A stretch of DNA of 64,000 nt, taken from NCBI RefSeq assembly GCF_003664995.1, contig NZ_JFHL01000001.1, positions 1 through 64,000 on the forward strand, given 5' to 3'. The notes beneath the pieces are model-generated. The model was not told where the DNA came from, did no database searches, and saw only the letters and a list, made by a program, of their open reading frames with translations. This document shows positions 1 to 64,000 of this stretch, piece after piece (position 1 is the stretch's first letter; every line of letters starts with the position of its first letter). Both the position numbers and the translations under genes were made by a program. This stretch comes from Mesotoga sp. BH458_6_3_2_1 (GTDB taxonomy: Bacteria; Thermotogota; Thermotogae; Petrotogales; Kosmotogaceae).

Positions 1-32
1 GGTCAAATAAGCCTTGAGATGAAGCACACAGG

Positions 33-66
33 AAAGCCGTATGCGGGAGATCCGCACGTACGGTTT
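33..66 (+). ncRNA. group II intron domain V (3' fragment of an intron)
   Basis: This 34-nt segment folds like bacterial group II intron domain V. The outer arms AAAGCCGT (33-40) and ACGGTTT (60-66) pair, an inner GCGG/CCGC stem is closed by a GAGA-type loop, and the ACG bulge side lies at 56-58. Domain V is the catalytic hairpin and normally lies just 3' of the intron-encoded reverse transcriptase, which would be upstream of this window. Domain VI and the exact 3' splice site were not assigned. A degraded intron remnant fits equally well. Confidence 0.55.
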
Positions 67-1171
67 GAGGTGGCAGGAGATGGAAACGGATGAGATGACC
101 CGCTTGAGGGGGACACTCTCCCGAAAGGGGAGTAAACAGTCTGGCCTCACAAGGTCTGTACTTACACCGCGCCATTTCTTGACCCTACGGTCTTTGAACA
201 ACCTTCAGAATAGGTTGGCCTTTTCGAAATTGAACGAAAGATCCACTCTTCAAGTTGTTTGGTCTGTGATCCATAGGTATGCTCATAGAAGCAACCAGGA
301 ATGAACATCGAACAACCCTTTCAGGGGACTATGTCAGGGCAGCAACTTTTCCAAACGTTGGAGACTCACACCCTCCGCCACTACGTGGCCCTCCTCCCTC
401 AAGGGAGGACTTAAGATCAGGATCATCGGGAACCAAACACAGCATTCGCACGAGAACCAGCATATTAATGGAATTTAACTCCCTGACTTATGGGTAATAA
501 TGAGCATTTGAGAGGGGATTTAAGAGCTAAGATCAGAATCAGCGAGAAAGATCACTTTTGAGCGCTCCGCTACGAGAAGACGAGGATTGAGGCGAGAATA
601 GGGACTGACGAGTTCTTGAGAACCGCTGCACGCGTATAATCAAGGATCCGCTGATCGCTGTGAAGAGCCATTCTTCGTTAAATCAATCGAGATAGAGCAT
701 TTCGAAAGTTTGCTGCGTTCACGAGAAGACCGAGATTCTGAGCAGGATCATCTCAAATGACGCGATGCAAGGGAAGACGGTTATCTCTAATTACTCATGC
801 TAACGCCTTACTTTGTCATCCTGTGAGTGTTTCTGCACAGGATCTCGCCCCTAAGAACCGCTGAACGCCTAAAGAACTGCTTTACGCCTAAAAGCGGAGA
901 ACCCGCTGAGCGCCGCAAAGAGCCGTCCTTGGTCCTTCGTCCAAGAGCATGGACTCGTCCTTCGATAAGATCGAGATAGGACGAGGAAGGTCATTTCGAG
1001 ACGTTCGCTGCGCTCACGAGAAACGCGAGTTTTACCAGGGGTTCTGTCAGAATTACGGCTGGTTTCTCTCTCTACCTTCACTCTATACTCCCTATCTTAT
1101 TTAGACAAGTTTGCTTAACCTCTTCAAAGATGCTAACATGGCAGTGTCTGGAAGACCGAGGATGTGACTAG
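67..1171. other. no convincing gene; degenerate interspersed repeats
   Basis: About 1.1 kb without a supportable gene. Positions 390-406 hold a small CCTCCC/GGGAGG hairpin. Positions 640-740 and 840-1040 carry two copies of a family built from 'gctgatcgctgtgaagagcc', 'ccttggtccttcgtcc' and 'cgagacgttcgctgcgctc' phrases. Related text recurs near 3935-4000, 39905-39950, 49815-49850, 55680-55790, 58080-58160 and 61430-61590. Short open frames here are not supported by ribosome binding sites or recognisable protein sequence. Confidence 0.6.
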
Positions 1172-2062
1172 ATGAATGTTATCGAAAGAAAGATGGAGGC
1201 TGACGAAGATCTCGAGAACGGACCGATGCTCCTCGCGAAGAAGATAATCGCGGTAGTTCTACTCGCCGCAATAACCCTCACTTTCTCAGGCTGCTTCCTG
1301 ATTCGGGCCATTCTCCAGCGTGGCGGGGATTCAAGCGAGCAGGAAGTAGTAAGCTCACCCCTAGGTCTTACGCCGGTAACCGTTGATATAAAAGGCACAC
1401 AGGCAGTGTACTTTCTAGAATTGCTGAATCTCTTCGACGAACTTCCCGACTACGATGAGGCTACCGTTCGCGCAGTCGTTGACGGCGATACGATTTCTCT
1501 CAGAAGAAAGGGGTCGCTGTTGACCGCCGAGACTGTGAGAATGATCGGCCTGGATACACCAGAAACCGTTCATCCAGACAAAGGCATCGAGTACTACGGA
1601 GTCGAAGCCTCCGGCTTTGCGAAGGCCCTGCTCGATGGGGAGGAGGTCTTTCTCTCTTACGACTGGAACTCTATTGACAAGTACGGGAGGACACTCGCTT
1701 ACGTCTGGCTCCCGATAAGCTACGAAGGGCAAAGCTTCAACGCTTTGTTCAACCTCCTCGCAATATCGAGCGGTTACGGTCACGCGTACACCAGCTATGT
1801 CTTCAACGACCGCTACATGGAATTCTTCGTAGAGGCCGAAAGACTTGCCAGGCTTAGTTCCCGGGGCCTCTGGTCTGGCGATGACTTTGCGAACGATAAC
1901 GTGGTTCTTGAATACGATCCGATAGTCTACATAACCAGCACCGGAAGCAAGTACCATCTGGAGAGCTGCCATTACCTTGCGAACAGCAAGATCCGGATTT
2001 TGCTGTCGGAGGCGAAGAGGAGAGACTACACGCCCTGCGGAGCTTGCAAGCCTCCCAGATAG
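1172..2062 (+). CDS. thermonuclease-family (SNase-domain) lipoprotein
   Basis: Predicted secreted, lipid-anchored nuclease-like protein of 296 residues. The N-terminus carries a hydrophobic stretch ending in a lipobox (TFSGC, Cys41), so it is probably tethered to the outside of the cytoplasmic membrane. Residues about 98-240 form an SNase (OB-fold) domain: VVDGDT at 102-107, VRMIGLDTPET with the catalytic-type Arg, and KYGRTLAYVW with the second Arg. The last 45 residues (STGSKYH, then Cys-x3-x-H, then TPCGACKP) match the small Cys-rich tail found after SNase and ComEC-type nucleases, a probable metal site. The ATG at 1172 follows a GAGG motif. An internal ATG at 1226 would start directly at the signal peptide but lacks a good ribosome site. 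The gene stands alone between repeats. Confidence 0.85.
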   Translation: MNVIERKMEADEDLENGPMLLAKKIIAVVLLAAITLTFSGCFLIRAILQRGGDSSEQEVVSSPLGLTPVTVDIKGTQAVYFLELLNLFDELPDYDEATVRAVVDGDTISLRRKGSLLTAETVRMIGLDTPETVHPDKGIEYYGVEASGFAKALLDGEEVFLSYDWNSIDKYGRTLAYVWLPISYEGQSFNALFNLLAISSGYGHAYTSYVFNDRYMEFFVEAERLARLSSRGLWSGDDFANDNVVLEYDPIVYITSTGSKYHLESCHYLANSKIRILLSEAKRRDYTPCGACKPPR

Positions 2063-2352
2063 TTACTCATCAGCGAGACCCGAATCCTTCAGAACCCTCT
2101 TCCAATAGACCCTTAAGAATCCAACTACGGCTCGATAATTTTGATCCAGTGAGGCGATAAGTCATTGCCGGTGAGGTCGGGGACGCTATAATTTATTGTC
2201 TTGATCGAAGCCGCCGAGTAGCCTTCCTTGCTTTGTGTATTGCACACATCAGAAAGTGTTGCCGCCGGCAGGACAGAGATCGGGTATGAAGAACGATTAA
2301 GAACCCGACAAGAATAAGGAGAAAGGCTTAATACGAGAAAGGGGTGAGACGA

Positions 2353-3534
2353 GTGAAGAGAATCCTAACGTTTCTGTTTGCCGCAATCTTCGCTTTCATG
2401 GCATTCTCAGTAAGTGATATGGTCCTCGTAGAGAAAGGAACCTTCCAAATGGGCGGTTTGTGGGGAGACGGTGCAAACTTCGAGAGCCCTGTTCACGAGG
2501 TCACTTTTACGAACGATCTTCTTATCGGCAAGTACGAAGTGACTTTCGATGAGTACGATGTTTTCTGTGAAGAGACCGGGAGGATTAGGCCCGGTGACGA
2601 AGGCTGGGGAAGGGGTTCCAGACCGGTGATCAACGTCAGCTGGCACGATGCAATCGCCTACTGCAACTGGCTTAGCCAGAAAGAGACTCTTCCTTTCGCT
2701 TACGACTCGAACGGCAATCTGCTTGATAATAATGGCGAAATCACAGTGGATACAATAAATGTGGCTGGCTACAGGCTTCCGACAGAGGCCGAGTGGGAGT
2801 TCGCTGCCCGCGGAGGAACAAAGAGCAGTGGCTTCGAATACGCCGGAAGCAACTCCCTTGAGGAAGTTGGCTGGTTTGATTCGAACTCAGAAGGAATGAC
2901 TCACGAGGTTGGACAGAAACTGCCTAACGATCTGGGCCTGTACGACATGTCCGGGAACGTATGGGAATGGTGTTCCGACATGTTTGATGAATATCCCGAT
3001 TCGCCGCAGATCAATCCTTATAAAACGATCGGCTTCGGCGGGCCAGTAATGCGCGGCGGCAGCTGGGAATACGAAGCCAGATCAGCATGGGTTGCATCTC
3101 GTGACTGCGGTTCGGAGTTTGCGAAATCTAACGGCCTGGGCTTTCGAATATGCAGAACCATTCCAGATCCGGCAGACACAGCTGCTTTCCCTGACAAAGG
3201 AATAGTCCTCTTGCTTCCGGAAGACAAAGCGGTATTCGAGAACTTCCCCAGATTGATGAAATTCGAGTGGCTTCCCGTAAACCTTCCCGAAGGTACGACC
3301 TACCAGATCGAAATTGAATACTGCTGGAAATTCTCGAACAGTATCGACGAGCCGGAGTTCTTCGGAATATGGGCCGAGGGCAACTACTCCCCGTGGATAT
3401 CTCGTTCGGGCTTGACGGCTACGGTACTGGATCATGAATTCATTGGCTCTCAGCCGGGAAGATGGAGAGTAGGATATAAGGACGAAAGCGGCGAAATCAA
3501 ATGGACCGACTGGAGATACTTCAGGTTTCACTAA
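2353..3534 (+). CDS. SUMF1/FGE-fold secreted protein, non-catalytic
   Basis: Secreted protein of about 393 residues: a signal peptide (MKRILTFLFAAIFAF-like), a formylglycine-generating-enzyme (SUMF1) fold over roughly residues 20-270, and a beta-rich Fn3-like C-terminal region of about 115 residues. Family hallmarks are visible: MVLVEKGTFQMG, RPVINVSWHDAIAYCNWL, YRLPTEAEWEFAARGG, YDMSGNVWEWC and GFRICR. The two active-site cysteines of true FGE (Cys-x4-Cys before the RYR motif) are missing; the matching stretch reads AWVASRDC. Copper-dependent formylglycine formation is therefore unlikely, and a binding or structural role is inferred. The GTG at 2353 follows an AAGGGGTG ribosome site; an in-frame GTG at 2344 is the alternative. 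It is not adjacent to a type I sulfatase that it could activate. Confidence 0.82.
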   Translation: MKRILTFLFAAIFAFMAFSVSDMVLVEKGTFQMGGLWGDGANFESPVHEVTFTNDLLIGKYEVTFDEYDVFCEETGRIRPGDEGWGRGSRPVINVSWHDAIAYCNWLSQKETLPFAYDSNGNLLDNNGEITVDTINVAGYRLPTEAEWEFAARGGTKSSGFEYAGSNSLEEVGWFDSNSEGMTHEVGQKLPNDLGLYDMSGNVWEWCSDMFDEYPDSPQINPYKTIGFGGPVMRGGSWEYEARSAWVASRDCGSEFAKSNGLGFRICRTIPDPADTAAFPDKGIVLLLPEDKAVFENFPRLMKFEWLPVNLPEGTTYQIEIEYCWKFSNSIDEPEFFGIWAEGNYSPWISRSGLTATVLDHEFIGSQPGRWRVGYKDESGEIKWTDWRYFRFH

Positions 3535-4928
3535 TAGATGAGGCACTTCATTAGCCTCTACACGGATATCCAGTCGGGACTTTCCGTAATGCCAACGCCG
3601 TCATTCCGTAGAGTCTACCCCAATAAGCCTGCCCTGAAATGCTCCTGTTTGGGGTCTCTGTTCAGGGGTCCTGTTTGGGAGGTCTGCACGGGATCTGTAC
3701 TTTTGAAGACGTGGCCGGGGGTAGCGGTTAGGGGGTTGGAAAGAGCGAGTGAAAAGGATCACCGTTGAATGGTTCACCGTTCTCCGAATAAAAAATTGGT
3801 TCTTCGTTCTTGGTTAGGGCAATGAAGCAGAAGCATCAAGATTCCTACCAAGAGCTTTGTCGGAATGACGGCATTTGACGCTTTTTCCTCGGGACTTCAG
3901 CTTGCAACTTGGAGCAAGCAACTTGTCACTGCTCTCCATGAAGGACCAAGGACGGCTTTTGACAGCGCTCAGCGGGTTCTCCGCTTTTAAGCGTTCAGCG
4001 GCTCTAATGCTTGCAACTTGAAACTGATATTTCGCTCTTACCAACCCGCAACCACCAACCCCGAACCTCGTCATTTATTCTTGCAACTTGGAACTTACAA
4101 CTTGCAACTGATCTTTTAGCGTAAAGCGGTTACTAAATACCTGATCTCGCAAAGAACAACACTGGATGACGGAGTCAGATTGTACGCCTATCCGCAGAGA
4201 CAAACGGTCGTTTTCTTGAAGAAGCAAAGGTGTTGGAGAGAGCGAACAAGAAATTCTGGTTCAATCATTAATGATAATATGAAACGCTGTGTAAGACTTG
4301 CATAACATCATTCTGGAACCCAATCTTCATACCGTTATTTTTCTATGCAAAAGAATGGAGAGTTCGAAGAGGAAGGTTAGAAGAAAATCGGGATTAGTAA
4401 ATTGCAAAGATCATTCAGAATTATCTATGGCCTTTCACTTCAGATAATGGTATGCCTTAGAAATGGAATTCTTTGAGTTATATGAGTTGGATAAGCTGCA
4501 GTCGGAATTTCAGCTTTGCTTAGCAATCAGAACAATCGAAGCTCACAGTCTAGTTATCTGCGAAATAGTGGTCTCAATAGTGCTACAATTCAGCAGAACA
4601 AGATAATTGAGAGCTTCTTAATATATTCGGTTTTGGAGCTACTGATTATGAGGTTACGGTTTAATTTTCTCTATAAAATGATACTCAGGAATGTTTTGGA
4701 GTTAGAGCAAACCAAGAACTGATTTTACTTTGCATGGTCGGGAATAACATACGGGGATCCATGTGGCATCAAACCCTTTTCGTCGTTGTTGCCAAATAAA
4801 GCGAAGGCTGTGTCTTTAGAAAGAAGTGTGCTAGCTTACTATTGTCTAGCCGTTGTCCAGACAGCAAAAGCTTGACGTGGTCCAAAGTCGTGTCTTCAAA
4901 AGCTCCGTAGAGTCCGGGAGGTGTAGAA
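3535..4928. other. repeat-rich spacer, no convincing gene
   Basis: Positions 3541-4140 are built from the same phrases as other spacers, mostly in inverse orientation: the complement of 'aaccccctaaccgctaccccc' at about 3715-3740, the 'accgttgaatggttcaccgttctccg' phrase at 3762-3787, the 'gaaggaccaaggacggct' phrase at 3941-3960, and 'gcaacttggaacttacaacttgcaactg' at 4081-4110. Positions 4150-4928 are AT-richer and hold a 68-codon open frame at 4516-4722 without ribosome site or recognisable content, which I do not call. A GGGAGGTG ribosome site at about 4917-4924 belongs to the next gene. Confidence 0.55.
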
Positions 4929-6950
4929 ATGAGGGACAGACTCAGAACTCTTATGTTGATTTTTCTATTGTTATTCGCGTTTGTGTTTGCGTACTCCTTT
5001 GAAACTGGTCCCTTGAACTTGAATAACTCGCAAAAAGAGGCAACCGATAAAACCGCAGAAATAAACCGCAGTTACTACTCGATTCTCGATTTCGATGACG
5101 AATCAGAATATGAATTTGCAACAAGGGGCCTAATCGTGGCGCCAGAAATTCTGGAATTGAAAGATAGCAGTGGGAAGGTTGTCTGGAGCCAGGCGGCATA
5201 CGGGTTTGTCGATGAATTCGAGACAATACCAGACACAGCGAATCCCAGTCTTTGGAGAGACACTGTTTTGAACCACTGTTATGGGCTTTTTGAGGTCTGT
5301 GAAGGCATCTACCAGGTACGCGGTTACGATCTTACCAATCTCACGCTGATCGAAACGGAATGTGGCGGCTGGATAATCTTCGATCCCTTGATGAGTCTCG
5401 AGTGTTCTGAAGCAGCCATGAGACTTGTTGAAGAAAATCTCGGCAAGCGTCCCATACTGGCCATTGTAATGAGTCACCCTCACGTAGATCACTTCGGAGG
5501 GATAAAAGGAGTCATACAGGAAGAAGAGGTTGCAGATAGAGCTCTCTCAATAGAAGATCAGATCTCCTCTGGGAAAATTTCCATTATCGTTCCTGAAGGC
5601 TTTACTGAGCACGCCGTGAGCGAAAACCTTTTCGCTGGAACCGCCATGGCGAGACGTGCTGCTTACCAGTACGGTGTGCTTCTTGAAAAAAGTGAAAGGG
5701 ATTCGCTGGCTATGGGAATTGGCCTTGGCCAATCAACGGGTACACTGACCTTCATTTTGCCCACCCATGAAGTTAGAAAAACCGGTGAGAAGATAGTAAT
5801 CGACGGTGTTGAGATGATATTCCAGATGACTCCGGGAACAGAAGCCCCCACGGAAATGAACACATATTTTCCGCAACTCAAAGCCCTGTGGCTGGCAGAA
5901 AACTGCACCGGAACACTTCATAACCTCTATACACTGCGTGGCGCAGAGGTGCGTGACGGCAACACCTGGGCCAAGTACATTCTCGAAGCAATCACTCTAT
6001 TCGGTTCAGAAACGGAAGTGACCTTTCAGTCACACAACTGGCCTCACTGGGGGAATGACGTTGTTATCAAATACATGGAAGACACTGCCGCCGTTTACAA
6101 GTTCATTCATGACCAGACGCTAATGTATATAAATCTTGGCTACACTTCCGATGAAATATCCAATATGATACACTTGCCGGAATACTTTGGAAAAGTTTGG
6201 TACACGCGGCAATATTACGGCACTGTCGCACACAACGCCAAGGCAGTTTACCAGAAGTATATGGGCTGGTACGATGCCAATCCCGTACATCTGAATCCAC
6301 TAGATCCATCGGAAAGAGCCAGGAAGTTTGTCGAATATCTTGGCGATACCGAAAGGGTTCTTGAGATGGCTTACAAGGATTTTCTGGCCGGAGAATACCA
6401 GTGGGTCGCCGAGATCACGAATATCCTTGTCTACGCAGATCCGCAGAACATGGCCGCCCGTTATCTCTGTGCGGACGCTCTCGAACAACTTGGATACCAG
6501 TCAGAGTCGGGAACATGGAGAAATGCCTACCTTACTGCCGCTCTGGAGTTGCGAATAGGAAATCTTAAGGATGAATCAAAGCTCGCAAAAGGGAGTGCTG
6601 ACATTCTTGCCAACTTGACAGTGGAAATGCTGCTTGATTACATGGGAATGCTTATCGATGCTAATGAAGCAGAGGATATTGATATCACTTTCAATCTAGT
6701 TTTGACCGATTCAGATGAGAGGTACTTCGTCCACCTATTCCACGGTGTATTGCTCTACTACAAAGATCAGACTCGCGAGACCTCAGATGCAACGTTGACT
6801 TGCCCTAAAATCGGTCTTTTGACTCTGATAAGCAGAAACGAGGCGCAGCAGAAACAGCTCATCAAAGTTGATGGCAACGAGGACATCCTGATGAAACTGA
6901 CTCAAGCAATGGTGACAATGGACAGGACTTTCAATATAGTTGAACCGTAA
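4929..6950 (+). CDS. alkyl/aryl sulfatase, SdsA/BDS1 type (metallo-beta-lactamase fold)
   Basis: Predicted exported zinc hydrolase of 673 residues that cleaves sulfate from alkyl (and perhaps aryl) sulfate esters. A signal peptide spans residues 1-22. The MBL domain carries the zinc motif SHPHVDHFGG (His183, His185, Asp187, His188), the LAENCTGTLHN block and SHNWPHWG. These are followed by the family's helical dimerisation region (from about residue 390: HDQTLMYINLGYTSDEI) and a C-terminal SCP2-like domain (last 85 residues). Length and domain order match SdsA1. This class uses zinc and needs no formylglycine, so the upstream SUMF1-fold protein is not its maturase. The ATG at 4929 follows GGGAGGTG at good distance. 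It may let the cell use surfactant-type sulfate esters as a sulfur or carbon source. Confidence 0.92.
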   Translation: MRDRLRTLMLIFLLLFAFVFAYSFETGPLNLNNSQKEATDKTAEINRSYYSILDFDDESEYEFATRGLIVAPEILELKDSSGKVVWSQAAYGFVDEFETIPDTANPSLWRDTVLNHCYGLFEVCEGIYQVRGYDLTNLTLIETECGGWIIFDPLMSLECSEAAMRLVEENLGKRPILAIVMSHPHVDHFGGIKGVIQEEEVADRALSIEDQISSGKISIIVPEGFTEHAVSENLFAGTAMARRAAYQYGVLLEKSERDSLAMGIGLGQSTGTLTFILPTHEVRKTGEKIVIDGVEMIFQMTPGTEAPTEMNTYFPQLKALWLAENCTGTLHNLYTLRGAEVRDGNTWAKYILEAITLFGSETEVTFQSHNWPHWGNDVVIKYMEDTAAVYKFIHDQTLMYINLGYTSDEISNMIHLPEYFGKVWYTRQYYGTVAHNAKAVYQKYMGWYDANPVHLNPLDPSERARKFVEYLGDTERVLEMAYKDFLAGEYQWVAEITNILVYADPQNMAARYLCADALEQLGYQSESGTWRNAYLTAALELRIGNLKDESKLAKGSADILANLTVEMLLDYMGMLIDANEAEDIDITFNLVLTDSDERYFVHLFHGVLLYYKDQTRETSDATLTCPKIGLLTLISRNEAQQKQLIKVDGNEDILMKLTQAMVTMDRTFNIVEP

Positions 6951-7444
6951 AACCCGAACGCAACCGGCAAAGAACCGGCTACCATGAGCCTGAGACTCAG
7001 TTTCTTACATCAGTCTAATTATCGCGGATCAGGTACTTAGGTCATCTCATAATGGTTAGTCAGATAAAAGCTTACCGTAAGCCATTCTAAGATCTCTCTT
7101 GAAGAGAGAGAAAGATATGATCTTCATTATGGAGCCGTCGGGAACAGACCAGCAAAAACTGTTCCCGATTCTCGTTAGTTTTTGGCAGCTGGGGACAAAC
7201 ATAAAAATGCATACAGGCTTGAGAATTCAGTTGATTTCAAATTATTCTGCCAGAACCCTTCGCCCATTTCTAAGAAAGTATTTTGCTGATCTTTTCGGAT
7301 TCATTTAGCGATTCGTCTCGCAGCTGATGCACGCTAGATGCCACTTTGTGTCAGTGCTCTACTAACTCACAGCATTTCTGTTTTTCACTTTCCTGGATCT
7401 TTCGATGACTGCTAAGACAATCTGTGTTGTATGATTATTGGAAA
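6951..7444. other. spacer with two hairpins, no convincing gene
   Basis: No supportable gene in about 490 bp. A perfect 10-bp inverted repeat, TCGGGAACAG (7138-7147) and CTGTTCCCGA (7159-7168), encloses an 11-nt A-rich loop. Just upstream, CTCTCTT/AGAGAG (about 7094-7108) forms a second, weaker hairpin. A 69-codon frame at 7099-7308 spans both hairpins and has no recognisable content. Confidence 0.55.
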
Positions 7445-7972
7445 TCAACAGTTCCATTCAAGCTTTGCAGGATTTGGCTCGTCTTCGACCGAAATGGTAC
7501 GCAGTGCGTTAAGCATTCTTCCGCACTCCATGGCGGCGCATAGTTCCAAATGCTCCCAGTGAGCCTCTATTCCGAGTGTGTCATAAGCGACGGCTAGCGC
7601 TCCATAAAGTGCGAGCCCTATGCAGTGTCTTGCCGCATGTATAGTTGATGCGCTCTGAGCTATGGCTCTTGCTGCGGCTTGCGCCGCTGGACTGTTTTGA
7701 GCATCTCTTGCTGCTTCATGGCACCGAAGAATTTTCTTCTTTGCCTGCGGCAGTTTTATTTCTCCGGATAGCCACTGCCGAGCGGCATTTATCGCAAATT
7801 TCGGACGTAAGTCACTCGGATAGTACTTGAGCCAAAGCGGTAATAGAATGCGCTCAGAATAATCTGTGACCCATTTTATGAGCGTTGTCTTGCTCTGAGT
7901 TTCAATCTGTTTCATAAGTGACTTAACATAGAGAGCATTCCAGTCGCTAAGCATCCTTCTCAATCTTGGCAT
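7445..7972 (-). CDS. Imm5-like putative immunity protein
   Basis: Protein of 175 residues, rich in Ala and predicted all-helical. The pattern W..DYSERILPL..KYYP.D.RP..AI.AAR.WL.GEI, then an Ala-rich stretch (AARDA, AAARAIAQSASTIHAARH) and a C-terminal helix with HWEHLELC, resembles the Imm5-like 'putative immunity protein' family. Such proteins are named for association with polymorphic toxins, but their mechanism is not known to me. The ATG at 7972 is chosen because GGAGG (7983-7987) lies 10 nt upstream; a longer frame to 8026 would overlap the DUF1801 gene. It follows that gene by 16 bp in a probable operon. No toxin gene is visible nearby, so an orphan immunity or housekeeping role are both possible. 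Confidence 0.65.
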   Translation of the reverse strand: MPRLRRMLSDWNALYVKSLMKQIETQSKTTLIKWVTDYSERILLPLWLKYYPSDLRPKFAINAARQWLSGEIKLPQAKKKILRCHEAARDAQNSPAAQAAARAIAQSASTIHAARHCIGLALYGALAVAYDTLGIEAHWEHLELCAAMECGRMLNALRTISVEDEPNPAKLEWNC

Positions 7973-7988
7973 ACCAGTCAATCCTCCA

Positions 7989-8399
7989 TTAGTGATGATT
8001 ACCAGTTTCATAACACCATTTGGCAATTTCTGCGATCAGCTCCAGTGGGAGTGGCTTGCTATATGGAAATTGAACCGCACCCTTGCTTGTTTTATATTGT
8101 GTCAGCCGGTCGGCAAAATGCGAAACGGCTTTGTCACCTGGATAAAGTCCGATGTGGTTCTTGAAGGCTGCGAAGTGGATGATATTGTGATTTCTCCAGT
8201 AAGTCGGCATTCTCCAGGAAATTCGTTCCTCTGCATCTGGTAGCGTTGCACGGAGTGTATCCCGTACTTGGTGCAGGAGCAGCTGAAAGCTCTCAGGTTG
8301 AGCTTCAATGTACGCGTCAATCGTTTTCTGGGGAATACCACATGAATGTCTCTGGTTCTCTTTCTCGAATTCACGACCACATTTCGGACACTGCCACAA
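7989..8399 (-). CDS. DUF1801 (YdhG-like) protein with N-terminal zinc ribbon
   Basis: Small cytosolic protein of 136 residues. Residues 2-20 form a Cys-rich knuckle (WQCPKCGREFE, then HSCG) likely to bind zinc. The rest is a DUF1801/YdhG-like fold: TIDAYIEAQPE, LRATLPDAEERISWRMPTYW, IIHFAAFKNHIGLYPG, GAVQFPYSKPLPLELI. Biochemical function of the family is not established beyond proposals as metal chaperones or small-molecule binders. It sits 9 bp downstream of a decayed DUF1905 gene and 16 bp upstream of the Imm5-like gene, all on the minus strand. DUF1801 and DUF1905 modules often occur together. Confidence 0.8.
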   Translation of the reverse strand: MWQCPKCGREFEKENQRHSCGIPQKTIDAYIEAQPESFQLLLHQVRDTLRATLPDAEERISWRMPTYWRNHNIIHFAAFKNHIGLYPGDKAVSHFADRLTQYKTSKGAVQFPYSKPLPLELIAEIAKWCYETGNHH

Positions 8400-8408
8400 G
8401 GTAACTCA

Positions 8409-8672
8409 CTACTCCCTTTCCATTATCGTTGCTTTGACGCTGTCACCGGGCTTCTTTCCAATCTTGGCTCTTATATCCTTCCTTATGACGATTACGTAGC
8501 AGACCGTACCACCAGGTTCTTCATTCCCATATTAACAACGCTTCCGCCGTGCGGTTCGCCGTCAAAACTCGCGTGGACCCTTAATCCTGCCCCTGCCAAA
8601 TTCCTTCCTTAAATCATAAGGGAATTCGCTACATGCCCCATCTATGTCGGGAACTTCCAAAAAATGGCATCA
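8409..8672 (-). pseudogene. DUF1905 protein, broken by frameshifts
   Basis: On the minus strand a DUF1905-type protein can be read only by changing frame. VPDIDGACSEFPYDLRKEFG is in one frame (about 8580-8652), VHASFDGEPHGGSVVNMGMKN in another (about 8525-8580), and GGTVCYVIVIRKDIRAKIG then KPGDSVKATIMERE in a third, ending at the stop 8409-8411. The order and content match a roughly 95-residue DUF1905 domain. At least two indels are needed to restore it, and the start near 8670 is also disturbed. It lies directly upstream of the intact DUF1801 gene. Sequencing error could explain one shift but hardly two or three within 250 bp. Confidence 0.75.
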
Positions 8673-9156
8673 GACTCATATACTTTCGGGTTCTTAGTCA
8701 ATAACTCCCTTCAGAAAAGATCTTCAGTAGCCTCTCCGCGGCGAAAATAAACAAGTACGTTATTTCACGGCTCTTATCACAGAGCGCCTCCATCAATGTT
8801 CAGGCTCATAATCCTGTAATTCTTTGTCCCGATCGCTGAATCTGAATCTAATAGTCAAACCGAGAACAAATCAAACTGAATATGTATATAGATAATACAC
8901 GGTTGCTCTTATGTTGTGAAGAAGCGATCGTTCTCTATGGCAGTCAAGAAACTCATCGAGAAAAGTGCGATAATTCTAGGGTTTTATCTTTCAAAAAAGA
9001 AATCGGAAATCCGATTTCAAGCAGCAACAAAAGTCGTTATGTGAAACCAGTATTCAATGAACTGAGCTTTAACCTGAGCTGCATGGTAGATAGAAAAGTC
9101 CCGCTTTCGACCGTACTCTAACTCATCCATTTATCCCGGGCCGAGCGTTCCTAGAG
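8673..9156. other. spacer, nothing identified
   Basis: About 480 bp. An open frame at 8882-9121 (79 codons, plus strand) has no clear ribosome site and no recognisable sequence. No strong hairpin or repeat shared with other spacers was noticed. Confidence 0.4.
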
Positions 9157-9426
9157 TTAGTCCAGTGTAACGTAGCATCCCTTTCCCTTCATGCAGCCTC
9201 CTAGCGCGAATCCTGTTGATTTTGGATTCATTCCAGGCAGGTAGAAAACGGTTGTGAGTTCCTCAACATCCTGGCCATGTTGGAGCCAGATGCTTTCTGC
9301 CAGTTTCTTCAGGCTGTCTTCGGACTGGCTGTAATTGAAGATCCGTATTTTGACGTTTCTACGTCGCATTGCCTTTCCGAAATCCCTAATTTGAAGGATT
9401 TCGTAGCTAATCTCCTCGCTTTTCAC
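9157..9426 (-). CDS. small hypothetical protein
   Basis: Predicted cytosolic protein of 89 residues, not recognised with certainty. The GTG start at 9426 is supported by AGGGGG seven nt upstream (9433-9439). The sequence is mixed alpha/beta; its later part (EELTTVFYLPGMNPKSTGFALGGC) resembles the C-terminal half of small DUF4875-like proteins, which is only a suggestion. It contains two cysteines near the end (GGCMKGKGC). It stands apart from the upstream minus-strand cluster and is divergent from the HD-GYP gene. Confidence 0.6.
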   Translation of the reverse strand: MKSEEISYEILQIRDFGKAMRRRNVKIRIFNYSQSEDSLKKLAESIWLQHGQDVEELTTVFYLPGMNPKSTGFALGGCMKGKGCYVTLD

Positions 9427-9621
9427 TGTTTATCCCCCTAAGAATAATTACAACACGGATATTATTTTACAGCAGTTAACACCAAAAGCAAAATCTCCAA
9501 TTTAATTGTCTTTACAGTAGTAGTTCGCCAAATTACTATCAAGACATTGTTGAATCAATAGATTAAGTGATATGATTAAGTAGATATTTTGAGGGGTGGA
9601 TATAACAGAAGGAGGTTTTAA

Positions 9622-10869
9622 ATGAGAGGATTTGATGAACTCCGGTACATCAGACCTACTTTAGTCATATTCATCTTTCTAGTAACGATTCTTCTAATGA
9701 TGCTACCGTACCATGTCTTTCAGAATGAAGCTATCAGCTATACTCAGGAGATCTATTCGGGAATCTTTGAGACATCTGTCGAAAATCTGGGATCCGCTTT
9801 GTCTTTGGGATATTTCCAATGGAATGCCATGTACGATGCCGTTTTGTCGAAAGACGACTTATTCATCGAAGAGATGCTCCAGGAGATCCAAAATGAGTTT
9901 CCAGCAGTGAAGTCGGCCAGGCTAGTAAGCAGACCGCCAGAGATACCGGCTAAAGACGTCTACAAACTAGCAACCATAGAGCAGGAGGTCTATCTCTACT
10001 TCAACGTTTACGACAGTCATATGGATAATGAGATCTCAGATGCAGTAGTGATTGTTAGTATTGACAAGAATGTTCTGCTTTCGGAGATGAGTTTGGATGA
10101 TAGAATTACCTTCTCTCCGGGCGGATCGAAGAGTTTCGCCTACGGCCTGAGAACCGAAATAAAAGGATATGACCTTACTAAGTGGATGATTCTGCATTCC
10201 GTGGCGGCTGGGATAGTTGGTGTCTTGTTCATGATGGAAGCGCTGGCGCTCGGTCTGTCTAGATACTATGAGATGAGTGGTCTTCAGGAAATTATGTATT
10301 TGTGGGAGATGGAAGATTCCTACACAGCCTTTCACTCCAAAAATGTGGCAAAAATTGCTGAGTTTTTGGGCAAGAGTCTTGGATTGAGAAGAAAGAAAGT
10401 CATGGAGCTTGTGAACGGAGCAAAACTTCATGATATTGGTAAGATGGGTATTTCACCAAACATACTGAGAAAGCATGGCCCTCTCGATGAAATTGAAAAG
10501 GAGGTAATACACAATCACCCTCAACACGGTAAAGAGGTTCTTCAACATTTCAAATACCTCGAGAGATTCATTCCTTACGCCTATCTACACCACGAAAGAG
10601 AAGACGGTTCTGGCTATCCCCAGGGCCTAAAGGGAGATGAGATACCGCTCGAAGCAAAGATCTTGGCCGTAGCTGATGTGTTTGAAGCTCTCACAGCGGA
10701 TAGGCCCTACAGGACTGCTTACTCTTTTGGTCAAGCGGTGGACATGATGACAGAAATGCCTCTCGATCAAGATATAGTATCCGAACTGATAAGTATTCTT
10801 CCGGAACTCGAGAACGAGCTTTGCGGGAGGAATCCGCGTAAGTGCGGGATCATTAGAAGTCAAAGTTGA
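9622..10869 (+). CDS. membrane-bound HD-GYP phosphodiesterase
   Basis: Protein of 415 residues, likely degrading cyclic di-GMP (or another cyclic dinucleotide). A transmembrane helix at about 12-30 and a second at about 188-210 bracket an extracytoplasmic sensor domain of about 155 residues; the HD-GYP domain fills 230-400 in the cytoplasm. The motifs are intact: LHDIGK (HD at 270-271), HPQHGKEVL, HHEREDGSGYPQGLKGDEIP (from 323) and DVFEALTADRPYR. The ATG at 9622 has a strong AAGGAGG site. It stands alone with repeats and spacer around it, suggesting a self-contained environmental sensor. The ligand of the outer domain cannot be told from the sequence. Confidence 0.9.
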   Translation: MRGFDELRYIRPTLVIFIFLVTILLMMLPYHVFQNEAISYTQEIYSGIFETSVENLGSALSLGYFQWNAMYDAVLSKDDLFIEEMLQEIQNEFPAVKSARLVSRPPEIPAKDVYKLATIEQEVYLYFNVYDSHMDNEISDAVVIVSIDKNVLLSEMSLDDRITFSPGGSKSFAYGLRTEIKGYDLTKWMILHSVAAGIVGVLFMMEALALGLSRYYEMSGLQEIMYLWEMEDSYTAFHSKNVAKIAEFLGKSLGLRRKKVMELVNGAKLHDIGKMGISPNILRKHGPLDEIEKEVIHNHPQHGKEVLQHFKYLERFIPYAYLHHEREDGSGYPQGLKGDEIPLEAKILAVADVFEALTADRPYRTAYSFGQAVDMMTEMPLDQDIVSELISILPELENELCGRNPRKCGIIRSQS

Positions 10870-11058
10870 TTTTCTGGATAGCCTCATCAAACAAGTCTGT
10901 GACGCAAGCAACTCATACACTCTTCTGCTTCTGGTCGGAGCGATATGATGGGCGTTGATTTCGTTGTGCGGGTTTTCTGTCTAGAAGGCTTAGCAGATCG
11001 ACACTTTCTGAAGATTGACTCAATACAAAGGAGAAGCATAGAATAATAGACAGGGGTG

Positions 11059-11166
11059 GTGAAAATCACAGTTTCAAGCGTTATCCCGATTTTGGTCGTA
11101 GGGCTTGTTATCACGGTAATAGCCATATTCGTTCGTGGTTTTACGATAGTCATGGACAATATCTAG
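11059..11166 (+). CDS. possible small single-pass membrane protein
   Basis: A 35-codon frame starting GTG at 11059 (or the adjacent GTG at 11056) preceded by AGGGG. The product begins KITVSSVIPILVVGLV, continues as one hydrophobic helix and ends GFTIVMDNI, so it would be a short membrane-spanning peptide. No homologue is recognised. It is shorter than usual gene-calling limits and could be fortuitous. Confidence 0.35.
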   Translation: MKITVSSVIPILVVGLVITVIAIFVRGFTIVMDNI

Positions 11167-11653
11167 ATGCCGGAGCCATTCTCCAAATTTGGATTTCTTT
11201 CGCAGTGATGGACTGTAAAAAAACTTTCGATGATGCACTTTCTTGTCTCCATCGCTTCTTCATTTGAAGGAAATTGGCAGTATAGTATTGATTGTGATTT
11301 TCTGGTGAAGAACATGAGTCATACCTTCTGCAAATACATTCCTGCAGAAACAAAAGCCCATGAAGACCCGTCCCCCCATCTTACTCGAATAGTCCTCAGG
11401 ATGAGAAATAGAGTACATAGGCTCTCATTGGCAACTCTTCAGCAACAGTAAGTGAATACATCTACAGTCTATATTTCGCGAAGTCACTTCTCATTATGCA
11501 GGGAAATCTAAAACGGGTTGGTTATTTTCAGCTCAGTGCATCGCCATGAGAGCAAAAATCGGATGTTTAGTGAAAACTGCTGATCACAGCCACTGGCAAT
11601 TCTAAAAGCCTTAGAGCTAATGAAACAGTGGTCTTGGATCGCCGAAAAACTCG
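11167..11653. other. spacer, nothing identified
   Basis: About 490 bp before the tRNA terminator. Short open frames on both strands have no ribosome site or recognisable product, and no shared repeat was noticed. Confidence 0.4.
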
Positions 11654-11686
11654 CCCAAAAACAAACAAGCCTCCCAACGGGAGGCT
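11654..11686 (-). terminator. intrinsic terminator of the tRNA operon
   Basis: Read on the minus strand, AGCCTCCC and GGGAGGCT (8 bp, short GTT loop, 11668-11686) are followed by a T-rich tract (A-rich on the plus strand, 11654-11667). It lies 50 bp past the last tRNA and is the natural end of that transcript. Confidence 0.85.
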
Positions 11687-11735
11687 AGATTCATTGATCT
11701 GAGCGCTTCATACACGCACGTAGGCCCTAAATGCT

Positions 11736-11812
11736 TGGTGGCGGCGGTCAGAATCGAACTGACGACTCTGCGGGTATGAACCGCATGCTCTAGCCAGCTG
11801 AGCTACACCGCC
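11736..11812 (-). tRNA. tRNA-Met (anticodon CAT), probably elongator
   Basis: A 77-nt cloverleaf including encoded CCA (11736-11738). It starts GGCGGTGTAGCTCAGCTGG, has anticodon CAT at 11776-11778 within the stem TGCGG/CCGCA, and a normal T-arm with TTCGATT. The acceptor stem contains one G-U pair. A tRNA-Ile2 with lysidine-modified CAT cannot be excluded by eye, but the body resembles elongator Met. Third gene of the operon. Confidence 0.85.
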
Positions 11813-11819
11813 TAATAAA

Positions 11820-11896
<77 letters not shown>

Positions 11897-11953
11897 CCGG
11901 GTATCTATTATTCTTAATATTTCTATATGAATGACCTGCTTTTTCTGCTTCCA

Positions 11954-12042
11954 TGGTGCCGGGGATGGGAATCGAACCCACACGGAGCCCTCGCTCCAAC
12001 GGATTTTAAGTCCGTTGCGTCTGCCAGTTCCGCCACCCCGGC
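11954..12042 (-). tRNA. tRNA-Leu (TAA)
   Basis: An 89-nt class II tRNA with encoded CCA (11954-11956), long variable arm (GGAGCGAGGGCTCC region) and anticodon TAA at 12006-12008 in loop CTTAAAA. The body begins GCCGGGGTGGCGGAACTGG. It is the first gene of the three-tRNA transcript. Confidence 0.95.
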
Positions 12043-12053
12043 AACCGTAAACT

Positions 12054-12082
12054 ATGATAACACCAGTGCAATTCCTTGTCAA
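12054..12082 (-). promoter_or_regulatory. sigma-70-type promoter of the tRNA operon
   Basis: On the minus strand TTGACA (12077-12082) and TATCAT (12054-12059) are separated by exactly 17 bp, with the first tRNA starting 12 bp after the -10 box. It is the clearest promoter in the window and sits between the beta-CASP stop codon and tRNA-Leu. Confidence 0.9.
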
Positions 12083-12088
12083 CCGGAG

Positions 12089-13420
12089 TTAAAGCTCGAC
12101 TGTCTGAAGATTCGATGGTATCTGAATCTCGAACTCATACTGCAGTTCTTCGGCGAGGTTTTCAAGTGCTCCCTCGTCACCGTGAACATAGATAAGTTTC
12201 TCTGGTTGGAGCTTTCTGGGGAGATCAAGCAGTTCCTGGTAATCGGCATGGCCCGAGAAATTGAAGATATCTATATTCTTTGTCCCAATTTCTACGATTT
12301 CTTCTCCCAGAGCGATTTTATCATCACCATTCTTGATTGATTGAAGCACTCTATAGCCATCTGATTCTGGACTCTGATAACCCATGAAGAAGATGCCATC
12401 CTTGCTGTTGGGGAGCATCTGCTTCGCGAAGATGTAAGAGAGCGTTTCTTCGACGAGCATTCCAGCTGAAAAGACCAGGAGAGCCGGATCTTTCGAGAAG
12501 AGGAGCCTCTCGATACTCTTGGGTGCTACCGTAACATTTTTCTGGAAGTTCTGCATGAACCACTTTCTGTCTTTATCGCTTATTCGTTCGTAATTGCTCA
12601 TGTAGAGATTGCTCAGAGAGGCAACCATACCATTTGTATATATTGGAACGGAGGGGATCTTGTTCTTCTGCATTAGCCTGAGGAGCATGTATATTGTCTC
12701 CTGTCCTCTTCCAAGAGCAAATACCGGTAGCAAAACCCGTCCGCCATTCTCTAGAACACGTTTCACCGATTTGCTTAGACGCTCTATTTCGCTGTATCTT
12801 GTATGTAGTTGGTTTTCCTTAGCCCCATATGTTCCCTCGGATATAAGCGTTTCAACCTTTTTGGGAAGCTGAGCCGGCGGAATTGTGAGCTGCTGCGAAA
12901 GCGAAATATCTCCTGAGTAGAGGATTCGTCGTCCTTTGTGCTCCAGGTAAATTGAAGCTGCGCCCATCACATGTCCCGCCGGATAGAGCGCCACATCCAC
13001 TACGTCGTCTATTGAATATCTCTGGAAGTACTCCATGGGATATATTCTTCTTTTCAGCTCATTGACCTCGCCGTGATTGTAGAGTATCGGCTCTACACCG
13101 TCCTTAGCGTTTTTCTTCTTCATTACCTCAACGGAGTTCTGAAGTATTCTAAGTGACAGACCCTTGTTTTCTTGAGCCATCAGGATGGGGGCATTTGGCC
13201 ATCTTTGAGATATGTATGGCAAAGAAGAGAGATGGTCATAGTGAGAGTGGGAGATCATTATCACATCTAGATCGTCTATTTTGTCAATTTCCGGTAGCGA
13301 CTCAAAACCTTCCTTTACTGGGTGTCTTCCTGCATCGATTAAAATATTCTTTCCGTCCAGACTAAGGAGATAGGAGTTTGCGCCTATCTCGCGGCCGCCA
13401 CCAAGCGGCGTTAGTGTCAT
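12089..13420 (-). CDS. beta-CASP metallo-hydrolase (RNA-processing type)
   Basis: Cytosolic zinc-dependent hydrolase of 443 residues, by family likely a ribonuclease related to archaeal/bacterial CPSF-like proteins. The MBL core shows HSHYDH, a later single His in PAGHVMGA, and YSGD. The beta-CASP cap carries the motif A acidic residue (SEGTYG), ALGRGQE, GHAD (motif B, FSGHADYQELL) and YVHGDE (motif C). No KH or RNase J C-terminal domain is seen, so a short YSH1-like class is more likely than RNase J. The ATG at 13420 has AAGGAGG upstream. The stop codon falls only a few bp before the -35 box of the tRNA promoter. Confidence 0.88.
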   Translation of the reverse strand: MTLTPLGGGREIGANSYLLSLDGKNILIDAGRHPVKEGFESLPEIDKIDDLDVIMISHSHYDHLSSLPYISQRWPNAPILMAQENKGLSLRILQNSVEVMKKKNAKDGVEPILYNHGEVNELKRRIYPMEYFQRYSIDDVVDVALYPAGHVMGAASIYLEHKGRRILYSGDISLSQQLTIPPAQLPKKVETLISEGTYGAKENQLHTRYSEIERLSKSVKRVLENGGRVLLPVFALGRGQETIYMLLRLMQKNKIPSVPIYTNGMVASLSNLYMSNYERISDKDRKWFMQNFQKNVTVAPKSIERLLFSKDPALLVFSAGMLVEETLSYIFAKQMLPNSKDGIFFMGYQSPESDGYRVLQSIKNGDDKIALGEEIVEIGTKNIDIFNFSGHADYQELLDLPRKLQPEKLIYVHGDEGALENLAEELQYEFEIQIPSNLQTVEL

Positions 13421-13517
13421 CAAATTTCCTCCTTCTTATTACAATTCTAACAAAAACAAGGAGAATTAACTTGAACTGTCTTCTGATACAATTGCTTTGT
13501 CGAAAAGGGGTGATTTC

Positions 13518-14906
13518 ATGGAACAAGACTGGACAATAATACTCGACTTCGCTTACCTTTCCATCCTGATAGGTGTAGCTTCTGTTCTGAAGAGAATCAT
13601 CACTCCCCTCAGCAAGGTTCTTATTCCAAATGCCGTTATTGCCGGATTTCTTGGAATACTTTTCGGTCCGGAGGTTCTGAAGATAATTCCCTTCTCATAC
13701 GATAGACTTGGAAACCTTGTCTATCACTTGATGGCAATAGGTTTCATTGCAATTGCGCTTAAGAGAACGAGGCGCTCGACTACAAAATCGTCTGTCAATA
13801 CCGGGTTCCTTATAAGCATGTCATACGCTCTTCAGGGTCTCGTGGGGTTTGTCGTTGGTATCGCACTTGTGGGATTGTTCTTCAAAGATCTCTTTCCACC
13901 TTTCGGCCTTCTCTTGGCGCTCGGATTTGCTCAGGGTCCCGGTCAGGCCTATTCGCTGGGCAGCCAGTGGGAAGCGTTGGGCTTTACCGGAGGGGGTGCC
14001 GTGGGCCTTAGTGTTTCAACATTAGGCTTTCTCTGGGCGGCCTTTGGCGGAATAGTGATGTTGAACACAATGGTGTATAGAAAGCGACAGATCGGTATCC
14101 AGATCGAGAAACCGACCGTCAGGAAGAGAATCGAGGCGACTATCAGGGACTTCGAATTCTCGGATATAGACGGCTTCACGATTCAGATTTTGGCAGTTGG
14201 AATTGTTTATCTTGTCACTTACCTTTTTCTGAAGTGGTTCACGGGTCTGATTGGAGGGCTCGGAACCTTTGGCGAAACCTTTGCCCAAGTTTTGTGGGGC
14301 TTCCACTTTGTGATTGGTGTTCTCTTTGCAATGGGTTTCAGAGTGATTTATGAGAAGATCAGAAAATCGGAAAAGTATAAAACGGAATACATGAACGACT
14401 TCCTTCTTCAGCGTATTGGCGGGGGTGTGTTTGACTTCATGGTTGCCGCATCTATCGCGGGTATTTCGTTCTCGGTTATCCAGGAGTATATCTGGCCGGT
14501 AATAATTCTCACCTCCGTAGGAGGACTATTCATAGCGGGATATACTATTTGGTTTGGGAAGAGGATTTACGAGAAGGCCCCGCTGGAACACATAGTTACC
14601 TTCTTTGGCATGCACACAGGAACGCTTTCTACGGGTATGGCATTGCTCAGAGAAGTAGATCCAACCTTTGAGACCGGAACTGCCGAGGACATGGTTTTCG
14701 GAAGTGGCCTGGCATTATTCCTTGGCATTCCAATGCTCATACTGCTGAACATTCCGATTCTTGGTTACAGAACAGGCCAGCCAATATACTATCTTTACTT
14801 CATACTGGGTCTGGCTGTGTATATCGGAGCAATGTATTTCTTCTGGTTCAGAAAGGCAAAGATAAGAAGCAGAGAAAAGAAGAGTCAGAGCGTAAATAGC
14901 CGCTGA
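13518..14906 (+). CDS. GltS/ESS-family sodium:glutamate-type symporter
   Basis: Integral membrane protein of 462 residues with about 12 hydrophobic helices. The pattern LIPNAVIAGFLGILFGPEVL near the N-terminus, the Gly-rich FAQGPGQAYSLG and AVGLSVSTLGFLW in the first half and FGMHTGTLSTGMALLREVDP in the second half match the inverted-repeat pore segments of the ESS family. Function is inferred as sodium-coupled uptake of glutamate or a related anion. The ATG at 13518 follows AAGGGGTGA; an upstream TTG at 13497 is less likely. The gene is divergent from the beta-CASP gene. The charged tail (KAKIRSREKK) is cytoplasmic by the positive-inside rule. Confidence 0.85.
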   Translation: MEQDWTIILDFAYLSILIGVASVLKRIITPLSKVLIPNAVIAGFLGILFGPEVLKIIPFSYDRLGNLVYHLMAIGFIAIALKRTRRSTTKSSVNTGFLISMSYALQGLVGFVVGIALVGLFFKDLFPPFGLLLALGFAQGPGQAYSLGSQWEALGFTGGGAVGLSVSTLGFLWAAFGGIVMLNTMVYRKRQIGIQIEKPTVRKRIEATIRDFEFSDIDGFTIQILAVGIVYLVTYLFLKWFTGLIGGLGTFGETFAQVLWGFHFVIGVLFAMGFRVIYEKIRKSEKYKTEYMNDFLLQRIGGGVFDFMVAASIAGISFSVIQEYIWPVIILTSVGGLFIAGYTIWFGKRIYEKAPLEHIVTFFGMHTGTLSTGMALLREVDPTFETGTAEDMVFGSGLALFLGIPMLILLNIPILGYRTGQPIYYLYFILGLAVYIGAMYFFWFRKAKIRSREKKSQSVNSR

Positions 14907-15991
14907 GAAAAGCCATTATCCGTCACAGGTCCGCCGTCCTCCGACAAAAGCGGAAAGAGTGGGTTATGGGAGCGAGTTTCAAAGAACGGGTTATCAAAAC
15001 CGGATCCCGAAACAAGTTCGGAATGACATTCCTTTACGTTATTCTGGCATACTTCTGGCCAAAATTTGGTTCGTTAAACTATTGAAGAGGATGATCTCTA
15101 TCCTTAGGAAGATTGATCCTTAATAGCGGGCGTGCCGCCGCACGCCCCTACATCCGTTTGGATCGAATCTATTCGCACATGCAACTCACAACTGGAACTT
15201 GCAACCGTTCTTTTCTGAGAACGGAGAACCTTTCAACGGTCAACCAGTTTCTCTTGCTCTTACGAACCCGCTACCTGCTACCACTTGCCACGGTTTCTCA
15301 AAAGCCCAGATCCCGGATCAAGTCCGGGATGACAGTGTTAGGTGGTTGTGAATATGTCACATCCCGTCATCTGAACTTGATTCACCATCTCTCTCTTTCT
15401 TTTCGGAGAACGGAAAACTGTTCAACGGATAACGAGTTCTCCTGCTCTTACGAACCCGCTACCTGCTACCACCTGCCACGGTTTCTCAAGAGCCCAGATC
15501 CCGGTTCGAGTCCTGGATCACAATGTCAGATGATTCTGCGATTCCTTTATGGGGGCGAACGGCTGCTTTTTCGCCCAAGAAGGGAACCAACAACGTGGCA
15601 CTATGCGTTTCATGACAAGCTCTACAGGATGAAAGTGTTTGGTGCTTCTTGAAATATCACGTCCCGTCTGAACTCCATTTGGCAACTTGATAATCGAAAA
15701 GACAAAAAAACTGTACAATTCGAAATCCATCGGGTATAAAGAAACAGAATCTGTTTTGAGCCTTGATTTGGTAACCCTGAATAGGAGAATCAAAGGGTAG
15801 GCCTTTGAGAAAAGGCTACTAGGGGTGACTGTCCGCTAAAGCAACCATACCCACCGATGATCTTTGACGGCAAAGTGTTCTATGTCAGTAGCGGTCGTCT
15901 TCTGTAGCTACACACGTTAACCTTGCGAACGTCTGAAGACACACCTTGAATTGTCAGAAGTTGCAGCTCTTCTTTGGTTATTAAGAAGATC
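14907..15991. repeat. repeat-rich spacer with a solo RAYT tail unit
   Basis: No gene is called. At 15068 a unit begins with the last codons of the RAYT gene (GGTTCGTTAAAC, then an EEDDLYP-like frame). It reaches a right-end hairpin at 15128-15151 (GGGCGTGC-CGCC-GCACGCCC then CTAC) and continues through the common 250-bp tail to a CCCGGATCAAGTCCGGG hairpin at 15310-15330. A second, worn tail copy (15385-15520) ends in a mismatched version of that hairpin (15498-15518). A degenerate REP lies at 15549-15575. From 15650 to 15991 nothing recognisable was found. Confidence 0.75.
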
Positions 15992-17017
15992 TCATTTCTT
16001 CAAAGAGCTTTCACGGATATTTAGTTCCACGTCGATGATGATTTTTCGTAGAGGAAAGTCCGGGTTTGCAAGTCTTTCGAGAAGAGTCTGGAGAGCCAAT
16101 TCTCCCCAGTTGAACTTGCTGTAATTCACAGAGGAAAGAGAAGGGTAGACCATCATTGAGAATTCAAGGTCGTCATAGCCAACAATTCCAACATCTTCGG
16201 GAATTCGGATTTTCTTTTCGTGTAAAGCTTTTATCGCTCCATAGGCAAGGAGATCGTTGAAGCAGACAAGCCCATCGAATTTCTTGCCGGACTCAATTGC
16301 TTCCTTAATTGCCGCATAGCCTTCATAGATTCTGTGCTGTTTTTCCAGATTGGCGTTGATCAAGTGATTCTCTTCTTTATATTCTATTCCGTTATCCATT
16401 ATTGCTTTCTTATAGCCTTCGAAACGTCTTCCGTAATAACCGGTCTTGTACAGGAAGTTATCCAGAAATAGTATCTCTCTTCTTCCCGTTTCTATCAGGT
16501 GGTTCGTGGCCATGTACATTCCTTTGAACTCTTCTGTGTAGACACAGTCTATTATTCCTTCTTCTTTGCTCCAGCCAATAAGGACTCCGTTTCTTGTAAT
16601 TCCGTACTTCTGATACTTCCTTATCTCTTCCTGAAGCGGGAAGATCACGAGGCCGTCAACTCTATACTGAATCAAGGTCTTTATGGCTTGCTCTTCTCTC
16701 TCCTGTTCTCCTTCAGAGTTCATTCGTATCAGTTTGTAGCCTTGAGTGAAGGCTTCGCTCTCGAGACCTGCCATGAATTCTGCGAAGAAGGGATTAGAGC
16801 TGTCGGACAGAACAACACCAATTGTGTTGCTCTTGTTTCTCTTCAGTTGCGAAGCCGAGAAGTTCTTAATGTAACCCATCTCCTCTGCTGCTTCCTGAAC
16901 GACTTTCTTTGTTCTTGCGCTAATATCCGGATGATTGCGCAACGCTTTGGAAACCGTTGTTATTGCGAGACCGGTTTTCTCGGAAATATCTTTCAGAGTA
17001 GCGTACTTTCTTGCCAC
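15992..17017 (-). CDS. LacI-family transcriptional regulator
   Basis: DNA-binding repressor of 341 residues. An N-terminal HTH (ATLKDISEKTGLAITTVSKALRNHPDISA) is followed by the hinge and a periplasmic-binding-protein-like effector domain (IGVVLSDSSNPFF; YRVDGLVIFP; GLVCFNDLLAYGAIKAL; EDVGIVGYDDLEFS). The GTG start at 17017 has GGGTGAG upstream. It lies 178 bp downstream of the ribose-type permease gene on the same strand and most likely controls that ABC operon. The sugar is unknown. The C-terminus ends soon after the last effector-domain strand, the usual length. Confidence 0.92.
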   Translation of the reverse strand: MARKYATLKDISEKTGLAITTVSKALRNHPDISARTKKVVQEAAEEMGYIKNFSASQLKRNKSNTIGVVLSDSSNPFFAEFMAGLESEAFTQGYKLIRMNSEGEQEREEQAIKTLIQYRVDGLVIFPLQEEIRKYQKYGITRNGVLIGWSKEEGIIDCVYTEEFKGMYMATNHLIETGRREILFLDNFLYKTGYYGRRFEGYKKAIMDNGIEYKEENHLINANLEKQHRIYEGYAAIKEAIESGKKFDGLVCFNDLLAYGAIKALHEKKIRIPEDVGIVGYDDLEFSMMVYPSLSSVNYSKFNWGELALQTLLERLANPDFPLRKIIIDVELNIRESSLKK

Positions 17018-17195
17018 CTCTCACCCTTCCCTCTAGCGAGTTTCATGGAGGATTGCTTCCATTTGTCAAGACTATTCTATATCATACTTTTTATATGCGC
17101 TCTAGATAAATTTCCCCGTGATTACAGGAATTCTCAGAAGTCTTCGATACTTCTAGTCCTTTGAAGGCGCTCCGAGATCACTGGTCATCGGTTGA

Positions 17196-18167
17196 CTACT
17201 TCCTCTTTCTAATAAGAGTATGGACGACCACGGCGGAAATGATCAGGAGACCTATTATGAAACGTGTCCAGAAACCTTTGAGACCTGCAGCGACTATTCC
17301 TGCCTCGAGGGCTCCGATCATGAAAGCTCCAAGGAAGGTGCCGAATATGCTGGCCTCTCCGCCGAACATCGAAGTGCCTCCCACGAAAACCGCAGCCATG
17401 ACCATCATTAGGTAACCTTCCCCCATGGTGGGCCACCATGTTCCCATTCTGTACAGATCGAAAATCCCGGCCATTGCCGCCAAAGCGCCCATAAGCGAGA
17501 AGGCTCCGATCTTTACCCAGTCGACATTTACACCCATCATCCTTGCAGCTTCAACGTTATCGCCGACAAAGAGTACGTGTTCGCCGAACTTGTGCCTAAA
17601 TAGCAAAAAGAAGAGAAAGACTGCAATACCTAAGAACCAAAGCGATTGAAGGGGAACGTTGCCGATTTTGCCCACAAGAAATTGATGAGAAAGTGAACCT
17701 CTTACTCTCACAATTATGGCCGTTCCGTTTGAGAGCAAATTGCTCAGCCCTCTTATAAGGAATTGCATTCCCAGAGTAACAACGATTGATGGGACACCGA
17801 CTTTAGCAATAATCAGTCCATTTACGATTCCAACCAGTATCCCCGATCCTATACAGGCGAGAATGGCGAAAAAGAAGTTCCCTGTGCTGGCATAGACACT
17901 CGCAAATAGGAATCCTGATAATGCCATGACAGACGGGAAAGAAAGGTCGATCTCACCTAGAGCAAGAATGAAAGTGAGACCAAGGGCCATTATTCCAATT
18001 GTGGGGACGGAAGCTAGAAATGAAAAGTAGATGTCTGCTCTCAGGAATACGGAAGGGCTGGTGATAATAAAGAAAAGGACAACCAGGCTGACCATTATGA
18101 CAAGTCCAAATTGAGATCTGTATTTATAGAAAAGGCTTTGCTCTGTTCTCTCATTAGCTTTGGTCAT
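17196..18167 (-). CDS. sugar ABC transporter permease, RbsC type
   Basis: Membrane protein of 323 residues with 8-10 hydrophobic helices, of the branched-chain/ribose permease family (BPD_transp_2). Recognisable blocks are GLTFILALGEIDLSFPSVMALSG, GVPSIVVTLGMQFLIRGLSNLL, the EAA-like region near AARMMGVNVDWVKI, and AVFVGGTSMFGGEASIFGT. The ATG at 18167 is preceded by AGGGGG. It is the third gene of the operon, 19 bp after the ATPase gene, and forms the import channel for the same substrate as the upstream binding protein. Confidence 0.92.
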   Translation of the reverse strand: MTKANERTEQSLFYKYRSQFGLVIMVSLVVLFFIITSPSVFLRADIYFSFLASVPTIGIMALGLTFILALGEIDLSFPSVMALSGFLFASVYASTGNFFFAILACIGSGILVGIVNGLIIAKVGVPSIVVTLGMQFLIRGLSNLLSNGTAIIVRVRGSLSHQFLVGKIGNVPLQSLWFLGIAVFLFFLLFRHKFGEHVLFVGDNVEAARMMGVNVDWVKIGAFSLMGALAAMAGIFDLYRMGTWWPTMGEGYLMMVMAAVFVGGTSMFGGEASIFGTFLGAFMIGALEAGIVAAGLKGFWTRFIIGLLIISAVVVHTLIRKRK

Positions 18168-18186
18168 GAAAACAACCCCCTGTAGC

Positions 18187-18948
18187 CTACTTGATTTTCG
18201 ACTTGGTGAATTCGATTAGCTCTTCGTTGAGCTTCTCCAGCGAGATGTCTCTTCTGTAGTATTCACAAACGACTTCACCTCTATCTATGACGACGAATCT
18301 ATCGGATACAGGGTAGACGTTTGCGATATTGTGTGAGATATAAACACACGACTTGCCTCTCTCTTTCACTGCCAGGATGAAGTTGAGCACCTTTTTGACT
18401 TCCTGAAGCGACAGTGCCATTGTTGGCTCGTCAAGTATTACCAAGTCCGAGTCAAAATACATCGCTCTCGAAATGGCAACACCCTGTCGCTCTCCGCCGG
18501 AAAGCGTTCTTATGTATGATTCTGCTCCAGCCCCGATTCCTCTAAATCTCATCATCTCTCTCATTATCTTGTTAGTTTCTTTGATTTCTTCCTTAACTCT
18601 TATGAAGCCGAGTCTGTTGGTTATCTGCCGTCCCAGAAAGATGTTTCTCCAGAGCTGCTGTTTCTCTCCAAGAGCCTTTTCCTGATAGACGGTCTCGATT
18701 CCGAATCTATGCGCTAATTTCACACAGTGATGCCTGGGATGAATCTTCTTACCCTTTATGTACATTTCACCCGAGTCAAAGGTATGGACTCCCGAAATAA
18801 TCTTAATCAATGTTGACTTGCCAGCCCCATTGTCACCGAGGACACCTACCACTTCGTTGGGGCCGACGTGAAAGTCTATTCCCCTCAAAGCCTGAACCCC
18901 ACCGAAGGATTTATGAATGTTTTTCATTTCAATAATGTTCTCGCTCAA
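18187..18948 (-). CDS. sugar ABC transporter ATPase, single-domain (FrcA-like)
   Basis: ATP-hydrolysing subunit of 253 residues for the ribose-type importer. It shows Walker A GDNGAGKST, signature LSGGERQG, Walker B LVILDEPTMALS and the H-loop YISHNI. Only one nucleotide-binding domain is present, unlike RbsA with two, so it works as a homodimer like FrcA. The TTG at 18948 (product begins SENIIEMKN) is chosen because GGAGGAGG lies just upstream; the open frame runs further up to 19002 without ribosome site. A stem-loop separates it from the binding-protein gene. Confidence 0.9.
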   Translation of the reverse strand: MSENIIEMKNIHKSFGGVQALRGIDFHVGPNEVVGVLGDNGAGKSTLIKIISGVHTFDSGEMYIKGKKIHPRHHCVKLAHRFGIETVYQEKALGEKQQLWRNIFLGRQITNRLGFIRVKEEIKETNKIMREMMRFRGIGAGAESYIRTLSGGERQGVAISRAMYFDSDLVILDEPTMALSLQEVKKVLNFILAVKERGKSCVYISHNIANVYPVSDRFVVIDRGEVVCEYYRRDISLEKLNEELIEFTKSKIK

Positions 18949-18985
18949 GGGACCTCCTCCTTCTTTAAACTGAAAATGCCAACAA

Positions 18986-19011
18986 GCGGAAGGGGCTCTC
19001 ACCCCTCCCGC
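18986..19011 (-). promoter_or_regulatory. intercistronic stem-loop after the binding-protein gene
   Basis: On the minus strand, GCGGGAGGGG and CCCCTTCCGC form a 10-bp stem (one G-U pair) with a six-nt loop. It stands 26 bp past the stop of the solute-binding-protein gene and is not followed by a T-run. It probably protects the 3' end of a processed binding-protein mRNA, giving that subunit in excess over the ATPase and permease. Confidence 0.65.
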
Positions 19012-19037
19012 AATTCACAGTGTTCATTCAACAGAGA

Positions 19038-20027
19038 TTATCTGATTCCCTTCTCTGCCAGTGGCGCTATGAAGTCGATGTTGTCAGGACCTATCAAGCC
19101 GCCTCCTGTGTCGATGTGGAGTCCAGAGAATCCGAATTTCTTTGTCAAATAGATCTGCATCACCGGCAGGAAGCCCTGCAGGAATGGCTGTTGGTCAAGA
19201 ACGAGGTCCGTGTAGCCCGACTTGATACTCTCGACAGTTGCCGGTGAGAGATCGAAGCCGGCTCCGTAGATTTCATCGGGACCATAGCCTGCAGACTCAA
19301 AATATGCTTGCTGCGCGGATGTGAGGTTCCCGTGATCGGTCACCACAACCTTGCAATTGGGATTGGCCTGCAAGTACCCCACTATTACAGGAATTCCGTT
19401 GGCCGCATCTTTGTCGACCTCAGCAGATATCTCGATATAGTCCACAATGAGGCCGCCGTTCTCAAGAGCATCAATGGCTCCCTGGGTTCTCTGCCCTCTT
19501 GTTGGCTGGGACTTGAGGCCCCAGACGAGTGCATGGTCACCTGGTTTTACATTTGCTCTTTGCAGAATGCCTTGACCCAACGTCCAGCCGGAGGCGTAAA
19601 GTTCCTGGCCCACATAGCCGAATCCTTGGCTTGCGAATTCCGCCTGGAGCCCGGGCAAGGTTGCATTCTGGCTTGTTACGATAATTCCTTTCGCAACCGC
19701 TTCTTCGACGAAGGGTCTATAAGCGTCATCGCCAGGGTGCCCCATTATTGCAATACCGTCTGGATTTGCAGCTATGGCCTGTTCGAGTTGGGTAACCATT
19801 ATCTGAGGACTCCATTCTGACCACAGATAGTGCATCTCAACTCTGTCGCCCAGAATTTCAGCCGCATGAACGGCTCCGTTGTAGACCACAGTAGCAAATG
19901 TACCACCCGGACTGCCTCCAGGGAAGAAGTAAATGACAACTGGGTCGTCATCCTGAGCCATCAGTGCTGACGGAATCGCGAGAACCATAAACAGAAGTAC
20001 CAGAACGAATCCAAGTCTTTTCGACAT
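19038..20027 (-). CDS. sugar ABC transporter periplasmic binding protein (PBP1 fold)
   Basis: Exported binding protein of 329 residues with a Sec signal peptide ending near ALMAQ (about residue 24). The mature part has the type I periplasmic-binding fold of ribose/galactose receptors: VIYFFPGGSPGGTFATVVYNGA, the ANPDGIAIMGHPGDDAY segment, IVTSQNATLPGL and VVVTDHGNLTSAQQAYFESAG. The ATG at 20027 has GAAAGGAG upstream. First gene of the operon; by position it delivers a sugar to the downstream FrcA-like ATPase and RbsC-like permease. The ligand cannot be read from the sequence. Confidence 0.9.
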   Translation of the reverse strand: MSKRLGFVLVLLFMVLAIPSALMAQDDDPVVIYFFPGGSPGGTFATVVYNGAVHAAEILGDRVEMHYLWSEWSPQIMVTQLEQAIAANPDGIAIMGHPGDDAYRPFVEEAVAKGIIVTSQNATLPGLQAEFASQGFGYVGQELYASGWTLGQGILQRANVKPGDHALVWGLKSQPTRGQRTQGAIDALENGGLIVDYIEISAEVDKDAANGIPVIVGYLQANPNCKVVVTDHGNLTSAQQAYFESAGYGPDEIYGAGFDLSPATVESIKSGYTDLVLDQQPFLQGFLPVMQIYLTKKFGFSGLHIDTGGGLIGPDNIDFIAPLAEKGIR

Positions 20028-20695
20028 TTAATCACTCCTTTCGGATTTTGTGAGACCGCATTTAAGCGAAATGACGATAGAATAAAGGATTGTCGCAGGA
20101 AGGATACAATTGGATGTCACATGGAAATCGCAAGAAAGTCAAAATTTACAACGTTACCTACAACGATAATACTCCAACCAGTCTAGTGACCAAAGTCCGA
20201 GCTGAGCCAAATGGGGGCGATTATGGATGATTATTCTTGATGAGAATCGAAAAAGTAGTTCGTTTTCAAAGATTCATATAATAGTGAGGATAAAGAACCA
20301 TTGAAAAGAGCCGTTATCCGTCACAGGTCCGCCGTCCTCCAAAAATAGCACAAAGAGCGGGTTAGCAAGAACGGGTTATCAAAACCGGGTTATGAAAACT
20401 CAGAAAAGGGATTGATTTGCGCAAAGGCAGATTTGCTTCGGGAAGACGCAGTGAGGGACTTACGATAAACTGCTATGGGATGACAATTCCAGACGATTAT
20501 GCAGTTCTTTCTGTAGGGGCGAACGGTTGTTCGCCCGAAAGAGAACCGTGCAAAAGGAGGGACCTCACATACGGAGAACCGGGTCTGGGTTTTTCGCTTC
20601 TAGCTGAATAGACGGTGACATACGGTTAGGAACTCGTCAGTCCACTATTCGAAATGCTACGGGATGACAATTACATACGATTATGCGAATCTTTT
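20028..20695. repeat. repeat-rich spacer with one GTAG REP
   Basis: No gene. From about 20306 to 20695 the text (ttatccgtcacaggtccgcc; gcgcaaaggcagatttgctt; acctcacatacggagaaccg) is shared with 39990-40348, 49870-50132 and partly 55800-55970. A REP hairpin at 20513-20536 has the head GTAG and an eight-bp GGGCGAAC/GTTCGCCC stem. Confidence 0.7.
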
Positions 20696-21011
20696 GTAGG
20701 GGCGAACGGCCGTTCGCCCGTGAGAGCTTGACAATATGTACGCATCGTAGGCAATGTTTGTTGGGAGCAATGGTTGATGGCAGAGTAATCTTGAGTAGCA
20801 TTGGCAGAATCGTTTATGAACATGTCATCCGCAGTGAGAAAGAACTGAATCGAATTCGTGAGTACATTGAGAATAACCCCTTGAGATGGCAGATAGACAG
20901 GGAGAAGCCCGACAGAAAGACAAGTCAGGTCCGTTCAACCATTGAAGAGGACGATCTTTATCCTTGGGAAGATTGATCCTTAATAGCGGGCGTGCCGCCG
21001 CACGCCCCTAC
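20696..21011 (+). mobile_element. internally deleted RAYT/REP element (copy 1)
   Basis: Left REP hairpin 20696-20719 (GTAG head; GGGCGAACGG/CCGTTCGCCC perfect) and right hairpin 20988-21011 bracket a shortened RAYT gene ending at the stop 20974-20976. Compared with the full element at 50420-51101, two blocks are missing: 105 bp (matching 50452-50556) and 261 bp (matching 50644-50904). Both lengths are multiples of three, so an open frame from ATG 20683 still joins TICTHRRQ, IGRIV and YEHVIRSEKEL. It has lost the HLH metal motif but keeps the catalytic-type Tyr region. The copy at 40349-40663 has the same two junctions. Confidence 0.85.
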
Positions 21012-21746
21012 ATCCGTTTGGATCGAATCTATTCGCACATGCAACACCACACTTGGAACTTGTAACCGTTCTTTTCTGAGAACGGAGAACCTTTCAACGG
21101 TCAACCAGTTTCTCTTGCTCTTACGAACCCGCTACCTGCTACCACGTACCACGGTTTCTCAAAAGCCCAGATCCCGGATCAAGTCCGGGATGACAGCCCT
21201 TTCCGTCATTCTGGCATGATTCTGGCCAGAATCTCGATTCATAGCGAAAAACGAGAACTGCGCAAGAAGAGAGATGATGATAAGAACGAGAAGAAAGAGA
21301 TCTTGTGCAGAGTGACCATGCAATTTTCAGGGCAGGCTCTACGAGATTACAGGGTCTGGTAGCTCCCAAGGCGCGTAATTTTCAACGAATTCGCCCTATT
21401 AACATGGTCACACATTTATCAGACTTTTCGATCAAGCCATTGCCTAGAAGAGACTAGCCTCCACTACACAACACTAAAATTGTCGCATTCCAGGTGCTGT
21501 GGAATCAACCAAATGGACAGAAGCAGATCTCTCGCAATGCCTTCCAACACTTTGTCTTGAATGAAGTTTGAGACTAAAAGATGAGAATGCCTACCCAATG
21601 ACAGGCACAATAGTACGAGACCAGAGCATTACTCTTGTCAACGACTCAAATGAATCAAACAATGCAGTTGGTTCCAGAATAATGAGTAAATCGGGCATAA
21701 TCATCTCTGGTTAAGGCCATTAGGAACACGACGGTCAAGAACGCAT
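21012..21746. repeat. tail repeat and unassigned spacer
   Basis: The common tail follows the right-end hairpin to a perfect CCCGGATCAAGTCCGGG-type hairpin (21171-21191) and the tctggcatgattctggccagaat phrase. From about 21260 to 21746 I see no repeat or gene. Confidence 0.65.
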
Positions 21747-21799
21747 TTTAGAAAGTAGTGAAGCAGCGTTATTATTTGTTTAGTTACTAACCAAACAAA
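21747..21799 (+). promoter_or_regulatory. promoter and palindromic operator of the ROK operon
   Basis: TTTAGA (21747-21752), a 17-bp spacer and TATTAT (21770-21775) make a plausible promoter. Starting on the last base of the -10 box, a 25-bp near-perfect palindrome (21775-21799) has arms TTTGTTTAGTTA and TAACCAAACAAA around one central C, with one mismatch. Its AT-rich TTTGTTT arms resemble operators of XylR/NagC-type ROK repressors. It lies at the expected transcription start, 19 bp before the ROK gene, so autoregulation by road-block is inferred. Confidence 0.7.
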
Positions 21800-21818
21800 C
21801 AGTCTTGGTGGTGATGAT

Positions 21819-23048
21819 TTGGCAAGTCTCAACGAAGTGAAGTCAAAGAACAAGAGGTTGATTCTTGATCTTGTGAAGTCTAACAAAGTGATTTCAAGGG
21901 CCGATCTCTCAAGGCTTTCGAATTTGACGAGAGCTACAATTTCTTCACTTACTAGTGAACTCATCGAAGAAGAATTCCTTGAGGAAAAAGGAATCGGGTA
22001 CTCCAAAAAAGGCAGAGGTGGTCGAAGGCCTGTTCTGCTTAGTTTTGATAGTAAGAAAAAACTTTTCGCAGGAATAGATCTTCACTGGAATCACTTTCAG
22101 ATAGCAGTATCGAACATTCTTGGAGATATTCTTGTTGAGGAAACCCATCAGTTTCCTGGCAGACTTGCTCCTAATGAATACTTTTCGAAAGTGAATGATG
22201 TTTTTGGCAATATGTATAGAAAAGAAGGAATCTACGGTGGATTGTCGGCGATCGGAATTAGTTTATACGGTGTGGTAGATACCTGTAATGGAATATTGAA
22301 ATTCCCAAGCCATATGCACTGGCCACAGATTGATCTTAAAGAATATTTGGGGCAACTGCCCGCTCCCGTCTTCTGGGAGAGCAGATCAGCCGCATCTCTT
22401 ATCGCCGAAACATGGTTTCATGAAGAGCTATACACAAAGAAAGGCATGATCGTCTTCATCAATGTGATTGAAGGAATTGGTGGAGCAGTAATGATGAACG
22501 GTGAAATCCTAAAGAACAACGGAATAAGCACCGGAGAGATTGGCCATACCACAGTAAACTTAGAAGGAGAAATTTGCACTTGTGGCCGGCAGGGATGTTT
22601 GGAAGCCTATGTTTCTGATAGGAAGCTGGTCGAGAGTTATGTTGATCTACTGGACAATCTGCGTTTGCCCACCGAGAGCATAAGGGATATGGCCAGAGAG
22701 ATATCTCGGATGGCATCACTTGGTGAGTTACCAGCGGTGAAGGCTGTTCAGAAGATCACAAAAATTCTTAGTGTGGGAATAGGGAATGTTATAAATTTTC
22801 TTAGTCCTAACTACGTAATAATCGGTGGCTTCATTACTGAAGCATGGTCTGTGGTAGAACCGATTATTAAGGAAGAGGTAGCCCATAGAGCGCTTCCAGG
22901 TCTGTCCGTTTCTACTGAAGTAGTCAAGAACAAGTACGGTGATAGGTCGGGGCTAATAGGAGCGATCGCAGTTGCGATAAGAGAGAGTTTGAGAAGAGTT
23001 GGATCTAATGGGACTTCTAATTTGGAGAACACATTTGTTAACCAATAG
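21819..23048 (+). CDS. ROK-family transcriptional repressor (NagC/XylR-like)
   Basis: Regulator of 409 residues. The N-terminus has a winged HTH (NKRLILDLVKSNKVISRADL; NLTRATISSLTSELIEE) and the rest a ROK sugar-kinase-like effector domain: LFAGIDLHWNHFQIAVSNI, GISLYGVVD, GEIGHTTVNLEG and the zinc motif CTCGRQGCLEAYVS. The kinase ATP site is degraded as expected for a repressor. The start is TTG at 21819 after GGTGGTGAT. It heads the operon of phosphoesterase, ABC importer, HAD phosphatase and SIS deaminase and probably senses the imported sugar or its phosphate. Confidence 0.9.
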   Translation: MASLNEVKSKNKRLILDLVKSNKVISRADLSRLSNLTRATISSLTSELIEEEFLEEKGIGYSKKGRGGRRPVLLSFDSKKKLFAGIDLHWNHFQIAVSNILGDILVEETHQFPGRLAPNEYFSKVNDVFGNMYRKEGIYGGLSAIGISLYGVVDTCNGILKFPSHMHWPQIDLKEYLGQLPAPVFWESRSAASLIAETWFHEELYTKKGMIVFINVIEGIGGAVMMNGEILKNNGISTGEIGHTTVNLEGEICTCGRQGCLEAYVSDRKLVESYVDLLDNLRLPTESIRDMAREISRMASLGELPAVKAVQKITKILSVGIGNVINFLSPNYVIIGGFITEAWSVVEPIIKEEVAHRALPGLSVSTEVVKNKYGDRSGLIGAIAVAIRESLRRVGSNGTSNLENTFVNQ

Positions 23049-23103
23049 CCAGTATCTCAATTTCACGAAAGCTTACGTTGCTGTATCAAGGAGGAGACAA
23101 TAG

Positions 23104-23940
23104 GTGAAGCCCGAAAAGAATAACGCTCGAGAGAAGCTGGAAATACTGCTTGTTGCTGATGTCCACATGGGGCCCAGCAACACAACAAGGCCAGGAGAAG
23201 AGACACCAGATCTGATGGAGAGATTCGCCAAAGAGATCAACACAGTTATCAAACCGGATATTTTGGTTGAGCTGGGGGATAGAGTAAATAATTTTAACCA
23301 TGAAGAAGATAGAAGAAACGCGCTGAGATTCTCAGAAATTATCAGAAGTTTATGCTTACCTTACTATTTGGTACTAGGAAATCATGATCTTCACAATCTG
23401 ACTAAGGAGGAGAACAAAGAGATATTCGGGGCAGAGGTTGGAAGGAGAACATCCTACGCAAATGGGTTCAAGCTCATTTTCCTGGACACAGAAGAGCCCG
23501 TTATTGAAGGTGTGGGAGGCAACATCTCTGAAGAACAACTGAAATGGCTAAGTGTGGAGCTCAATAGCGAAGAGACGCCCAAAATAGTCTTCGGCCATCA
23601 TCCCGTGGACAACCAGGTGATTTCTGAAAATCCTCATTTTCTACAATTTCCTCACCTGGCATTTTTGAAGAATAGAGAAAGAGCAAGAGATCTAATAGAA
23701 AGTGGGAAGAATGTGCTTGCTTATGTGAATGGTCATGTACACTGGTTTAGTTTTGAAGTAGGAGAAAAGATACCGTTCATATCGGTTCCGTCATTTACGG
23801 AGGCTTGGCCAGAAAAGAAAGGAGCTCCAGGAATGTTTGCGAAGTTATCGGTTTCCATGAATGGGAATGTAGAGGTTGCCGTTGGCAGCCTGAGTCCCAG
23901 GAGGACCCTGGGAAAATTCTTGTGGACAAAACAACACTGA
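23104..23940 (+). CDS. calcineurin-like metallophosphoesterase
   Basis: Two-metal phosphoesterase of 278 residues with all five family blocks: DVHMGP (Asp-x-His), GDRVNN, GNHDLHN, FGHHPV and NGHVHW. It lacks a signal peptide, so it acts in the cytosol. The GTG at 23104 follows AGGAGGAG. It lies 55 bp after the ROK regulator and just before the ABC binding-protein gene. Within a sugar operon it may hydrolyse a phosphodiester-linked sugar such as a glycerophospho- or UDP-type conjugate; that is inference from context. Confidence 0.88.
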   Translation: MKPEKNNAREKLEILLVADVHMGPSNTTRPGEETPDLMERFAKEINTVIKPDILVELGDRVNNFNHEEDRRNALRFSEIIRSLCLPYYLVLGNHDLHNLTKEENKEIFGAEVGRRTSYANGFKLIFLDTEEPVIEGVGGNISEEQLKWLSVELNSEETPKIVFGHHPVDNQVISENPHFLQFPHLAFLKNRERARDLIESGKNVLAYVNGHVHWFSFEVGEKIPFISVPSFTEAWPEKKGAPGMFAKLSVSMNGNVEVAVGSLSPRRTLGKFLWTKQH

Positions 23941-23983
23941 TTTTTGTTGGGAAAGTACCTAACAAGAAAAGGTGGGGAAATGC

Positions 23984-25251
23984 ATGCGAAGATTCTTTGC
24001 AACGGCGTTAGTCCTTTTGGCAGTCTTCTCAGTAACTGTAATTGCTGCCGATCCGACTATTCTTAGGTTCTATTTCCCGGTGGGAGTTGCCGGGCCTCTG
24101 GCAAGGTATATGGGAGAACTTGCTGACGAATTTATAAAACTCATCCCGAAATCATCGTTGAACCTATCTACTCTGGCGGTTATCCAGAGACTCTTCAGAG
24201 GGCTTTAACTGCTTCCAAAGCAGGAAATCCGCCTGATGTAGCGCTACTAACCGCAGCAGACGTCTGGACAGCTGCAGACGAGAATATTATCCTTTCTCTT
24301 GAAGCCTTCATTGAAGCCGAAGGTGGAGACGCATTTCTGGAGCCTTATTTCCAGGCGTTCCTTGAAGACTGCGATGTTGCTGGAGAGATGTTTGCGATTC
24401 CATTCCAGAAGAGTACTCCAATCTTCTACTACAACAAGGATATGTTCAGAGAAGCAGGCCTGGATCCAGACAAACCACCTTCGACGTGGACTGAACTGAA
24501 GGATATTGCATCCAAGCTAGTGATAAAATCGGGTGACGAGACAGAAAGATGGGGAGTTGAGATTCCAATTGACCAGTGGCTTCTCTCTGCGTTCATTATG
24601 CAGAATGGAGGAGTGGTTAACAACGAAGAGGGAAACGAGACTTGTTTGAACAGTCCTGAAGCTGTCGAAGCGCTTGAGTTCATGAGATCTTTGGTAGCGG
24701 AGGGTTTGACTCCAGCCAGGAGACTGTTCGGAGACTCGTCTGCTGATTTTGTTGCCGGAACAACCGCTATGATGTACAACTCCACAGGTAGTTTGACATT
24801 TGTTAGGGATAGTGCGACCTTTGATTGGGGAGTAGCTTTCCTTCCTATGAATGTGGTAAGGGCTGTTCCAACAGGAGGCGGACAGCTTGTAATTATGTCA
24901 GGAATCCCCGAAGAGAGACAAAAGGCTGCATGGGAGTTCATAAAATGGATGACACTACCAGAGCAAGCGGCAAAGTGGAGCATGTTAACTGGTTACGTTG
25001 CTGTTCGTGAAGATGCATTTGATGTTCCAGCTATGAAAGAATATGTAGAAGGATTCCCATTTGCATTGAAGGCAAGGGAACAACTTCAGTACGTTCCCGC
25101 TGGAGAACCACCAGCGACACATGCTGCGAGACAGATAGCTCGTTTCATGACAGATGCTCTTGAAGGCGCCATTGCCGGTATCATCAGCCCTGAGAATGCT
25201 CTAAATGCCGCTCAGGAAGAGGCAGAAAGAGTATTGAGGCCTTATAGGTAG
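23984..25251 (+). pseudogene. extracellular sugar-binding protein with one frameshift
   Basis: A family 1 solute-binding protein split by a single shift. The first frame (ATG 23984, after AAGGTGGGG) encodes a signal peptide and ADPTILRFYFPVGVAG through EFIKLIP. From about 24148 the match continues in another frame (EIIVEPIYSGGYPETLQRAL, then ALTASKAGNPPDVALLTAAD) without further defect to the stop at 25251. One base appears lost near CCCGAAATC at 24145-24152. The site is not a good programmed slippery heptamer. The rest, and the two downstream permeases, are intact, so a recent mutation or a base-calling error are both likely. Restored length would be about 422 residues, normal for the family. 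Confidence 0.85.
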
Positions 25252-25260
25252 AGATTGGCG

Positions 25261-25286
25261 AGGAGGAGCAGCTATTTGCTCCTCCT
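25261..25286 (+). promoter_or_regulatory. intercistronic stem-loop after the binding-protein gene
   Basis: AGGAGGAGCA and TGCTCCTCCT form a perfect 10-bp stem with a six-nt loop, followed by TTCTTGTT. It begins nine bp after the binding-protein stop. It may act as a leaky terminator or mRNA stabiliser that lowers permease expression relative to the binding protein. Confidence 0.7.
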
Positions 25287-25313
25287 TTCTTGTTGTTAAT
25301 GGGGGTGCTAGAA

Positions 25314-26201
25314 ATGAGAATGACTAAGAGATGGAGAACCTACCTACTCGGATATTTGCTGATTCTTCCAAGCTTTTTGTTTCTGATAGTGTTTACATAC
25401 TACCCGGTGGTCAGATCCGTTTGGCTGAGTCTCTTTCAGAAAGTGGCAGGAGGAGTTACAAAGTTTGTTGGGCTAGCAAACTACGAGTACACGTTAGGAA
25501 GTAGGCTTTTCAAGCAAGTCATTCTGAACAATCTTGTTTACTCCATTGGAAGTGTTATACCGGCAATCCTATTGGGCTTGCTGTTTGCGATTCTTCTAAA
25601 CAAGAAACTAAGATTAAGAGGAGCTTTCAGATTTTCCATCTTTTACCCTACCATGATTCCTATTGCGGCAGCATCAATGGTATGGATCTTTCTTTTCAGC
25701 CAGTCATATGGGCTTTTGAACAAGGTACTTGATGTTCTTAATCTGCCATCGAATATTGATTGGCTCAATACCACTCCGTACGCAATGGTTTCAATAATAA
25801 TAGTCTCCGTGTGGAAGTTCTCAGGTTACTACATGTTGCTCTTTCTCTCTGGATTGCAATCTATAGATGAAAGTCTGTATGAAGCGGCTGTGATTGAGGG
25901 AGCAAATCCGTGGCAGAAGTTCAGAAAAATCACCCTGCCCCTTCTTTCGCCTACAACTTTCTTTGTTACTCTAATGGCAATCATAAATTCCTTTCAATCA
26001 GTAGATCAGGTTTACGTGATGACAAGAGGCGGGCCCTATAACACCACAAATGTATTACTTTATTACATCTATCAAAATGGCTTTGTTTACTGGGATACGG
26101 GTGTGGCTAGCAGTGCCTCTGTTGTTCTGTTTTCGATATTGTTGATCTTCACCTTTGTATACTATTTTGGATTGCAGCACTTTGTTCATTATGAGAGGTG
26201 A
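25314..26201 (+). CDS. sugar ABC transporter permease, MalF/UgpA type
   Basis: Inner-membrane permease of 295 residues with six predicted helices. The EAA loop reads LYEAAVIEGANPWQKFRKITLPLLSP, the contact site for the ATPase. The ATG at 25314 follows GGGGGTG; an in-frame ATG at 25320 is the alternative. It pairs with the next gene as the heterodimeric channel for the sugar bound by the frameshifted binding protein. No ATPase gene is present in the operon, so a shared MsmX-like ATPase encoded elsewhere is inferred. Confidence 0.93.
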   Translation: MRMTKRWRTYLLGYLLILPSFLFLIVFTYYPVVRSVWLSLFQKVAGGVTKFVGLANYEYTLGSRLFKQVILNNLVYSIGSVIPAILLGLLFAILLNKKLRLRGAFRFSIFYPTMIPIAAASMVWIFLFSQSYGLLNKVLDVLNLPSNIDWLNTTPYAMVSIIIVSVWKFSGYYMLLFLSGLQSIDESLYEAAVIEGANPWQKFRKITLPLLSPTTFFVTLMAIINSFQSVDQVYVMTRGGPYNTTNVLLYYIYQNGFVYWDTGVASSASVVLFSILLIFTFVYYFGLQHFVHYER

Positions 26202-26205
26202 TTTG

Positions 26206-27039
26206 ATGAAGCGAAGAAGGTTTCTCTCAAGTTCTCTTGTTTACATAATACTTATTGTGTTTTCGCTCATCATTTTGATGCCCCTCATTTGGATGACAAC
26301 TACTGCATTCAAAACGAAGACAGAGATTTTTTCGATGCCCTTCAACCTTCTGCCTACGAAAGCGAATCTTGACAATTTCGCAAATGCTTGGTCTTATGCT
26401 CCCTTTACTAGTTACTACTTGAATACGGTAATCACGTCTTTCGGGCTTCTGGCTATCCAAATAGTCACAATAACAATGGCAGCGTATGCCTTTGCCAGAT
26501 TACATTTCCCAGGCAGAGATTTTCTTTTCATTTTGTTCCTAACGCAACTAATGATTACACTGCAGAGTACGATTTTTCCCAATTATCTTACGATTAGTCA
26601 GATGGGTCTAATTGATACAAGATTAGGAGTTATGTTGCCATATTTTGCTTCAGCAATGGGCACTTTCTTGTTGAGACAGGCATTTAAGAGTGTACCAGAA
26701 TCTCTTGAGGATGCTGGAAAGCTTGATGGATGCAACACATTCCAGTTAATTAGGCACGTTTTCCTTCCGATTGTGAGGCCAACACTGATTGCCTTTTCGA
26801 TAATTAGTGTCACATATCACTGGAACGAATTTTTATGGCCTCTATTGGTAACAGAAACTTCCAGATCAAGGACACTGACAGTTGGGCTCACGATATTCGC
26901 TCAGCAGGCAGAAGGTGGAGCCGAATGGAGCTTGCTGATGGCTGCAACCTTGATTGTCGTTGGTCCTCTTCTGATAGCTTTCACAGTTTTCCAAAAGCTT
27001 TTTGTTCAAAGTTTTGCTAATTCGGGGATGAAAGGATAA
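26206..27039 (+). CDS. sugar ABC transporter permease, MalG/UgpE type
   Basis: Second channel subunit, 277 residues, six helices. The EAA loop reads LEDAGKLDGCNTFQLIRHVFLPIVRP. The ATG at 26206 has AGGTGA upstream and begins MKRRRFLSSSLVYI; the frame extends upstream into the previous gene without ribosome site. The stop codon overlaps the start of the HAD gene (TAATG). Confidence 0.93.
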   Translation: MKRRRFLSSSLVYIILIVFSLIILMPLIWMTTTAFKTKTEIFSMPFNLLPTKANLDNFANAWSYAPFTSYYLNTVITSFGLLAIQIVTITMAAYAFARLHFPGRDFLFILFLTQLMITLQSTIFPNYLTISQMGLIDTRLGVMLPYFASAMGTFLLRQAFKSVPESLEDAGKLDGCNTFQLIRHVFLPIVRPTLIAFSIISVTYHWNEFLWPLLVTETSRSRTLTVGLTIFAQQAEGGAEWSLLMAATLIVVGPLLIAFTVFQKLFVQSFANSGMKG

Positions 27040-27899
27040 TGGTGTTTGGAGAGGCTATTTCAAAGCTGGAGAAAATTGTCGCAGTTTTTTCCGATATTGA
27101 TGGAACTCTTTTGAACAGCAAAGAGGAACTAACTGAGGAGAATGTTTTTGCTCTGAGAGAGGCAGTGAAATCTGGAATTTATTTGGTGTTTGCCAGTGGT
27201 CGCTCCACAGTGTCTATCAGAAATGTTTTGCCTCAAGAGATAGAATCTAATAACATTATTGCTTTCAACGGTTCAGGAATAACTGTTGGAGGAAGATTGA
27301 TTTCTAGGACAAAGCTAGATCCATTAGTTGCATCTTCTATCACGAGGAAGGCATTTGACAATTCTATCCATATTCACGCCTATATTGATGATAGACTGGT
27401 TTTCTCGGAAATTAATAATACAGCTGCGGATTATGCCTTGCATGCAGGATTAGAACCTGTAGTAGTACATGAACTCGCTGAGTATCTGAAGACTCATGCT
27501 CCTACAAAGCTAGTGATTATTTCAGCCACTGAAGAGATTCCTATGGTTAGAGATGGTTTTGCTCGTGACTTTCCACTTATCAGATTCACACGGGCGGGTG
27601 ATATCTACCTGGATGTAACTTCGCCTGCTGTTGACAAAGGCAAAGCACTTGCTATTGTATGCAAGGAGCTCGGTATTTCACCCAAAGAAGCAGTTGCTTT
27701 CGGCGACAGTGATAACGATATTGAGATGCTTAAGTCTGCGGGAGTTTCTGTAGCCATGGCTAATGGTTCATGGGAAGCCAAGAAAGTAGCCACACTAATC
27801 GGACCTTCAAATGATGAAAACGGTTTTGCCAGAGTTTTGATGGATCTACTTCAGCGTCAAATTGGGAGAACCGAAACCTATAGGCCTACGCTTGATTAA
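27039..27899 (+). CDS. HAD-superfamily (Cof-type) sugar phosphatase
   Basis: Cytosolic phosphatase of 286 residues. Motif I is FSDIDGTLL (nucleophile Asp), motif II lies near VFASGR, the Lys of motif III is in KGKALAIVC, and motif IV is FGDSDNDIEML. The type IIB cap lies between about residues 85 and 200. The ATG overlaps the preceding stop by one base, so translation is coupled to the permease. In this operon it probably dephosphorylates an intermediate of the imported sugar. Confidence 0.9.
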   Translation: MVFGEAISKLEKIVAVFSDIDGTLLNSKEELTEENVFALREAVKSGIYLVFASGRSTVSIRNVLPQEIESNNIIAFNGSGITVGGRLISRTKLDPLVASSITRKAFDNSIHIHAYIDDRLVFSEINNTAADYALHAGLEPVVVHELAEYLKTHAPTKLVIISATEEIPMVRDGFARDFPLIRFTRAGDIYLDVTSPAVDKGKALAIVCKELGISPKEAVAFGDSDNDIEMLKSAGVSVAMANGSWEAKKVATLIGPSNDENGFARVLMDLLQRQIGRTETYRPTLD

Positions 27900-27915
27900 G
27901 ATAGGAGGAAATGAA

Positions 27916-28935
27916 TTGATTACGATAAATGAAGTCCGTGAGCAACCCAAGATACTTGCTGAAGTTGCCAAGAACTATGAAGAAATCGTTCGAAGGACTA
28001 GGGAGATCATTCAGAAAGCCAATATAAGTCAGATTGACTTTGTCGGTTGTGGTAGTTCATATTACCTTTCAATGGGTCTGTCTATGCAAGCAAGGCGAAT
28101 GTCTGGTGGTAAAGTCAAATCAAGATTGTTGAGCGGTTCAGAGGTTATGCTTGGGCTTGCTGATGTTGTTCCAGGATCTGTTGTTGTGGGTATTTCCCGT
28201 TCAGGCGAATCTTCCGAAACGGTTGCGGCAATTAAAGCGGCAAACATGGGAGGCGCCCTAACCGTTGCTGTAACGTGTTCTGAAGAAAGTTCGATCTCTC
28301 GTTTCGCAAGTGTCAGTCTTGAAATTGGCTTTGTTAAGGAAGAAGCAATTGTCATGACTAAGTCTTTTACGTCAATGTCTTTTCTAATGTCAGCTCTCTG
28401 TAGAGATCTCTTTACTCATGAGCTTCTCGATAGATATTTGGAAGTAATTCCATCGATATCTCAAGAGATTATTGCTAATGCGAATTTTGAACTTGAGCTC
28501 ATTAAAGCAGGAACTTTCACTCATTATGCATTCCTTGGTTATGATGAGTATTTTGCTGCCTGTATGGAAGGCGTGATAAAGGTTACAGAGATTTCTCTCT
28601 CAGACGTTGATTGTTATCAGACACTTGAGTTTAGACATGGACCAAAATCAAAGATTGGCCAACAATCTCTTGCGGTCGTGTCAACAAATCCTAAGGCTTA
28701 TGATCAAGAGTTGAAAGTTGCTCATGACATCATGAGACTGGGAGGTACAGTACTCTATATTCACTCAGGCACGAGTAGAAATGAGCACTCGATCTCAACC
28801 GGTTATCCCCAAAAAGACTTCGGAGATTGGTTCCTTAGAGCTATGCCTTTTCAGTTAATAGGAATCAAAAGGGCCTTAATAAAAGGCGTTGATCCTGATT
28901 CGCCGAATAATCTCACAAGAGTCGTCGAAATCTAG
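27916..28935 (+). CDS. SIS-domain sugar-phosphate deaminase/isomerase (NagB-II-like)
   Basis: Protein of 339 residues made of two SIS domains and no glutaminase domain. GlmS-like sugar-phosphate-binding motifs are visible: GCGSSYYLSM, SRSGESSETVAAIKAAN, MTKSFTSM and LEFRHGPKS. Enzymes of this architecture include NagB-II glucosamine-6-phosphate deaminases (known in Thermotoga), AgaS and FrlB. The TTG at 27916 (product begins ITINEVREQPK) is chosen because AGGAGG (27903-27908) lies seven nt upstream; the frame opens at 27862 inside the HAD gene. As last gene of the ROK operon it suggests an amino sugar or glycated amine as substrate. Confidence 0.85.
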   Translation: MITINEVREQPKILAEVAKNYEEIVRRTREIIQKANISQIDFVGCGSSYYLSMGLSMQARRMSGGKVKSRLLSGSEVMLGLADVVPGSVVVGISRSGESSETVAAIKAANMGGALTVAVTCSEESSISRFASVSLEIGFVKEEAIVMTKSFTSMSFLMSALCRDLFTHELLDRYLEVIPSISQEIIANANFELELIKAGTFTHYAFLGYDEYFAACMEGVIKVTEISLSDVDCYQTLEFRHGPKSKIGQQSLAVVSTNPKAYDQELKVAHDIMRLGGTVLYIHSGTSRNEHSISTGYPQKDFGDWFLRAMPFQLIGIKRALIKGVDPDSPNNLTRVVEI

Positions 28936-29085
28936 AACCGTCTTCGTTTTTAGAACGGCAGACCGCCTCGTTTATTGTAATTTTAATCAGTTTTATGTTA
29001 AGTCCCTACACTTTCGGTAGAGCCATATGCCAAATGATATCAATTCTATATCCTGTCTATCTTCAGTGAGACGTTTAGTCAGAAA

Positions 29086-29931
29086 TCAGACTCTATTACC
29101 GCTTCCAAGAAGTTCTATTTTCTCTTTTACTGTCTCCTTGACTCTTAGAACAGCTAATTTTAGTAGTTTCAGCTGATCGTTTAGGCTTGGGTCATTCTGT
29201 AGGACTTCTCTAATACCCTCAGTAAAAACGGTCTTCAGTCTTGTACCGATATTTATCTTGGAGAACCCAGTTGTGGCTATGTACTTGAGGTCGTTGTCAG
29301 AGACCCCGCTGGAACCATGAAGTACAAGTGGTACGGGTGAGACTTCAGATACCGCGTCAACCAGATCCAAATGAATTTTAGCTTCTTGCTTCTGCATTCC
29401 GTGTGCAGTGCCTACGGCTACGGCAAGCGCGTCGACGTCGGTTGCCTCACAGAACATAACTACATCTGAAGGATCGGTAAGTATCTCAACGGCCGATTCT
29501 CCTTCTTCACCCTTTGCCACTCTTCCCAATTCGGCTTCAACCGATACACCGAAAGCTCTTGCAACCTTGACTGCAATCTTGCTGTTGGCAATGTTTTCTT
29601 CAACGGGCAACATGGAGCCGTCGTACATAACTGAAGTGAACCCTGCGTGGATAGACTTGAATATCAGTTCAAGACTGCTGGCGTGGTCTAGATGTGCAAC
29701 GACCGGTATATCGACCCTGTCAGCCAAGTCTTTAACTAGAGCCGCTGCGAGCGTCGGCCCCCAGTGTTTTATACAGGTTCCAGCGGCCATGAGTATAACC
29801 GGTGATCTTGCTTCCTGCGCTGCTTCTACAATCGCAACGAGGTCCTCGTAGAGATGAAAGTTGAAACCAGGCACGGCATATTTTTTTGCTTGCGCATCCT
29901 TAAGAACATCTGTAAGCGATACTAACGGCAT
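29086..29931 (-). CDS. class II fructose/tagatose-bisphosphate aldolase
   Basis: Zinc-dependent aldolase of 281 residues that splits a ketohexose 1,6-bisphosphate into dihydroxyacetone phosphate and glyceraldehyde 3-phosphate. It carries AHLDHASSLE (catalytic Asp and zinc His), VEAELGRVAKGE, VGTAHGM (zinc His), LVLHGSSGV (zinc His) and INIGTRLK (phosphate binding). It is closer in length to GatY/KbaY-type enzymes than to long FbaA. The ATG at 29931 follows AGGAGGG. Last gene of a minus-strand operon, one bp after the FGGY kinase stop. Confidence 0.92.
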   Translation of the reverse strand: MPLVSLTDVLKDAQAKKYAVPGFNFHLYEDLVAIVEAAQEARSPVILMAAGTCIKHWGPTLAAALVKDLADRVDIPVVAHLDHASSLELIFKSIHAGFTSVMYDGSMLPVEENIANSKIAVKVARAFGVSVEAELGRVAKGEEGESAVEILTDPSDVVMFCEATDVDALAVAVGTAHGMQKQEAKIHLDLVDAVSEVSPVPLVLHGSSGVSDNDLKYIATTGFSKINIGTRLKTVFTEGIREVLQNDPSLNDQLKLLKLAVLRVKETVKEKIELLGSGNRV

Positions 29932-29932
29932 A

Positions 29933-31390
29933 TTATCCCTCCTGAATGTCTATCTTTTTGCTTCTTTCTATTGCCAGATACTCTTTCGCGTTCTTCTCAT
30001 AGATCTCTTTCAGCGTTTCACCTAGCTGTTTGTCCGGATGAATCTCTTCCAGTTCGAGAAGGGTTACGCATTTTTCAATAACCTCATCGGCCCCAACACC
30101 ATGAGCCGCGGCAAAAGCTCCACCCAGAGCGGTCAATTCGCTTGTAGGCAGGACCCAGATCTCTCTTCCGAGCAGTGAAGCCTTGTATTTCATAAGCAGA
30201 TTATTGAGACTCCCTCCTCCTCCACTGATTATTGGCAGCTCTTTTTTCGTAATCATCTCAATGTTATTCACGATTCGCTTGCTGATTGAGGAAAGGTATA
30301 TGTAAGCAGATTGCATCAGCTGCTCTTTGTTCAAAGGAATAGGCATTTCAAGGAGTGTTATTCCCTGCAGTCCTTCATTAACAATAAGATCGCCATTCAC
30401 AAGGAAGAGCGGCCTTGAATTCACATGGCTAAGCCTTTCTATTTCCCTGTTCAGTCTCTCGTATCCTTCCTTCGTGGCATCAGTCTGGGTTAGATCCATT
30501 AGAGATTGCAGCAGTTTCCCGTAGTATCTAACATTGCTCTCGATGTAGTACTGATGATCCTTGTATGCTATTCCTACCGTTCCCCCCGGCATAAATGGGC
30601 CGGCGAAATTCAGCGATTCGGCGGTACCGGAAACAACGGCGGCAATTACGGAGGCTGAACCCATTGAATCAAAGAGAAATTCCTTGCCACCCGCAAATGC
30701 CTGTGCAGCGTAAAGTCCTGTGATATGATCATGGCCTGCACTTACAAGAGGAACTCCGGATTTAGTGTGTCCAACCTGTTCTCCGGTATATTTGAGTTCG
30801 CCCATTGTTTCTTCGCTTTCTCCGATGTACTTGACTAATGATGAGTTCCATTTGCGAGAGTGTATGTTGACCATGAAGGATCTGCACGCCTGGCTCATAT
30901 CCCAGGCTGGTTCGCCCCCCAGTGAGTAAGCAAGATAAGAAGATACTGGCAGCCAGTTCTCGACTTCTTCTGGTTTAAAGGCTTCCTTCTGAAGGAGTAT
31001 CTTGTAGAGCGAGAAGGTGTAACTATTCTCAACCCCCGTTATTCTGTAAGCAGCCAGACTGTCAACTGATTCTCTGTGACTTTCCCATAGGCGGTAAGTT
31101 GATCTGTCGTACCACATCACGGGTTTTGTCAGGACCTCTCTCTGCCTAACCGGGATAACCGTCTCTCCAAAACTAGAAAAGGCTATCGCCGCAAGAGAAT
31201 GAAGTTTGCCAACCTTTTCGATTACACTCTTGACGTATGATCTGGTAAGTTCTAGATCTAGAAACTCGACTCCCCCCTCTTTATTTTTCGGAGTCGGCGA
31301 ATGTAGCACTTTCAAGATCCTTCCATCTTCTCCAAGAACCAGACACTTGATGTTCGTCGTTCCAACGTCTATTCCAAGGAAGACATTCAT
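29933..31390 (-). CDS. FGGY-family carbohydrate kinase
   Basis: Cytosolic sugar kinase of 485 residues. The N-terminal ATPase fold begins VFLGIDVGTTNIKCLVL and the second domain has AGHDHITGLYAAQAF, DSMGSAS and the ISGGGGSLNNLLMKY phosphate loop. The substrate (ketose or polyol) is not evident. The ATG at 31390 overlaps the stop of the PfkB gene (ATGA). The frame extends upstream without a ribosome site. With PfkB kinase and aldolase it can supply two phosphorylations before cleavage. Confidence 0.92.
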   Translation of the reverse strand: MNVFLGIDVGTTNIKCLVLGEDGRILKVLHSPTPKNKEGGVEFLDLELTRSYVKSVIEKVGKLHSLAAIAFSSFGETVIPVRQREVLTKPVMWYDRSTYRLWESHRESVDSLAAYRITGVENSYTFSLYKILLQKEAFKPEEVENWLPVSSYLAYSLGGEPAWDMSQACRSFMVNIHSRKWNSSLVKYIGESEETMGELKYTGEQVGHTKSGVPLVSAGHDHITGLYAAQAFAGGKEFLFDSMGSASVIAAVVSGTAESLNFAGPFMPGGTVGIAYKDHQYYIESNVRYYGKLLQSLMDLTQTDATKEGYERLNREIERLSHVNSRPLFLVNGDLIVNEGLQGITLLEMPIPLNKEQLMQSAYIYLSSISKRIVNNIEMITKKELPIISGGGGSLNNLLMKYKASLLGREIWVLPTSELTALGGAFAAAHGVGADEVIEKCVTLLELEEIHPDKQLGETLKEIYEKNAKEYLAIERSKKIDIQEG

Positions 31391-32343
31391 AGCACCACTT
31401 CCGTAACAATTACGTCGCCGATTACCTTTTGTACATCGGAGTATTCGAAAATCGCGGCTCCATAATGCATAGTATTCGCGGCGCCGCAAGCGGCAGCAAT
31501 CTTCAGTGCCTCTCTCTTTGACATCTTCGACTCTTGACCGTAAATAAGCCCGGCAAAGAAAGAGTCGCCCGAACCAACTGAGAAGTCAGAAAAGACTTTA
31601 ATTGATCTCGCATGAAGCTTTTCACTCTCCGATAACCATACACTGCCCATTTTCCCATTCGTGATTATTAGATCCGTGATCGAATAGTCCCTTCTGAAAT
31701 CATCCATTGACTTGAAATCGTCTTTATTGATTCCAAAGGCAACCTTCAGTTCATCCGCGTTGATTTTTAGGAGTTCCGGTGAAGCTGTCACGATCTTAGA
31801 CAACCAGGAACCGGCGATGTCCACTTTCAAACTGCAACCGGCCTCTCTGGCAATTCTAACAAGTTGAAGAAGGGAACCGTTCTCGAAACCTCTCGGGGCG
31901 CTGCCCGAGATTACGAGGTTCATACCCGGTCTGACATGGTCATTAAAAAACTCCATAAAACCCTCTATCTCATTTGGCTTTATAAGAGGTCCAGGTTCGT
32001 TTATCATAAGCATTTTGTTTTCGTACTCGTAAACCAGGGCAGTGTTAATCCTGTTTGAATCTTCTATCCAGAAGTTTTCGGTCACTATTCCCAGATGATT
32101 ACACTCTTTTTCAATTATCGTTCCAACCTGTCCGCCAAGTATGTTTATGCAGAAATACTCACTGTGTCCGAGAACCTTGGAAAGCACTCTCGCAATATTG
32201 AGTCCCTTACCGTCCACGAGTGTTACTACTTCGTCTCCTCGTACTACGTTCGGGATCTTTGTAGGATTCTTGAGAATAACCCAGTGATCATAACAAGGAT
32301 TTAAATTAAGGATACAAGTATCGATGTTATTGCCCTCCTTCAT
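31387..32343 (-). CDS. PfkB-family (1-)phosphofructokinase / tagatose-6-phosphate kinase
   Basis: Ribokinase-fold kinase of about 318 residues, closest to FruK/LacC: CILNLNPCYDHWV, GDEVVTLVDGKGLNIARVL, VISGSAPRGF and the anion hole VGSGDSFFAGLIYG with catalytic Asp. It probably phosphorylates the product of the FGGY kinase to a 1,6-bisphosphate. The start is unclear. The ATG at 32343 lies inside the previous gene with no ribosome site, while the strong AAGGAGG site directs to ATC at 32325, where homologues begin. An ATG lost to ATC or use of a non-standard start are possible. Confidence 0.88.
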   Translation of the reverse strand: MKEGNNIDTCILNLNPCYDHWVILKNPTKIPNVVRGDEVVTLVDGKGLNIARVLSKVLGHSEYFCINILGGQVGTIIEKECNHLGIVTENFWIEDSNRINTALVYEYENKMLMINEPGPLIKPNEIEGFMEFFNDHVRPGMNLVISGSAPRGFENGSLLQLVRIAREAGCSLKVDIAGSWLSKIVTASPELLKINADELKVAFGINKDDFKSMDDFRRDYSITDLIITNGKMGSVWLSESEKLHARSIKVFSDFSVGSGDSFFAGLIYGQESKMSKREALKIAAACGAANTMHYGAAIFEYSDVQKVIGDVIVTEVVL

Positions 32344-33295
32344 CGTAAACTATGTATTCTTTCACAAATTTTGCTGTAAATTCATCTGTTATAAGAACAT
32401 CTGCAAAGCCACCTCTAAGCATTCCCACAAGACCGTCCACTTTGTGGTGACCAGCAGCGACAATGACTCTTTCACCTGCATTCATGTATTGCTCAAAGCT
32501 AAGGTTAATACACTTGTTGAGAATGTTTTTCTCAAATCTTTTGCCGTTTATATCAAAGTAGTGAGTCAGTACGTCTCCTACGACATCGTTCTTCTCGAGC
32601 TCGTCCGCATAGCTCACTTCGAGCAAATTCTCCCTGAACAGGGGTGATCGCGCGATGGAGTATCCAACACTGCAGATGATAATATCCAGTGAGTTCCATA
32701 GTTTCTGGATGTTCATGTACTCCAGAGATTGCTTTGTGTTCTCCAGCTGGTGGGCATTTTCGAATATGAAGGGTAAATACATTGGAACGGCCTTTCCCGA
32801 TAGTCGAGTGGCGAAATTCTGGACTATGTGGTTTATATTAAACCTCTTATCGGCAAGTCTTGCGGTACCCCCTGATAGAGGAATAAGTTGCCAGTCCGGT
32901 CTTTCAAGTTTCTCAATCGATTCTGCTACTGTGAAGACTGTGTTGCCCCATCCAAGCCCTATATTCATAGGCTTTTCAGGTAGTGTTTTTAAGTATTTAT
33001 GAACCTCCCTTGAAAGGGCTTTCAAGACTGTCTTTTCGTTTCTCGCTCCTCTGGCGATGAACATCTTCTTCAGATCATATTTCTCCCTGAAAAAATCTTC
33101 GTATTCCTTTCTAACGGATGTTTTTACTGAAGGCTGTTCAACTTCAATATGAACGATTCCTCTTTCTTGCGCCATCTTGAGGTACTTGCTAATCTGTACT
33201 CTCGAAACGCCGTACTTATTAGCAATATCCTTCTGTAGCATTCCTTTAACGTAGTAGTCGGTCGCAACCTCGAAGAGCAGTTCATCGCTAATCAT
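32327..33295 (-). CDS. SorC-family sugar-responsive transcriptional regulator
   Basis: Regulator of 322 residues: an N-terminal HTH (VKGMLQKDIANKYGVSRVQISKYL) followed by the SorC/CggR sugar-phosphate-binding domain (IGLGWGNTVFTVAESI; PLSGG; GAANTM-like region absent; GMLRGGFADVLITDE near the end). SorC proteins bind phosphorylated sugars. The ATG at 33295 follows AAGGAG. It is inside the operon it most likely controls, between permease and kinase genes. Its C-terminal codons contain the ribosome site of the PfkB gene. Confidence 0.9.
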   Translation of the reverse strand: MISDELLFEVATDYYVKGMLQKDIANKYGVSRVQISKYLKMAQERGIVHIEVEQPSVKTSVRKEYEDFFREKYDLKKMFIARGARNEKTVLKALSREVHKYLKTLPEKPMNIGLGWGNTVFTVAESIEKLERPDWQLIPLSGGTARLADKRFNINHIVQNFATRLSGKAVPMYLPFIFENAHQLENTKQSLEYMNIQKLWNSLDIIICSVGYSIARSPLFRENLLEVSYADELEKNDVVGDVLTHYFDINGKRFEKNILNKCINLSFEQYMNAGERVIVAAGHHKVDGLVGMLRGGFADVLITDEFTAKFVKEYIVYDEGGQ

Positions 33296-33298
33296 CTC

Positions 33299-34135
33299 TT
33301 ACTCCTTCACAGATCCGCTTACCAGTCCAGCTATAAAGAACTTCTGTAAGATCATGAATATTATAAGTGGTGGAATCGTCGCTAGTATCGATCCCGCAAA
33401 GAGCGGACCCCACCTAGTCTGATACTGACCCACGAAAAGCTGAAGGAACGTCGGGATTGTCTGCTTTGCCTTGGATGTCAGAATGGACATTGAGTACATG
33501 AGTTCACTCCATGAAAACAAGAAGGCATAGACGCCTACGGCTGCTATCCCTGGAAGCGTGATCGGCAGAATAACCTTTCTGAACGCCTGACCAAAGGTGC
33601 AGCCGTCTATTCGCGCAGCTTCTTCCAGCGATTTTGGTATTGATAAGAAGAAGGTTCTCATGAACATAATGGAAATTGGCGTTGTGAATGGTAAGTAAGA
33701 TAGGATTAGGCCGAAATATGTATTCAGAATTCCAACATTGTTGAGCGTCTTAAAAATCGGCAAAAGGAACACTACGACAGGAAGCATCTGAAATACCAGA
33801 ACTCCCGTGAGTAGCGGCCTTTTGAATCTGAATTCGTATCTGGCAAACGCATAAGCCGGGAACAATCCAATAAGTATAGAGAAGAACATTGTCCCGGTTC
33901 CTACGATAACACTGTTCTTGAAATAAGACCAGAAATTCATGTCGGCTATCTTGTCAAAGTGCTCTCTCGTTGGTTCGAATATGAAATATTTAATTGGATA
34001 GGCATAGATATCAGGATAGGTTTTTATTGCAGTTAGGATAAGCCACACAAAGGGGAAGGCTATCACTACTGAGAGGAATATTAGCAGAGAATAGGTAATT
34101 GACCTCTTAACCTTTTTCTTTGTACTTCTCTTCAT
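33299..34135 (-). CDS. sugar ABC transporter permease, MalG type
   Basis: Permease of 278 residues with six helices and the EAA loop LEEAARIDGCTFGQAFRKVILPITLP. The ATG at 34135 (after GGAGGAAG) overlaps the stop of the MalF-type gene by four bases. It forms the importer with the next upstream gene and the binding protein at 35066-36307. No ATPase gene is in the operon. Confidence 0.93.
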   Translation of the reverse strand: MKRSTKKKVKRSITYSLLIFLSVVIAFPFVWLILTAIKTYPDIYAYPIKYFIFEPTREHFDKIADMNFWSYFKNSVIVGTGTMFFSILIGLFPAYAFARYEFRFKRPLLTGVLVFQMLPVVVFLLPIFKTLNNVGILNTYFGLILSYLPFTTPISIMFMRTFFLSIPKSLEEAARIDGCTFGQAFRKVILPITLPGIAAVGVYAFLFSWSELMYSMSILTSKAKQTIPTFLQLFVGQYQTRWGPLFAGSILATIPPLIIFMILQKFFIAGLVSGSVKE

Positions 34136-34998
34136 CTCGCTTCCTCCTTTGCAATGTTTCTCAGGAAAACGAACGCGATAGCGAATATTGCAATGAACAG
34201 GATATTTGAAAGTGCGGCGGCTTTATTGAACTCCAGGAACCTGAATCCAAGTTTGTAGATATAGGTAACTACAGTCTCTGTGCCGTATCCCGGTCCACCT
34301 CCCGTCATGATATAGATCAGCGGGAAGTAGTTGATCGTCCAGATCACAGTAAGCATAAGAGTTGTCATAATAACCGGCTTAAGCTGGGGAATAGTTATCC
34401 TCCAGAATCTTTTGATAGAGTTGGCGCCGTCGATTTCTGCAGCTTCATAAAGATCGGGGGGTATTGTCTGAAGACCAGCTAGGAAAAACATTCCAGAAAG
34501 ACAAAAGCCTTTCCATATGTTTGCAATTATTACCGAGATCATAGCCATATTTTCAGTAGCGAGCCAGGGTATGTAATCATTTATCATATTCAATTTAACC
34601 AGAATATCATTGAGTACACCGTACATGTCGTTGTACATCCACTTCCACATCACACCGGCCACAATGTCCAGCGTTGCCCAGGGAAGTATGAGAATGATGC
34701 TTCTGAATAATATCTGCCCTTTTGTCGATTCATTAAGAAGCAGAGCAACGAGCAAGCCCAAAAGCAACTGCCCAAGTACACTTCCTATTACCCAGAAGAC
34801 GGTGTTAATCATTGATCTTCCGACAACAGGGTCAGTGAATACACTGGTGTAGTTCTGAAGTGTGAAGGTACCCTCTTCTGTTGTGAAACTGCTGTATATG
34901 TTCGAGCCTATTAGATAAACGAAGAGCAAGACTACTATCAAGAGATAGGGCAGTACCATTTTGAAGGCTGTCTTCTCTTCTCTTACAAGTTTTTTCAT
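34132..34998 (-). CDS. sugar ABC transporter permease, MalF type
   Basis: Permease of 288 residues with six helices; the EAA loop is LYEAAEIDGANSIKRFWRITIPQL. The ATG at 34998 follows AAAGGG. It is separated from the binding-protein gene by 67 bp containing a GC-rich stem-loop, and overlaps the MalG-type gene. Confidence 0.93.
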   Translation of the reverse strand: MKKLVREEKTAFKMVLPYLLIVVLLFVYLIGSNIYSSFTTEEGTFTLQNYTSVFTDPVVGRSMINTVFWVIGSVLGQLLLGLLVALLLNESTKGQILFRSIILILPWATLDIVAGVMWKWMYNDMYGVLNDILVKLNMINDYIPWLATENMAMISVIIANIWKGFCLSGMFFLAGLQTIPPDLYEAAEIDGANSIKRFWRITIPQLKPVIMTTLMLTVIWTINYFPLIYIMTGGGPGYGTETVVTYIYKLGFRFLEFNKAAALSNILFIAIFAIAFVFLRNIAKEEAR

Positions 34999-35032
34999 CT
35001 GTTTTCAACCCTTTCGTCAGGGATTGTTAAAA

Positions 35033-35052
35033 GGGCGGGCTCTTGCCCGCCC
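35033..35052 (-). promoter_or_regulatory. intercistronic stem-loop after the binding-protein gene
   Basis: On the minus strand GGGCGGGC and GCCCGCCC form a perfect eight-bp stem with an AAGA loop followed by TTTT. It stands 13 bp after the binding-protein stop. A leaky terminator or 3'-end protector is inferred; the other two ABC operons have a stem-loop at the same place. Confidence 0.7.
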
Positions 35053-35065
35053 CATGGAAAGTTTA

Positions 35066-36307
35066 TCACTTAGCCAGTATTGCGTTTACGTTTGTTTCAG
35101 CAGTCTTCATCGCTTCTTCAGGTGTGGCTTTTCCAAGAAGTACGTCCTGAATCATGATCTGAATCTGCTCAGAAACCTGAGGATATTCGGGAATTGGAGG
35201 TCTTGAGACCGCGTGTGGGAAAGTCTCAAAAATAACCTTCCACTTCGGGTCCTGAAGAACTGGCGCGTCAAAACAAACGTCCTGTCTGGAAGGCATTGGA
35301 CCGCCTTTAGCTTCGATCCAGGTCATCCAAGTCTCGTAGCTCGTCAGGTACTTAGCGAGCTCCCATGCATTATCCTTGTTTTCACTTGCAGATGGGATAA
35401 CCAGTGCCCAACCGCCGAGAACACTTGCGGGCGTTGCTCCGTAAGGGTGAAGGGAAACCGTGTAGTTCCCAACTATGTCGGGATTGGCTGTCTCAATCAG
35501 CGGGAACGACCAGGGCCCGCCAACAGCCATTGCAACTCTGTTCTGAGCCATCATGTTTCTGTAGTCATCTTCGTTGTAGGTAACTGCATTCGGACTTACA
35601 GCATAAGTAAGCGCGAGATCGGTATAGAACTCAAGAGCTCTGAGCCCCTCAGGAGTGTTGAAGGCAGCCGCTGAGTAATCATCCGTCAAAAGCTGACCAC
35701 CAGCACCGTAAAGGAAGATTATGTAAGCAAGAGTTGTATGCTCTGTCTTGGTACCACTGACTCCATAACCGAAAACTCTCTTGCTAGCATCTGTGAGCTT
35801 CATAGCCTGGTAGACCAGTTCTTCCCATGTTGCCGGCGGGTCATTCCTGTCAAGTCCGGCCTGATCGAACATCGTCTGATTGTAAAGAAGAAGTCGGCAA
35901 TCTGTATACCACGGAAGACCGTATCTTTCACCGTTGTGCAGAACCGTCGGCCACAAATTCGGCCAGATTTCCTCAGTTCCGTCCCAGGAGTCAAGAAGGG
36001 TTCCCATTGGTTCTAACCAGCCCTTTTCTGCAAATGTTGGAACCCATCCACCAAGGTCGGCGAATGCGAGATCAGGACCCTGACCTGCCTGTAGTGCCGT
36101 CAGAAGTTTGTCGTAGTAAATGTCGAAGCCAAACAGTTGAACCTCTACCTTAAGCCCAGTTTTTTCTTCGAACTCCTTCACAATCATGTCCCAGGTTTCA
36201 TCCAGCTCAGCAACTTGTCCGCCGATCCAGATATTGATTACCTGTGATACTCCTGTGAAAGCTAATACTACTAGCATCAAGAATACCAATAGCGTAGATT
36301 TTCGCAT
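35066..36307 (-). CDS. extracellular sugar-binding protein, family 1
   Basis: Secreted binding protein of 413 residues. The signal peptide ends near TGVSQ (about residue 21). The mature part has family 1 solute-binding features: INIWIGGQ, WDMIVKEFEEKTGLKVEVQ, LLTALQAGQGPDLAFADLG, YGLPWYTDCRLLLYNQTMF and NAWELAKYLTS. Aromatic residues around the cleft (Trp, Tyr) fit a carbohydrate ligand. The ATG at 36307 follows GGGAGG. First gene of the operon, directly downstream of a palindromic operator. Confidence 0.93.
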   Translation of the reverse strand: MRKSTLLVFLMLVVLAFTGVSQVINIWIGGQVAELDETWDMIVKEFEEKTGLKVEVQLFGFDIYYDKLLTALQAGQGPDLAFADLGGWVPTFAEKGWLEPMGTLLDSWDGTEEIWPNLWPTVLHNGERYGLPWYTDCRLLLYNQTMFDQAGLDRNDPPATWEELVYQAMKLTDASKRVFGYGVSGTKTEHTTLAYIIFLYGAGGQLLTDDYSAAAFNTPEGLRALEFYTDLALTYAVSPNAVTYNEDDYRNMMAQNRVAMAVGGPWSFPLIETANPDIVGNYTVSLHPYGATPASVLGGWALVIPSASENKDNAWELAKYLTSYETWMTWIEAKGGPMPSRQDVCFDAPVLQDPKWKVIFETFPHAVSRPPIPEYPQVSEQIQIMIQDVLLGKATPEEAMKTAETNVNAILAK

Positions 36308-36332
36308 GCAAGAACCTCCCTTTTTTGTATTC

Positions 36333-36395
36333 AGTTACATATGTAACTTACTTATGTAACTATTTAATTCTACAATTTGGTTACTCTGAAACCAA
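36333..36395 (-). promoter_or_regulatory. promoter with tandem palindromic operator of the ketose/polyol operon
   Basis: On the minus strand, TTGGTT (36390-36395), a 17-bp spacer and TAGAAT (36367-36372) form a plausible promoter. Five bp downstream lies a 29-bp operator (36333-36361): a perfect 16-bp palindrome AGTTACATATGTAACT (36333-36348) that shares one arm with a second, slightly imperfect one. The pair covers the expected transcription start. The SorC regulator of the operon is the likely ligand-responsive binder. An additional TTGGTT/AACCAA inverted repeat (36377-36395) overlaps the -35 region. Confidence 0.75.
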
Positions 36396-37453
36396 TTCGA
36401 TTCTGGAGTAATCTAGAACGACTAGATGCAATTAACATTGACTAAGAGAAATAAACGCATTCTTATTGATGAAATTGTTAGTATTAGTTCTTCTCAACGA
36501 AATGTTTTGTGGTAGTGTTTTCAAAATGGCAGTAACCTGAATCAGATCGATCATTATGCTTCTAGAATAATGATTAGAAAGTAGATTTGCTCATAATTCT
36601 TGAAGGAGCTTGAAACGATAATACCGGAAATTTCGATTCTGACTAAGGCAAAAGAAAAACAAATCAGATACTAAAACGAGTATTCAAAGTCGGTTCAAAG
36701 CGACTCTATCAAGACCTATCAACTTAATTATTGGCGGTTATAAAAACAGCCGGAGATTCCACTATTTGATAGAAATGTTGGATCTGTGAAAAGTTGAGAA
36801 TACAAACCCGGGACTTAAGAACCAGTGGTATCTGCAGCGAGTTTTCGAGAAACAAGTTCGAAGCCCAGATCCCGGATCAAGTCCGGGATGACAGTCCTTT
36901 CCGTCATTCTTGCATAATTCTGGCTAGAATTTGGTTCGTTCAACTATTGAAGAGGACGATCTTTATCCTTGGGAAGATTGATCCTTAATAGCGGGCGTGC
37001 CGCCGCACGCCCCTACATCCGTTTGGATCGAATCTATTCGCACATGCAACTCACAACTGGAACTTGCAACCGTTCTTTTCTGAGAACGGAGAACCTTTCA
37101 ACGGTCAGCCGTTTCTCTTGCTCTTACGAACCCGCTACCTGCTACCACGTACCACGGTTTCTCAAAAACCCAGATCCCGAAACAACAAGTTCGGGATGAC
37201 AATCTTTCGCGTCATTCTGGCATGCTTCTGGCCAGAATTTGGTTCGTTCAACTATTGAAGAGGACGATCTTTATCCTTGGGAAGATTGATCCTTAATAGC
37301 GGGCGTGCCGCCGCACGCCCCGTCAACTTGATTATCATTCTAACTGGTTTTCCAAGGTTTCCTAACTCTAAATCCCACAATCTGGTTCAGCTTTCCAGCT
37401 GGGGATCTTCTTCTCTTTTGAACAAATGGATAACGTTTTACGTTCGAGTAATT
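36396..37453. repeat. spacer ending in tandem RAYT-tail units
   Basis: Positions 36396-36790 show nothing recognisable. From about 36840 repeats start: a CCCGGATCAAGTCCGGG hairpin (36869-36889), then a complete tail unit at 36933-37240. Each unit begins with GGTTCGTTCAAC plus RAYT end codons; the first has its right-end hairpin at 36993-37016 and a CCCGAA/TTCGGG hairpin at 37174-37197. A second unit begins at 37241, 308 bp after the first, and is cut at its right-end hairpin (37301-37320). Positions 37322-37453 run to the alcohol dehydrogenase stop without a recognised feature. Confidence 0.8.
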
Positions 37454-38617
37454 TCACTTCGCCAGTTCGTAGATCTTCTTTACATTATCCTTGTAAAGCT
37501 TCACGAACTGACCCAGAGGGCCGTCTTCAGTTGCCTTCTTGGCCATCTCGTCAAACTTGTCGTCTAGAATTCCGGCCTCTGTTAGGGTAACGGGAATGCC
37601 GAGGCTCGCGAAGAATTCCTTCAGCCTTTTGATTCCCTCAAGAGCAGCCTTTTCAGGATTACGGAAGTTCGGTTCGACGTCCCACACCCTGTAAGCGAAC
37701 TGGGCGAAGCGCTCAATGTCATGCTTGTAGACGTATGTCATCCATGGAGCCCACATAATAGCCAGGCCCCCGCCGTGAGCTATGTCATATATCGCGCTGA
37801 GTTCATGCTCAATGCCGTGGGTAGCCCAATCTCCTATTCTTCCCGTACTAAGCAAGTCGTTATGCGCTATGGTTCCGGCCCACATGATTTCGGCTCTCGC
37901 ATCGTAATTTTCGGGCTCTCTTAGAGCTATTGGAGTGTTCCTGATCATCGTTCTAAGTGTAGCTTCGCAGAGTCTGTCCGTGAAATCTACGTTCTTGACA
38001 TTTGTGAAGTACCTTTCCATTACATGGGACATTATGTCCACTGCCCCGACTGCCGTCTGGTAATTAGGCAGCGTAAATGTCAGTTCGGGATTCATTATTG
38101 CGAATTTTGCCCTCATATTTACGCTGTTGGTTGCTCTTTTGTACCAGCCGTCTTCATTTGTAATAACCGATCCGCCGCTTGATTCGCTTCCGGCCGCCGG
38201 TATAGTCAGCACTACGCCGAGCGGGAGCATCTCTTCCACTTTCTTGCCTTTTGAGTAGAAATCCCAGACATCACCTTCATAGGGGACGCCAATTCCAATA
38301 GCCTTAGCCGAGTCGATAACACTTCCTCCGCCCACAGCGAGGATTGCGTCTATCCCGTTCTTTCGGCATAGTTCAATGCCTTCCTTTACAAGTGAGAGTC
38401 TGGGGTTCGGTTTGACTCCGCCCAGCTCGAAGATCTCCACTCCTGATTCTTTCAAGCTTTTGACTACACGATCGTACAGGCCAGTCTTCTTTATGCTTCC
38501 TCCACCGTAGTGAAGGAGTACTTTCTTACCGTACCTGGAGATCTCTTGACCAACCTGTTTTTCAGTGTCTCTTCCGAAAACTATCTTTGTTGCATTGTGA
38601 AATGTGAAATCTAGCAT
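37454..38617 (-). CDS. iron-containing NAD(P)H-dependent alcohol dehydrogenase (BdhA/YqhD-like)
   Basis: Group III alcohol dehydrogenase of 387 residues, interconverting primary alcohols and aldehydes. It shows the cofactor motif GGGSVIDSAKAIG, the TIPAAGSESS loop and the iron-binding set (DIMSHVMERYF for Asp and His; HGIEHELSAIYDIAHGGGLAIM with two His). The ATG at 38617 follows GAGAGGAG; a TTG one codon earlier is the longer frame's start. It follows the Nudix gene by four bp on the same strand, so the two are probably co-transcribed. Likely role: fermentative or detoxifying aldehyde reduction. Confidence 0.92.
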   Translation of the reverse strand: MLDFTFHNATKIVFGRDTEKQVGQEISRYGKKVLLHYGGGSIKKTGLYDRVVKSLKESGVEIFELGGVKPNPRLSLVKEGIELCRKNGIDAILAVGGGSVIDSAKAIGIGVPYEGDVWDFYSKGKKVEEMLPLGVVLTIPAAGSESSGGSVITNEDGWYKRATNSVNMRAKFAIMNPELTFTLPNYQTAVGAVDIMSHVMERYFTNVKNVDFTDRLCEATLRTMIRNTPIALREPENYDARAEIMWAGTIAHNDLLSTGRIGDWATHGIEHELSAIYDIAHGGGLAIMWAPWMTYVYKHDIERFAQFAYRVWDVEPNFRNPEKAALEGIKRLKEFFASLGIPVTLTEAGILDDKFDEMAKKATEDGPLGQFVKLYKDNVKKIYELAK

Positions 38618-38621
38618 CAAA

Positions 38622-39179
38622 TCACTCCTCTCTTATATGTATTACTTCATCATCATTAAGACAGTCGGAATTCCCGTTGCCGCGATTTTCAATAATTTCA
38701 ATTATCCTTTCAATAGATGCTTCAATTATTCTGGCCGTTGCGCCCCATACTACGAAACCAGGAAAGCGGTATCTGATGGTCTTCTTTCCATTCGGCATAA
38801 TAATTGTCTCTGGGGAGGTAAGGCTAAGAGCCTTTAGCGAAAGAAAGATCACATCCTCAACTTCTCTCCTGTCTAGTTTGAACTCAAGTTTGTCAATGAA
38901 TCCAGCGAATGAGGTAATTACTTTTCCGGATGTGACTGTAGTGTTTACGTTCAGCGGGCAGACTTCTTCAAGAGAAGACGGAGAGGCACCAATTTCCTCT
39001 CTCATTTCCCTTATCGCGCACTCTAGAAGAGTTTCATCGTCTTCAATATGACCCCCAGGAAAGCTGACCTGCCCAGGATGGCTTATTCTTGTTGATCTTC
39101 GAGTCAAAAGCAGATAGTATTCCCCGCGGATCTCCACAATGGGTACAAAAACTGCCGTATCTTGATTCTTCTGTTGCAA
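38622..39179 (-). CDS. Nudix hydrolase (CoA-pyrophosphatase-like)
   Basis: Hydrolase of about 185 residues cleaving a nucleoside diphosphate linked to another group. The Nudix box is complete: GHIEDDETLLECAIREMREEIGA. The LLTRRSTRISHPGQVSFPGG stretch before the box resembles the UPF0035 signature of CoA/NADH pyrophosphatases. The TTG at 39179 is chosen because AGGTGG lies four to five nt upstream; an ATG at 39194 has no ribosome site and is close to the inferred transcription start (minus-strand TATAAT at 39215-39220). It is divergent from the thioredoxin-like gene, the two -10 boxes overlapping. Confidence 0.85.
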   Translation of the reverse strand: MQQKNQDTAVFVPIVEIRGEYYLLLTRRSTRISHPGQVSFPGGHIEDDETLLECAIREMREEIGASPSSLEEVCPLNVNTTVTSGKVITSFAGFIDKLEFKLDRREVEDVIFLSLKALSLTSPETIIMPNGKKTIRYRFPGFVVWGATARIIEASIERIIEIIENRGNGNSDCLNDDEVIHIREE

Positions 39180-39241
39180 GACTCCACCTCGCATAAATTC
39201 TACTATTATTATCAATTATAATGCTTTTAGGAGGCGATGAA

Positions 39242-39553
39242 GTGAAGGAAGTAACTCTGGCAGAATTGAGGGGAGTCATCGGAAAGGTTCTTATTGACTT
39301 CTTCAGTCCCGGCTGCGGCGTCTGTACAGCGATTGAAACAAAACTTGATGAAGTTGAAGACACTTTTGTTTCCTGGAAATTCTACAAGATAAATACCGTC
39401 GAGAATCCTGCGGTTGCTTCAGAACACTCTGTCTTTACAGTCCCGACGATTATCGTGCAGGTCGATGGCAGGGAACAGAAGAGATGGTGCAGATACTTCT
39501 CTCTCGAAGAAGTTTTGGACTACCTTCGTGAAATTGATGAGACAGAGAGTTAG
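39242..39553 (+). CDS. thioredoxin-like protein
   Basis: Small redox protein of 103 residues with thioredoxin fold: VLIDFFSPGCGVCTAIE (active-site CGVC) and the cis-Pro loop VFTVPTIIV. A CGVC pair instead of CGPC suggests altered redox potential. The GTG at 39242 (product begins KEVTLAELRG) has AGGAGG seven nt upstream; the frame opens at ATG 39221 but that ATG lies on the inferred -10 box (TATAAT 39217-39222). Downstream lies a GCCAGT-spaced hairpin array that may terminate or protect its mRNA. Confidence 0.88.
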   Translation: MKEVTLAELRGVIGKVLIDFFSPGCGVCTAIETKLDEVEDTFVSWKFYKINTVENPAVASEHSVFTVPTIIVQVDGREQKRWCRYFSLEEVLDYLREIDETES

Positions 39554-39560
39554 TATTTCG

Positions 39561-39650
39561 GAAGCCAGTCTGCTGTCGCAGGCCAGCCAGGCTTTGCCTG
39601 GCCAGTCTCGCTGAGTCGAGGTCAGTTCCCATTGAGATAAGACGCAATGC
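39561..39650. repeat. array of short hairpins separated by GCCAG(T)
   Basis: Starting eight bp after the thioredoxin stop: CTGC/GCAG (39570-39581), CCAGGC/GCCTGG (39587-39601), CTCG/CGAG (39607-39620) and CATTG/CAATG (39630-39649), each self-complementary but unlike the others. They are separated by GCCAGT-, GCCAG- or GTCAGT-like spacers. Related arrays occur at 49753-49790, 54288-54347, 55627-55672 and about 58180-58250. Confidence 0.7.
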
Positions 39651-40348
39651 CACCTTCGGCAGGAGGCGTTTTCACCTTCTCCGTCAACGGTCCCCCGCCC
39701 TTCGAGAAGGTAGCACAGTAGCATTTTGAGTAGTTTATGAGTCGGCTGATTTTCTTCGCCAGCCCCGATAATCAAGACCCTAGACCCGGTATCAATTCCG
39801 CCATTCTGAGCTCATTTCAGAATCTAGATTTGCTATCTGAAACAACTACATACCGTCTGAACCTTAGAAAGAACTCTGTTTCTTCGATAAGAGCAGTCAA
39901 GAAAGAGCATTGTCGAGAGGTTCGCTGCGCTCGCGAGAAGACGAGAGTTATAATCACTGACTGTCAACCGTCCACCGTTCTCCGACAAAAGCGTAAAGAG
40001 CGGGTTATAAGAAGCGAATTAGCAAGAACGGGTTATCAAAACCGGGTTATGAAAACCTAATAGGGTTGATTTGCGCAAAGGCAGATTTGCTTCGGGAAGA
40101 CGCAGTGAGGGACTTACAATAGACTGCTACCAGATGACAATTCCAGACGATTATTCAGTTCTTTTGTAGTGGCAAACGGCTGTTCGCCCAAAAGAGAACC
40201 GTGCAAAAGGAGGGACCTCACATACGGAGAACCGGGTCTGGTTTTTTCGGTTCTAACGGAATAGACGGTGACATACGGTCAGGAACTCGTCAGTCCACTA
40301 TTCGAAATGCTATGGGATGATAATTCCAGACGATTATGCAGTTCTTTT
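39651..40348. repeat. repeat-rich spacer with one degenerate REP
   Basis: No gene. The 'cgagaggttcgctgcgctcgcgag' family lies at about 39913-39937, and from about 39985 the text matches 20320-20695. A degenerate GTAG REP lies at 40166-40189. Confidence 0.65.
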
Positions 40349-40663
40349 GTAGGGGCGAACGGCTGTTCGCCCGCGATAGCTTGACAAAATGTTCGCATCG
40401 CGGCAATGTTTGTTGGGAGCCATGGTTGATGGCAGAGTAATCTTGAGTAGCATTGGCAAAATCGTTTATGAACATGTCATCCGCAATGAGAAAGAACTGA
40501 ATCGAATTCGTGAGTACATTGAGAATAACCCCTTGAGATGGCAGATAGACAGAGAGAATCCCGACAGAAAGACAAGTCAGGTTCTTTCAACAATTGAAGA
40601 GGACGATCTCTATCCTTGGGAAGATTGATCCTTAATAGCGGGCGTGCCGCCGCACGCCCCTAC
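40349..40663 (+). mobile_element. internally deleted RAYT/REP element (copy 2)
   Basis: Left REP 40349-40372, right hairpin 40640-40663 and a RAYT remnant ending at stop 40626-40628. The two internal deletions have the same end points as copy 1 at 20696 (gc|ttgaca and atcgtt|tatgaa). Here a small indel near 40400 (catcgcggcaatg) disrupts the frame that copy 1 keeps open, so from there only an internal ATG at 40389 remains. Sequence upstream for more than 300 bp is also shared with copy 1. Confidence 0.85.
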
Positions 40664-41289
40664 ATCCGTTTGGATCGAAATTATTTGCAATGCAACTCAC
40701 AACTTGGAACTTGCAACCGTTATTTTCTGAGAACGGAGAACCTTTCAACGGTCAACCAGTTTCTCTTGTTCTTACGAACCGCTACCCGCTACCACCGGCC
40801 ACGGTTTTTCATAAGCCCAAATCCTGAACAGGAGCACTTCAGGATGACTTGATGAGTTGGTTCTGATCAGATTGCTTCAATTTGCCTTCTTCTGCGTTTC
40901 TTCTTTTTACAACTGACAACTGCAACTTGGAACTAATTTTTTGCTTTTTCCAACCACCAACCCGCTACCCCCAACCCCGGTTTCTCGAAGCCCAGATCCT
41001 GAACAGGAGCACTTCAGGATGACAAAATGAGTTGGTTCCTTGGGAAGACTGATCCTTAATAGCGGGCGTGCAGCCGCACGCCCCTACATCCGTTTGGATC
41101 GAATTCATTCGCACATGCAACTCACAACTGGAACTTGCAACCGTTATTTTCTGAGAACGGAGAACCTTTCAACTGTCAACCAGTTTTTCTTGTTCTTACG
41201 AACCACTAACCGCTACCCCCGACAACGTCTTTACGGTGTATACTTTTGATTGTTAGTGGCTTCATTGCTTCAGGAGGGGGTGCAACAAT
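40664..41289. repeat. tandem tail repeats upstream of the threonine operon
   Basis: The first tail runs to a hairpin of the CCTGAA/TTCAGG form (about 40821-40845). A similar hairpin at about 40988-41021 is followed by a shortened RAYT tail (GGTTCCTTGGGAAG at 41033) and a right-end hairpin (41064-41087), then a second tail to about 41228. The last 60 bp hold TATACT at about 41238 and the AGGAGGGGG ribosome site of the threonine operon. Confidence 0.75.
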
Positions 41290-43446
41290 ATGAGAATCGG
41301 GATTGCCGGACTTGGCACTGTCGGGTCCTGTGTCTATGCAATTCTTAAAGACAAGGGAGATGAGATCGAGAAGAGATCTGGGAGAAAGTGTATCGTATCC
41401 AAGGTAATAACCAGGACTCATAGCAAGTACGAAAAACTGGGTATCCCATCCGATCTGGTCGCTGAGGATTTTGAAGATCTTATTATCAATAGCGACATAG
41501 TTGTAGAAACGATTGGCGGGAGCGAAGCCGCAAGAAAGCTTGTAAAGCAGTCTCTCGAGCTGAATAGAACGGTCGTGACGGCCAACAAAATGCTGATTTC
41601 GGAATTCGGTAACGAATTCACAAACAGCTCTCCGATAAAGAGCCTATTCTTCGAAGCGGCCGTCGGCGGGGGTATTCCTATCATCTCTCTTCTCGAGGAC
41701 TATCTCATCTTTCATGGGATCAAACGTATTCGGGGTATTCTGAATGGCACAACGAATTTCATACTTTCCGAGATGCAGAAGGGAATGGACTACGCTTCGG
41801 CTCTGAAGATTGCTCAGGAAAAGGGTTATGCGGAAGCCGATCCAACGAGCGATGTGAAGGGCTACGATGCCGCTTATAAGCTGTCGGTGCTCACCGGCGT
41901 CAAAACGGGCGTCTTCCCCGGTATTTCCACGATTGAAACAAAGGGCATCGAAGGAATAGATAAAAGCGATCTTGAGAGAGCAGCAACCGCAGGGAAAAAG
42001 CTCAAATTGATCGGGACAATTGATTTCGAAAGAGAGGTAGCTTCAGTTCAGCCGCAGGAGATTGAAAGGAATGATCCTCTTTGGAGCGTAGATGGGGTTG
42101 AAAACGCCATAGAGGTCGAGACGGATCTCTCGGGAAGATTTATTCTCAGGGGAGAGGGGGCGGGAGCTCAACCAACTGCAACGGCGATCATTTCAGACAT
42201 TCTCAGGGCATCGAGATACGCAGAGAAGCAGAGTAACTCAGTTGTGATAATGAAATTTGGTGGAACCTCAGTCGACTCGGCAGAGAAAATAAAGGATGTT
42301 GCGGAGAGGGTACAGAAAAAGGTCCTTAGTGGTGTCAAGCCTGTGATAGTTGTGTCGGCTATGGGTGTTGAGACAGACAAGCTTCATGAACTCGCGAAAG
42401 AGATATCCAGCAAACCGAACGGTAGAGAGATGGACATGCTTCTGGCAACAGGAGAGCAGAAGTCCATTGCCCTTGTTGCAATGGCGATTCAGGTGCTCGG
42501 GATGAAATCGATTTCACTTTCGGGCAATCAGGCGAGAATTCAGACCGATTCGAATTTTTCGAATGCAAGAATCGTCGGAATAGACGCCGATCTTATAAAC
42601 AGATACCTATCAAACGGGTACGTTCCAGTTGTGGCCGGCTTCCAGGGATCCACCTACACCGGCGAGATTACGACTCTTGGCAGAGGAGGCTCGGATCTTA
42701 CGGCCGTTGTGTTGGCCAAAGCGCTGGGATCACAACTCTGCGAGATTTACAAGGATGTAGACGGTGTCTATTCGGCCGATCCTAGGATAGTTCAGAAGGC
42801 CAGACCGATCAAAGAGATTTCATGGGAAGAGATGATAGAGCTTTCAAAGCAGGGTGCTCAGGTGCTTCAAAGCAGAGCATCTGAATTTGCCAGAAAGTAC
42901 GATATTAAAGTGCTTGTGAAAAACGCACACTCGAATGCTAGAGGCACGCTAATATGGAGGGGATCGAAAGTGGAACAGCCTATTGTTAGAGCAGTAACTT
43001 CTGATGACGAGATTGTGAAAGTAGTTCTGCAAGAAGTTCCTGATAGACCGGGAATAGCTGCGAGAGTTCTGAAAACTCTTGCAGAGCAGAACGTGAATAT
43101 TGACATGATAATACAGAGCATGAGGAGCGGGGAGTTTAACACAATGGCCTTCACTATACACGGGAGCGATCTCTCAAAGCTGAAACAGGATATCCTTAAG
43201 ACAAGAAGCGAGGCCAAAGAAATAACTGTGGAAAGTTCAATCGCAAAGCTTTCTATTGTCGGAGTCAACTTGACTGCTACTCCGGCAATCGCTGCGACTC
43301 TCTTTGAGACTCTTGCCAATGAAGGAATCAATATCGATATGATCAGCGCCAGCAACAGCAGAATATCGGTTGTTATCGACAGCAATATGGTTCATCTGGC
43401 GGTAAACGCTATCCACAGTGCTTTCAGCTTGGAGGAGATTGTATGA
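41290..43446 (+). CDS. thrA: homoserine dehydrogenase-aspartokinase fusion
   Basis: Bifunctional enzyme of 718 residues for two steps from aspartate to homoserine. Residues 1-320 are homoserine dehydrogenase: GIAGLGTVGS (NADP site), VVTANKMLIS, GILNGTTNFILSEM, AEADPTSDVKGYDAAYK with catalytic Asp/Lys. Residues about 325-570 are aspartokinase: VIMKFGGTSVDS, VVSAMG, GFQGSTYTGEITTLGRGGSDLTA, KDVDGVYSADPR. Two ACT domains (about 585-718: EVPDRPGIAARVLKTLAEQNVNIDMI and a second) give feedback control. Domain order is opposite to E. coli ThrA, as known in Thermotoga. The ATG at 41290 follows AGGAGGGGG. Its stop overlaps thrC by four bases. Confidence 0.95.
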   Translation: MRIGIAGLGTVGSCVYAILKDKGDEIEKRSGRKCIVSKVITRTHSKYEKLGIPSDLVAEDFEDLIINSDIVVETIGGSEAARKLVKQSLELNRTVVTANKMLISEFGNEFTNSSPIKSLFFEAAVGGGIPIISLLEDYLIFHGIKRIRGILNGTTNFILSEMQKGMDYASALKIAQEKGYAEADPTSDVKGYDAAYKLSVLTGVKTGVFPGISTIETKGIEGIDKSDLERAATAGKKLKLIGTIDFEREVASVQPQEIERNDPLWSVDGVENAIEVETDLSGRFILRGEGAGAQPTATAIISDILRASRYAEKQSNSVVIMKFGGTSVDSAEKIKDVAERVQKKVLSGVKPVIVVSAMGVETDKLHELAKEISSKPNGREMDMLLATGEQKSIALVAMAIQVLGMKSISLSGNQARIQTDSNFSNARIVGIDADLINRYLSNGYVPVVAGFQGSTYTGEITTLGRGGSDLTAVVLAKALGSQLCEIYKDVDGVYSADPRIVQKARPIKEISWEEMIELSKQGAQVLQSRASEFARKYDIKVLVKNAHSNARGTLIWRGSKVEQPIVRAVTSDDEIVKVVLQEVPDRPGIAARVLKTLAEQNVNIDMIIQSMRSGEFNTMAFTIHGSDLSKLKQDILKTRSEAKEITVESSIAKLSIVGVNLTATPAIAATLFETLANEGINIDMISASNSRISVVIDSNMVHLAVNAIHSAFSLEEIV

Positions 43447-44489
43447 GAGGTGTAATAGAGACCTATGAGAAGTACCTGCCTGTAACGCAGAAGACCCCGA
43501 GAGTCTCACTCCTTGAAGGTGATACTCCTCTAATACATCTGGAAAAGGCGAGCAAGAAGTTCGGTTTAAATGTTTATGCGAAGTACGAAGGAGCTAATCC
43601 TACTGGATCATTCAAAGACAGGGGAATGGTCCTCGCGATAGCCAAAGCGATAGAAGAGGGCTCAAAGGCTGTTATTTGTGCCTCCACTGGAAACACTTCG
43701 GCCTCTGCAGCCGCTTACTCTGCAAGGACCGGTTTGAAGTCGATAATCTTGATTCCGGAGGGAAAGATCGCTCTAGGCAAGCTTGCTCAGGCGATGATCT
43801 ATGGCGCAAAGGTAATTCAGATAGATGGGAATTTCGATGAGTGCCTTGAACTAGCGAAGAGTATATCGGAGAATTACCCCGTTACTCTCGTTAACAGTCT
43901 CAACCCTTACAGGCTTGAGGGGCAGAAAACGGCTGCCTTCGAAATAGTAGACGTTCTGGGAAGGGCTCCCGATTATCACTTCATACCGGTAGGAAATGCC
44001 GGTAATATTACTGCCTACTGGATGGGGTATCGAGAGTATCACGAAAGTGGTCTTTCAGACGGCCTGCCCAAGATGATGGGCTTCCAGGCCGAAGGGGCAG
44101 CACCGATAGTATATGACAGAGTCTTCGATAACCCCGAGACGATAGCTACCGCGATAAGAATTGGTAACCCTGCGAGTTGGAAGAAAGCAGTTGCTGCAAG
44201 AGACGAATCGGAAGGAGTGATCGAGGCTTTGACCGACGAAGAAATCCTCGAGGCGCAGAGACTTCTTGCGGCTTCTGAAGGTGTCTTCTGTGAGCCGGCT
44301 TCTGCAGCTTCTTTCGGCGGGTTTCTGAGAAAAGCCGAAGAGGGTCTGTTCTGTTCAAGTGATCTCGTTGTCTGTACCCTGACAGGTAATGGACTTAAAG
44401 ATCCCGACGCCGTTCTCAAGTCCGTAGATAAGCCCATCGTAGTAGAGAACAGTCTGGATGCTGTCCTGAAAGAGGCGGGCCTGAAATGA
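43443..44489 (+). CDS. thrC: threonine synthase
   Basis: PLP enzyme of 348 residues converting O-phosphohomoserine to threonine. The PLP lysine is in GSFKDRGM; other family blocks are CASTGNTSASAAAYSARTG, GNAGNITAYWMGYREY and the C-terminal CEPASAASFGG. It is the short (type II) class, without the N-terminal extension of plant enzymes. The start overlaps the stop of the HSD-AK gene (ATGA) and its own stop overlaps thrB, showing tight translational coupling. Confidence 0.95.
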   Translation: MRGVIETYEKYLPVTQKTPRVSLLEGDTPLIHLEKASKKFGLNVYAKYEGANPTGSFKDRGMVLAIAKAIEEGSKAVICASTGNTSASAAAYSARTGLKSIILIPEGKIALGKLAQAMIYGAKVIQIDGNFDECLELAKSISENYPVTLVNSLNPYRLEGQKTAAFEIVDVLGRAPDYHFIPVGNAGNITAYWMGYREYHESGLSDGLPKMMGFQAEGAAPIVYDRVFDNPETIATAIRIGNPASWKKAVAARDESEGVIEALTDEEILEAQRLLAASEGVFCEPASAASFGGFLRKAEEGLFCSSDLVVCTLTGNGLKDPDAVLKSVDKPIVVENSLDAVLKEAGLK

Positions 44490-45334
44490 GGCTGAGGGCA
44501 CCGGCCACAACGGCAAATATGGGAAGCGGATTCGATGTTGTCGGTATGGCTTTGAAGCTCCATAATGTCGTGCAATTTGAGAAGGCAGATAGGTTGAAAG
44601 TCTTGTGCATAGGAAGATATGGTCAGGAGATCGAGAACTCCGAAGGACTATTCGAAAAGGCGATAAAGGGATTCGAGAAAGTTACTGGCAAAGCCGTTCC
44701 TGGCGTTCAGATAATCCAGGAGTGCAATATTCCACCGGCACGCGGCCTGGGTTCAAGTGCCGCAGCGATAGCCTCAGCTCTGTTTATTGCGAACATCGTG
44801 ACCGGCGGGAGTATTCCCATGAAGACACTTCTCCAGATCGGAACGGAGATTGAAGGTCATCCCGACAACATCGTTCCCTGTATGCTTGGAGGGCTTGTGG
44901 TTTCCTACTATGACGGCGAAACACTTGATTATGAGAAATTCGAAATGACTGATCAAAGGCTGACATTTCTTGTGCCCGAATTCAAGCTTTCCACCGGTGA
45001 GATGAGAAAGGCGCTTCCTGAATCGGTTCCCTTCAGGGACGCGATAAACAACCTGAAGAATGTTTCTCAGTTCATTTCGAAAGTCGCCAAAGGCAATCTG
45101 ATCGAAGCCTTCAGATATACTCACGACAGTATCCACCAGATCTACAGAATAAACAGCGACCCCAGAATGAAAGAGCTGATTAGCTGCATTGAAGGAAGGA
45201 ACACGAATTACTGGTTTGTGAGCGGTTCTGGCTCGTCGGTCTGCTGCAATCTCGAAGATGTCGCAGGGCTTCCTTACCTGGAAGCCGTAATAAGAACGTC
45301 TCCCGCGAACGAGCCATTCATTATCGAATTATGA
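44486..45334 (+). CDS. thrB: homoserine kinase
   Basis: GHMP kinase of 282 residues that phosphorylates homoserine. It begins LRAPATTANMGSGFDVVGMAL, the substrate-binding opening of ThrB, and has the ATP loop PPARGLGSSAAAIASAL and the C-terminal WFVSGSGSSVCC motif. The ATG overlaps the thrC stop. It completes the operon: with an Asd encoded elsewhere the cell can make threonine from aspartate. Its end is 24 bp from the end of the convergent asparagine synthetase gene, with no terminator visible between them. Confidence 0.95.
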   Translation: MRLRAPATTANMGSGFDVVGMALKLHNVVQFEKADRLKVLCIGRYGQEIENSEGLFEKAIKGFEKVTGKAVPGVQIIQECNIPPARGLGSSAAAIASALFIANIVTGGSIPMKTLLQIGTEIEGHPDNIVPCMLGGLVVSYYDGETLDYEKFEMTDQRLTFLVPEFKLSTGEMRKALPESVPFRDAINNLKNVSQFISKVAKGNLIEAFRYTHDSIHQIYRINSDPRMKELISCIEGRNTNYWFVSGSGSSVCCNLEDVAGLPYLEAVIRTSPANEPFIIEL

Positions 45335-45358
45335 GCTTTCCAAAAACAACTGCAATAA

Positions 45359-46786
45359 TCAGCTTCTATAAACTGTTTTCGCGGCGCATCCGGAAGGGAA
45401 CAAGTCGTCGAAGATTCGGTAATAAAGAAGTTCTTCCTTCGACCTAATTCCTTTCTCTCGCCTTTCAGTCTCGAATTCGGAATCGCTTATTTTCTCTTCA
45501 GCATATTCCTTCATTAGGTGCGATGAGCCTGAGCCGACGCTGAACTTACTCTTTTTTCGCCATACGACACTTTTGGGAAGTTCGCTCTCGAATGCCTTCC
45601 TGAGAATCCACTTCTCGGTCTTCTCAGGCCCGTGGATTTTCCAATCGACGGGAATTGAGAATGCGAGATTCACAACTGAAGGGTCCATGAACGGAACGTC
45701 GAACTCGATCCCAAATGCTAGGGACATCCTGTCATTGCGCTGAAAGCCCGAACGATAACCGTTTCTCGTTATCCGCAAAGATTCTTCATCTATAGATTCT
45801 GAAGATGGTAGTTCTTTCATATACTCGTAACCGGCAAAGAGTTCGTCTGCGCCTTCTCCCATGAAGACGAAGGAACTACCTTCTTCTGCAGCCATTTTCG
45901 CCACAATGTAGTTTGGAATTGCACTCCTTACTAAGGGAGGATCGAACGACTCAAGGTGGTAGATGACTTCCGGTAGAGTCCTAAGCATCTCTTTGAAATC
46001 ATAAGTATATTCACTGTGGTCTGTCCCGAGATACTCGGAGACTTCCCTGGCGAATTTTGGGTCTTTTCCATCCCCGCTTCCAACGGTGAATGTTCTAAGC
46101 GATCCATTAAGAGAACTCGCCACAGCCGCTATACAGCTGCTATCGAGCCCACCGCTAAGAAATACGATAGGGTCTGAGTTGATCGAAGAGATTCTATTCT
46201 CGATGGCCTCTCCAAGAGATGTTCGAAGCAGCTCCGTTGCTTCATACTCATTTCTCATGACGGGTTCCTCCGTAAGCAGGTCTTCAAGAGAAGAATATCT
46301 CTCAAAGCCCACGAGAGAGGAATAATAATGACCCGGCGGGAAGATTTTTACTTCGTTGCAGAAGGGCGCCAGAGCCTTCATTTCTGATGTGCATACTATG
46401 TATCCATTGATATAGCCGTAGTACAGAGGCTTTAGACCCAGAGGGTCACGGGCGATAAGAGTCTCTTTGTCTGTATAAATTGCAAAGGCGAATGAACCGT
46501 CCAGCTCCTTCAGAAACCCCCTGCCACTTTCCTTATACAATTTCATTATCTTCTCTGGCCAAGCTGTGTCCGGATGATTCCTGAGAAAACCGTCGAAGAC
46601 AACGTACTCGCCATCTCCTTCGAAAATGCTCATTTTGCTGTCGAAGGCCCGGCTGACAACTGCGCCCATGCCTATCTTCTGTCCTGTTTCCAGAACTGTT
46701 GTTCTGCTCCCTCTATGTCCAAGGAGAGACAGTGAGGACTTTGCCATTTCTCTTGTGCCTCCATAGAAGACAGCAATTCCGCTCAT
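45359..46786 (-). CDS. asparagine synthetase B-like, glutaminase Cys replaced by Ser
   Basis: Two-domain protein of 475 residues. Residues 1-190 keep the class II glutaminase fold (GHRGS, ELDGSFAFAIY, RDPLGLKPLYYG), and 195-475 the synthetase domain with PP-loop FLSGGLDSS, FMGEGADELFAGYEY and KFSVGSGS. The mature N-terminal nucleophile should be Cys (MCGI); here it is Ser (MSGIAVF, codon AGC). Glutamine hydrolysis should be impaired, leaving ammonia-dependent amidation of aspartate, or an altered acceptor. The ATG at 46786 is certain from GGAGG eight nt upstream and the conserved GIAVF. It converges on the threonine operon, competing for aspartate. Confidence 0.88.
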   Translation of the reverse strand: MSGIAVFYGGTREMAKSSLSLLGHRGSRTTVLETGQKIGMGAVVSRAFDSKMSIFEGDGEYVVFDGFLRNHPDTAWPEKIMKLYKESGRGFLKELDGSFAFAIYTDKETLIARDPLGLKPLYYGYINGYIVCTSEMKALAPFCNEVKIFPPGHYYSSLVGFERYSSLEDLLTEEPVMRNEYEATELLRTSLGEAIENRISSINSDPIVFLSGGLDSSCIAAVASSLNGSLRTFTVGSGDGKDPKFAREVSEYLGTDHSEYTYDFKEMLRTLPEVIYHLESFDPPLVRSAIPNYIVAKMAAEEGSSFVFMGEGADELFAGYEYMKELPSSESIDEESLRITRNGYRSGFQRNDRMSLAFGIEFDVPFMDPSVVNLAFSIPVDWKIHGPEKTEKWILRKAFESELPKSVVWRKKSKFSVGSGSSHLMKEYAEEKISDSEFETERREKGIRSKEELLYYRIFDDLFPSGCAAKTVYRS

Positions 46787-46865
46787 TCTGAATACCTCCA
46801 TCCTTTTTCATCGTGAAGTCGGATTTGAACCAATTTGATTAAATCCTCAGATTCCTCATTAAACT

Positions 46866-46981
46866 ATTATAACATGGTGCCAAATCTCCAAACTTAACTT
46901 CTGCAGCCAATTTTGTGCATTCGTTGCATATCGCGCGAGACATCGCCTTCACTTAGTTCACAAAGAAGATTCTTGTATAAT
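46866..46981. promoter_or_regulatory. divergent promoter region of the asparagine synthetase and opine-dehydrogenase genes
   Basis: Toward the minus strand there is an extended -10 (TGTTATAAT; TATAAT at 46866-46871). Toward the plus strand TATAAT lies at 46976-46981 with TTAGTT 17 bp upstream as a weak -35. The plus promoter would give a leader of about 80 nt before the GAGGAGGTGG ribosome site at 47071. No riboswitch, including a cobalamin one, is recognised in that leader. Confidence 0.6.
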
Positions 46982-47070
46982 CGGAATACGAACTGAAGTT
47001 TCAGCTTTAAAACTAGTTGCTTCCGTGTTATTTTTTTCTTTTCTAGACAGGGGATTGAGGAGGTGGTTCT

Positions 47071-48150
47071 ATGAAGATAGCAGTAGTCGGTGCAGGCAAT
47101 GGTGGGCAGGCTCTTTCGGCAGTTCTTGCGATGAGAGGGCACGATGTCTCGCTTTATAACAGGAGCCAGAAGAGGATCTCACCTATAATGACTGACCGCA
47201 AGATCAGGGTTGAAGGCGAGTCGAGTGGCAAAGCTAAATTGAGATACGTTGGAACGGATATGAAGAAGGCAGTAGATGGTGTGGAGGCAATCATGGTGGT
47301 TGTGCCTGCCTTTGCTCATGCTCAGATTGCCGGCGAACTGGCCGATTGCGTTACGGAAGGGCAAATCATAGTTCTTAATCCGGGCCGCACAGGAGGGGCG
47401 CTGGAGTTTGACAAGATATTCAGGGAGAAGGGAGCTAGAGAGAAAGTGGTAATTGCCGAGGCCCAAACGTTCGTCTTTGCTTCACGTATTTCCGGCCCGG
47501 GGATGGTAAGAATATTCAGAATCAAGAATGCAGTTCCTGTTTCCGTACTTCCTTCAAAGGACAACGAGGCAATTCTACCGATAATCAACGAGATAATGCC
47601 AGAGTTCACACTTGCAAAGAACGTGCTGTACACGAGTTTCAACAATATTGGTGCCGTCTTTCATCCCGGCGCAATATTGATGAACGCGGGTTGGATAGAG
47701 ACGAAGCACGGAGATTTCCAGTTCTACCTCGAAGGTATAAGCCCCTCTGTTGCAAGAGTTTTGGAGGAGCTCGACAAAGAACGTTGCGAAGTCACGAGCA
47801 AACTGGGCGTCGTTGCAATGGGTGCCAGAGAGTGGCTTGATTACGCGTATGACGTCAAAGGTGACGATCTCTATACGGCCATTCACAGCAATGAGGGCTA
47901 CCGAGGGATCATGGCCCCGATAAGCATAGAGAACAGATACATAATGGAAGATGTTCCTATGAGCCTGGTTCCTATGAGCTGCTTTGGGAGGAAACTTGGA
48001 GTGGAGACAAGAATAATCGATTCGGTAATAAACATAGCTGGAGCAGTAATTGGAAGGGACTTCTGGAAAGAAGGTCGAACACTGGAGAACCTCGGTATAG
48101 ACAGACTATCTGTAGAAGATCTACTCAAGTACGTCGAGGAAGGGAGCTAA
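47071..48150 (+). CDS. opine (octopine/nopaline) dehydrogenase-family protein
   Basis: NAD(P)-dependent dehydrogenase of 359 residues. The Rossmann motif is IAVVGAGNGGQALSAVLAMRG; the middle has VVVPAFAHAQIAG and LNPGRTGGALEF; the C-terminal octopine-dehydrogenase domain has NNIGAVFHPGAILMNAGWIE with the candidate catalytic His. Known members reductively condense an amino acid with a 2-oxo acid, or run the reverse; the true substrate here is unknown. The ATG at 47071 follows AGGAGG. It is followed after one bp by the B12-binding protein, so the two are an operon. The fold also fits ketopantoate-reductase-like enzymes. Confidence 0.88.
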   Translation: MKIAVVGAGNGGQALSAVLAMRGHDVSLYNRSQKRISPIMTDRKIRVEGESSGKAKLRYVGTDMKKAVDGVEAIMVVVPAFAHAQIAGELADCVTEGQIIVLNPGRTGGALEFDKIFREKGAREKVVIAEAQTFVFASRISGPGMVRIFRIKNAVPVSVLPSKDNEAILPIINEIMPEFTLAKNVLYTSFNNIGAVFHPGAILMNAGWIETKHGDFQFYLEGISPSVARVLEELDKERCEVTSKLGVVAMGAREWLDYAYDVKGDDLYTAIHSNEGYRGIMAPISIENRYIMEDVPMSLVPMSCFGRKLGVETRIIDSVINIAGAVIGRDFWKEGRTLENLGIDRLSVEDLLKYVEEGS

Positions 48151-48151
48151 G

Positions 48152-49750
48152 ATGAAGATCTTAGCGGGAGCAATCGGAAGCGACATTCATACAGCAGGCA
48201 TTCTGAATTTCCTTAATCTCGCCGGTAAAGAAGGCTACGAGACTATATACATTGGAAGCGTGATAGGTATAGACAAACTGTTGGATAGCATAGAAGAGGC
48301 TTCTCCGGACATCGTTGCGGTGAGCTACAGGCTGGGAAAAGAGTCTTGCGAAGGTCTTCTCAGGGAGCTTAAGATGTCGCTGGAGAACAGGGGTATTGAG
48401 AAAAGATTGATTTTCGGCGGAACGGTTGAGACCGCGGAAATAGCAAAGAGGAGCGGTCTTTTCGAGAAGGTCTTCGATGGTAGCGAAATGCCGGAAGAAG
48501 TCGTTATGTTCCTCAGGGGCAGGACCGATGCAAAAGGAGAGGTTGATTACCCTCAGACACTTCTCGAAAGGATAACTGCTAAGAAGCCCTATCCGTTGAT
48601 AAGGCATCATATAGGCTTGGAGACCGTTGAAGCAACGGAAGGGGCAGTAAGGAATCTCGCTGAATCCGGCTTACTAGACATTATCTCGTTAGCGCCGGAT
48701 CAGAACTGCCAGCAATGGTTCTTCCAGCAGGAGAACATGATCTCTTCTGAAGACGGTGCTGGCGGCGCTCCCTTCAGAACGAGAGAGGATTTTGAAAGAA
48801 TGTATAAGGCTAGCCGGATAGGTAACTACCCCTTGATGCGCTGTTACTCAGGAACGAGAGATCTTCTCAAGTTCTCGCTTCTTTTCAAAGAAACAATAAA
48901 CAACGCTTGGACTGCAGTTCCTCTGACCTGGTACTCGCAGCTTGACGGCAGGTCGGATCGTGAATTGCTCGAAGCGATAAGAGACAATCAGGGAGCGATC
49001 GCGTGGAACGGAGGAAGTGGAATCCCGGTAGAGATAAACGAGGCTCATCAGTGGGCGTTAAGATACTGCCATGCTTCGATAGAAGTGACTACAGCGTATC
49101 TAGCAGCCCTCTCCGCCAAGCGGCTCGGCGTAAAAGTGTACGTTGCACAATACATGTTTAACACGCCGCCGGGAATCTCTCCAAGAATGGATCTGGCAAA
49201 GGCGCTTGCAAAAAAAGAGTTGATCGAATCCTTGAAGGATGAGAACTTCACACCGGTTACGATGGTAAGGCCAGGATTGATGTCTCTTCCAGCCGACCCG
49301 GATATGGCTAGGGGCCAGCTCGTTTCATCTGTGTACACTGCCATGAAAATGGACCCGGAGATCGTTCATGTCGTTGCATACTGCGAGGCGACAAGAAGAG
49401 CCTCCGATGTGGAAATAATAGAAAGCGTCAAGATGGCTAAACAGGCAATAAACGAGGCAATCAAAGGACTTCCCGACTTCAAGCAGGATAAAGTGATTCA
49501 AGATCACAAGGAATACCTAAAGAGTGAATCTGCTACGATCATAGAGGCAATGGAGAAGATCAAAACAGGTGAACTCACGTCGCCCGAGACTATTTACGCG
49601 GCTATCAAACTGGGCATCCTCGATGCTCCGGGTTTGAGCAAGATGTCAGTCGCCAAAGGGGCAGTTCGAACGGCCATTATCGATGGACAGTCGTGCGCAG
49701 TCGACGAGGAAGGGAAACGGATAGATGAGAAGGAAAGACTCTCACTGTAA
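48152..49750 (+). CDS. cobalamin-binding protein of unknown reaction
   Basis: Protein of 532 residues. Residues 1-140 form a B12-binding domain: DIHTAG (Asp11-x-His13-x2-Gly16, His13 as lower axial ligand), GYETIYIG after it, VSYRLG, and IFGGTVETAEIAKRSG. The rest (about 150-532) contains ISLAPDQNCQQWFF, VPLTWYSQLDGRSDRELL, NEAHQWALRYCHASIEVTTAYL and QYMFNTPPGISPRMDLAKAL, which could be a TIM barrel like the large subunits of glutamate or lysine/ornithine mutases, but I do not recognise the enzyme. The ATG at 48152 follows GGGAG. Co-transcribed with the opine-dehydrogenase-like gene; the two probably act on the same amino-acid-derived compound. Confidence 0.8.
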   Translation: MKILAGAIGSDIHTAGILNFLNLAGKEGYETIYIGSVIGIDKLLDSIEEASPDIVAVSYRLGKESCEGLLRELKMSLENRGIEKRLIFGGTVETAEIAKRSGLFEKVFDGSEMPEEVVMFLRGRTDAKGEVDYPQTLLERITAKKPYPLIRHHIGLETVEATEGAVRNLAESGLLDIISLAPDQNCQQWFFQQENMISSEDGAGGAPFRTREDFERMYKASRIGNYPLMRCYSGTRDLLKFSLLFKETINNAWTAVPLTWYSQLDGRSDRELLEAIRDNQGAIAWNGGSGIPVEINEAHQWALRYCHASIEVTTAYLAALSAKRLGVKVYVAQYMFNTPPGISPRMDLAKALAKKELIESLKDENFTPVTMVRPGLMSLPADPDMARGQLVSSVYTAMKMDPEIVHVVAYCEATRRASDVEIIESVKMAKQAINEAIKGLPDFKQDKVIQDHKEYLKSESATIIEAMEKIKTGELTSPETIYAAIKLGILDAPGLSKMSVAKGAVRTAIIDGQSCAVDEEGKRIDEKERLSL

Positions 49751-50419
49751 GCCAGTCTGCTAACGTGGGCCAGTTCCGACTACTTCGGGCAGAAAAGAGG
49801 GTGAATCGAGAAAGAGCATGTCGAGACGCTCGCGAGAAGACGAGAGTTATAATCACTGACTGTCAACCGTCAGCATCGGGAAGATGCAGTGAGGGACTTA
49901 CGATAAACCGCTACCAGATGAAAGTCCTAGACGATTGTGCAGTACTTTTGTAGGGGCGAACGGCTGTTCGCCCGAAAGAGAACCGTGCAAAAGGAGGGAC
50001 CTCACATACGGAGAACCGGGTCTGGGGTTGTCGGTTCTAGCGGAATAGACGGTGACATACGGTTGGGAACTCGTCAGTCCACTATTCGAAATGCTACGAG
50101 ATAACAATGTCAGACGATTATGCGAATCTTTTGTAGGGGCGAACGGCCGTTCGCCCAAAAGAGTACTGATTAGGAAACAAGAGCAGCAGTTTCACAGATA
50201 GAAGATCCAGATCCTATACAGAAGCACGAGGATGGCAAAGTATGGGGTCGGTATGAGTGACTTGGGATGACGGCCATTCTTTTTTCACGCTACTCTACTT
50301 CTTATTGTTTTTCTGAGCGATTAGCCTTAAGCGTTTCAAACAAGCGGTTCTTCCGGCGATAAGGGTTTTAGTTCTTAATCGTGCAGCAGTATTATAGAAT
50401 AGTGTGTCGATTTCTTTCT
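49751..50419. repeat. repeat-rich spacer upstream of the full RAYT element
   Basis: It starts with a hairpin-spacer array remnant (GCCAGT at 49753, GGCCAGTTCC at 49770), then the 'cgagacgctcgcgagaagacgag' phrase (49822-49846). GTAG REPs lie at 49950-49973 and 50133-50156 (perfect GGGCGAACGG/CCGTTCGCCC). Positions 50296-50419 are a conserved 125-bp segment that recurs in inverted orientation at 56046-56170. It contains TATTATAGAAT near 50390, a possible -10 for the transposase gene. Confidence 0.7.
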
Positions 50420-51101
50420 GTAGGGGCGAACGGCCGTTCGCCCGTGAGAGCAAAAAGATCTCGGAGGGTTGCGTTTTGGAACACAATGAAAGTCTTGTCA
50501 AAAGGCGGTCAATTAGACTGAAGGAGTATGATTATTCTCGAACCGGAGCATATTTCTTGACAATATGTACGCATCGTAGGCAATGTTTGTTGGGAGCCAT
50601 GGTTGATGGCAGAGTAATCTTGAATAGCATTGGCAAAATCGTTGCTGAAGAGTGGCTAAGATCTGCAGAAGTCAGAAAGGAAATCGAACTGGATGCGTTT
50701 GTGATAATGCCAAATCACCTGCACGGGATTGTAGCGATACATGGAGGCGAAAGGGAGATTGTCGGCAACTGTTTGGAAGCAGAAAGAAGAACTATAAAAC
50801 CAAAGACGATTGGTTCTTTCGTGTCGGGTTTCAAAGCAGCTGCAACGGTTCGAGTGAACGAACTTCGCGGCACACCCGGGAAATCTATTTGGCAACGAAA
50901 TTACTATGAACATGTCATCCGCAGTGAGAAAGAACTGAATCGAATTCGTGAGTACATTGAGAATAACCCCTTGAGATGGCAGATAGACAGAGAGAATCCC
51001 GACAGAAAGACAAGTCAGGTTCGTTCAACTATTGAAGAGGATGATCTCTACCCTTGGGAAGATTGATCCTTAATAGCGGGCATGCCGCCGCACGCCCCTA
51101 C
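50420..51101 (+). mobile_element. complete RAYT element between GTAG REP hairpins
   Basis: Left end 50420-50443: GTAG head followed by the perfect hairpin GGGCGAACGG/CCGTTCGCCC. Right end 51078-51101: a hairpin with CTAC at its 3' side, so it is a REP in inverse orientation. GTAG-headed REP hairpins are the known substrates of REP-associated tyrosine transposases. The right hairpin of this copy has one A-C mismatch (GGGCATGC versus GCACGCCC) that deleted copies at 20988 and 40640 lack. The element encodes one protein and is the presumed source of the shortened copies. Confidence 0.85.
50476..51066 (+). CDS. REP-associated tyrosine transposase (RAYT, Y1/IS200-like)
   Basis: Single-strand DNA transposase-like endonuclease of 196 residues. 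Diagnostic blocks are YDYSRTGAYFLTICTHRRQCLL, the HUH motif in FVIMPNHLHGIV (HLH), the long helix IGSFVSGFKAAATVRVNELRG, and WQRNYYEHVIRSEKELNRIREYIENNP with the catalytic Tyr. The TTG at 50476 is chosen because GGAGGG lies about 10 nt upstream; the open frame extends back through the REP hairpin to 50404. A REP hairpin just upstream of the ribosome site could allow autoregulation by transposase binding. It is the only intact copy in the window. Confidence 0.9.
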   Translation: MEHNESLVKRRSIRLKEYDYSRTGAYFLTICTHRRQCLLGAMVDGRVILNSIGKIVAEEWLRSAEVRKEIELDAFVIMPNHLHGIVAIHGGEREIVGNCLEAERRTIKPKTIGSFVSGFKAAATVRVNELRGTPGKSIWQRNYYEHVIRSEKELNRIREYIENNPLRWQIDRENPDRKTSQVRSTIEEDDLYPWED

Positions 51102-51493
51102 ATCCGTTTGGATCGAATCTATTCGCACATGCAACTCACAACTTGGAACTTGCAACCGTATTTTCTGAGAACGGATAACCATTCAACGGTCAACCAGTTT
51201 CTCTTGCTCCTACGAACCCCCTAGCCGTTACCCCTAACCACTTTTTCAAAAACCCAGATCCTGAAGAGGAGCACTTCAGGATGACTTGATGAGTCGGTTC
51301 CTTGGGAAGAATGATCCTTAATAGCGGGCGTGCCGCCGCACGCCCCTACATCCGTTTGGATCGAATTCATTCGCACATTAGTCACAATTTGGAACTTGTA
51401 ACCGTTCTTTTCTGAGAGCGGACAACCTTTCAACGGTCTGCTGTTTCTCTTGCTCTTACGAACCCCCTACCTGCTACCACATACCACGGTTTC
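51102..51493. repeat. tandem tail repeats downstream of the RAYT
   Basis: A first tail ends in a CCTGAA/TTCAGG hairpin (about 51258-51282) and is followed by a shortened RAYT tail (GGTTCCTTGGGAAG at 51297) and a perfect right-end hairpin (51326-51349). The second tail then runs into the truncated HD-GYP gene at 51493. This two-unit layout is the same as at 40640-41228. Confidence 0.75.
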
Positions 51494-52816
51494 TCAAAAA
51501 CGTTCATGATGCTGGTAGATGATTTCCGATATGGGAACTTTGAAATCAACTTCCGTGAAGAGATTTCTGCCAACCAGAGGGTGTTCCTTGATCATTGCGA
51601 ACTCAAGCCTGTTCAGCTTTCCCGGTTTGTTCAGAATCTCCGACGGAACCTTTATCTTTCCGACGTCGTGGATCATCGAAGCGAAACGTAGCGCATCCCG
51701 TCTCTCTTCATCGAGAGACAGTCTCTCGGCTATTGCCATTGCCAGTGCGGTTACCCTTACCTGGTGACCCGCGGTGTAGGGATCCCGCAGATTCATAGTG
51801 ACTTCAAGCGCGTTAATGACGGTAAGAGTGATCTTTTTCAGTTCTTCCACGGTTTTTTGAAGTTCCCTCTCGGCAACCTTTCGATCCGTCACGTCGTGGA
51901 TAATTGAAAGGATTCGATCATGTCCGTCTATTTCCACTCTCTTGCTGAATGCCTCTACGTCTCTCACAGAACCGTCTGCAAGTCTATGTTTGAAATCGAA
52001 CTTTATCTTTTCCCTATTGAAAGCCTTCTTCATTTCTTCGGCAAGTGTTTCCGCAGGAAGAGTATTTACATCTTCAATGCGTTTCGATAGAAGAGTCTCC
52101 TTATCCCAGCCGTAGAAATTCAGAGCGGCATCGTTGGCGTTCAAAAATCTTCGAGTTTCTGGATCAAGAACGATCATAATTGCTAGATTTTCGCTGAACA
52201 GATTTCTCAGGCTTTTCTTGTATTTCTGAAGCTCTTCCTTCGCAGTCTTTAAATAATCCTCTCTTTCGATTCTCTTTAGAGCATATGCGATTTCGCTTGA
52301 AATCCATTTCAGAAGCTGAAACTCTTCACTGTCCATTGCCAAATGATCCAAAGCATTAACGCAGAGGACCCCGTAGGTCTTCTCTTTTATTTCCAGTTTG
52401 AATGAGAACCTATGCTCGTTCTCTAAGTTCGATGACTCAAGTGGGCAGTCGTGTTCTTTGCAGGCAGAAGCGATTGAGAGTAGTTCATCGCTCTTCAGAA
52501 AATCGCGGGCGCAAGCAGGTATATTTTCGGTCGGAGAATAATCGTATGAATGATTAACTATCTGACTGCTCGAATCCAAGTAATAAATGATCTCATCGCT
52601 AAAGAAGATCTTAGCATCTAGATAAGTGCGTGTTTCCATAAGACTATCTCGTATTCTTTCAGACAGCTCATTTCGGTCGCTGCAATTGTTTACAATGCTT
52701 GATATCTTGCAGACTAGATCTACTGTAGAGTCTCCGCTCCTTTTCATGCGCGTTGACTGAGTTCTCTCACTTACCTCTTCTAAACCAGATGATTTGCTCA
52801 TTTCCTCGTCTCGCAT
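51494..52816 (-). pseudogene. GAF-PAS-HD-GYP phosphodiesterase, 3' end lost at a repeat
   Basis: Cytosolic protein of 440 residues: a GAF-like sensor (about 50-180), a PAS domain (about 200-320: ENLAIMIVLDPETRRFLNANDAAL, HDVTDRKVAE) and the start of HD-GYP (MIHDVGKIKVPSEILNKPG, EHPLVGRNLF). The reading frame stops right after YQHHERF, where the family continues with the GYP-containing half, about 60 residues more. At that point (about 51500) the DNA changes into the common tail repeat, whose bases supply Phe and the stop. The phosphodiesterase should be inactive; the sensory part may persist. The ATG at 52816 follows GGGGGA. Deletion with repeat capture or insertion are both possible. Confidence 0.88.
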
Positions 52817-53078
52817 ATCATTCCCCCGGCGGACTAGCACTATTCCAATCGGATTCAGAAAAACTTACGTATGCAGAGCTCCCTCATTAAACATCTCGAA
52901 AAGTCCTTTCGAAAATTATATCATTCGTTTGCTATTGATGTGAGTTGTCTTAGAGTAATTTGCTGAAAAGCATAGATTATGTGGAAATGGTTTCAAACAA
53001 TATAGAAGCGACATGGACTGAAAATTCGTCATGGGAGTACAAATCAGTCAATCTGAATCTCACTTAGATAGTCTCTTG

Positions 53079-53106
53079 AAAAAATAAAAGCCCTCCGAAG
53101 AGGGCT
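53079..53106 (-). terminator. intrinsic terminator of the pilin-like gene
   Basis: On the minus strand AGCCCTCTTCGGAGGGCT forms a seven-bp stem with a TTCG-type tetraloop (53089-53106), followed by TTTTATTTT (to 53079). It lies 27 bp past the stop of the pilin-like gene. Confidence 0.9.
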
Positions 53107-53132
53107 GTATGTGTAATAACGAGAAGACAGAC

Positions 53133-53582
53133 TCAATAATTTGTGAAATTGAAAAGATAATAATACGTGGCAGCTCCATCTAGACTTCCGGTCGAAGTCA
53201 GTTCTGTGAACCCTGTGGTAGTATAATCCCCACTAACCGCGTTTGTAATCAAGTCTGCCATTATCCCGGAGTTGGCTTGTTCTGATGTCTTTACAACCAC
53301 CGTATAATCTCCACTAGTTGAAGAATAGTCAAAGAATACAGTGTACAGAGTATCGTCAATGTCTCGCCCAATGTCCTCAAGATTGCTTGGGACTTCTCCG
53401 CTTACATAAACATAGTTTTCAAACGCGCTTGCCAGTGTCTTCAAATTTTGACCAACCTTTGTTGCTTTGGCCTTTTGAATGGCATTCAGAGCAACCGGAG
53501 TGATTGTGGCGATTAACGCAGCGATAACTGCGAGAACGATAAGTAGTTCAACCAGAGAAAATCCTCTTTTTCTGTTTTTCAT
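53133..53582 (-). CDS. type IV pilin-like (prepilin) protein
   Basis: Protein of 149 residues with a class III signal: KNRKRG followed by FSLVELLIVLAVIAALIATI, cleaved after Gly7 with Glu at +5. The hydrophobic helix is followed by a Thr/Ser/Tyr-rich C-terminal domain (GEVPSNLEDIG; SGDYTVVVKTS; ATYYYLFNFTNY). It is likely a pseudopilin or minor pilin of a type IV pilus, competence or type II secretion system whose other genes are not here. The ATG at 53582 follows AGGAGGGG. It is monocistronic, having its own terminator. Confidence 0.9.
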   Translation of the reverse strand: MKNRKRGFSLVELLIVLAVIAALIATITPVALNAIQKAKATKVGQNLKTLASAFENYVYVSGEVPSNLEDIGRDIDDTLYTVFFDYSSTSGDYTVVVKTSEQANSGIMADLITNAVSGDYTTTGFTELTSTGSLDGAATYYYLFNFTNY

Positions 53583-54287
53583 TATACCCCTCCTAATAAT
53601 TGGTGGTTTTAGTAACAGATATTCTAAAGCAAGTTTGTGCCAAAATCAAGCTGGATTTGCTCTTTTCTGGTGTCATCAGTTTCTATAACCATCTGTCGAT
53701 ATAGCTTTCAAGAGTTGTGTGACAAAATCCCTTCGCTGCCTTATTCGATGAGATGATAACTCGCAATCTCAAGAGAAGAGTAATGAAACGATGTGAAACT
53801 TACTAGCAAGGGGAAAGAGAAAACCTTCCCGATTGATAGTTATAACATCTCAAAAGCTTTGGGTATCTTGAGCACGCGCTGTCTTTGCTGTTAGGCAAAA
53901 ATCATTGAAGTTGGTTTCACTATTGAGAGAAAAAGCGTGAAACTAGTTTCCGCTATCCCGGCCTGTCATTTCCATAAGAAGATAAGAGACTAGAAAGAGC
54001 AGATTAGAAACTGACATGCGCCGAGGTTCATCAGCGGTCGCAATGCCGGCGAAGAACATGCCGGGACGCAAGGCTGAGTGAGAACATCCCGAAATGCTAC
54101 CAGATGAAAGTCCCAGACGATTATGCGAATCTTTTGTAGGGGCGAACGGCCGTTCGCCCGAAAGAGGTCTTGGTTGGAATCTCTGCCTTTTACGCGAAAA
54201 AGTGGACAGACCTTAGGAACTGGTCAGTCCCCATTTTCACTTTTGTTTTTCATAGCGTTCAACTGCTCTTTGCCCGACATAGTCGGA
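53583..54287. repeat. spacer with one GTAG REP
   Basis: Positions 53583-54080 show no gene or recognised repeat. From 54090 the conserved left flank (gaaatgctaccagatgaaag, then gattatgcgaatctttt) leads into a perfect GTAG REP at 54136-54159. The text after it, with 'ggtcagtccccattttc', recurs at about 56399-56510. Confidence 0.65.
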
Positions 54288-54347
54288 ACTGGCCTCTGCC
54301 TAAGGCAGAGACTGGCCGCGCGCAGCGCGACTGGCCACCGAAGGTGT
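54288..54347. repeat. array of three hairpins separated by ACTGGCC
   Basis: ACTGGCC occurs at 54288-54294, 54311-54317 and 54330-54336. Each is followed by a different short hairpin: TCTGCC/GGCAGA with loop TAA (54295-54309), CGCG/CGCG with loop CAG (54319-54329) and CACC/GGTG with loop GAA (54336-54346). The array starts 10 bp past the MFS stop codon on that gene's strand. It is the same family as 39561-39650 in inverse orientation. Confidence 0.75.
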
Positions 54348-54357
54348 CTAGCTCATA

Positions 54358-55554
54358 TTAGTGTGTTCTCTTCGAATCATACAGTTCCAGAACTCTAGGT
54401 TCATTCTTGAAATCCCTGTAGAACAGGAAGATGATGAAAGCATTTGCAGCATAAAACGCAGTGCTCAATAAGAACAACTCTGTATAACCGCTGATAGTGG
54501 TACCGACTATGAACCCGAAGATCATTGCAGCCACTGCCCTGACTGTATTGTTCAGAAAGCCATTGATTCCCGATACCGTTGATAGCTTCGAATCGGGGAC
54601 ATAAGAGAAGATAATTGAGGTCATGATCGGGTTAGTTATGTTCATGAAGACGAATCTGAAGGCATAAAGTATCGTGAAAAGAATCGGCTCTCTCACAATG
54701 ACTAGAGAGAGCATCAGCGGGATAACAAGCAACTGCATAATCAGGTTGAACTTCAGTGCCCCAAAGCGTTTACCCAGCTTGTGCGAGAGTGTTGAACCGG
54801 CTGCCGTTCCAAGCTGAGCAATGGACAAGGCAATTCCGATAGCAGTTGCCGACATGTTGAATAAGTCCTTGAATATGAGATTTCCAAAGTGAATGAAGAG
54901 CCCGGCTCCAAAACCCACCGTTGCCGTGGAAATGAAGTAGTAGGTAAGCACCTTCCTCTGGTCTTGCTGAAGCCCCGAAAAGTTGAAGAGTTCCTTCAAC
55001 TTGGATCGCGATTCAGTCATCTCGAGTCTGATTACCGGTATGATTGCCGGTAGATGTGCAACCATAGAGATTATTAGAGTTGTCTGAAGACCGAAGAGAT
55101 CTCCAAAGGCCCCGCCGATAAAATTGCCGATGACTCCGCTTGCCATGTTGATCCCGAAATTCAAACCGAAGACCTTTGCCCTGTTTCCCGTCTTTGTTAT
55201 GCTTGTCATTGTCGCCATGACCACTGTAAAGGCAGTTACTGTGAAACCGCCTTTGATGAATGACAAAACGATAATTAACGTCGGATCGACAACGAATGCA
55301 AGTGCTATTCCAGAAACGGGAACTACAATCGCAGAGAGAAAGAGAATCTTCTTCTTTCCAATAGTATCCGCGAGAACAGCTGTGAGCAGTCCAATGATCG
55401 CCGAGCCCCACAACTGAGCAGAAGTGACGTTGCCTATGAGGTGGTTTGAGAAACCGATTTCCCTCAGATATAAGTTATAGACAACGCGGTACATGGAGAT
55501 GGTTATTGTAGTAATGAATGTATAAGTCAGCAGTAATACGATTCTCTTTCTCAA
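54358..55554 (-). CDS. MFS transporter
   Basis: Integral membrane protein of 398 residues with 12 predicted helices in two halves, joined by a charged loop around RLEMTESRSKLKELF. The first cytoplasmic loop motif is ADTIGKKKILFL (a variant of the MFS GxxxD(R/K)xGR(R/K) signature), with HKLGKRFGALKF at the equivalent place in the second half. Substrate is unknown; a drug- or metabolite-efflux role is possible. The TTG start at 55554 has only a weak AAGAAGG upstream. It stands alone between repeat regions. Confidence 0.87.
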   Translation of the reverse strand: MRKRIVLLLTYTFITTITISMYRVVYNLYLREIGFSNHLIGNVTSAQLWGSAIIGLLTAVLADTIGKKKILFLSAIVVPVSGIALAFVVDPTLIIVLSFIKGGFTVTAFTVVMATMTSITKTGNRAKVFGLNFGINMASGVIGNFIGGAFGDLFGLQTTLIISMVAHLPAIIPVIRLEMTESRSKLKELFNFSGLQQDQRKVLTYYFISTATVGFGAGLFIHFGNLIFKDLFNMSATAIGIALSIAQLGTAAGSTLSHKLGKRFGALKFNLIMQLLVIPLMLSLVIVREPILFTILYAFRFVFMNITNPIMTSIIFSYVPDSKLSTVSGINGFLNNTVRAVAAMIFGFIVGTTISGYTELFLLSTAFYAANAFIIFLFYRDFKNEPRVLELYDSKRTH

Positions 55555-56770
55555 CCGGAAGACCTTCTTTGTTAGATTTGCTTACTATATATTACCATTT
55601 TGGAAGGATTCTGTGGGATGATTAAGTTCGGCAGCTGCTGACGCAGGCCAGTTCCGCTTCGCTGGCCACAAGATCCGCTGAACGCTGGCTAGAAGACGCT
55701 GATCGCTGTGAAGAGCCATCCTTGGATAAGATTAATCGAGAAAATGTAATGTCGAGACGCTCGCTTCGCTCGCGAGAAGAAGAGAGAGTTGATAGTCATT
55801 AGCCGTCAACGGTCCAATGAGAAAAGAACGGAAAGAGCGGGTGATAAGATGCGGGTTAACTAGAACGGGTTATCAAAACTGGGTTATGAAAACCAAATAG
55901 GATTGATTTGCGCAAAGGCACATTTGTTTCGGGAAGACGCAGTGAGGGACTTACGAATAGACGGGGACAGACGTCAGTAGCCCGTCAGTCCCCTATTCGG
56001 TTCCCTTATCAGTACTCTTTTGGGCGAACAGCCGTTCGCCCCTACAGAAAGAAATCGACACACTATTCTATAATACTGCTGCACGATCAAGATGAAGACC
56101 CTTATCGCTGGAGGAACCGCTTGTTTGAAACGCTGTAGGCTAATCACTCAGAAAAACAATAACAAGTGCATGATTCTGAATGGGATCATTGATCAAGAGG
56201 ATCGTCTACCGGCTCTTCACGTTCTTCCTGTGCAGCATATCTTTTGCTCCTCTCGCTCGGAGTTCGGAAAATCGTTTACGGTGAACCTGCAAATGTCTCC
56301 CGCCTAAGGTGAAACGGACGGGGGGACGTCAGAAGCCCATCAGTCCCCTACTAGAAATGCTACCAGATGACAATGTCAGACGATTATGCGAATCTTTTGT
56401 AGGGGCGAACGGCTGTTCGCCCGAAAAAGGTCCTGGTTGGAATCTCTGCCTCTACGCGGAAAAAAAGGACCTTAGGAACTGGTCAGTCCCCATTTTCGCC
56501 CTCGCCTTCTCTTGAGCGAAGCGAACTCTCGAATATGTTCTTTCTCGGCTACTCACAGCCTTGCAACATGGCACTTGGAACTGTTCTTCCAGCGTTCAGC
56601 GGCACTTTGAGATGGCAGTTCATATAGGGATTCTCTTAGGGGAAAACGTTGTCCAGATTCACCAGAATCTATCACATGAATGCCTACGAGAAATCAACCC
56701 GGCCACTAGAAAATCTTTTATAGACTAAGATACGAGCTCTTGTTGCAGCAGGTATTCTCCCTCAATCGTT
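55555..56770. repeat. repeat-rich spacer, including inverted REP and RAYT 5' flank
   Basis: No gene. At 55627-55672 lie CTGCTGACGCAG and GGCCAGTTCCG (hairpin-spacer family), then the 'gatcgctgtgaagagcc' and 'cgagacgctcgcttcgctcgcg' phrases (55690-55785). A REP in inverse orientation lies at 56022-56045, followed by 56046-56170, the inverted copy of the segment that precedes the full RAYT (50296-50419), but with no transposase gene. A direct GTAG REP lies at 56399-56422. Positions 56520-56770 show nothing clear. Confidence 0.75.
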
Positions 56771-57127
56771 TCATGTGATATCTAGGAGAATCTTTATCCG
56801 ATCCAGAACGTCGAGGATTACTTCTTCTGAGACCTGACCGATCTTCTTCTCCAATCTATTTCTCGAGATTGACCTTAAGTCCTCGGTCTTAATGTAGCTT
56901 GTTACATCGAGCCCTGTTTGCTCTCCGGAGATCTCAACATGCAGCGGGATAGATTTGTTCTTTGACGTTAAGGGAACAACAATCACGAGCTCAGCAGGTC
57001 CATGATTGAACTGGTCGACCGAAATGACCAAACATGGTCTAAATCCAGATTGCTCTCTTCCTCTAGTTGGACTGAGGTTTGCCAACCAGATTTCTCCTCT
57101 TAAAGGCAGCTCTCTATTCATGATCAC
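56771..57127 (-). CDS. MazF/PemK-type toxin (endoribonuclease)
   Basis: Toxin of 116-118 residues that by family cuts single-stranded mRNA at short motifs. It has the PemK core: LRGEIWLANLSPTRGREQSGFRPCLVISVDQFN, VIVVPLTSK, VEISGEQTGLDVTSYIKTEDLRSI with conserved Arg/Thr residues. The start is GTG at 57127 (overlapping the antitoxin stop region) or ATG at 57121. It is downstream of and overlapping its antitoxin gene, the usual order, allowing coupled translation. Confidence 0.92.
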   Translation of the reverse strand: MIMNRELPLRGEIWLANLSPTRGREQSGFRPCLVISVDQFNHGPAELVIVVPLTSKNKSIPLHVEISGEQTGLDVTSYIKTEDLRSISRNRLEKKIGQVSEEVILDVLDRIKILLDIT

Positions 57128-57365
57128 TTTGCCCGTCTAATAGTGAGCCTTCCCATTCTTCCCTCTCGTCTAACTCGCCTTTCCAAAGATCGGCTTGCTC
57201 TTTTAGTTTTGAGAAGGCTTCATTTGTATCTTCCAGGAGCAACTCACGTCTATATGATTCCACTGCTTTAGCAAGTATTTCTCCGATTGTTTCACCACTG
57301 GCGGAGGCCATTGCCTTAAGCCTCGAATGAGTTTCGAAAGGGACTCTGACTATTTGCGTTTTCAA
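57114..57365 (-). CDS. ribbon-helix-helix antitoxin (MazE-like partner)
   Basis: Protein of 83 residues beginning KTQIVRVPFETHSRLKAMASASGETIGEILAKAV, a ribbon-helix-helix DNA-binding fold, followed by an acidic, flexible C-terminus (KEQADLWKGELDEREEWEG) that would thread into the toxin. The TTG start at 57365 follows GGTGGTGAT. It should neutralise the MazF-type toxin and repress the operon. The RHH fold rather than the AbrB/SpoVT fold of E. coli MazE is common for PemK partners in other bacteria. Confidence 0.88.
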   Translation of the reverse strand: MKTQIVRVPFETHSRLKAMASASGETIGEILAKAVESYRRELLLEDTNEAFSKLKEQADLWKGELDEREEWEGSLLDGQSDHE

Positions 57366-58567
57366 GATTGATCACCACCTAGTAAATTGATTAGTATACC
57401 ATAACATAACACGATTTGTGACAGAAAACACCTTTTCGGTTGATCCCATCGAAGGGAATAGATCTTGAAACGAGTTCATGACGGAATTGATAGCGGGTCT
57501 TGAGTTAGGGTCTAGGGTGTAGTGAAAGAAACGATCTTCTCTGCAGTTATTCCATGGATCATGCTTTGATGAGCTCCACAGGATTTCATTTTTCTCGTTC
57601 TTCTCATTGTTTCTCTTCTTCTTGCAAAGTCCTCGTTTTTCGCTATGAATCGAGATTCAGGCCAGAATTATGCCAGAATAACGGGAAGGACCGTCATCCC
57701 GGACTTGATCCGGGATCTGGGCTTATGAGAAACCGTGGTCGGTGGCAGCAGGTGGCGGTTCGTAAGAGCAAGAGAAACTGGTTGATTGTTGAGTGGTTCT
57801 CCGTTCTCCGCGAAGACCGTGGGCGACTAGAAATAAGGATCGAGATTCTGAAACAAGTTCAGAATGACTGTATGTGACGTATTCGGAGAACCCTCTGGGA
57901 TGCTGAAACAAGTTCAGCATGACGAAATCTCGGACGAATAACCAAGAACTTGGACGCGTAGCGTCGGAACGAAGAACCGTTTTTCTCAAAGGGCGACTCT
58001 AGTTTCAGCATAACGGCATCAGAAGTTTTTTTCTTGGCTTGCAACTTGGAACAGTCAACTCCTAACTGCTCTTCGAAGGACGGGTTCATGGTTTTGGACG
58101 AAGGACCAAGTACGGCTCTTTGCAGTGGTCAGCGGGTTCTCCGCTCTTAAGCGCACAGCGGCTCTTCTCCCGCGAAGCGGAACTGGCTTCAAAATCGCCT
58201 CCTGCCGAAGGCAGCATTGCGACCTGGGCTGTTCTTGCCCAGCCTTGCGTCTTATTCCGTTCTTTCCGACCCCCTAGCGCTATCCCCGACCACTTCTTCA
58301 GAAGTGCAGATCCCGAAACGAGTTAGGGATTACAGTCCTTTGCATCATTCTGGCACGCTTCTGGCCAGAATTCGGTTCGTTAAACTACTGAAGAGGACGA
58401 TCGCTATCCTTGGGAAGACTGATCCTCAATAGCGGGCGTGCCGCCGCACGCCCCTACATCCGCTTGGGTCGAAATTATTTGCACATGCAACTCACAACTT
58501 GCATCTTGGAACTTGCAACTGATCTATTTCGGATAACGGTGAACCTTCTACGGACAACCATTGTCTA
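57366..58567. repeat. repeat-rich spacer with covarying hairpins and a solo RAYT tail
   Basis: No gene. A CCCGGACTTGATCCGGG hairpin lies at 57696-57716 with the tail repeat in inverse orientation (57720-57815). Hairpins of the CTGAA/TTCAG type lie at about 57845-57868 and 57899-57923. Text of the 'ggaccaagtacggct' family is at 58098-58160, and hairpin-spacer material (CTGCC/GGCAG; CTGGGC/GCCCAG) at 58180-58250. A CCCGAAAC hairpin is at about 58310-58332. A solo RAYT tail starts at 58374, with right-end hairpin 58434-58457. Confidence 0.75.
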
Positions 58568-61285
58568 TTACCTTTTTCTTGTAACCAGCTTCTTGATTTC
58601 GTATATCCAGAGGATCGCGCTACCGAGGGCTAAAGAAAGGAGCAGATCCCATACTCCGAGAGCCTGTGTGGAGAAGAGTCTCTGCATGAAAGGCACATAT
58701 ATAACGGCTAGCTGAAGTCCGAAGCTCGCCAGTACTGCATACATAAGAGAGGGATTCTCTTTGAAAGGTGCGTTGAAGATCGATTTCGTTCTTGATCTCA
58801 CAGACAATGCAAAGAAGAGCTGAGAGAAGACAAGGGTTGAAAACAGCATCGTTCTCCATGGCCCGTTGATATCGTTCATCCAGTAAATCAACCCGACACC
58901 AAGGGGGAATACGGAGAGTAAAAGTCCTATAAGAATTACGTTCCATCTTCCATTTGCCAGGACGTGTTCCTTCGTCGGGTTGGGCGGACGCTTCATTATG
59001 TCTTTTTCCGGTGGTTCAACTGCGAGCGCCAAGGCAGGGACTCCGTCTGTGACCAGGTTGAGCCAGAGTATCTGAAGGGGCGCCAGAGGGAGAGAAATAC
59101 CGAAGAATGGTCCGAGAAGCATGATCCATATCTCTCCGAAATTCGACGCCAGGATGTATCTAATGAACTTGTGTATGTTGTCGAATATGGTTCTTCCTTC
59201 ACGAACGGCAGAGACGATAGTTGTGAAGTTATCGTCGGTGAGAACCATATCGGCGACTTCCTTTGTTACGTCTGTTCCCGTTATGCCCATTGCCACACCT
59301 ATGTCGGCCTGTTTGAGAGCGGGAGCATCATTGACGCCATCGCCGGTCATGGCGACGACATTTCCCTGCCTTTGAAGAGAGTCGACGATCTTAAGTTTGT
59401 GTTCTGGTGCAACTCTTGCATATACCGAGGTCTCTGAGGTCACTCTGTCGAGCTCCTCTTCCGTAAGGTTTTCGATTTCTCGACCCATCTTGACGTTCGA
59501 CTTGTCGTCGACCATGGTGAGGCTCTCAGCAATATAACCGGCTGTCAGGGGATGGTCGCCCGTAATCATAATCGGTCTTATACCTGCTTCACGGGCGGTC
59601 GTTATCGATTCTTTTACCCCTTCTCTTGCGGGATCCATCATTCCAAATATACCAGTGAAGATGAGATTTCTTTCTTCGACCTTCTTGTCTTCGACTTCCG
59701 AGGAATCCACTGGCCTGAAGGCTACCCCGAGAACCCTCATACCATTGGCCGCGAGGTTGTTGTTTGTCTCTATGATTCTTTTTCTCCAATCATCGCCTAT
59801 CTCATGTATCTCGTCGCCTTCAAGTACTCTGTCACAGACTTCAACGAGAGAATCGACGGCTCCCTTGGTAAATGCAACATATTTGTCGACTGCGTTTTCT
59901 CGAAGGTGTTCTGGAACGTCTGCAGGAATCTTGCCCTTTGGATTCTCCCTGATCTCGTGGATAGTTGTCATCCTCTTTCGTTCCGAATCGAAAGGGATCT
60001 CCAGGATCCTGGGCATAGCCTGTTCGAGGTCGCTTTTCTCGATGCCGACTCTGTAAGCCGCATATACTAGCGCTCCCTCTGTGGGATCTCCGATCACATC
60101 TACCTGCTGCTTTTTGTGGACGGGAGGTTTGATCTCGGCATCGTTGCATAGCGCGGCCGCCGTAAGCATTATTTCAAATGATTTATTGTCATCTTCGGGA
60201 AGTGCCTCGGGATCCGGTTCATTTTCTTTTCCAAAGTCCAGTGTGCGTCCGGCCATCTCTACGACTGTCACTTTCATTCTGTTTTCGGTAATCGTTCCCG
60301 TTTTGTCGGAACAGATTACGGTAACGGAACCAAGCGTCTCGACGGCCATCAGTTTCCGTACGAGAGCGTTCTTCTTCAACATCCGTTGGGCGCCTAAAGC
60401 CAACGCAATAGTGACAACCGTGGGAAGACCTTCTGGAACTGCGGCCACTGCGAAGGAGACAGCAGTCATGAACATAAGCTCGAGATCTTCACCCCTCAAC
60501 AAGCCCATCACGAAGATCACGGCTACTATTCCAAGCGCGATCAAGGCAAGAATCTTGCCTAGCTGGTCGATATTCTTCTGCAAGGGGGTCTGAGTTTCGG
60601 CAGTATCTTGAAGCATTGTCGCGATCTTCCCAAGTTCGGTTTCCATTCCTGTGGCAGTCACTATTCCGACTCCGCGGCCGTATGTGACAACCGTTCCGGA
60701 ATACGCCATGTTTTTGCGGTCGCCGAGAGAGGGGTTCTCTTCTTCAATGGGTTTCGTGGTCTTTTCCACAGCCTCGGATTCGCCGGTGAGGGCTGACTCC
60801 TGAATCTTCAGATTGGTTGACTCGACGAGTCTCATATCTGCCGGCACGATATTTCCGGCCTCTAGTATAACTACATCTCCTGGTACGATCTCCGTTGAGT
60901 TTACTTCCACAATCTGCCCATCCCGTCTTACCTTCACTCTGGGCACGGACATCTTCTTCAATGCGGCCATTGCTTTTTCGGCTCTGTATTCTTGAGTGAA
61001 CCCCAGGATGGTGTTAAGGGCTACAATTGCTAGAATTACTATCGTATCCCTTAATTCACCGACGAAAGCCGTGATCACCGAAGCAACAATCAGGATTATT
61101 ACCATCACAGACTTCAGCTGTGAAAGAAGAATCTTCCAAGCGCTGCGCCTGTTCTTCTCTGTAAGCTCGTTCAAGCCATACTGGTCGATTCTCTCCTTCG
61201 CCTTTGCCCCGGAGAGACCCTCGTTTGAGCTTGAGCCTAGTTCCTTTATGACTTCTTCGATTGTTTTCTGATGGTATTTCGCCAT
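58568..61285 (-). CDS. P-type cation ATPase, P2A calcium-pump type
   Basis: Ion pump of 905 residues with about 10 membrane helices. It has an N-terminal cation-ATPase domain (YHQKTIEEVIKELGSS; YGLNELTEKN), the A-domain ALTGESEAV, the P-domain VICSDKTGTITENRM (phosphorylated Asp in DKTGT), ITGDHPLTAGYIAESL and MTGDGVNDAPALKQADIG. Helix M4 contains AAVPEGLPTVVTIAL and M6 NLVTDGVPALALAV, the PEGLP and N-x3-D calcium-site pattern of SERCA/PMR1-type pumps. DKTGT is followed by IT rather than LT, a mild variant. The ATG at 61285 follows GGAGG. Export of calcium, perhaps manganese, is inferred. Monocistronic. Confidence 0.93.
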   Translation of the reverse strand: MAKYHQKTIEEVIKELGSSSNEGLSGAKAKERIDQYGLNELTEKNRRSAWKILLSQLKSVMVIILIVASVITAFVGELRDTIVILAIVALNTILGFTQEYRAEKAMAALKKMSVPRVKVRRDGQIVEVNSTEIVPGDVVILEAGNIVPADMRLVESTNLKIQESALTGESEAVEKTTKPIEEENPSLGDRKNMAYSGTVVTYGRGVGIVTATGMETELGKIATMLQDTAETQTPLQKNIDQLGKILALIALGIVAVIFVMGLLRGEDLELMFMTAVSFAVAAVPEGLPTVVTIALALGAQRMLKKNALVRKLMAVETLGSVTVICSDKTGTITENRMKVTVVEMAGRTLDFGKENEPDPEALPEDDNKSFEIMLTAAALCNDAEIKPPVHKKQQVDVIGDPTEGALVYAAYRVGIEKSDLEQAMPRILEIPFDSERKRMTTIHEIRENPKGKIPADVPEHLRENAVDKYVAFTKGAVDSLVEVCDRVLEGDEIHEIGDDWRKRIIETNNNLAANGMRVLGVAFRPVDSSEVEDKKVEERNLIFTGIFGMMDPAREGVKESITTAREAGIRPIMITGDHPLTAGYIAESLTMVDDKSNVKMGREIENLTEEELDRVTSETSVYARVAPEHKLKIVDSLQRQGNVVAMTGDGVNDAPALKQADIGVAMGITGTDVTKEVADMVLTDDNFTTIVSAVREGRTIFDNIHKFIRYILASNFGEIWIMLLGPFFGISLPLAPLQILWLNLVTDGVPALALAVEPPEKDIMKRPPNPTKEHVLANGRWNVILIGLLLSVFPLGVGLIYWMNDINGPWRTMLFSTLVFSQLFFALSVRSRTKSIFNAPFKENPSLMYAVLASFGLQLAVIYVPFMQRLFSTQALGVWDLLLSLALGSAILWIYEIKKLVTRKR

Positions 61286-62158
61286 GCTTCAACCTCCGTT
61301 AATAGACCAATTACAGGCTTTGTCTTAGTTAAATTCGAATATTTAGGCCCAGATCCCGGATCAAGTCCGGGATGACAGTGTTACTTGATTGCGAGAACGG
61401 TACTTACAATCGTGCTGAAAGAAGCCGTCCTTGGTCCTTCGTCCAAAACCATGAACCCGTCCTTTGAAAGAGCCGCTGCACGCTTAAGAACAAGAACCCG
61501 CTGGCCGCTGCGAGAAACTCAAGAAACATTCCTGGTACACTTTTCGAGTTCATGTGCCTGTCCTTTGAGAAAAACGGTTCTTCGTTCCGACGCTACGCGT
61601 CCAGGTTCTTAGTTCTTTTTCAGCATCACGTTACTCTGAGATTGTTTCAACATTTAGGCGCCTTTTGCGAAAACGTCACATCACGTCATGCTGAAATTGT
61701 TTCAGCATGACGGCGGGCTTTCCGAATACGTCAAATACAGTCATTCTGAACTTGTTTCAGAATCTCGACGTTTCTTTCCAGTCACCCGCATGCTTTCCCT
61801 CGGAGAACGGACAACTTTCCAACGGTAAACCTGTTTCTCCTGCTCTTCCAAACCCGCCACCTGCTACCACCGACTACGTTCTCATAAGCCCAGATCCTGA
61901 ACAGGAGCTTTTCAGACAGAATAGGTTCGTTCAACTATTGAGGAGGACGATCTCTATCCTTGGGAAGACTGATCCTCAATAGCGGGCGTGCCGCCGCACG
62001 CCCCTACATCCGTTTGGATCGAATTTATTCGCACATGCAACTCCGTGCAACTTGGAACTTGTAACTGTTATTTTCTGAGAACGGACAACCATTCAACGGT
62101 CAGCCGTTTCTCCTGCCCTTACGAACCCGCTACCTGCTACCACCGACCACGGTTTTTT
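61286..62158. repeat. repeat-rich spacer with covarying hairpins and a solo RAYT tail
   Basis: No gene. A CCCGGATCAAGTCCGGG hairpin lies at 61353-61373. The 'ccttggtccttcgtcc' family spans 61430-61610. GCTGAAATTGTTTCAGC (about 61690-61707) and TTCTGAACTTGTTTCAGAA (about 61744-61762) are two stem variants of the same hairpin type. A solo RAYT tail starts at 61924, with right-end hairpin 61984-62007 and common tail to about 62157, ending directly at the ABC-2 permease stop codon. Confidence 0.75.
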
Positions 62159-63817
62159 TCACAAATCTCTAGCAAAGAGCCTGTTCGCTCTCTTGATAAG
62201 TATAGGCCACGTGACTACAATACCAACTAAAGCGATTGCGGTCAATATGATGGTCATTATTGTCCCGGATATGGTGTCCTTCAACAAGAACGCGAGATAT
62301 CCAAGACCGCCCACGTAACCAAAGACGACCGGAATCGAAAGCGCGACGTTAACGTTCTGCTTCATGGCTCTCTGAGGGTTCTCCCATTCAAGGATCGGCT
62401 TTATCGAGTCGATTATCATTTGTAGAATGTTCAAGAATGTGAGAGTCAATGCTCCAACAACAAATACAACAAGCGCTTCTAAGAAAGACAGACCAAGGAT
62501 CAGACTAAGAGCGACTGCGCCGAATGCCGGTCCTATCAAACTCAGCGTCTCGATATGAAGGAATTTGACTTTCACGATTTCATTTACGTCAACGGGAAGA
62601 GCCTTAAGTTCCCTGATCAAATCTCCTTCTCTGCTGAACATGGAGGAGGCAAGTCCGTTTATTCCTCCTGCAACGGCTGCTACCAGTGCGCCGACCGGAA
62701 CGAAGAGTGGCTTGTACTGCTGAAACTGATCCAGCATCTGACCTAACTGGTCGGTTTGGCCAGCAACGGCCGCTATGACGAGCAGAATTGGGAAGACCAG
62801 TACATTTCCGAATCCGTTGAAGGCGAATGCAGGGACTTTCAGGAAGTACCACCATTCTCTTTTATAGAGAGCAGAGAACTTTGTCTGTTGTAAGCCCATC
62901 AGACCGGCTATCTCCCCTTCTTTAAGTTTCGACCGTTTGGCAAAATTCTCTTGGAGGCTCGAATAGACCGAGTAGTAAAATTTGTGACCAAGGAAGAGAA
63001 AGATTCCGAGAGCGGCAGCGTGCAGTCCAATGAAGGCAAGCAACCACAGCAAACCCTCTAAGAAGGGTTTGCTCAGGGCCTTTGTAACGAGTATAGTCGG
63101 CGGATATGCCCCGGCCGTCTTGTTTAGTATTGCATCTTCGCTCGAGAATATTCTCGCGAACTCCTCTGCGCTCATGTTCGGGTCAACCCTGCTGGTAAGG
63201 GAAACAAAAACAAGCGAGCCTATAATGACAAGCGCGCTGATCAGATAGACGATACTGTCTCTGTATCTCTTGAAGCGGAAGAGTCTCGAAAGCGGCAGAA
63301 CGATTATCGCCGAGAGCATTATGGGCAACACCTGACTGAGTAGAAAGATTATCGCCATGAATATCCAGTATGAAATACCGGCTCCAGATCTGATCCCGTA
63401 GAGAATGTAGGCAGGAAGAATGACCGCAATCGAAATTACCATGAGATCCATAAGCACAACCAGGAATTTCGACATCAGAACCTCTGTTGACTTTAAGGGC
63501 AGGGGTATCAAGACGCTCATGTCATCCCCGAAGAAAAAAGTGCTTATCATAAGGAAGACTCCCATGATCAGCCCGAAGAGATTCGCTATGAGAAACGGTC
63601 CTGCCAGAAAGAGCTGCCTCATTCCCGCAGCGTCATACTGATCGTACATTGTGTTCAGCAGACTCATGTAAAGAGGCCCAAGAGAAAAGACCATCAAGAG
63701 TACCACGCCTATTATTAATGCCGGTTCCCAGAGTCTTTCTCTTTTCTTGAAATGATAGAGAGATCTAGGTATGTTGTAGTGAGCGTTAATCAGCGTCGAG
63801 GTAAGAGAAATCACCAT
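62159..63817 (-). CDS. ABC-2-type transporter permease
   Basis: Membrane protein of about 552 residues with two clusters of six or so hydrophobic helices separated by a cytoplasmic linker ([27 protein letters not shown]), typical of large ABC-2 exporters with both halves in one chain. [25 protein letters not shown] near helix 2 is characteristic of these permeases. The start is uncertain: ATG 63817 and GTG 63829 both lie inside the upstream ATPase gene, giving an overlap of 32-44 bp, and neither has a strong ribosome site. With the ATPase it likely exports a peptide, lipid or drug. Confidence 0.82.
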
Positions 63818-64000
63818 TTTCGGTCTCACTACCCGTCACCTCCAGGAAGAGTTCTTCAAGGCTTCCCTTTCCTCTGAGCTTCCTAAGCTCTTCAACGGCG
63901 CCTACAAACTCAAGCTTTCCTTTGTTTATTATCGCGATCCTGTCGCAAATTCTCTCTGCCACTTCCATGACATGAGTGGAGAAGAATACTGTATTACCTG
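63786..64000 (-). CDS. ABC transporter ATPase, C-terminal part (continues past the window)
   Basis: Only the last 71 codons are in the window. [31 protein letters not shown] contains the H-loop His and the strand typical of exporter ATPases (ABC-2 partners, CcmA-like), followed by [20 protein letters not shown]. The Walker motifs would lie beyond position 64000. The stop overlaps the start of the ABC-2 permease gene, so the two proteins form one exporter. Confidence 0.88.

Follow-up and report, generated by a model that had tools for sequence, protein, structure and literature searches.

A RAYT gene lies between two outward-pointing GTAG hairpins

The window, i.e., the whole 64,000-nucleotide stretch from Mesotoga sp. 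BH458_6_3_2_1 (genome G000) analyzed here, carries a RAYT (TnpA-REP) coding sequence of 196 codons on the plus strand (50476 to 51066), bounded on either side by a hairpin. The left-end hairpin (LE; GTAGGGGCGAACGGCCGTTCGCCC, 50420 to 50443, plus strand) has a GTAG head, and the right-end hairpin (RE; 51078 to 51101) is inverse and ends in CTAC, its reverse complement, GTAGGGGCGTGCGGCGGCATGCCC, giving the GTAG head on the minus strand. Both heads point outward. The two were located by hairpin search and folding, and as single-stranded DNA, LE and RE folded with z-scores of -3.3 to -4.0. The open frame of the gene begins at a GTG (50404) and reads across the left hairpin; the probable start is the TTG at 50476, 7 nt past a GGAGGG, which gives a protein of 196 residues, with the stop at 51066. 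A full RAYT gene between a GTAG-headed hairpin and a CTAC-ending inverse hairpin had been proposed in an earlier, sequence-only reading of the window, and is indeed present where it was placed. Elsewhere in the window, three tRNA genes are clustered on the minus strand (11739 to 12042).

Allowing up to 3 mismatches, the window held 10 LE and 10 RE hairpins, i.e., exactly the nine further copies of each that the sequence-only reading had given as a minimum, while 100 dinucleotide shuffles of the window yielded no LE and no RE hairpin. ORFs of at least 150 aa cover 67% of the window, and, excluding the RAYT and one doubtful ORF, they overlapped none of the 20 hairpins, which all lie in spacers. 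Counting across the whole G000 genome against a control gave 67 LE and 63 RE matches at up to 3 mismatches and none in the control (near-perfect palindromes may count on both strands here), and 59 and 37 matches, respectively, at up to 1 mismatch.

The RAYT protein is assigned to TnpA-REP subclass 2.4

The protein matched the Pfam family Y1_Tnp (E 2.4e-6) and the NCBIfam model REP_Tyr_transpos (70 bits, E 1.5e-19, under the model's 80-bit cut-off). In a PDB search with a 58-sequence profile, the E. coli TnpA-REP structure 4ER8 was the sole match (1.1e-8), and for the AlphaFold2 model (pLDDT 84), Foldseek ranked 4ER8 best (E 5.5e-8), followed by ISDra2 and IS608. The motifs NHLH (HuH), SIWQRNYYEH (WQ), and YIENNP (Y) fit those published for subclass 2.4, including its WQ and YIxNNP signatures (PMC6006769), and thereby support the family assignment. 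The leucine of NHLH falls outside the published set NH[IFV]H, a slight departure that is shared by 15 of the 79 members of the tree described below. The flanking GTAG REPs have three G-C pairs at the stem base, as is typical of the subclass, and, as in GTAG REPtrons, the gene is flanked by REPs that are also dispersed genome-wide. A REP inserted between HuH and Y, frequent in subclass 2.4 without being universal, is missing from the window gene. Judged from its sequence, the window gene is a TnpA-REP of subclass 2.4 (RAYT group 4), and we regard this assignment as sound. The dN/dS ratios among the copies of G000, G025, and G028 (copy G028b) were 0.18 to 0.33, indicating that the protein is under purifying selection.

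A relative in genome G017 (L042/L073) encodes VGAIHELP between HuH and Y, a peptide that corresponds exactly to the REP GTAGGGGCAATTCATGAATTGCCC translated in frame. G000 itself has two further genes for Y1 transposases, of about 300 aa (C7:27753-28157 and C9:34791-35195). The other Y1 transposases of these genomes, of the YVERNP type and including these two, were considered as RAYT kin and rejected; they are different, and those included in the tree, the C7 one among them, form a separate clade.

Hairpin abundance tracks the intact gene

We surveyed 103 Thermotogota genomes, counting hairpins at one mismatch. An intact RAYT gene was present in three of them, namely G000 (the window's own) and G025 and G028 (orthologues with 94 to 96% identity), and G029 has a copy broken by stops. 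Hairpins numbered 96, 56, and 48 in the three genomes with an intact gene, 10 in G029, and 0 to 3 in every other Thermotogota genome searched. The LE 5' leader was absent from the seven genus members tested, all lacking an intact gene and including G029. Hairpin abundance thus tracks the intact RAYT gene, and the idea of a gene-hairpin link survived the search for hairpins equally frequent in genomes without the gene, which the sequence-only reading had named as evidence against it (0 to 3 versus 48 to 96 copies). The four carriers are congeners, not four independent tests, and may reflect one gain.

A scan of genome contigs retrieved 80 relatives of the protein in about 20 phyla. A GTAG hairpin, nearly always beginning GTAGGG, lay within 400 nt of the gene in 41 of these 80, compared to 1 of 80 in a control with a crude dinucleotide-block shuffle. 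In the 79-member tree built from these relatives, the Mesotoga group's three intact copies cluster in a single clade, whose closest neighbors are Ignavibacteria and Bacteroidetes sequences, and the other Thermotogota RAYTs are placed elsewhere; many branches are weak and bootstrap support was unsettled. These separate positions point to repeated horizontal gain of RAYTs, as far as the weak branches allow. No RAYT relative was detected in the viral contigs searched, and a plasmid search gave 8 matches, all below 60% identity.

GTAG REPs have been published for Proteobacteria, Cyanobacteria, Chloroflexi, and the PVC group, and Thermotogae have been reported with CGTC REPs only (PMC3733652). The GTAG REPs and RAYT of the window were taken in the sequence-only reading to extend the range of such systems; the phylum is not among the published hosts, and relative to the literature consulted this does appear to be a range extension. 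The accompanying view that these systems are known mainly from proteobacteria does not hold for this subclass, which we found in about 20 phyla and which has been published from Cyanobacteria, Bacteroidetes, and scattered phyla (PMC6006769).

Flanks of the 682-bp unit suggest that it moves as a whole

From GTAG to CTAC, the two hairpins and the gene make up a REPtron-like, putatively mobile unit of 682 bp (50420 to 51101, plus strand). We compared four complete or near-complete copies (one each in G000 and G025 and two in G028), together with the decayed copy of G029. The unit is 682 bp long in three copies and 684 bp in one, and the differing flanks start exactly at its edges. On the left, there are three unrelated flank types, each stopping at GTAG, and on the right two types, each beginning past CTAC. 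The G028 copy at C26:19858-20541 aligns to window positions 50419 to 51102 and the alignment ends there on both sides; the genus search found its right flank nowhere else, and the break falls exactly at the end of CTACA. The second near-complete copy in G028, elsewhere in the genome, has one internal stop codon.

For G000 and G028, the unit had a dS of 0.074, compared to 0.51 to 2.0 for neighboring genes, indicating that it passed between the two lineages long after their split. For G000 and G025, the unit's dS was 0.10, inside the neighbor range of 0.004 to 0.40, and no transfer need therefore be assumed there. In G028, the copy whose right flank is unique lies downstream of the gene that also precedes the copies of G000 and G025, and the insertions are thus not clearly independent. 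Moreover, solo copies of LE are joined to different flanks as well, and homologous recombination within the 24 bp of the hairpin could be enough to exchange left flanks, with no transposition involved. Searching for joined patterns across LE returned hairpin-bearing copies and one decayed remnant (G000:C10:878-928) but no 0-nt empty site, the joined flanks of the G028 copy gave no uninterrupted site, and a precise empty site was found neither for the 682-bp unit nor for a solo hairpin. Although no clean empty site was found, these comparisons suggest that the 682-bp GTAG...CTAC unit moves as a whole, a behavior that published surveys describe as undemonstrated for the RAYT family. As a separate observation, G025 (C1:166913-175564) has a second copy, 78% identical, of the operon at window positions 41037 to 49740, adjoining the first.

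Most dispersed hairpins are parts of longer repeats

Nearly every hairpin copy belongs to a longer repeat. All 16 RE copies examined come with 40 nt or more from the region of the RAYT 3' end and, downstream, with a common flank of about 60 nt; they often occur in tandem units of about 305 bp, and most do not terminate at CTAC. RE copies are thus pieces of the RAYT 3' end with the DNA that follows it, and not solo REPs. In the window, hairpin search placed such RAYT-tail fragments, all with RE on the minus strand, at 15128 to 15151, 36993 to 37016, 41064 to 41087, 58434 to 58457, and 61984 to 62007, and an RE with an altered head, GACG, in tandem with that at 36993, at 37301 to 37324. The second RE beside the gene (51326 to 51349, minus strand), 248 bp beyond the first, is part of a direct duplication of the RAYT tail and downstream flank; G025 has a single copy.

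Most LE copies have a left flank (leader) of 38 to 40 nt in common and are followed by one of several right flanks. Hairpin search identified LE copies on the plus strand at 20513 to 20536, 40166 to 40189 (3 mismatches), 54136 to 54159, and 56399 to 56422; flank comparison further showed that the copy at 49950 to 49973 (plus strand) lies within a longer repeat. G025 has one LE where G000 has two (50133 to 50156, plus strand, and 50420), and the LE at 56022 to 56045 (minus strand) belongs to a unit present once in G000 and as three tandem units in G025. The tandem LE unit is about 250 bp long, and G000 and G025 have different numbers of it. Unrelated left flanks were seen in a few LE copies, and there too the break is at GTAG; at G029 C8:41312, for example, orthology to G000 C7:80311 is confined to the right side. 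The dominant left flank varies by species, being U1 in G000 and G025 and U3 in G028.

Sequence comparison also revealed two internally deleted RAYT derivatives, both running from LE to RE on the plus strand (20696 to 21011 and 40349 to 40663). Both carry the same pair of deletions, and they have long common flanks, indicating that they are copies of one another. Gene duplication was rejected as the source of the RAYT remnants in the window, since the three copies lie downstream of genes that bear no relation to one another. Short tandem arrays of 14-bp units with CGGGTTAT adjoin RAYT-derived repeats at 20342 to 20413, 39999 to 40070, and 55836 to 55907. Mosaic repeats built as GACGCAAGGC-hairpin-GGAAGTGATGCC, in which the short hairpin varies, were noted in spacers at G029 C16:133180-133390 (L150) and G025 1259650-1259800.

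LE copies were also found joined to hairpins of a second kind. In G000, 20 of 71 LE copies are joined to an intact CGTC-type hairpin whose head lies 26 to 29 nt (mostly 26 to 27) from GTAG, compared to 1% at random positions, and a further 35 retain the spacer with the CGTC hairpin broken. Such hybrid, head-to-head CGTC-GTAG dimers, with heads 26 to 27 nt apart, occur in G000 and G025 (e.g., L123:2405 and L112:6233), and we found no description of them in the literature. The window has 17 CGTC- or TGTC-headed REP hairpins (0 to 1 in shuffles), among others at 814, 3841, 15004, 15310, 21171, 21204, 36869, 36902, 37174, 37210, 40996, 57692, 57900, 61353, and 61684. G025 has 124 of these REPs and G019, a genome without this RAYT, has 22. 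On G025 C1, the CGTC REPs among the matches listed keep one orientation over long stretches (e.g., minus at 1.70 to 1.91 Mb, plus at 2.1 to 2.8 Mb).

Proposed mechanism and alternative explanations

We consider it likely that the locus is a REPtron of subclass 2.4 with a mobile 682-bp unit, and that many hairpins have multiplied as mosaic passengers. At the sequence level, this proposal builds on the protein family and fold, the exact unit ends, the gene-hairpin link, purifying selection, and recent spread between species. By analogy with its relatives, the tyrosine HuH transposase would most likely bind the hairpins on single-stranded DNA and read GTAG as a guide; in TnpA-REP, a GTAG guide selects a CT cleavage site adjoining the hairpin (PMC8266576). 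The cut would presumably fall at a nearby CT dinucleotide, after which the strand would be rejoined, and both this chemistry and the choice of strand are predictions. In the regions examined, a CT lies 0 to 4 nt before GTAG in 128 of 129 LE copies, compared to 32% of random positions with CT within 6 nt, although these copies share flanks and are not independent (about six distinct flank types, by eye). On the plus strand of the right end, ATAG precedes the RE hairpin and CT follows it, an arrangement that might correspond to an IS200-like right end. The unit would move whole, within and between related species, many hairpin copies would then have been carried along as longer mosaic repeats in the spacers multiplied through tandem and segmental recombination, and internal deletions would have produced the LE-RE derivatives and tail fragments.

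Alternatively, the RAYT could be domesticated and immobile, processing REPs only, if flanks changed by homologous recombination among hairpin repeats and low dS arose by gene conversion after interspecies exchange. In line with this, the left hairpin is common to many repeats with the same flanks, and the RAYT follows the same upstream gene in three species. We nevertheless think this unlikely, given that the unique right flank in G028 breaks right after CTACA, where no other repeat offers homology, and that a second near-complete copy, with its one internal stop codon, sits elsewhere in that genome. It has a better, if somewhat less than even, chance of being true that solo hairpins were never spread by the RAYT and are purely passengers of mosaic repeats multiplied by slippage, unequal crossing-over, or gene conversion, which is compatible with the mechanism preferred here. 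The leader common to most LE copies, the RAYT tail and downstream DNA on all RE copies, the tandem units of about 250 and 305 bp (the former differing in number between G000 and G025), and the lack of a detectable empty site for the 24-bp hairpin all fit such passengers; that hairpin number follows the gene across species, that several unrelated left flanks all break at GTAG, and that the dominant left flank varies by species do not. Of the claim in the sequence-only reading that the protein mobilizes the hairpins, what stands is that the RAYT has its own GTAG REPs, whose number tracks the gene. With RE copies being RAYT-tail fragments and LE copies sitting mostly in longer mosaics, the claim is unsupported for each solo copy, and to imagine a single enzyme dispersing hairpins one by one is an oversimplification.

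Two further explanations carry far less weight. The hairpins, every one of which is in a spacer, could be selected transcription terminators or RNA-processing signals with the RAYT as a chance neighbor; this is very improbable, considering the 0 to 3 copies in each searched Thermotogota genome without the gene, the same hairpin type beside RAYT relatives in unrelated bacteria, and the tandem repetition of copies. We give slightly less credence still to an ordinary class 1 IS200/IS605 insertion sequence, which would share the HuH-Y1 fold and unit-like ends. The class 1 Y motif and IS-type ends were not found: YIENNP is of the class 2 form Y---NP, 4ER8, a REP transposase, was the only relative that the sequence search of the PDB returned and also ranked first by fold, and GTAG heads and high hairpin copy number are foreign to IS200.

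Relation to known systems and significance

The element is of a known kind (a GTAG REPtron of subclass 2.4), with some IS-like behavior. It shares with subclass 2.4 (PMC6006769) the HuH, WQ, and YIxNNP motifs, a patchy distribution over many phyla, and flanking GTAG REPs with a G-C stem base, but it is found in Thermotogota, its gene has no inserted REP, and the unit appears to move whole and to leave internally deleted copies. As in published GTAG REPs and REPtrons (PMC3733652), a GTAG head and short palindrome occur in high copy number in spacers, with the RAYT in between; however, the phylum is not on the published GTAG list, and the copies here are mostly in mosaics, often head-to-head with a CGTC-type REP. 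GTAG REPtrons are characterized by a lack of unit movement and low similarity between copies; on this point, the exact ends, different flanks, and low dS observed here suggest movement, with no empty site found. The TGTC/CGTC-headed hairpins are of the same kind as the CGTC REPs of M. prima and K. olearia, for which no transposase is known (PMC3733652), but many sit 26 to 27 nt from a GTAG hairpin. The fold, the predicted HuH-Y1 chemistry, and hairpin ends with guide sequences are shared with IS200/IS605 elements (IS608, ISDra2), from which the element differs in its class 2 Y motif, its conserved GTAG guide, and the absence of a second gene from the unit.

The evidence for whole-unit movement, which would take an empty site to prove, is the part that most merits specialist attention. 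GTAG REPs are hereby added to a phylum for which the literature consulted reports only CGTC REPs (PMC3733652), and the hybrid CGTC-GTAG dimer is one for which we found no description. The genus comprises members with an intact, a broken, and an absent gene and with matching hairpin numbers, making autonomous mobility and REP seeding directly testable. Tentatively, and with rather more doubt than confidence, we propose that the RAYT element moves autonomously by transposition of the GTAG...CTAC unit, spreads from species to species, and gives rise to internally deleted, nonautonomous copies. If true, it would stand between IS200-type insertion sequences and domesticated RAYTs as a living intermediate, and head-to-head fusion would give the orphan CGTC REP class a possible transposase.
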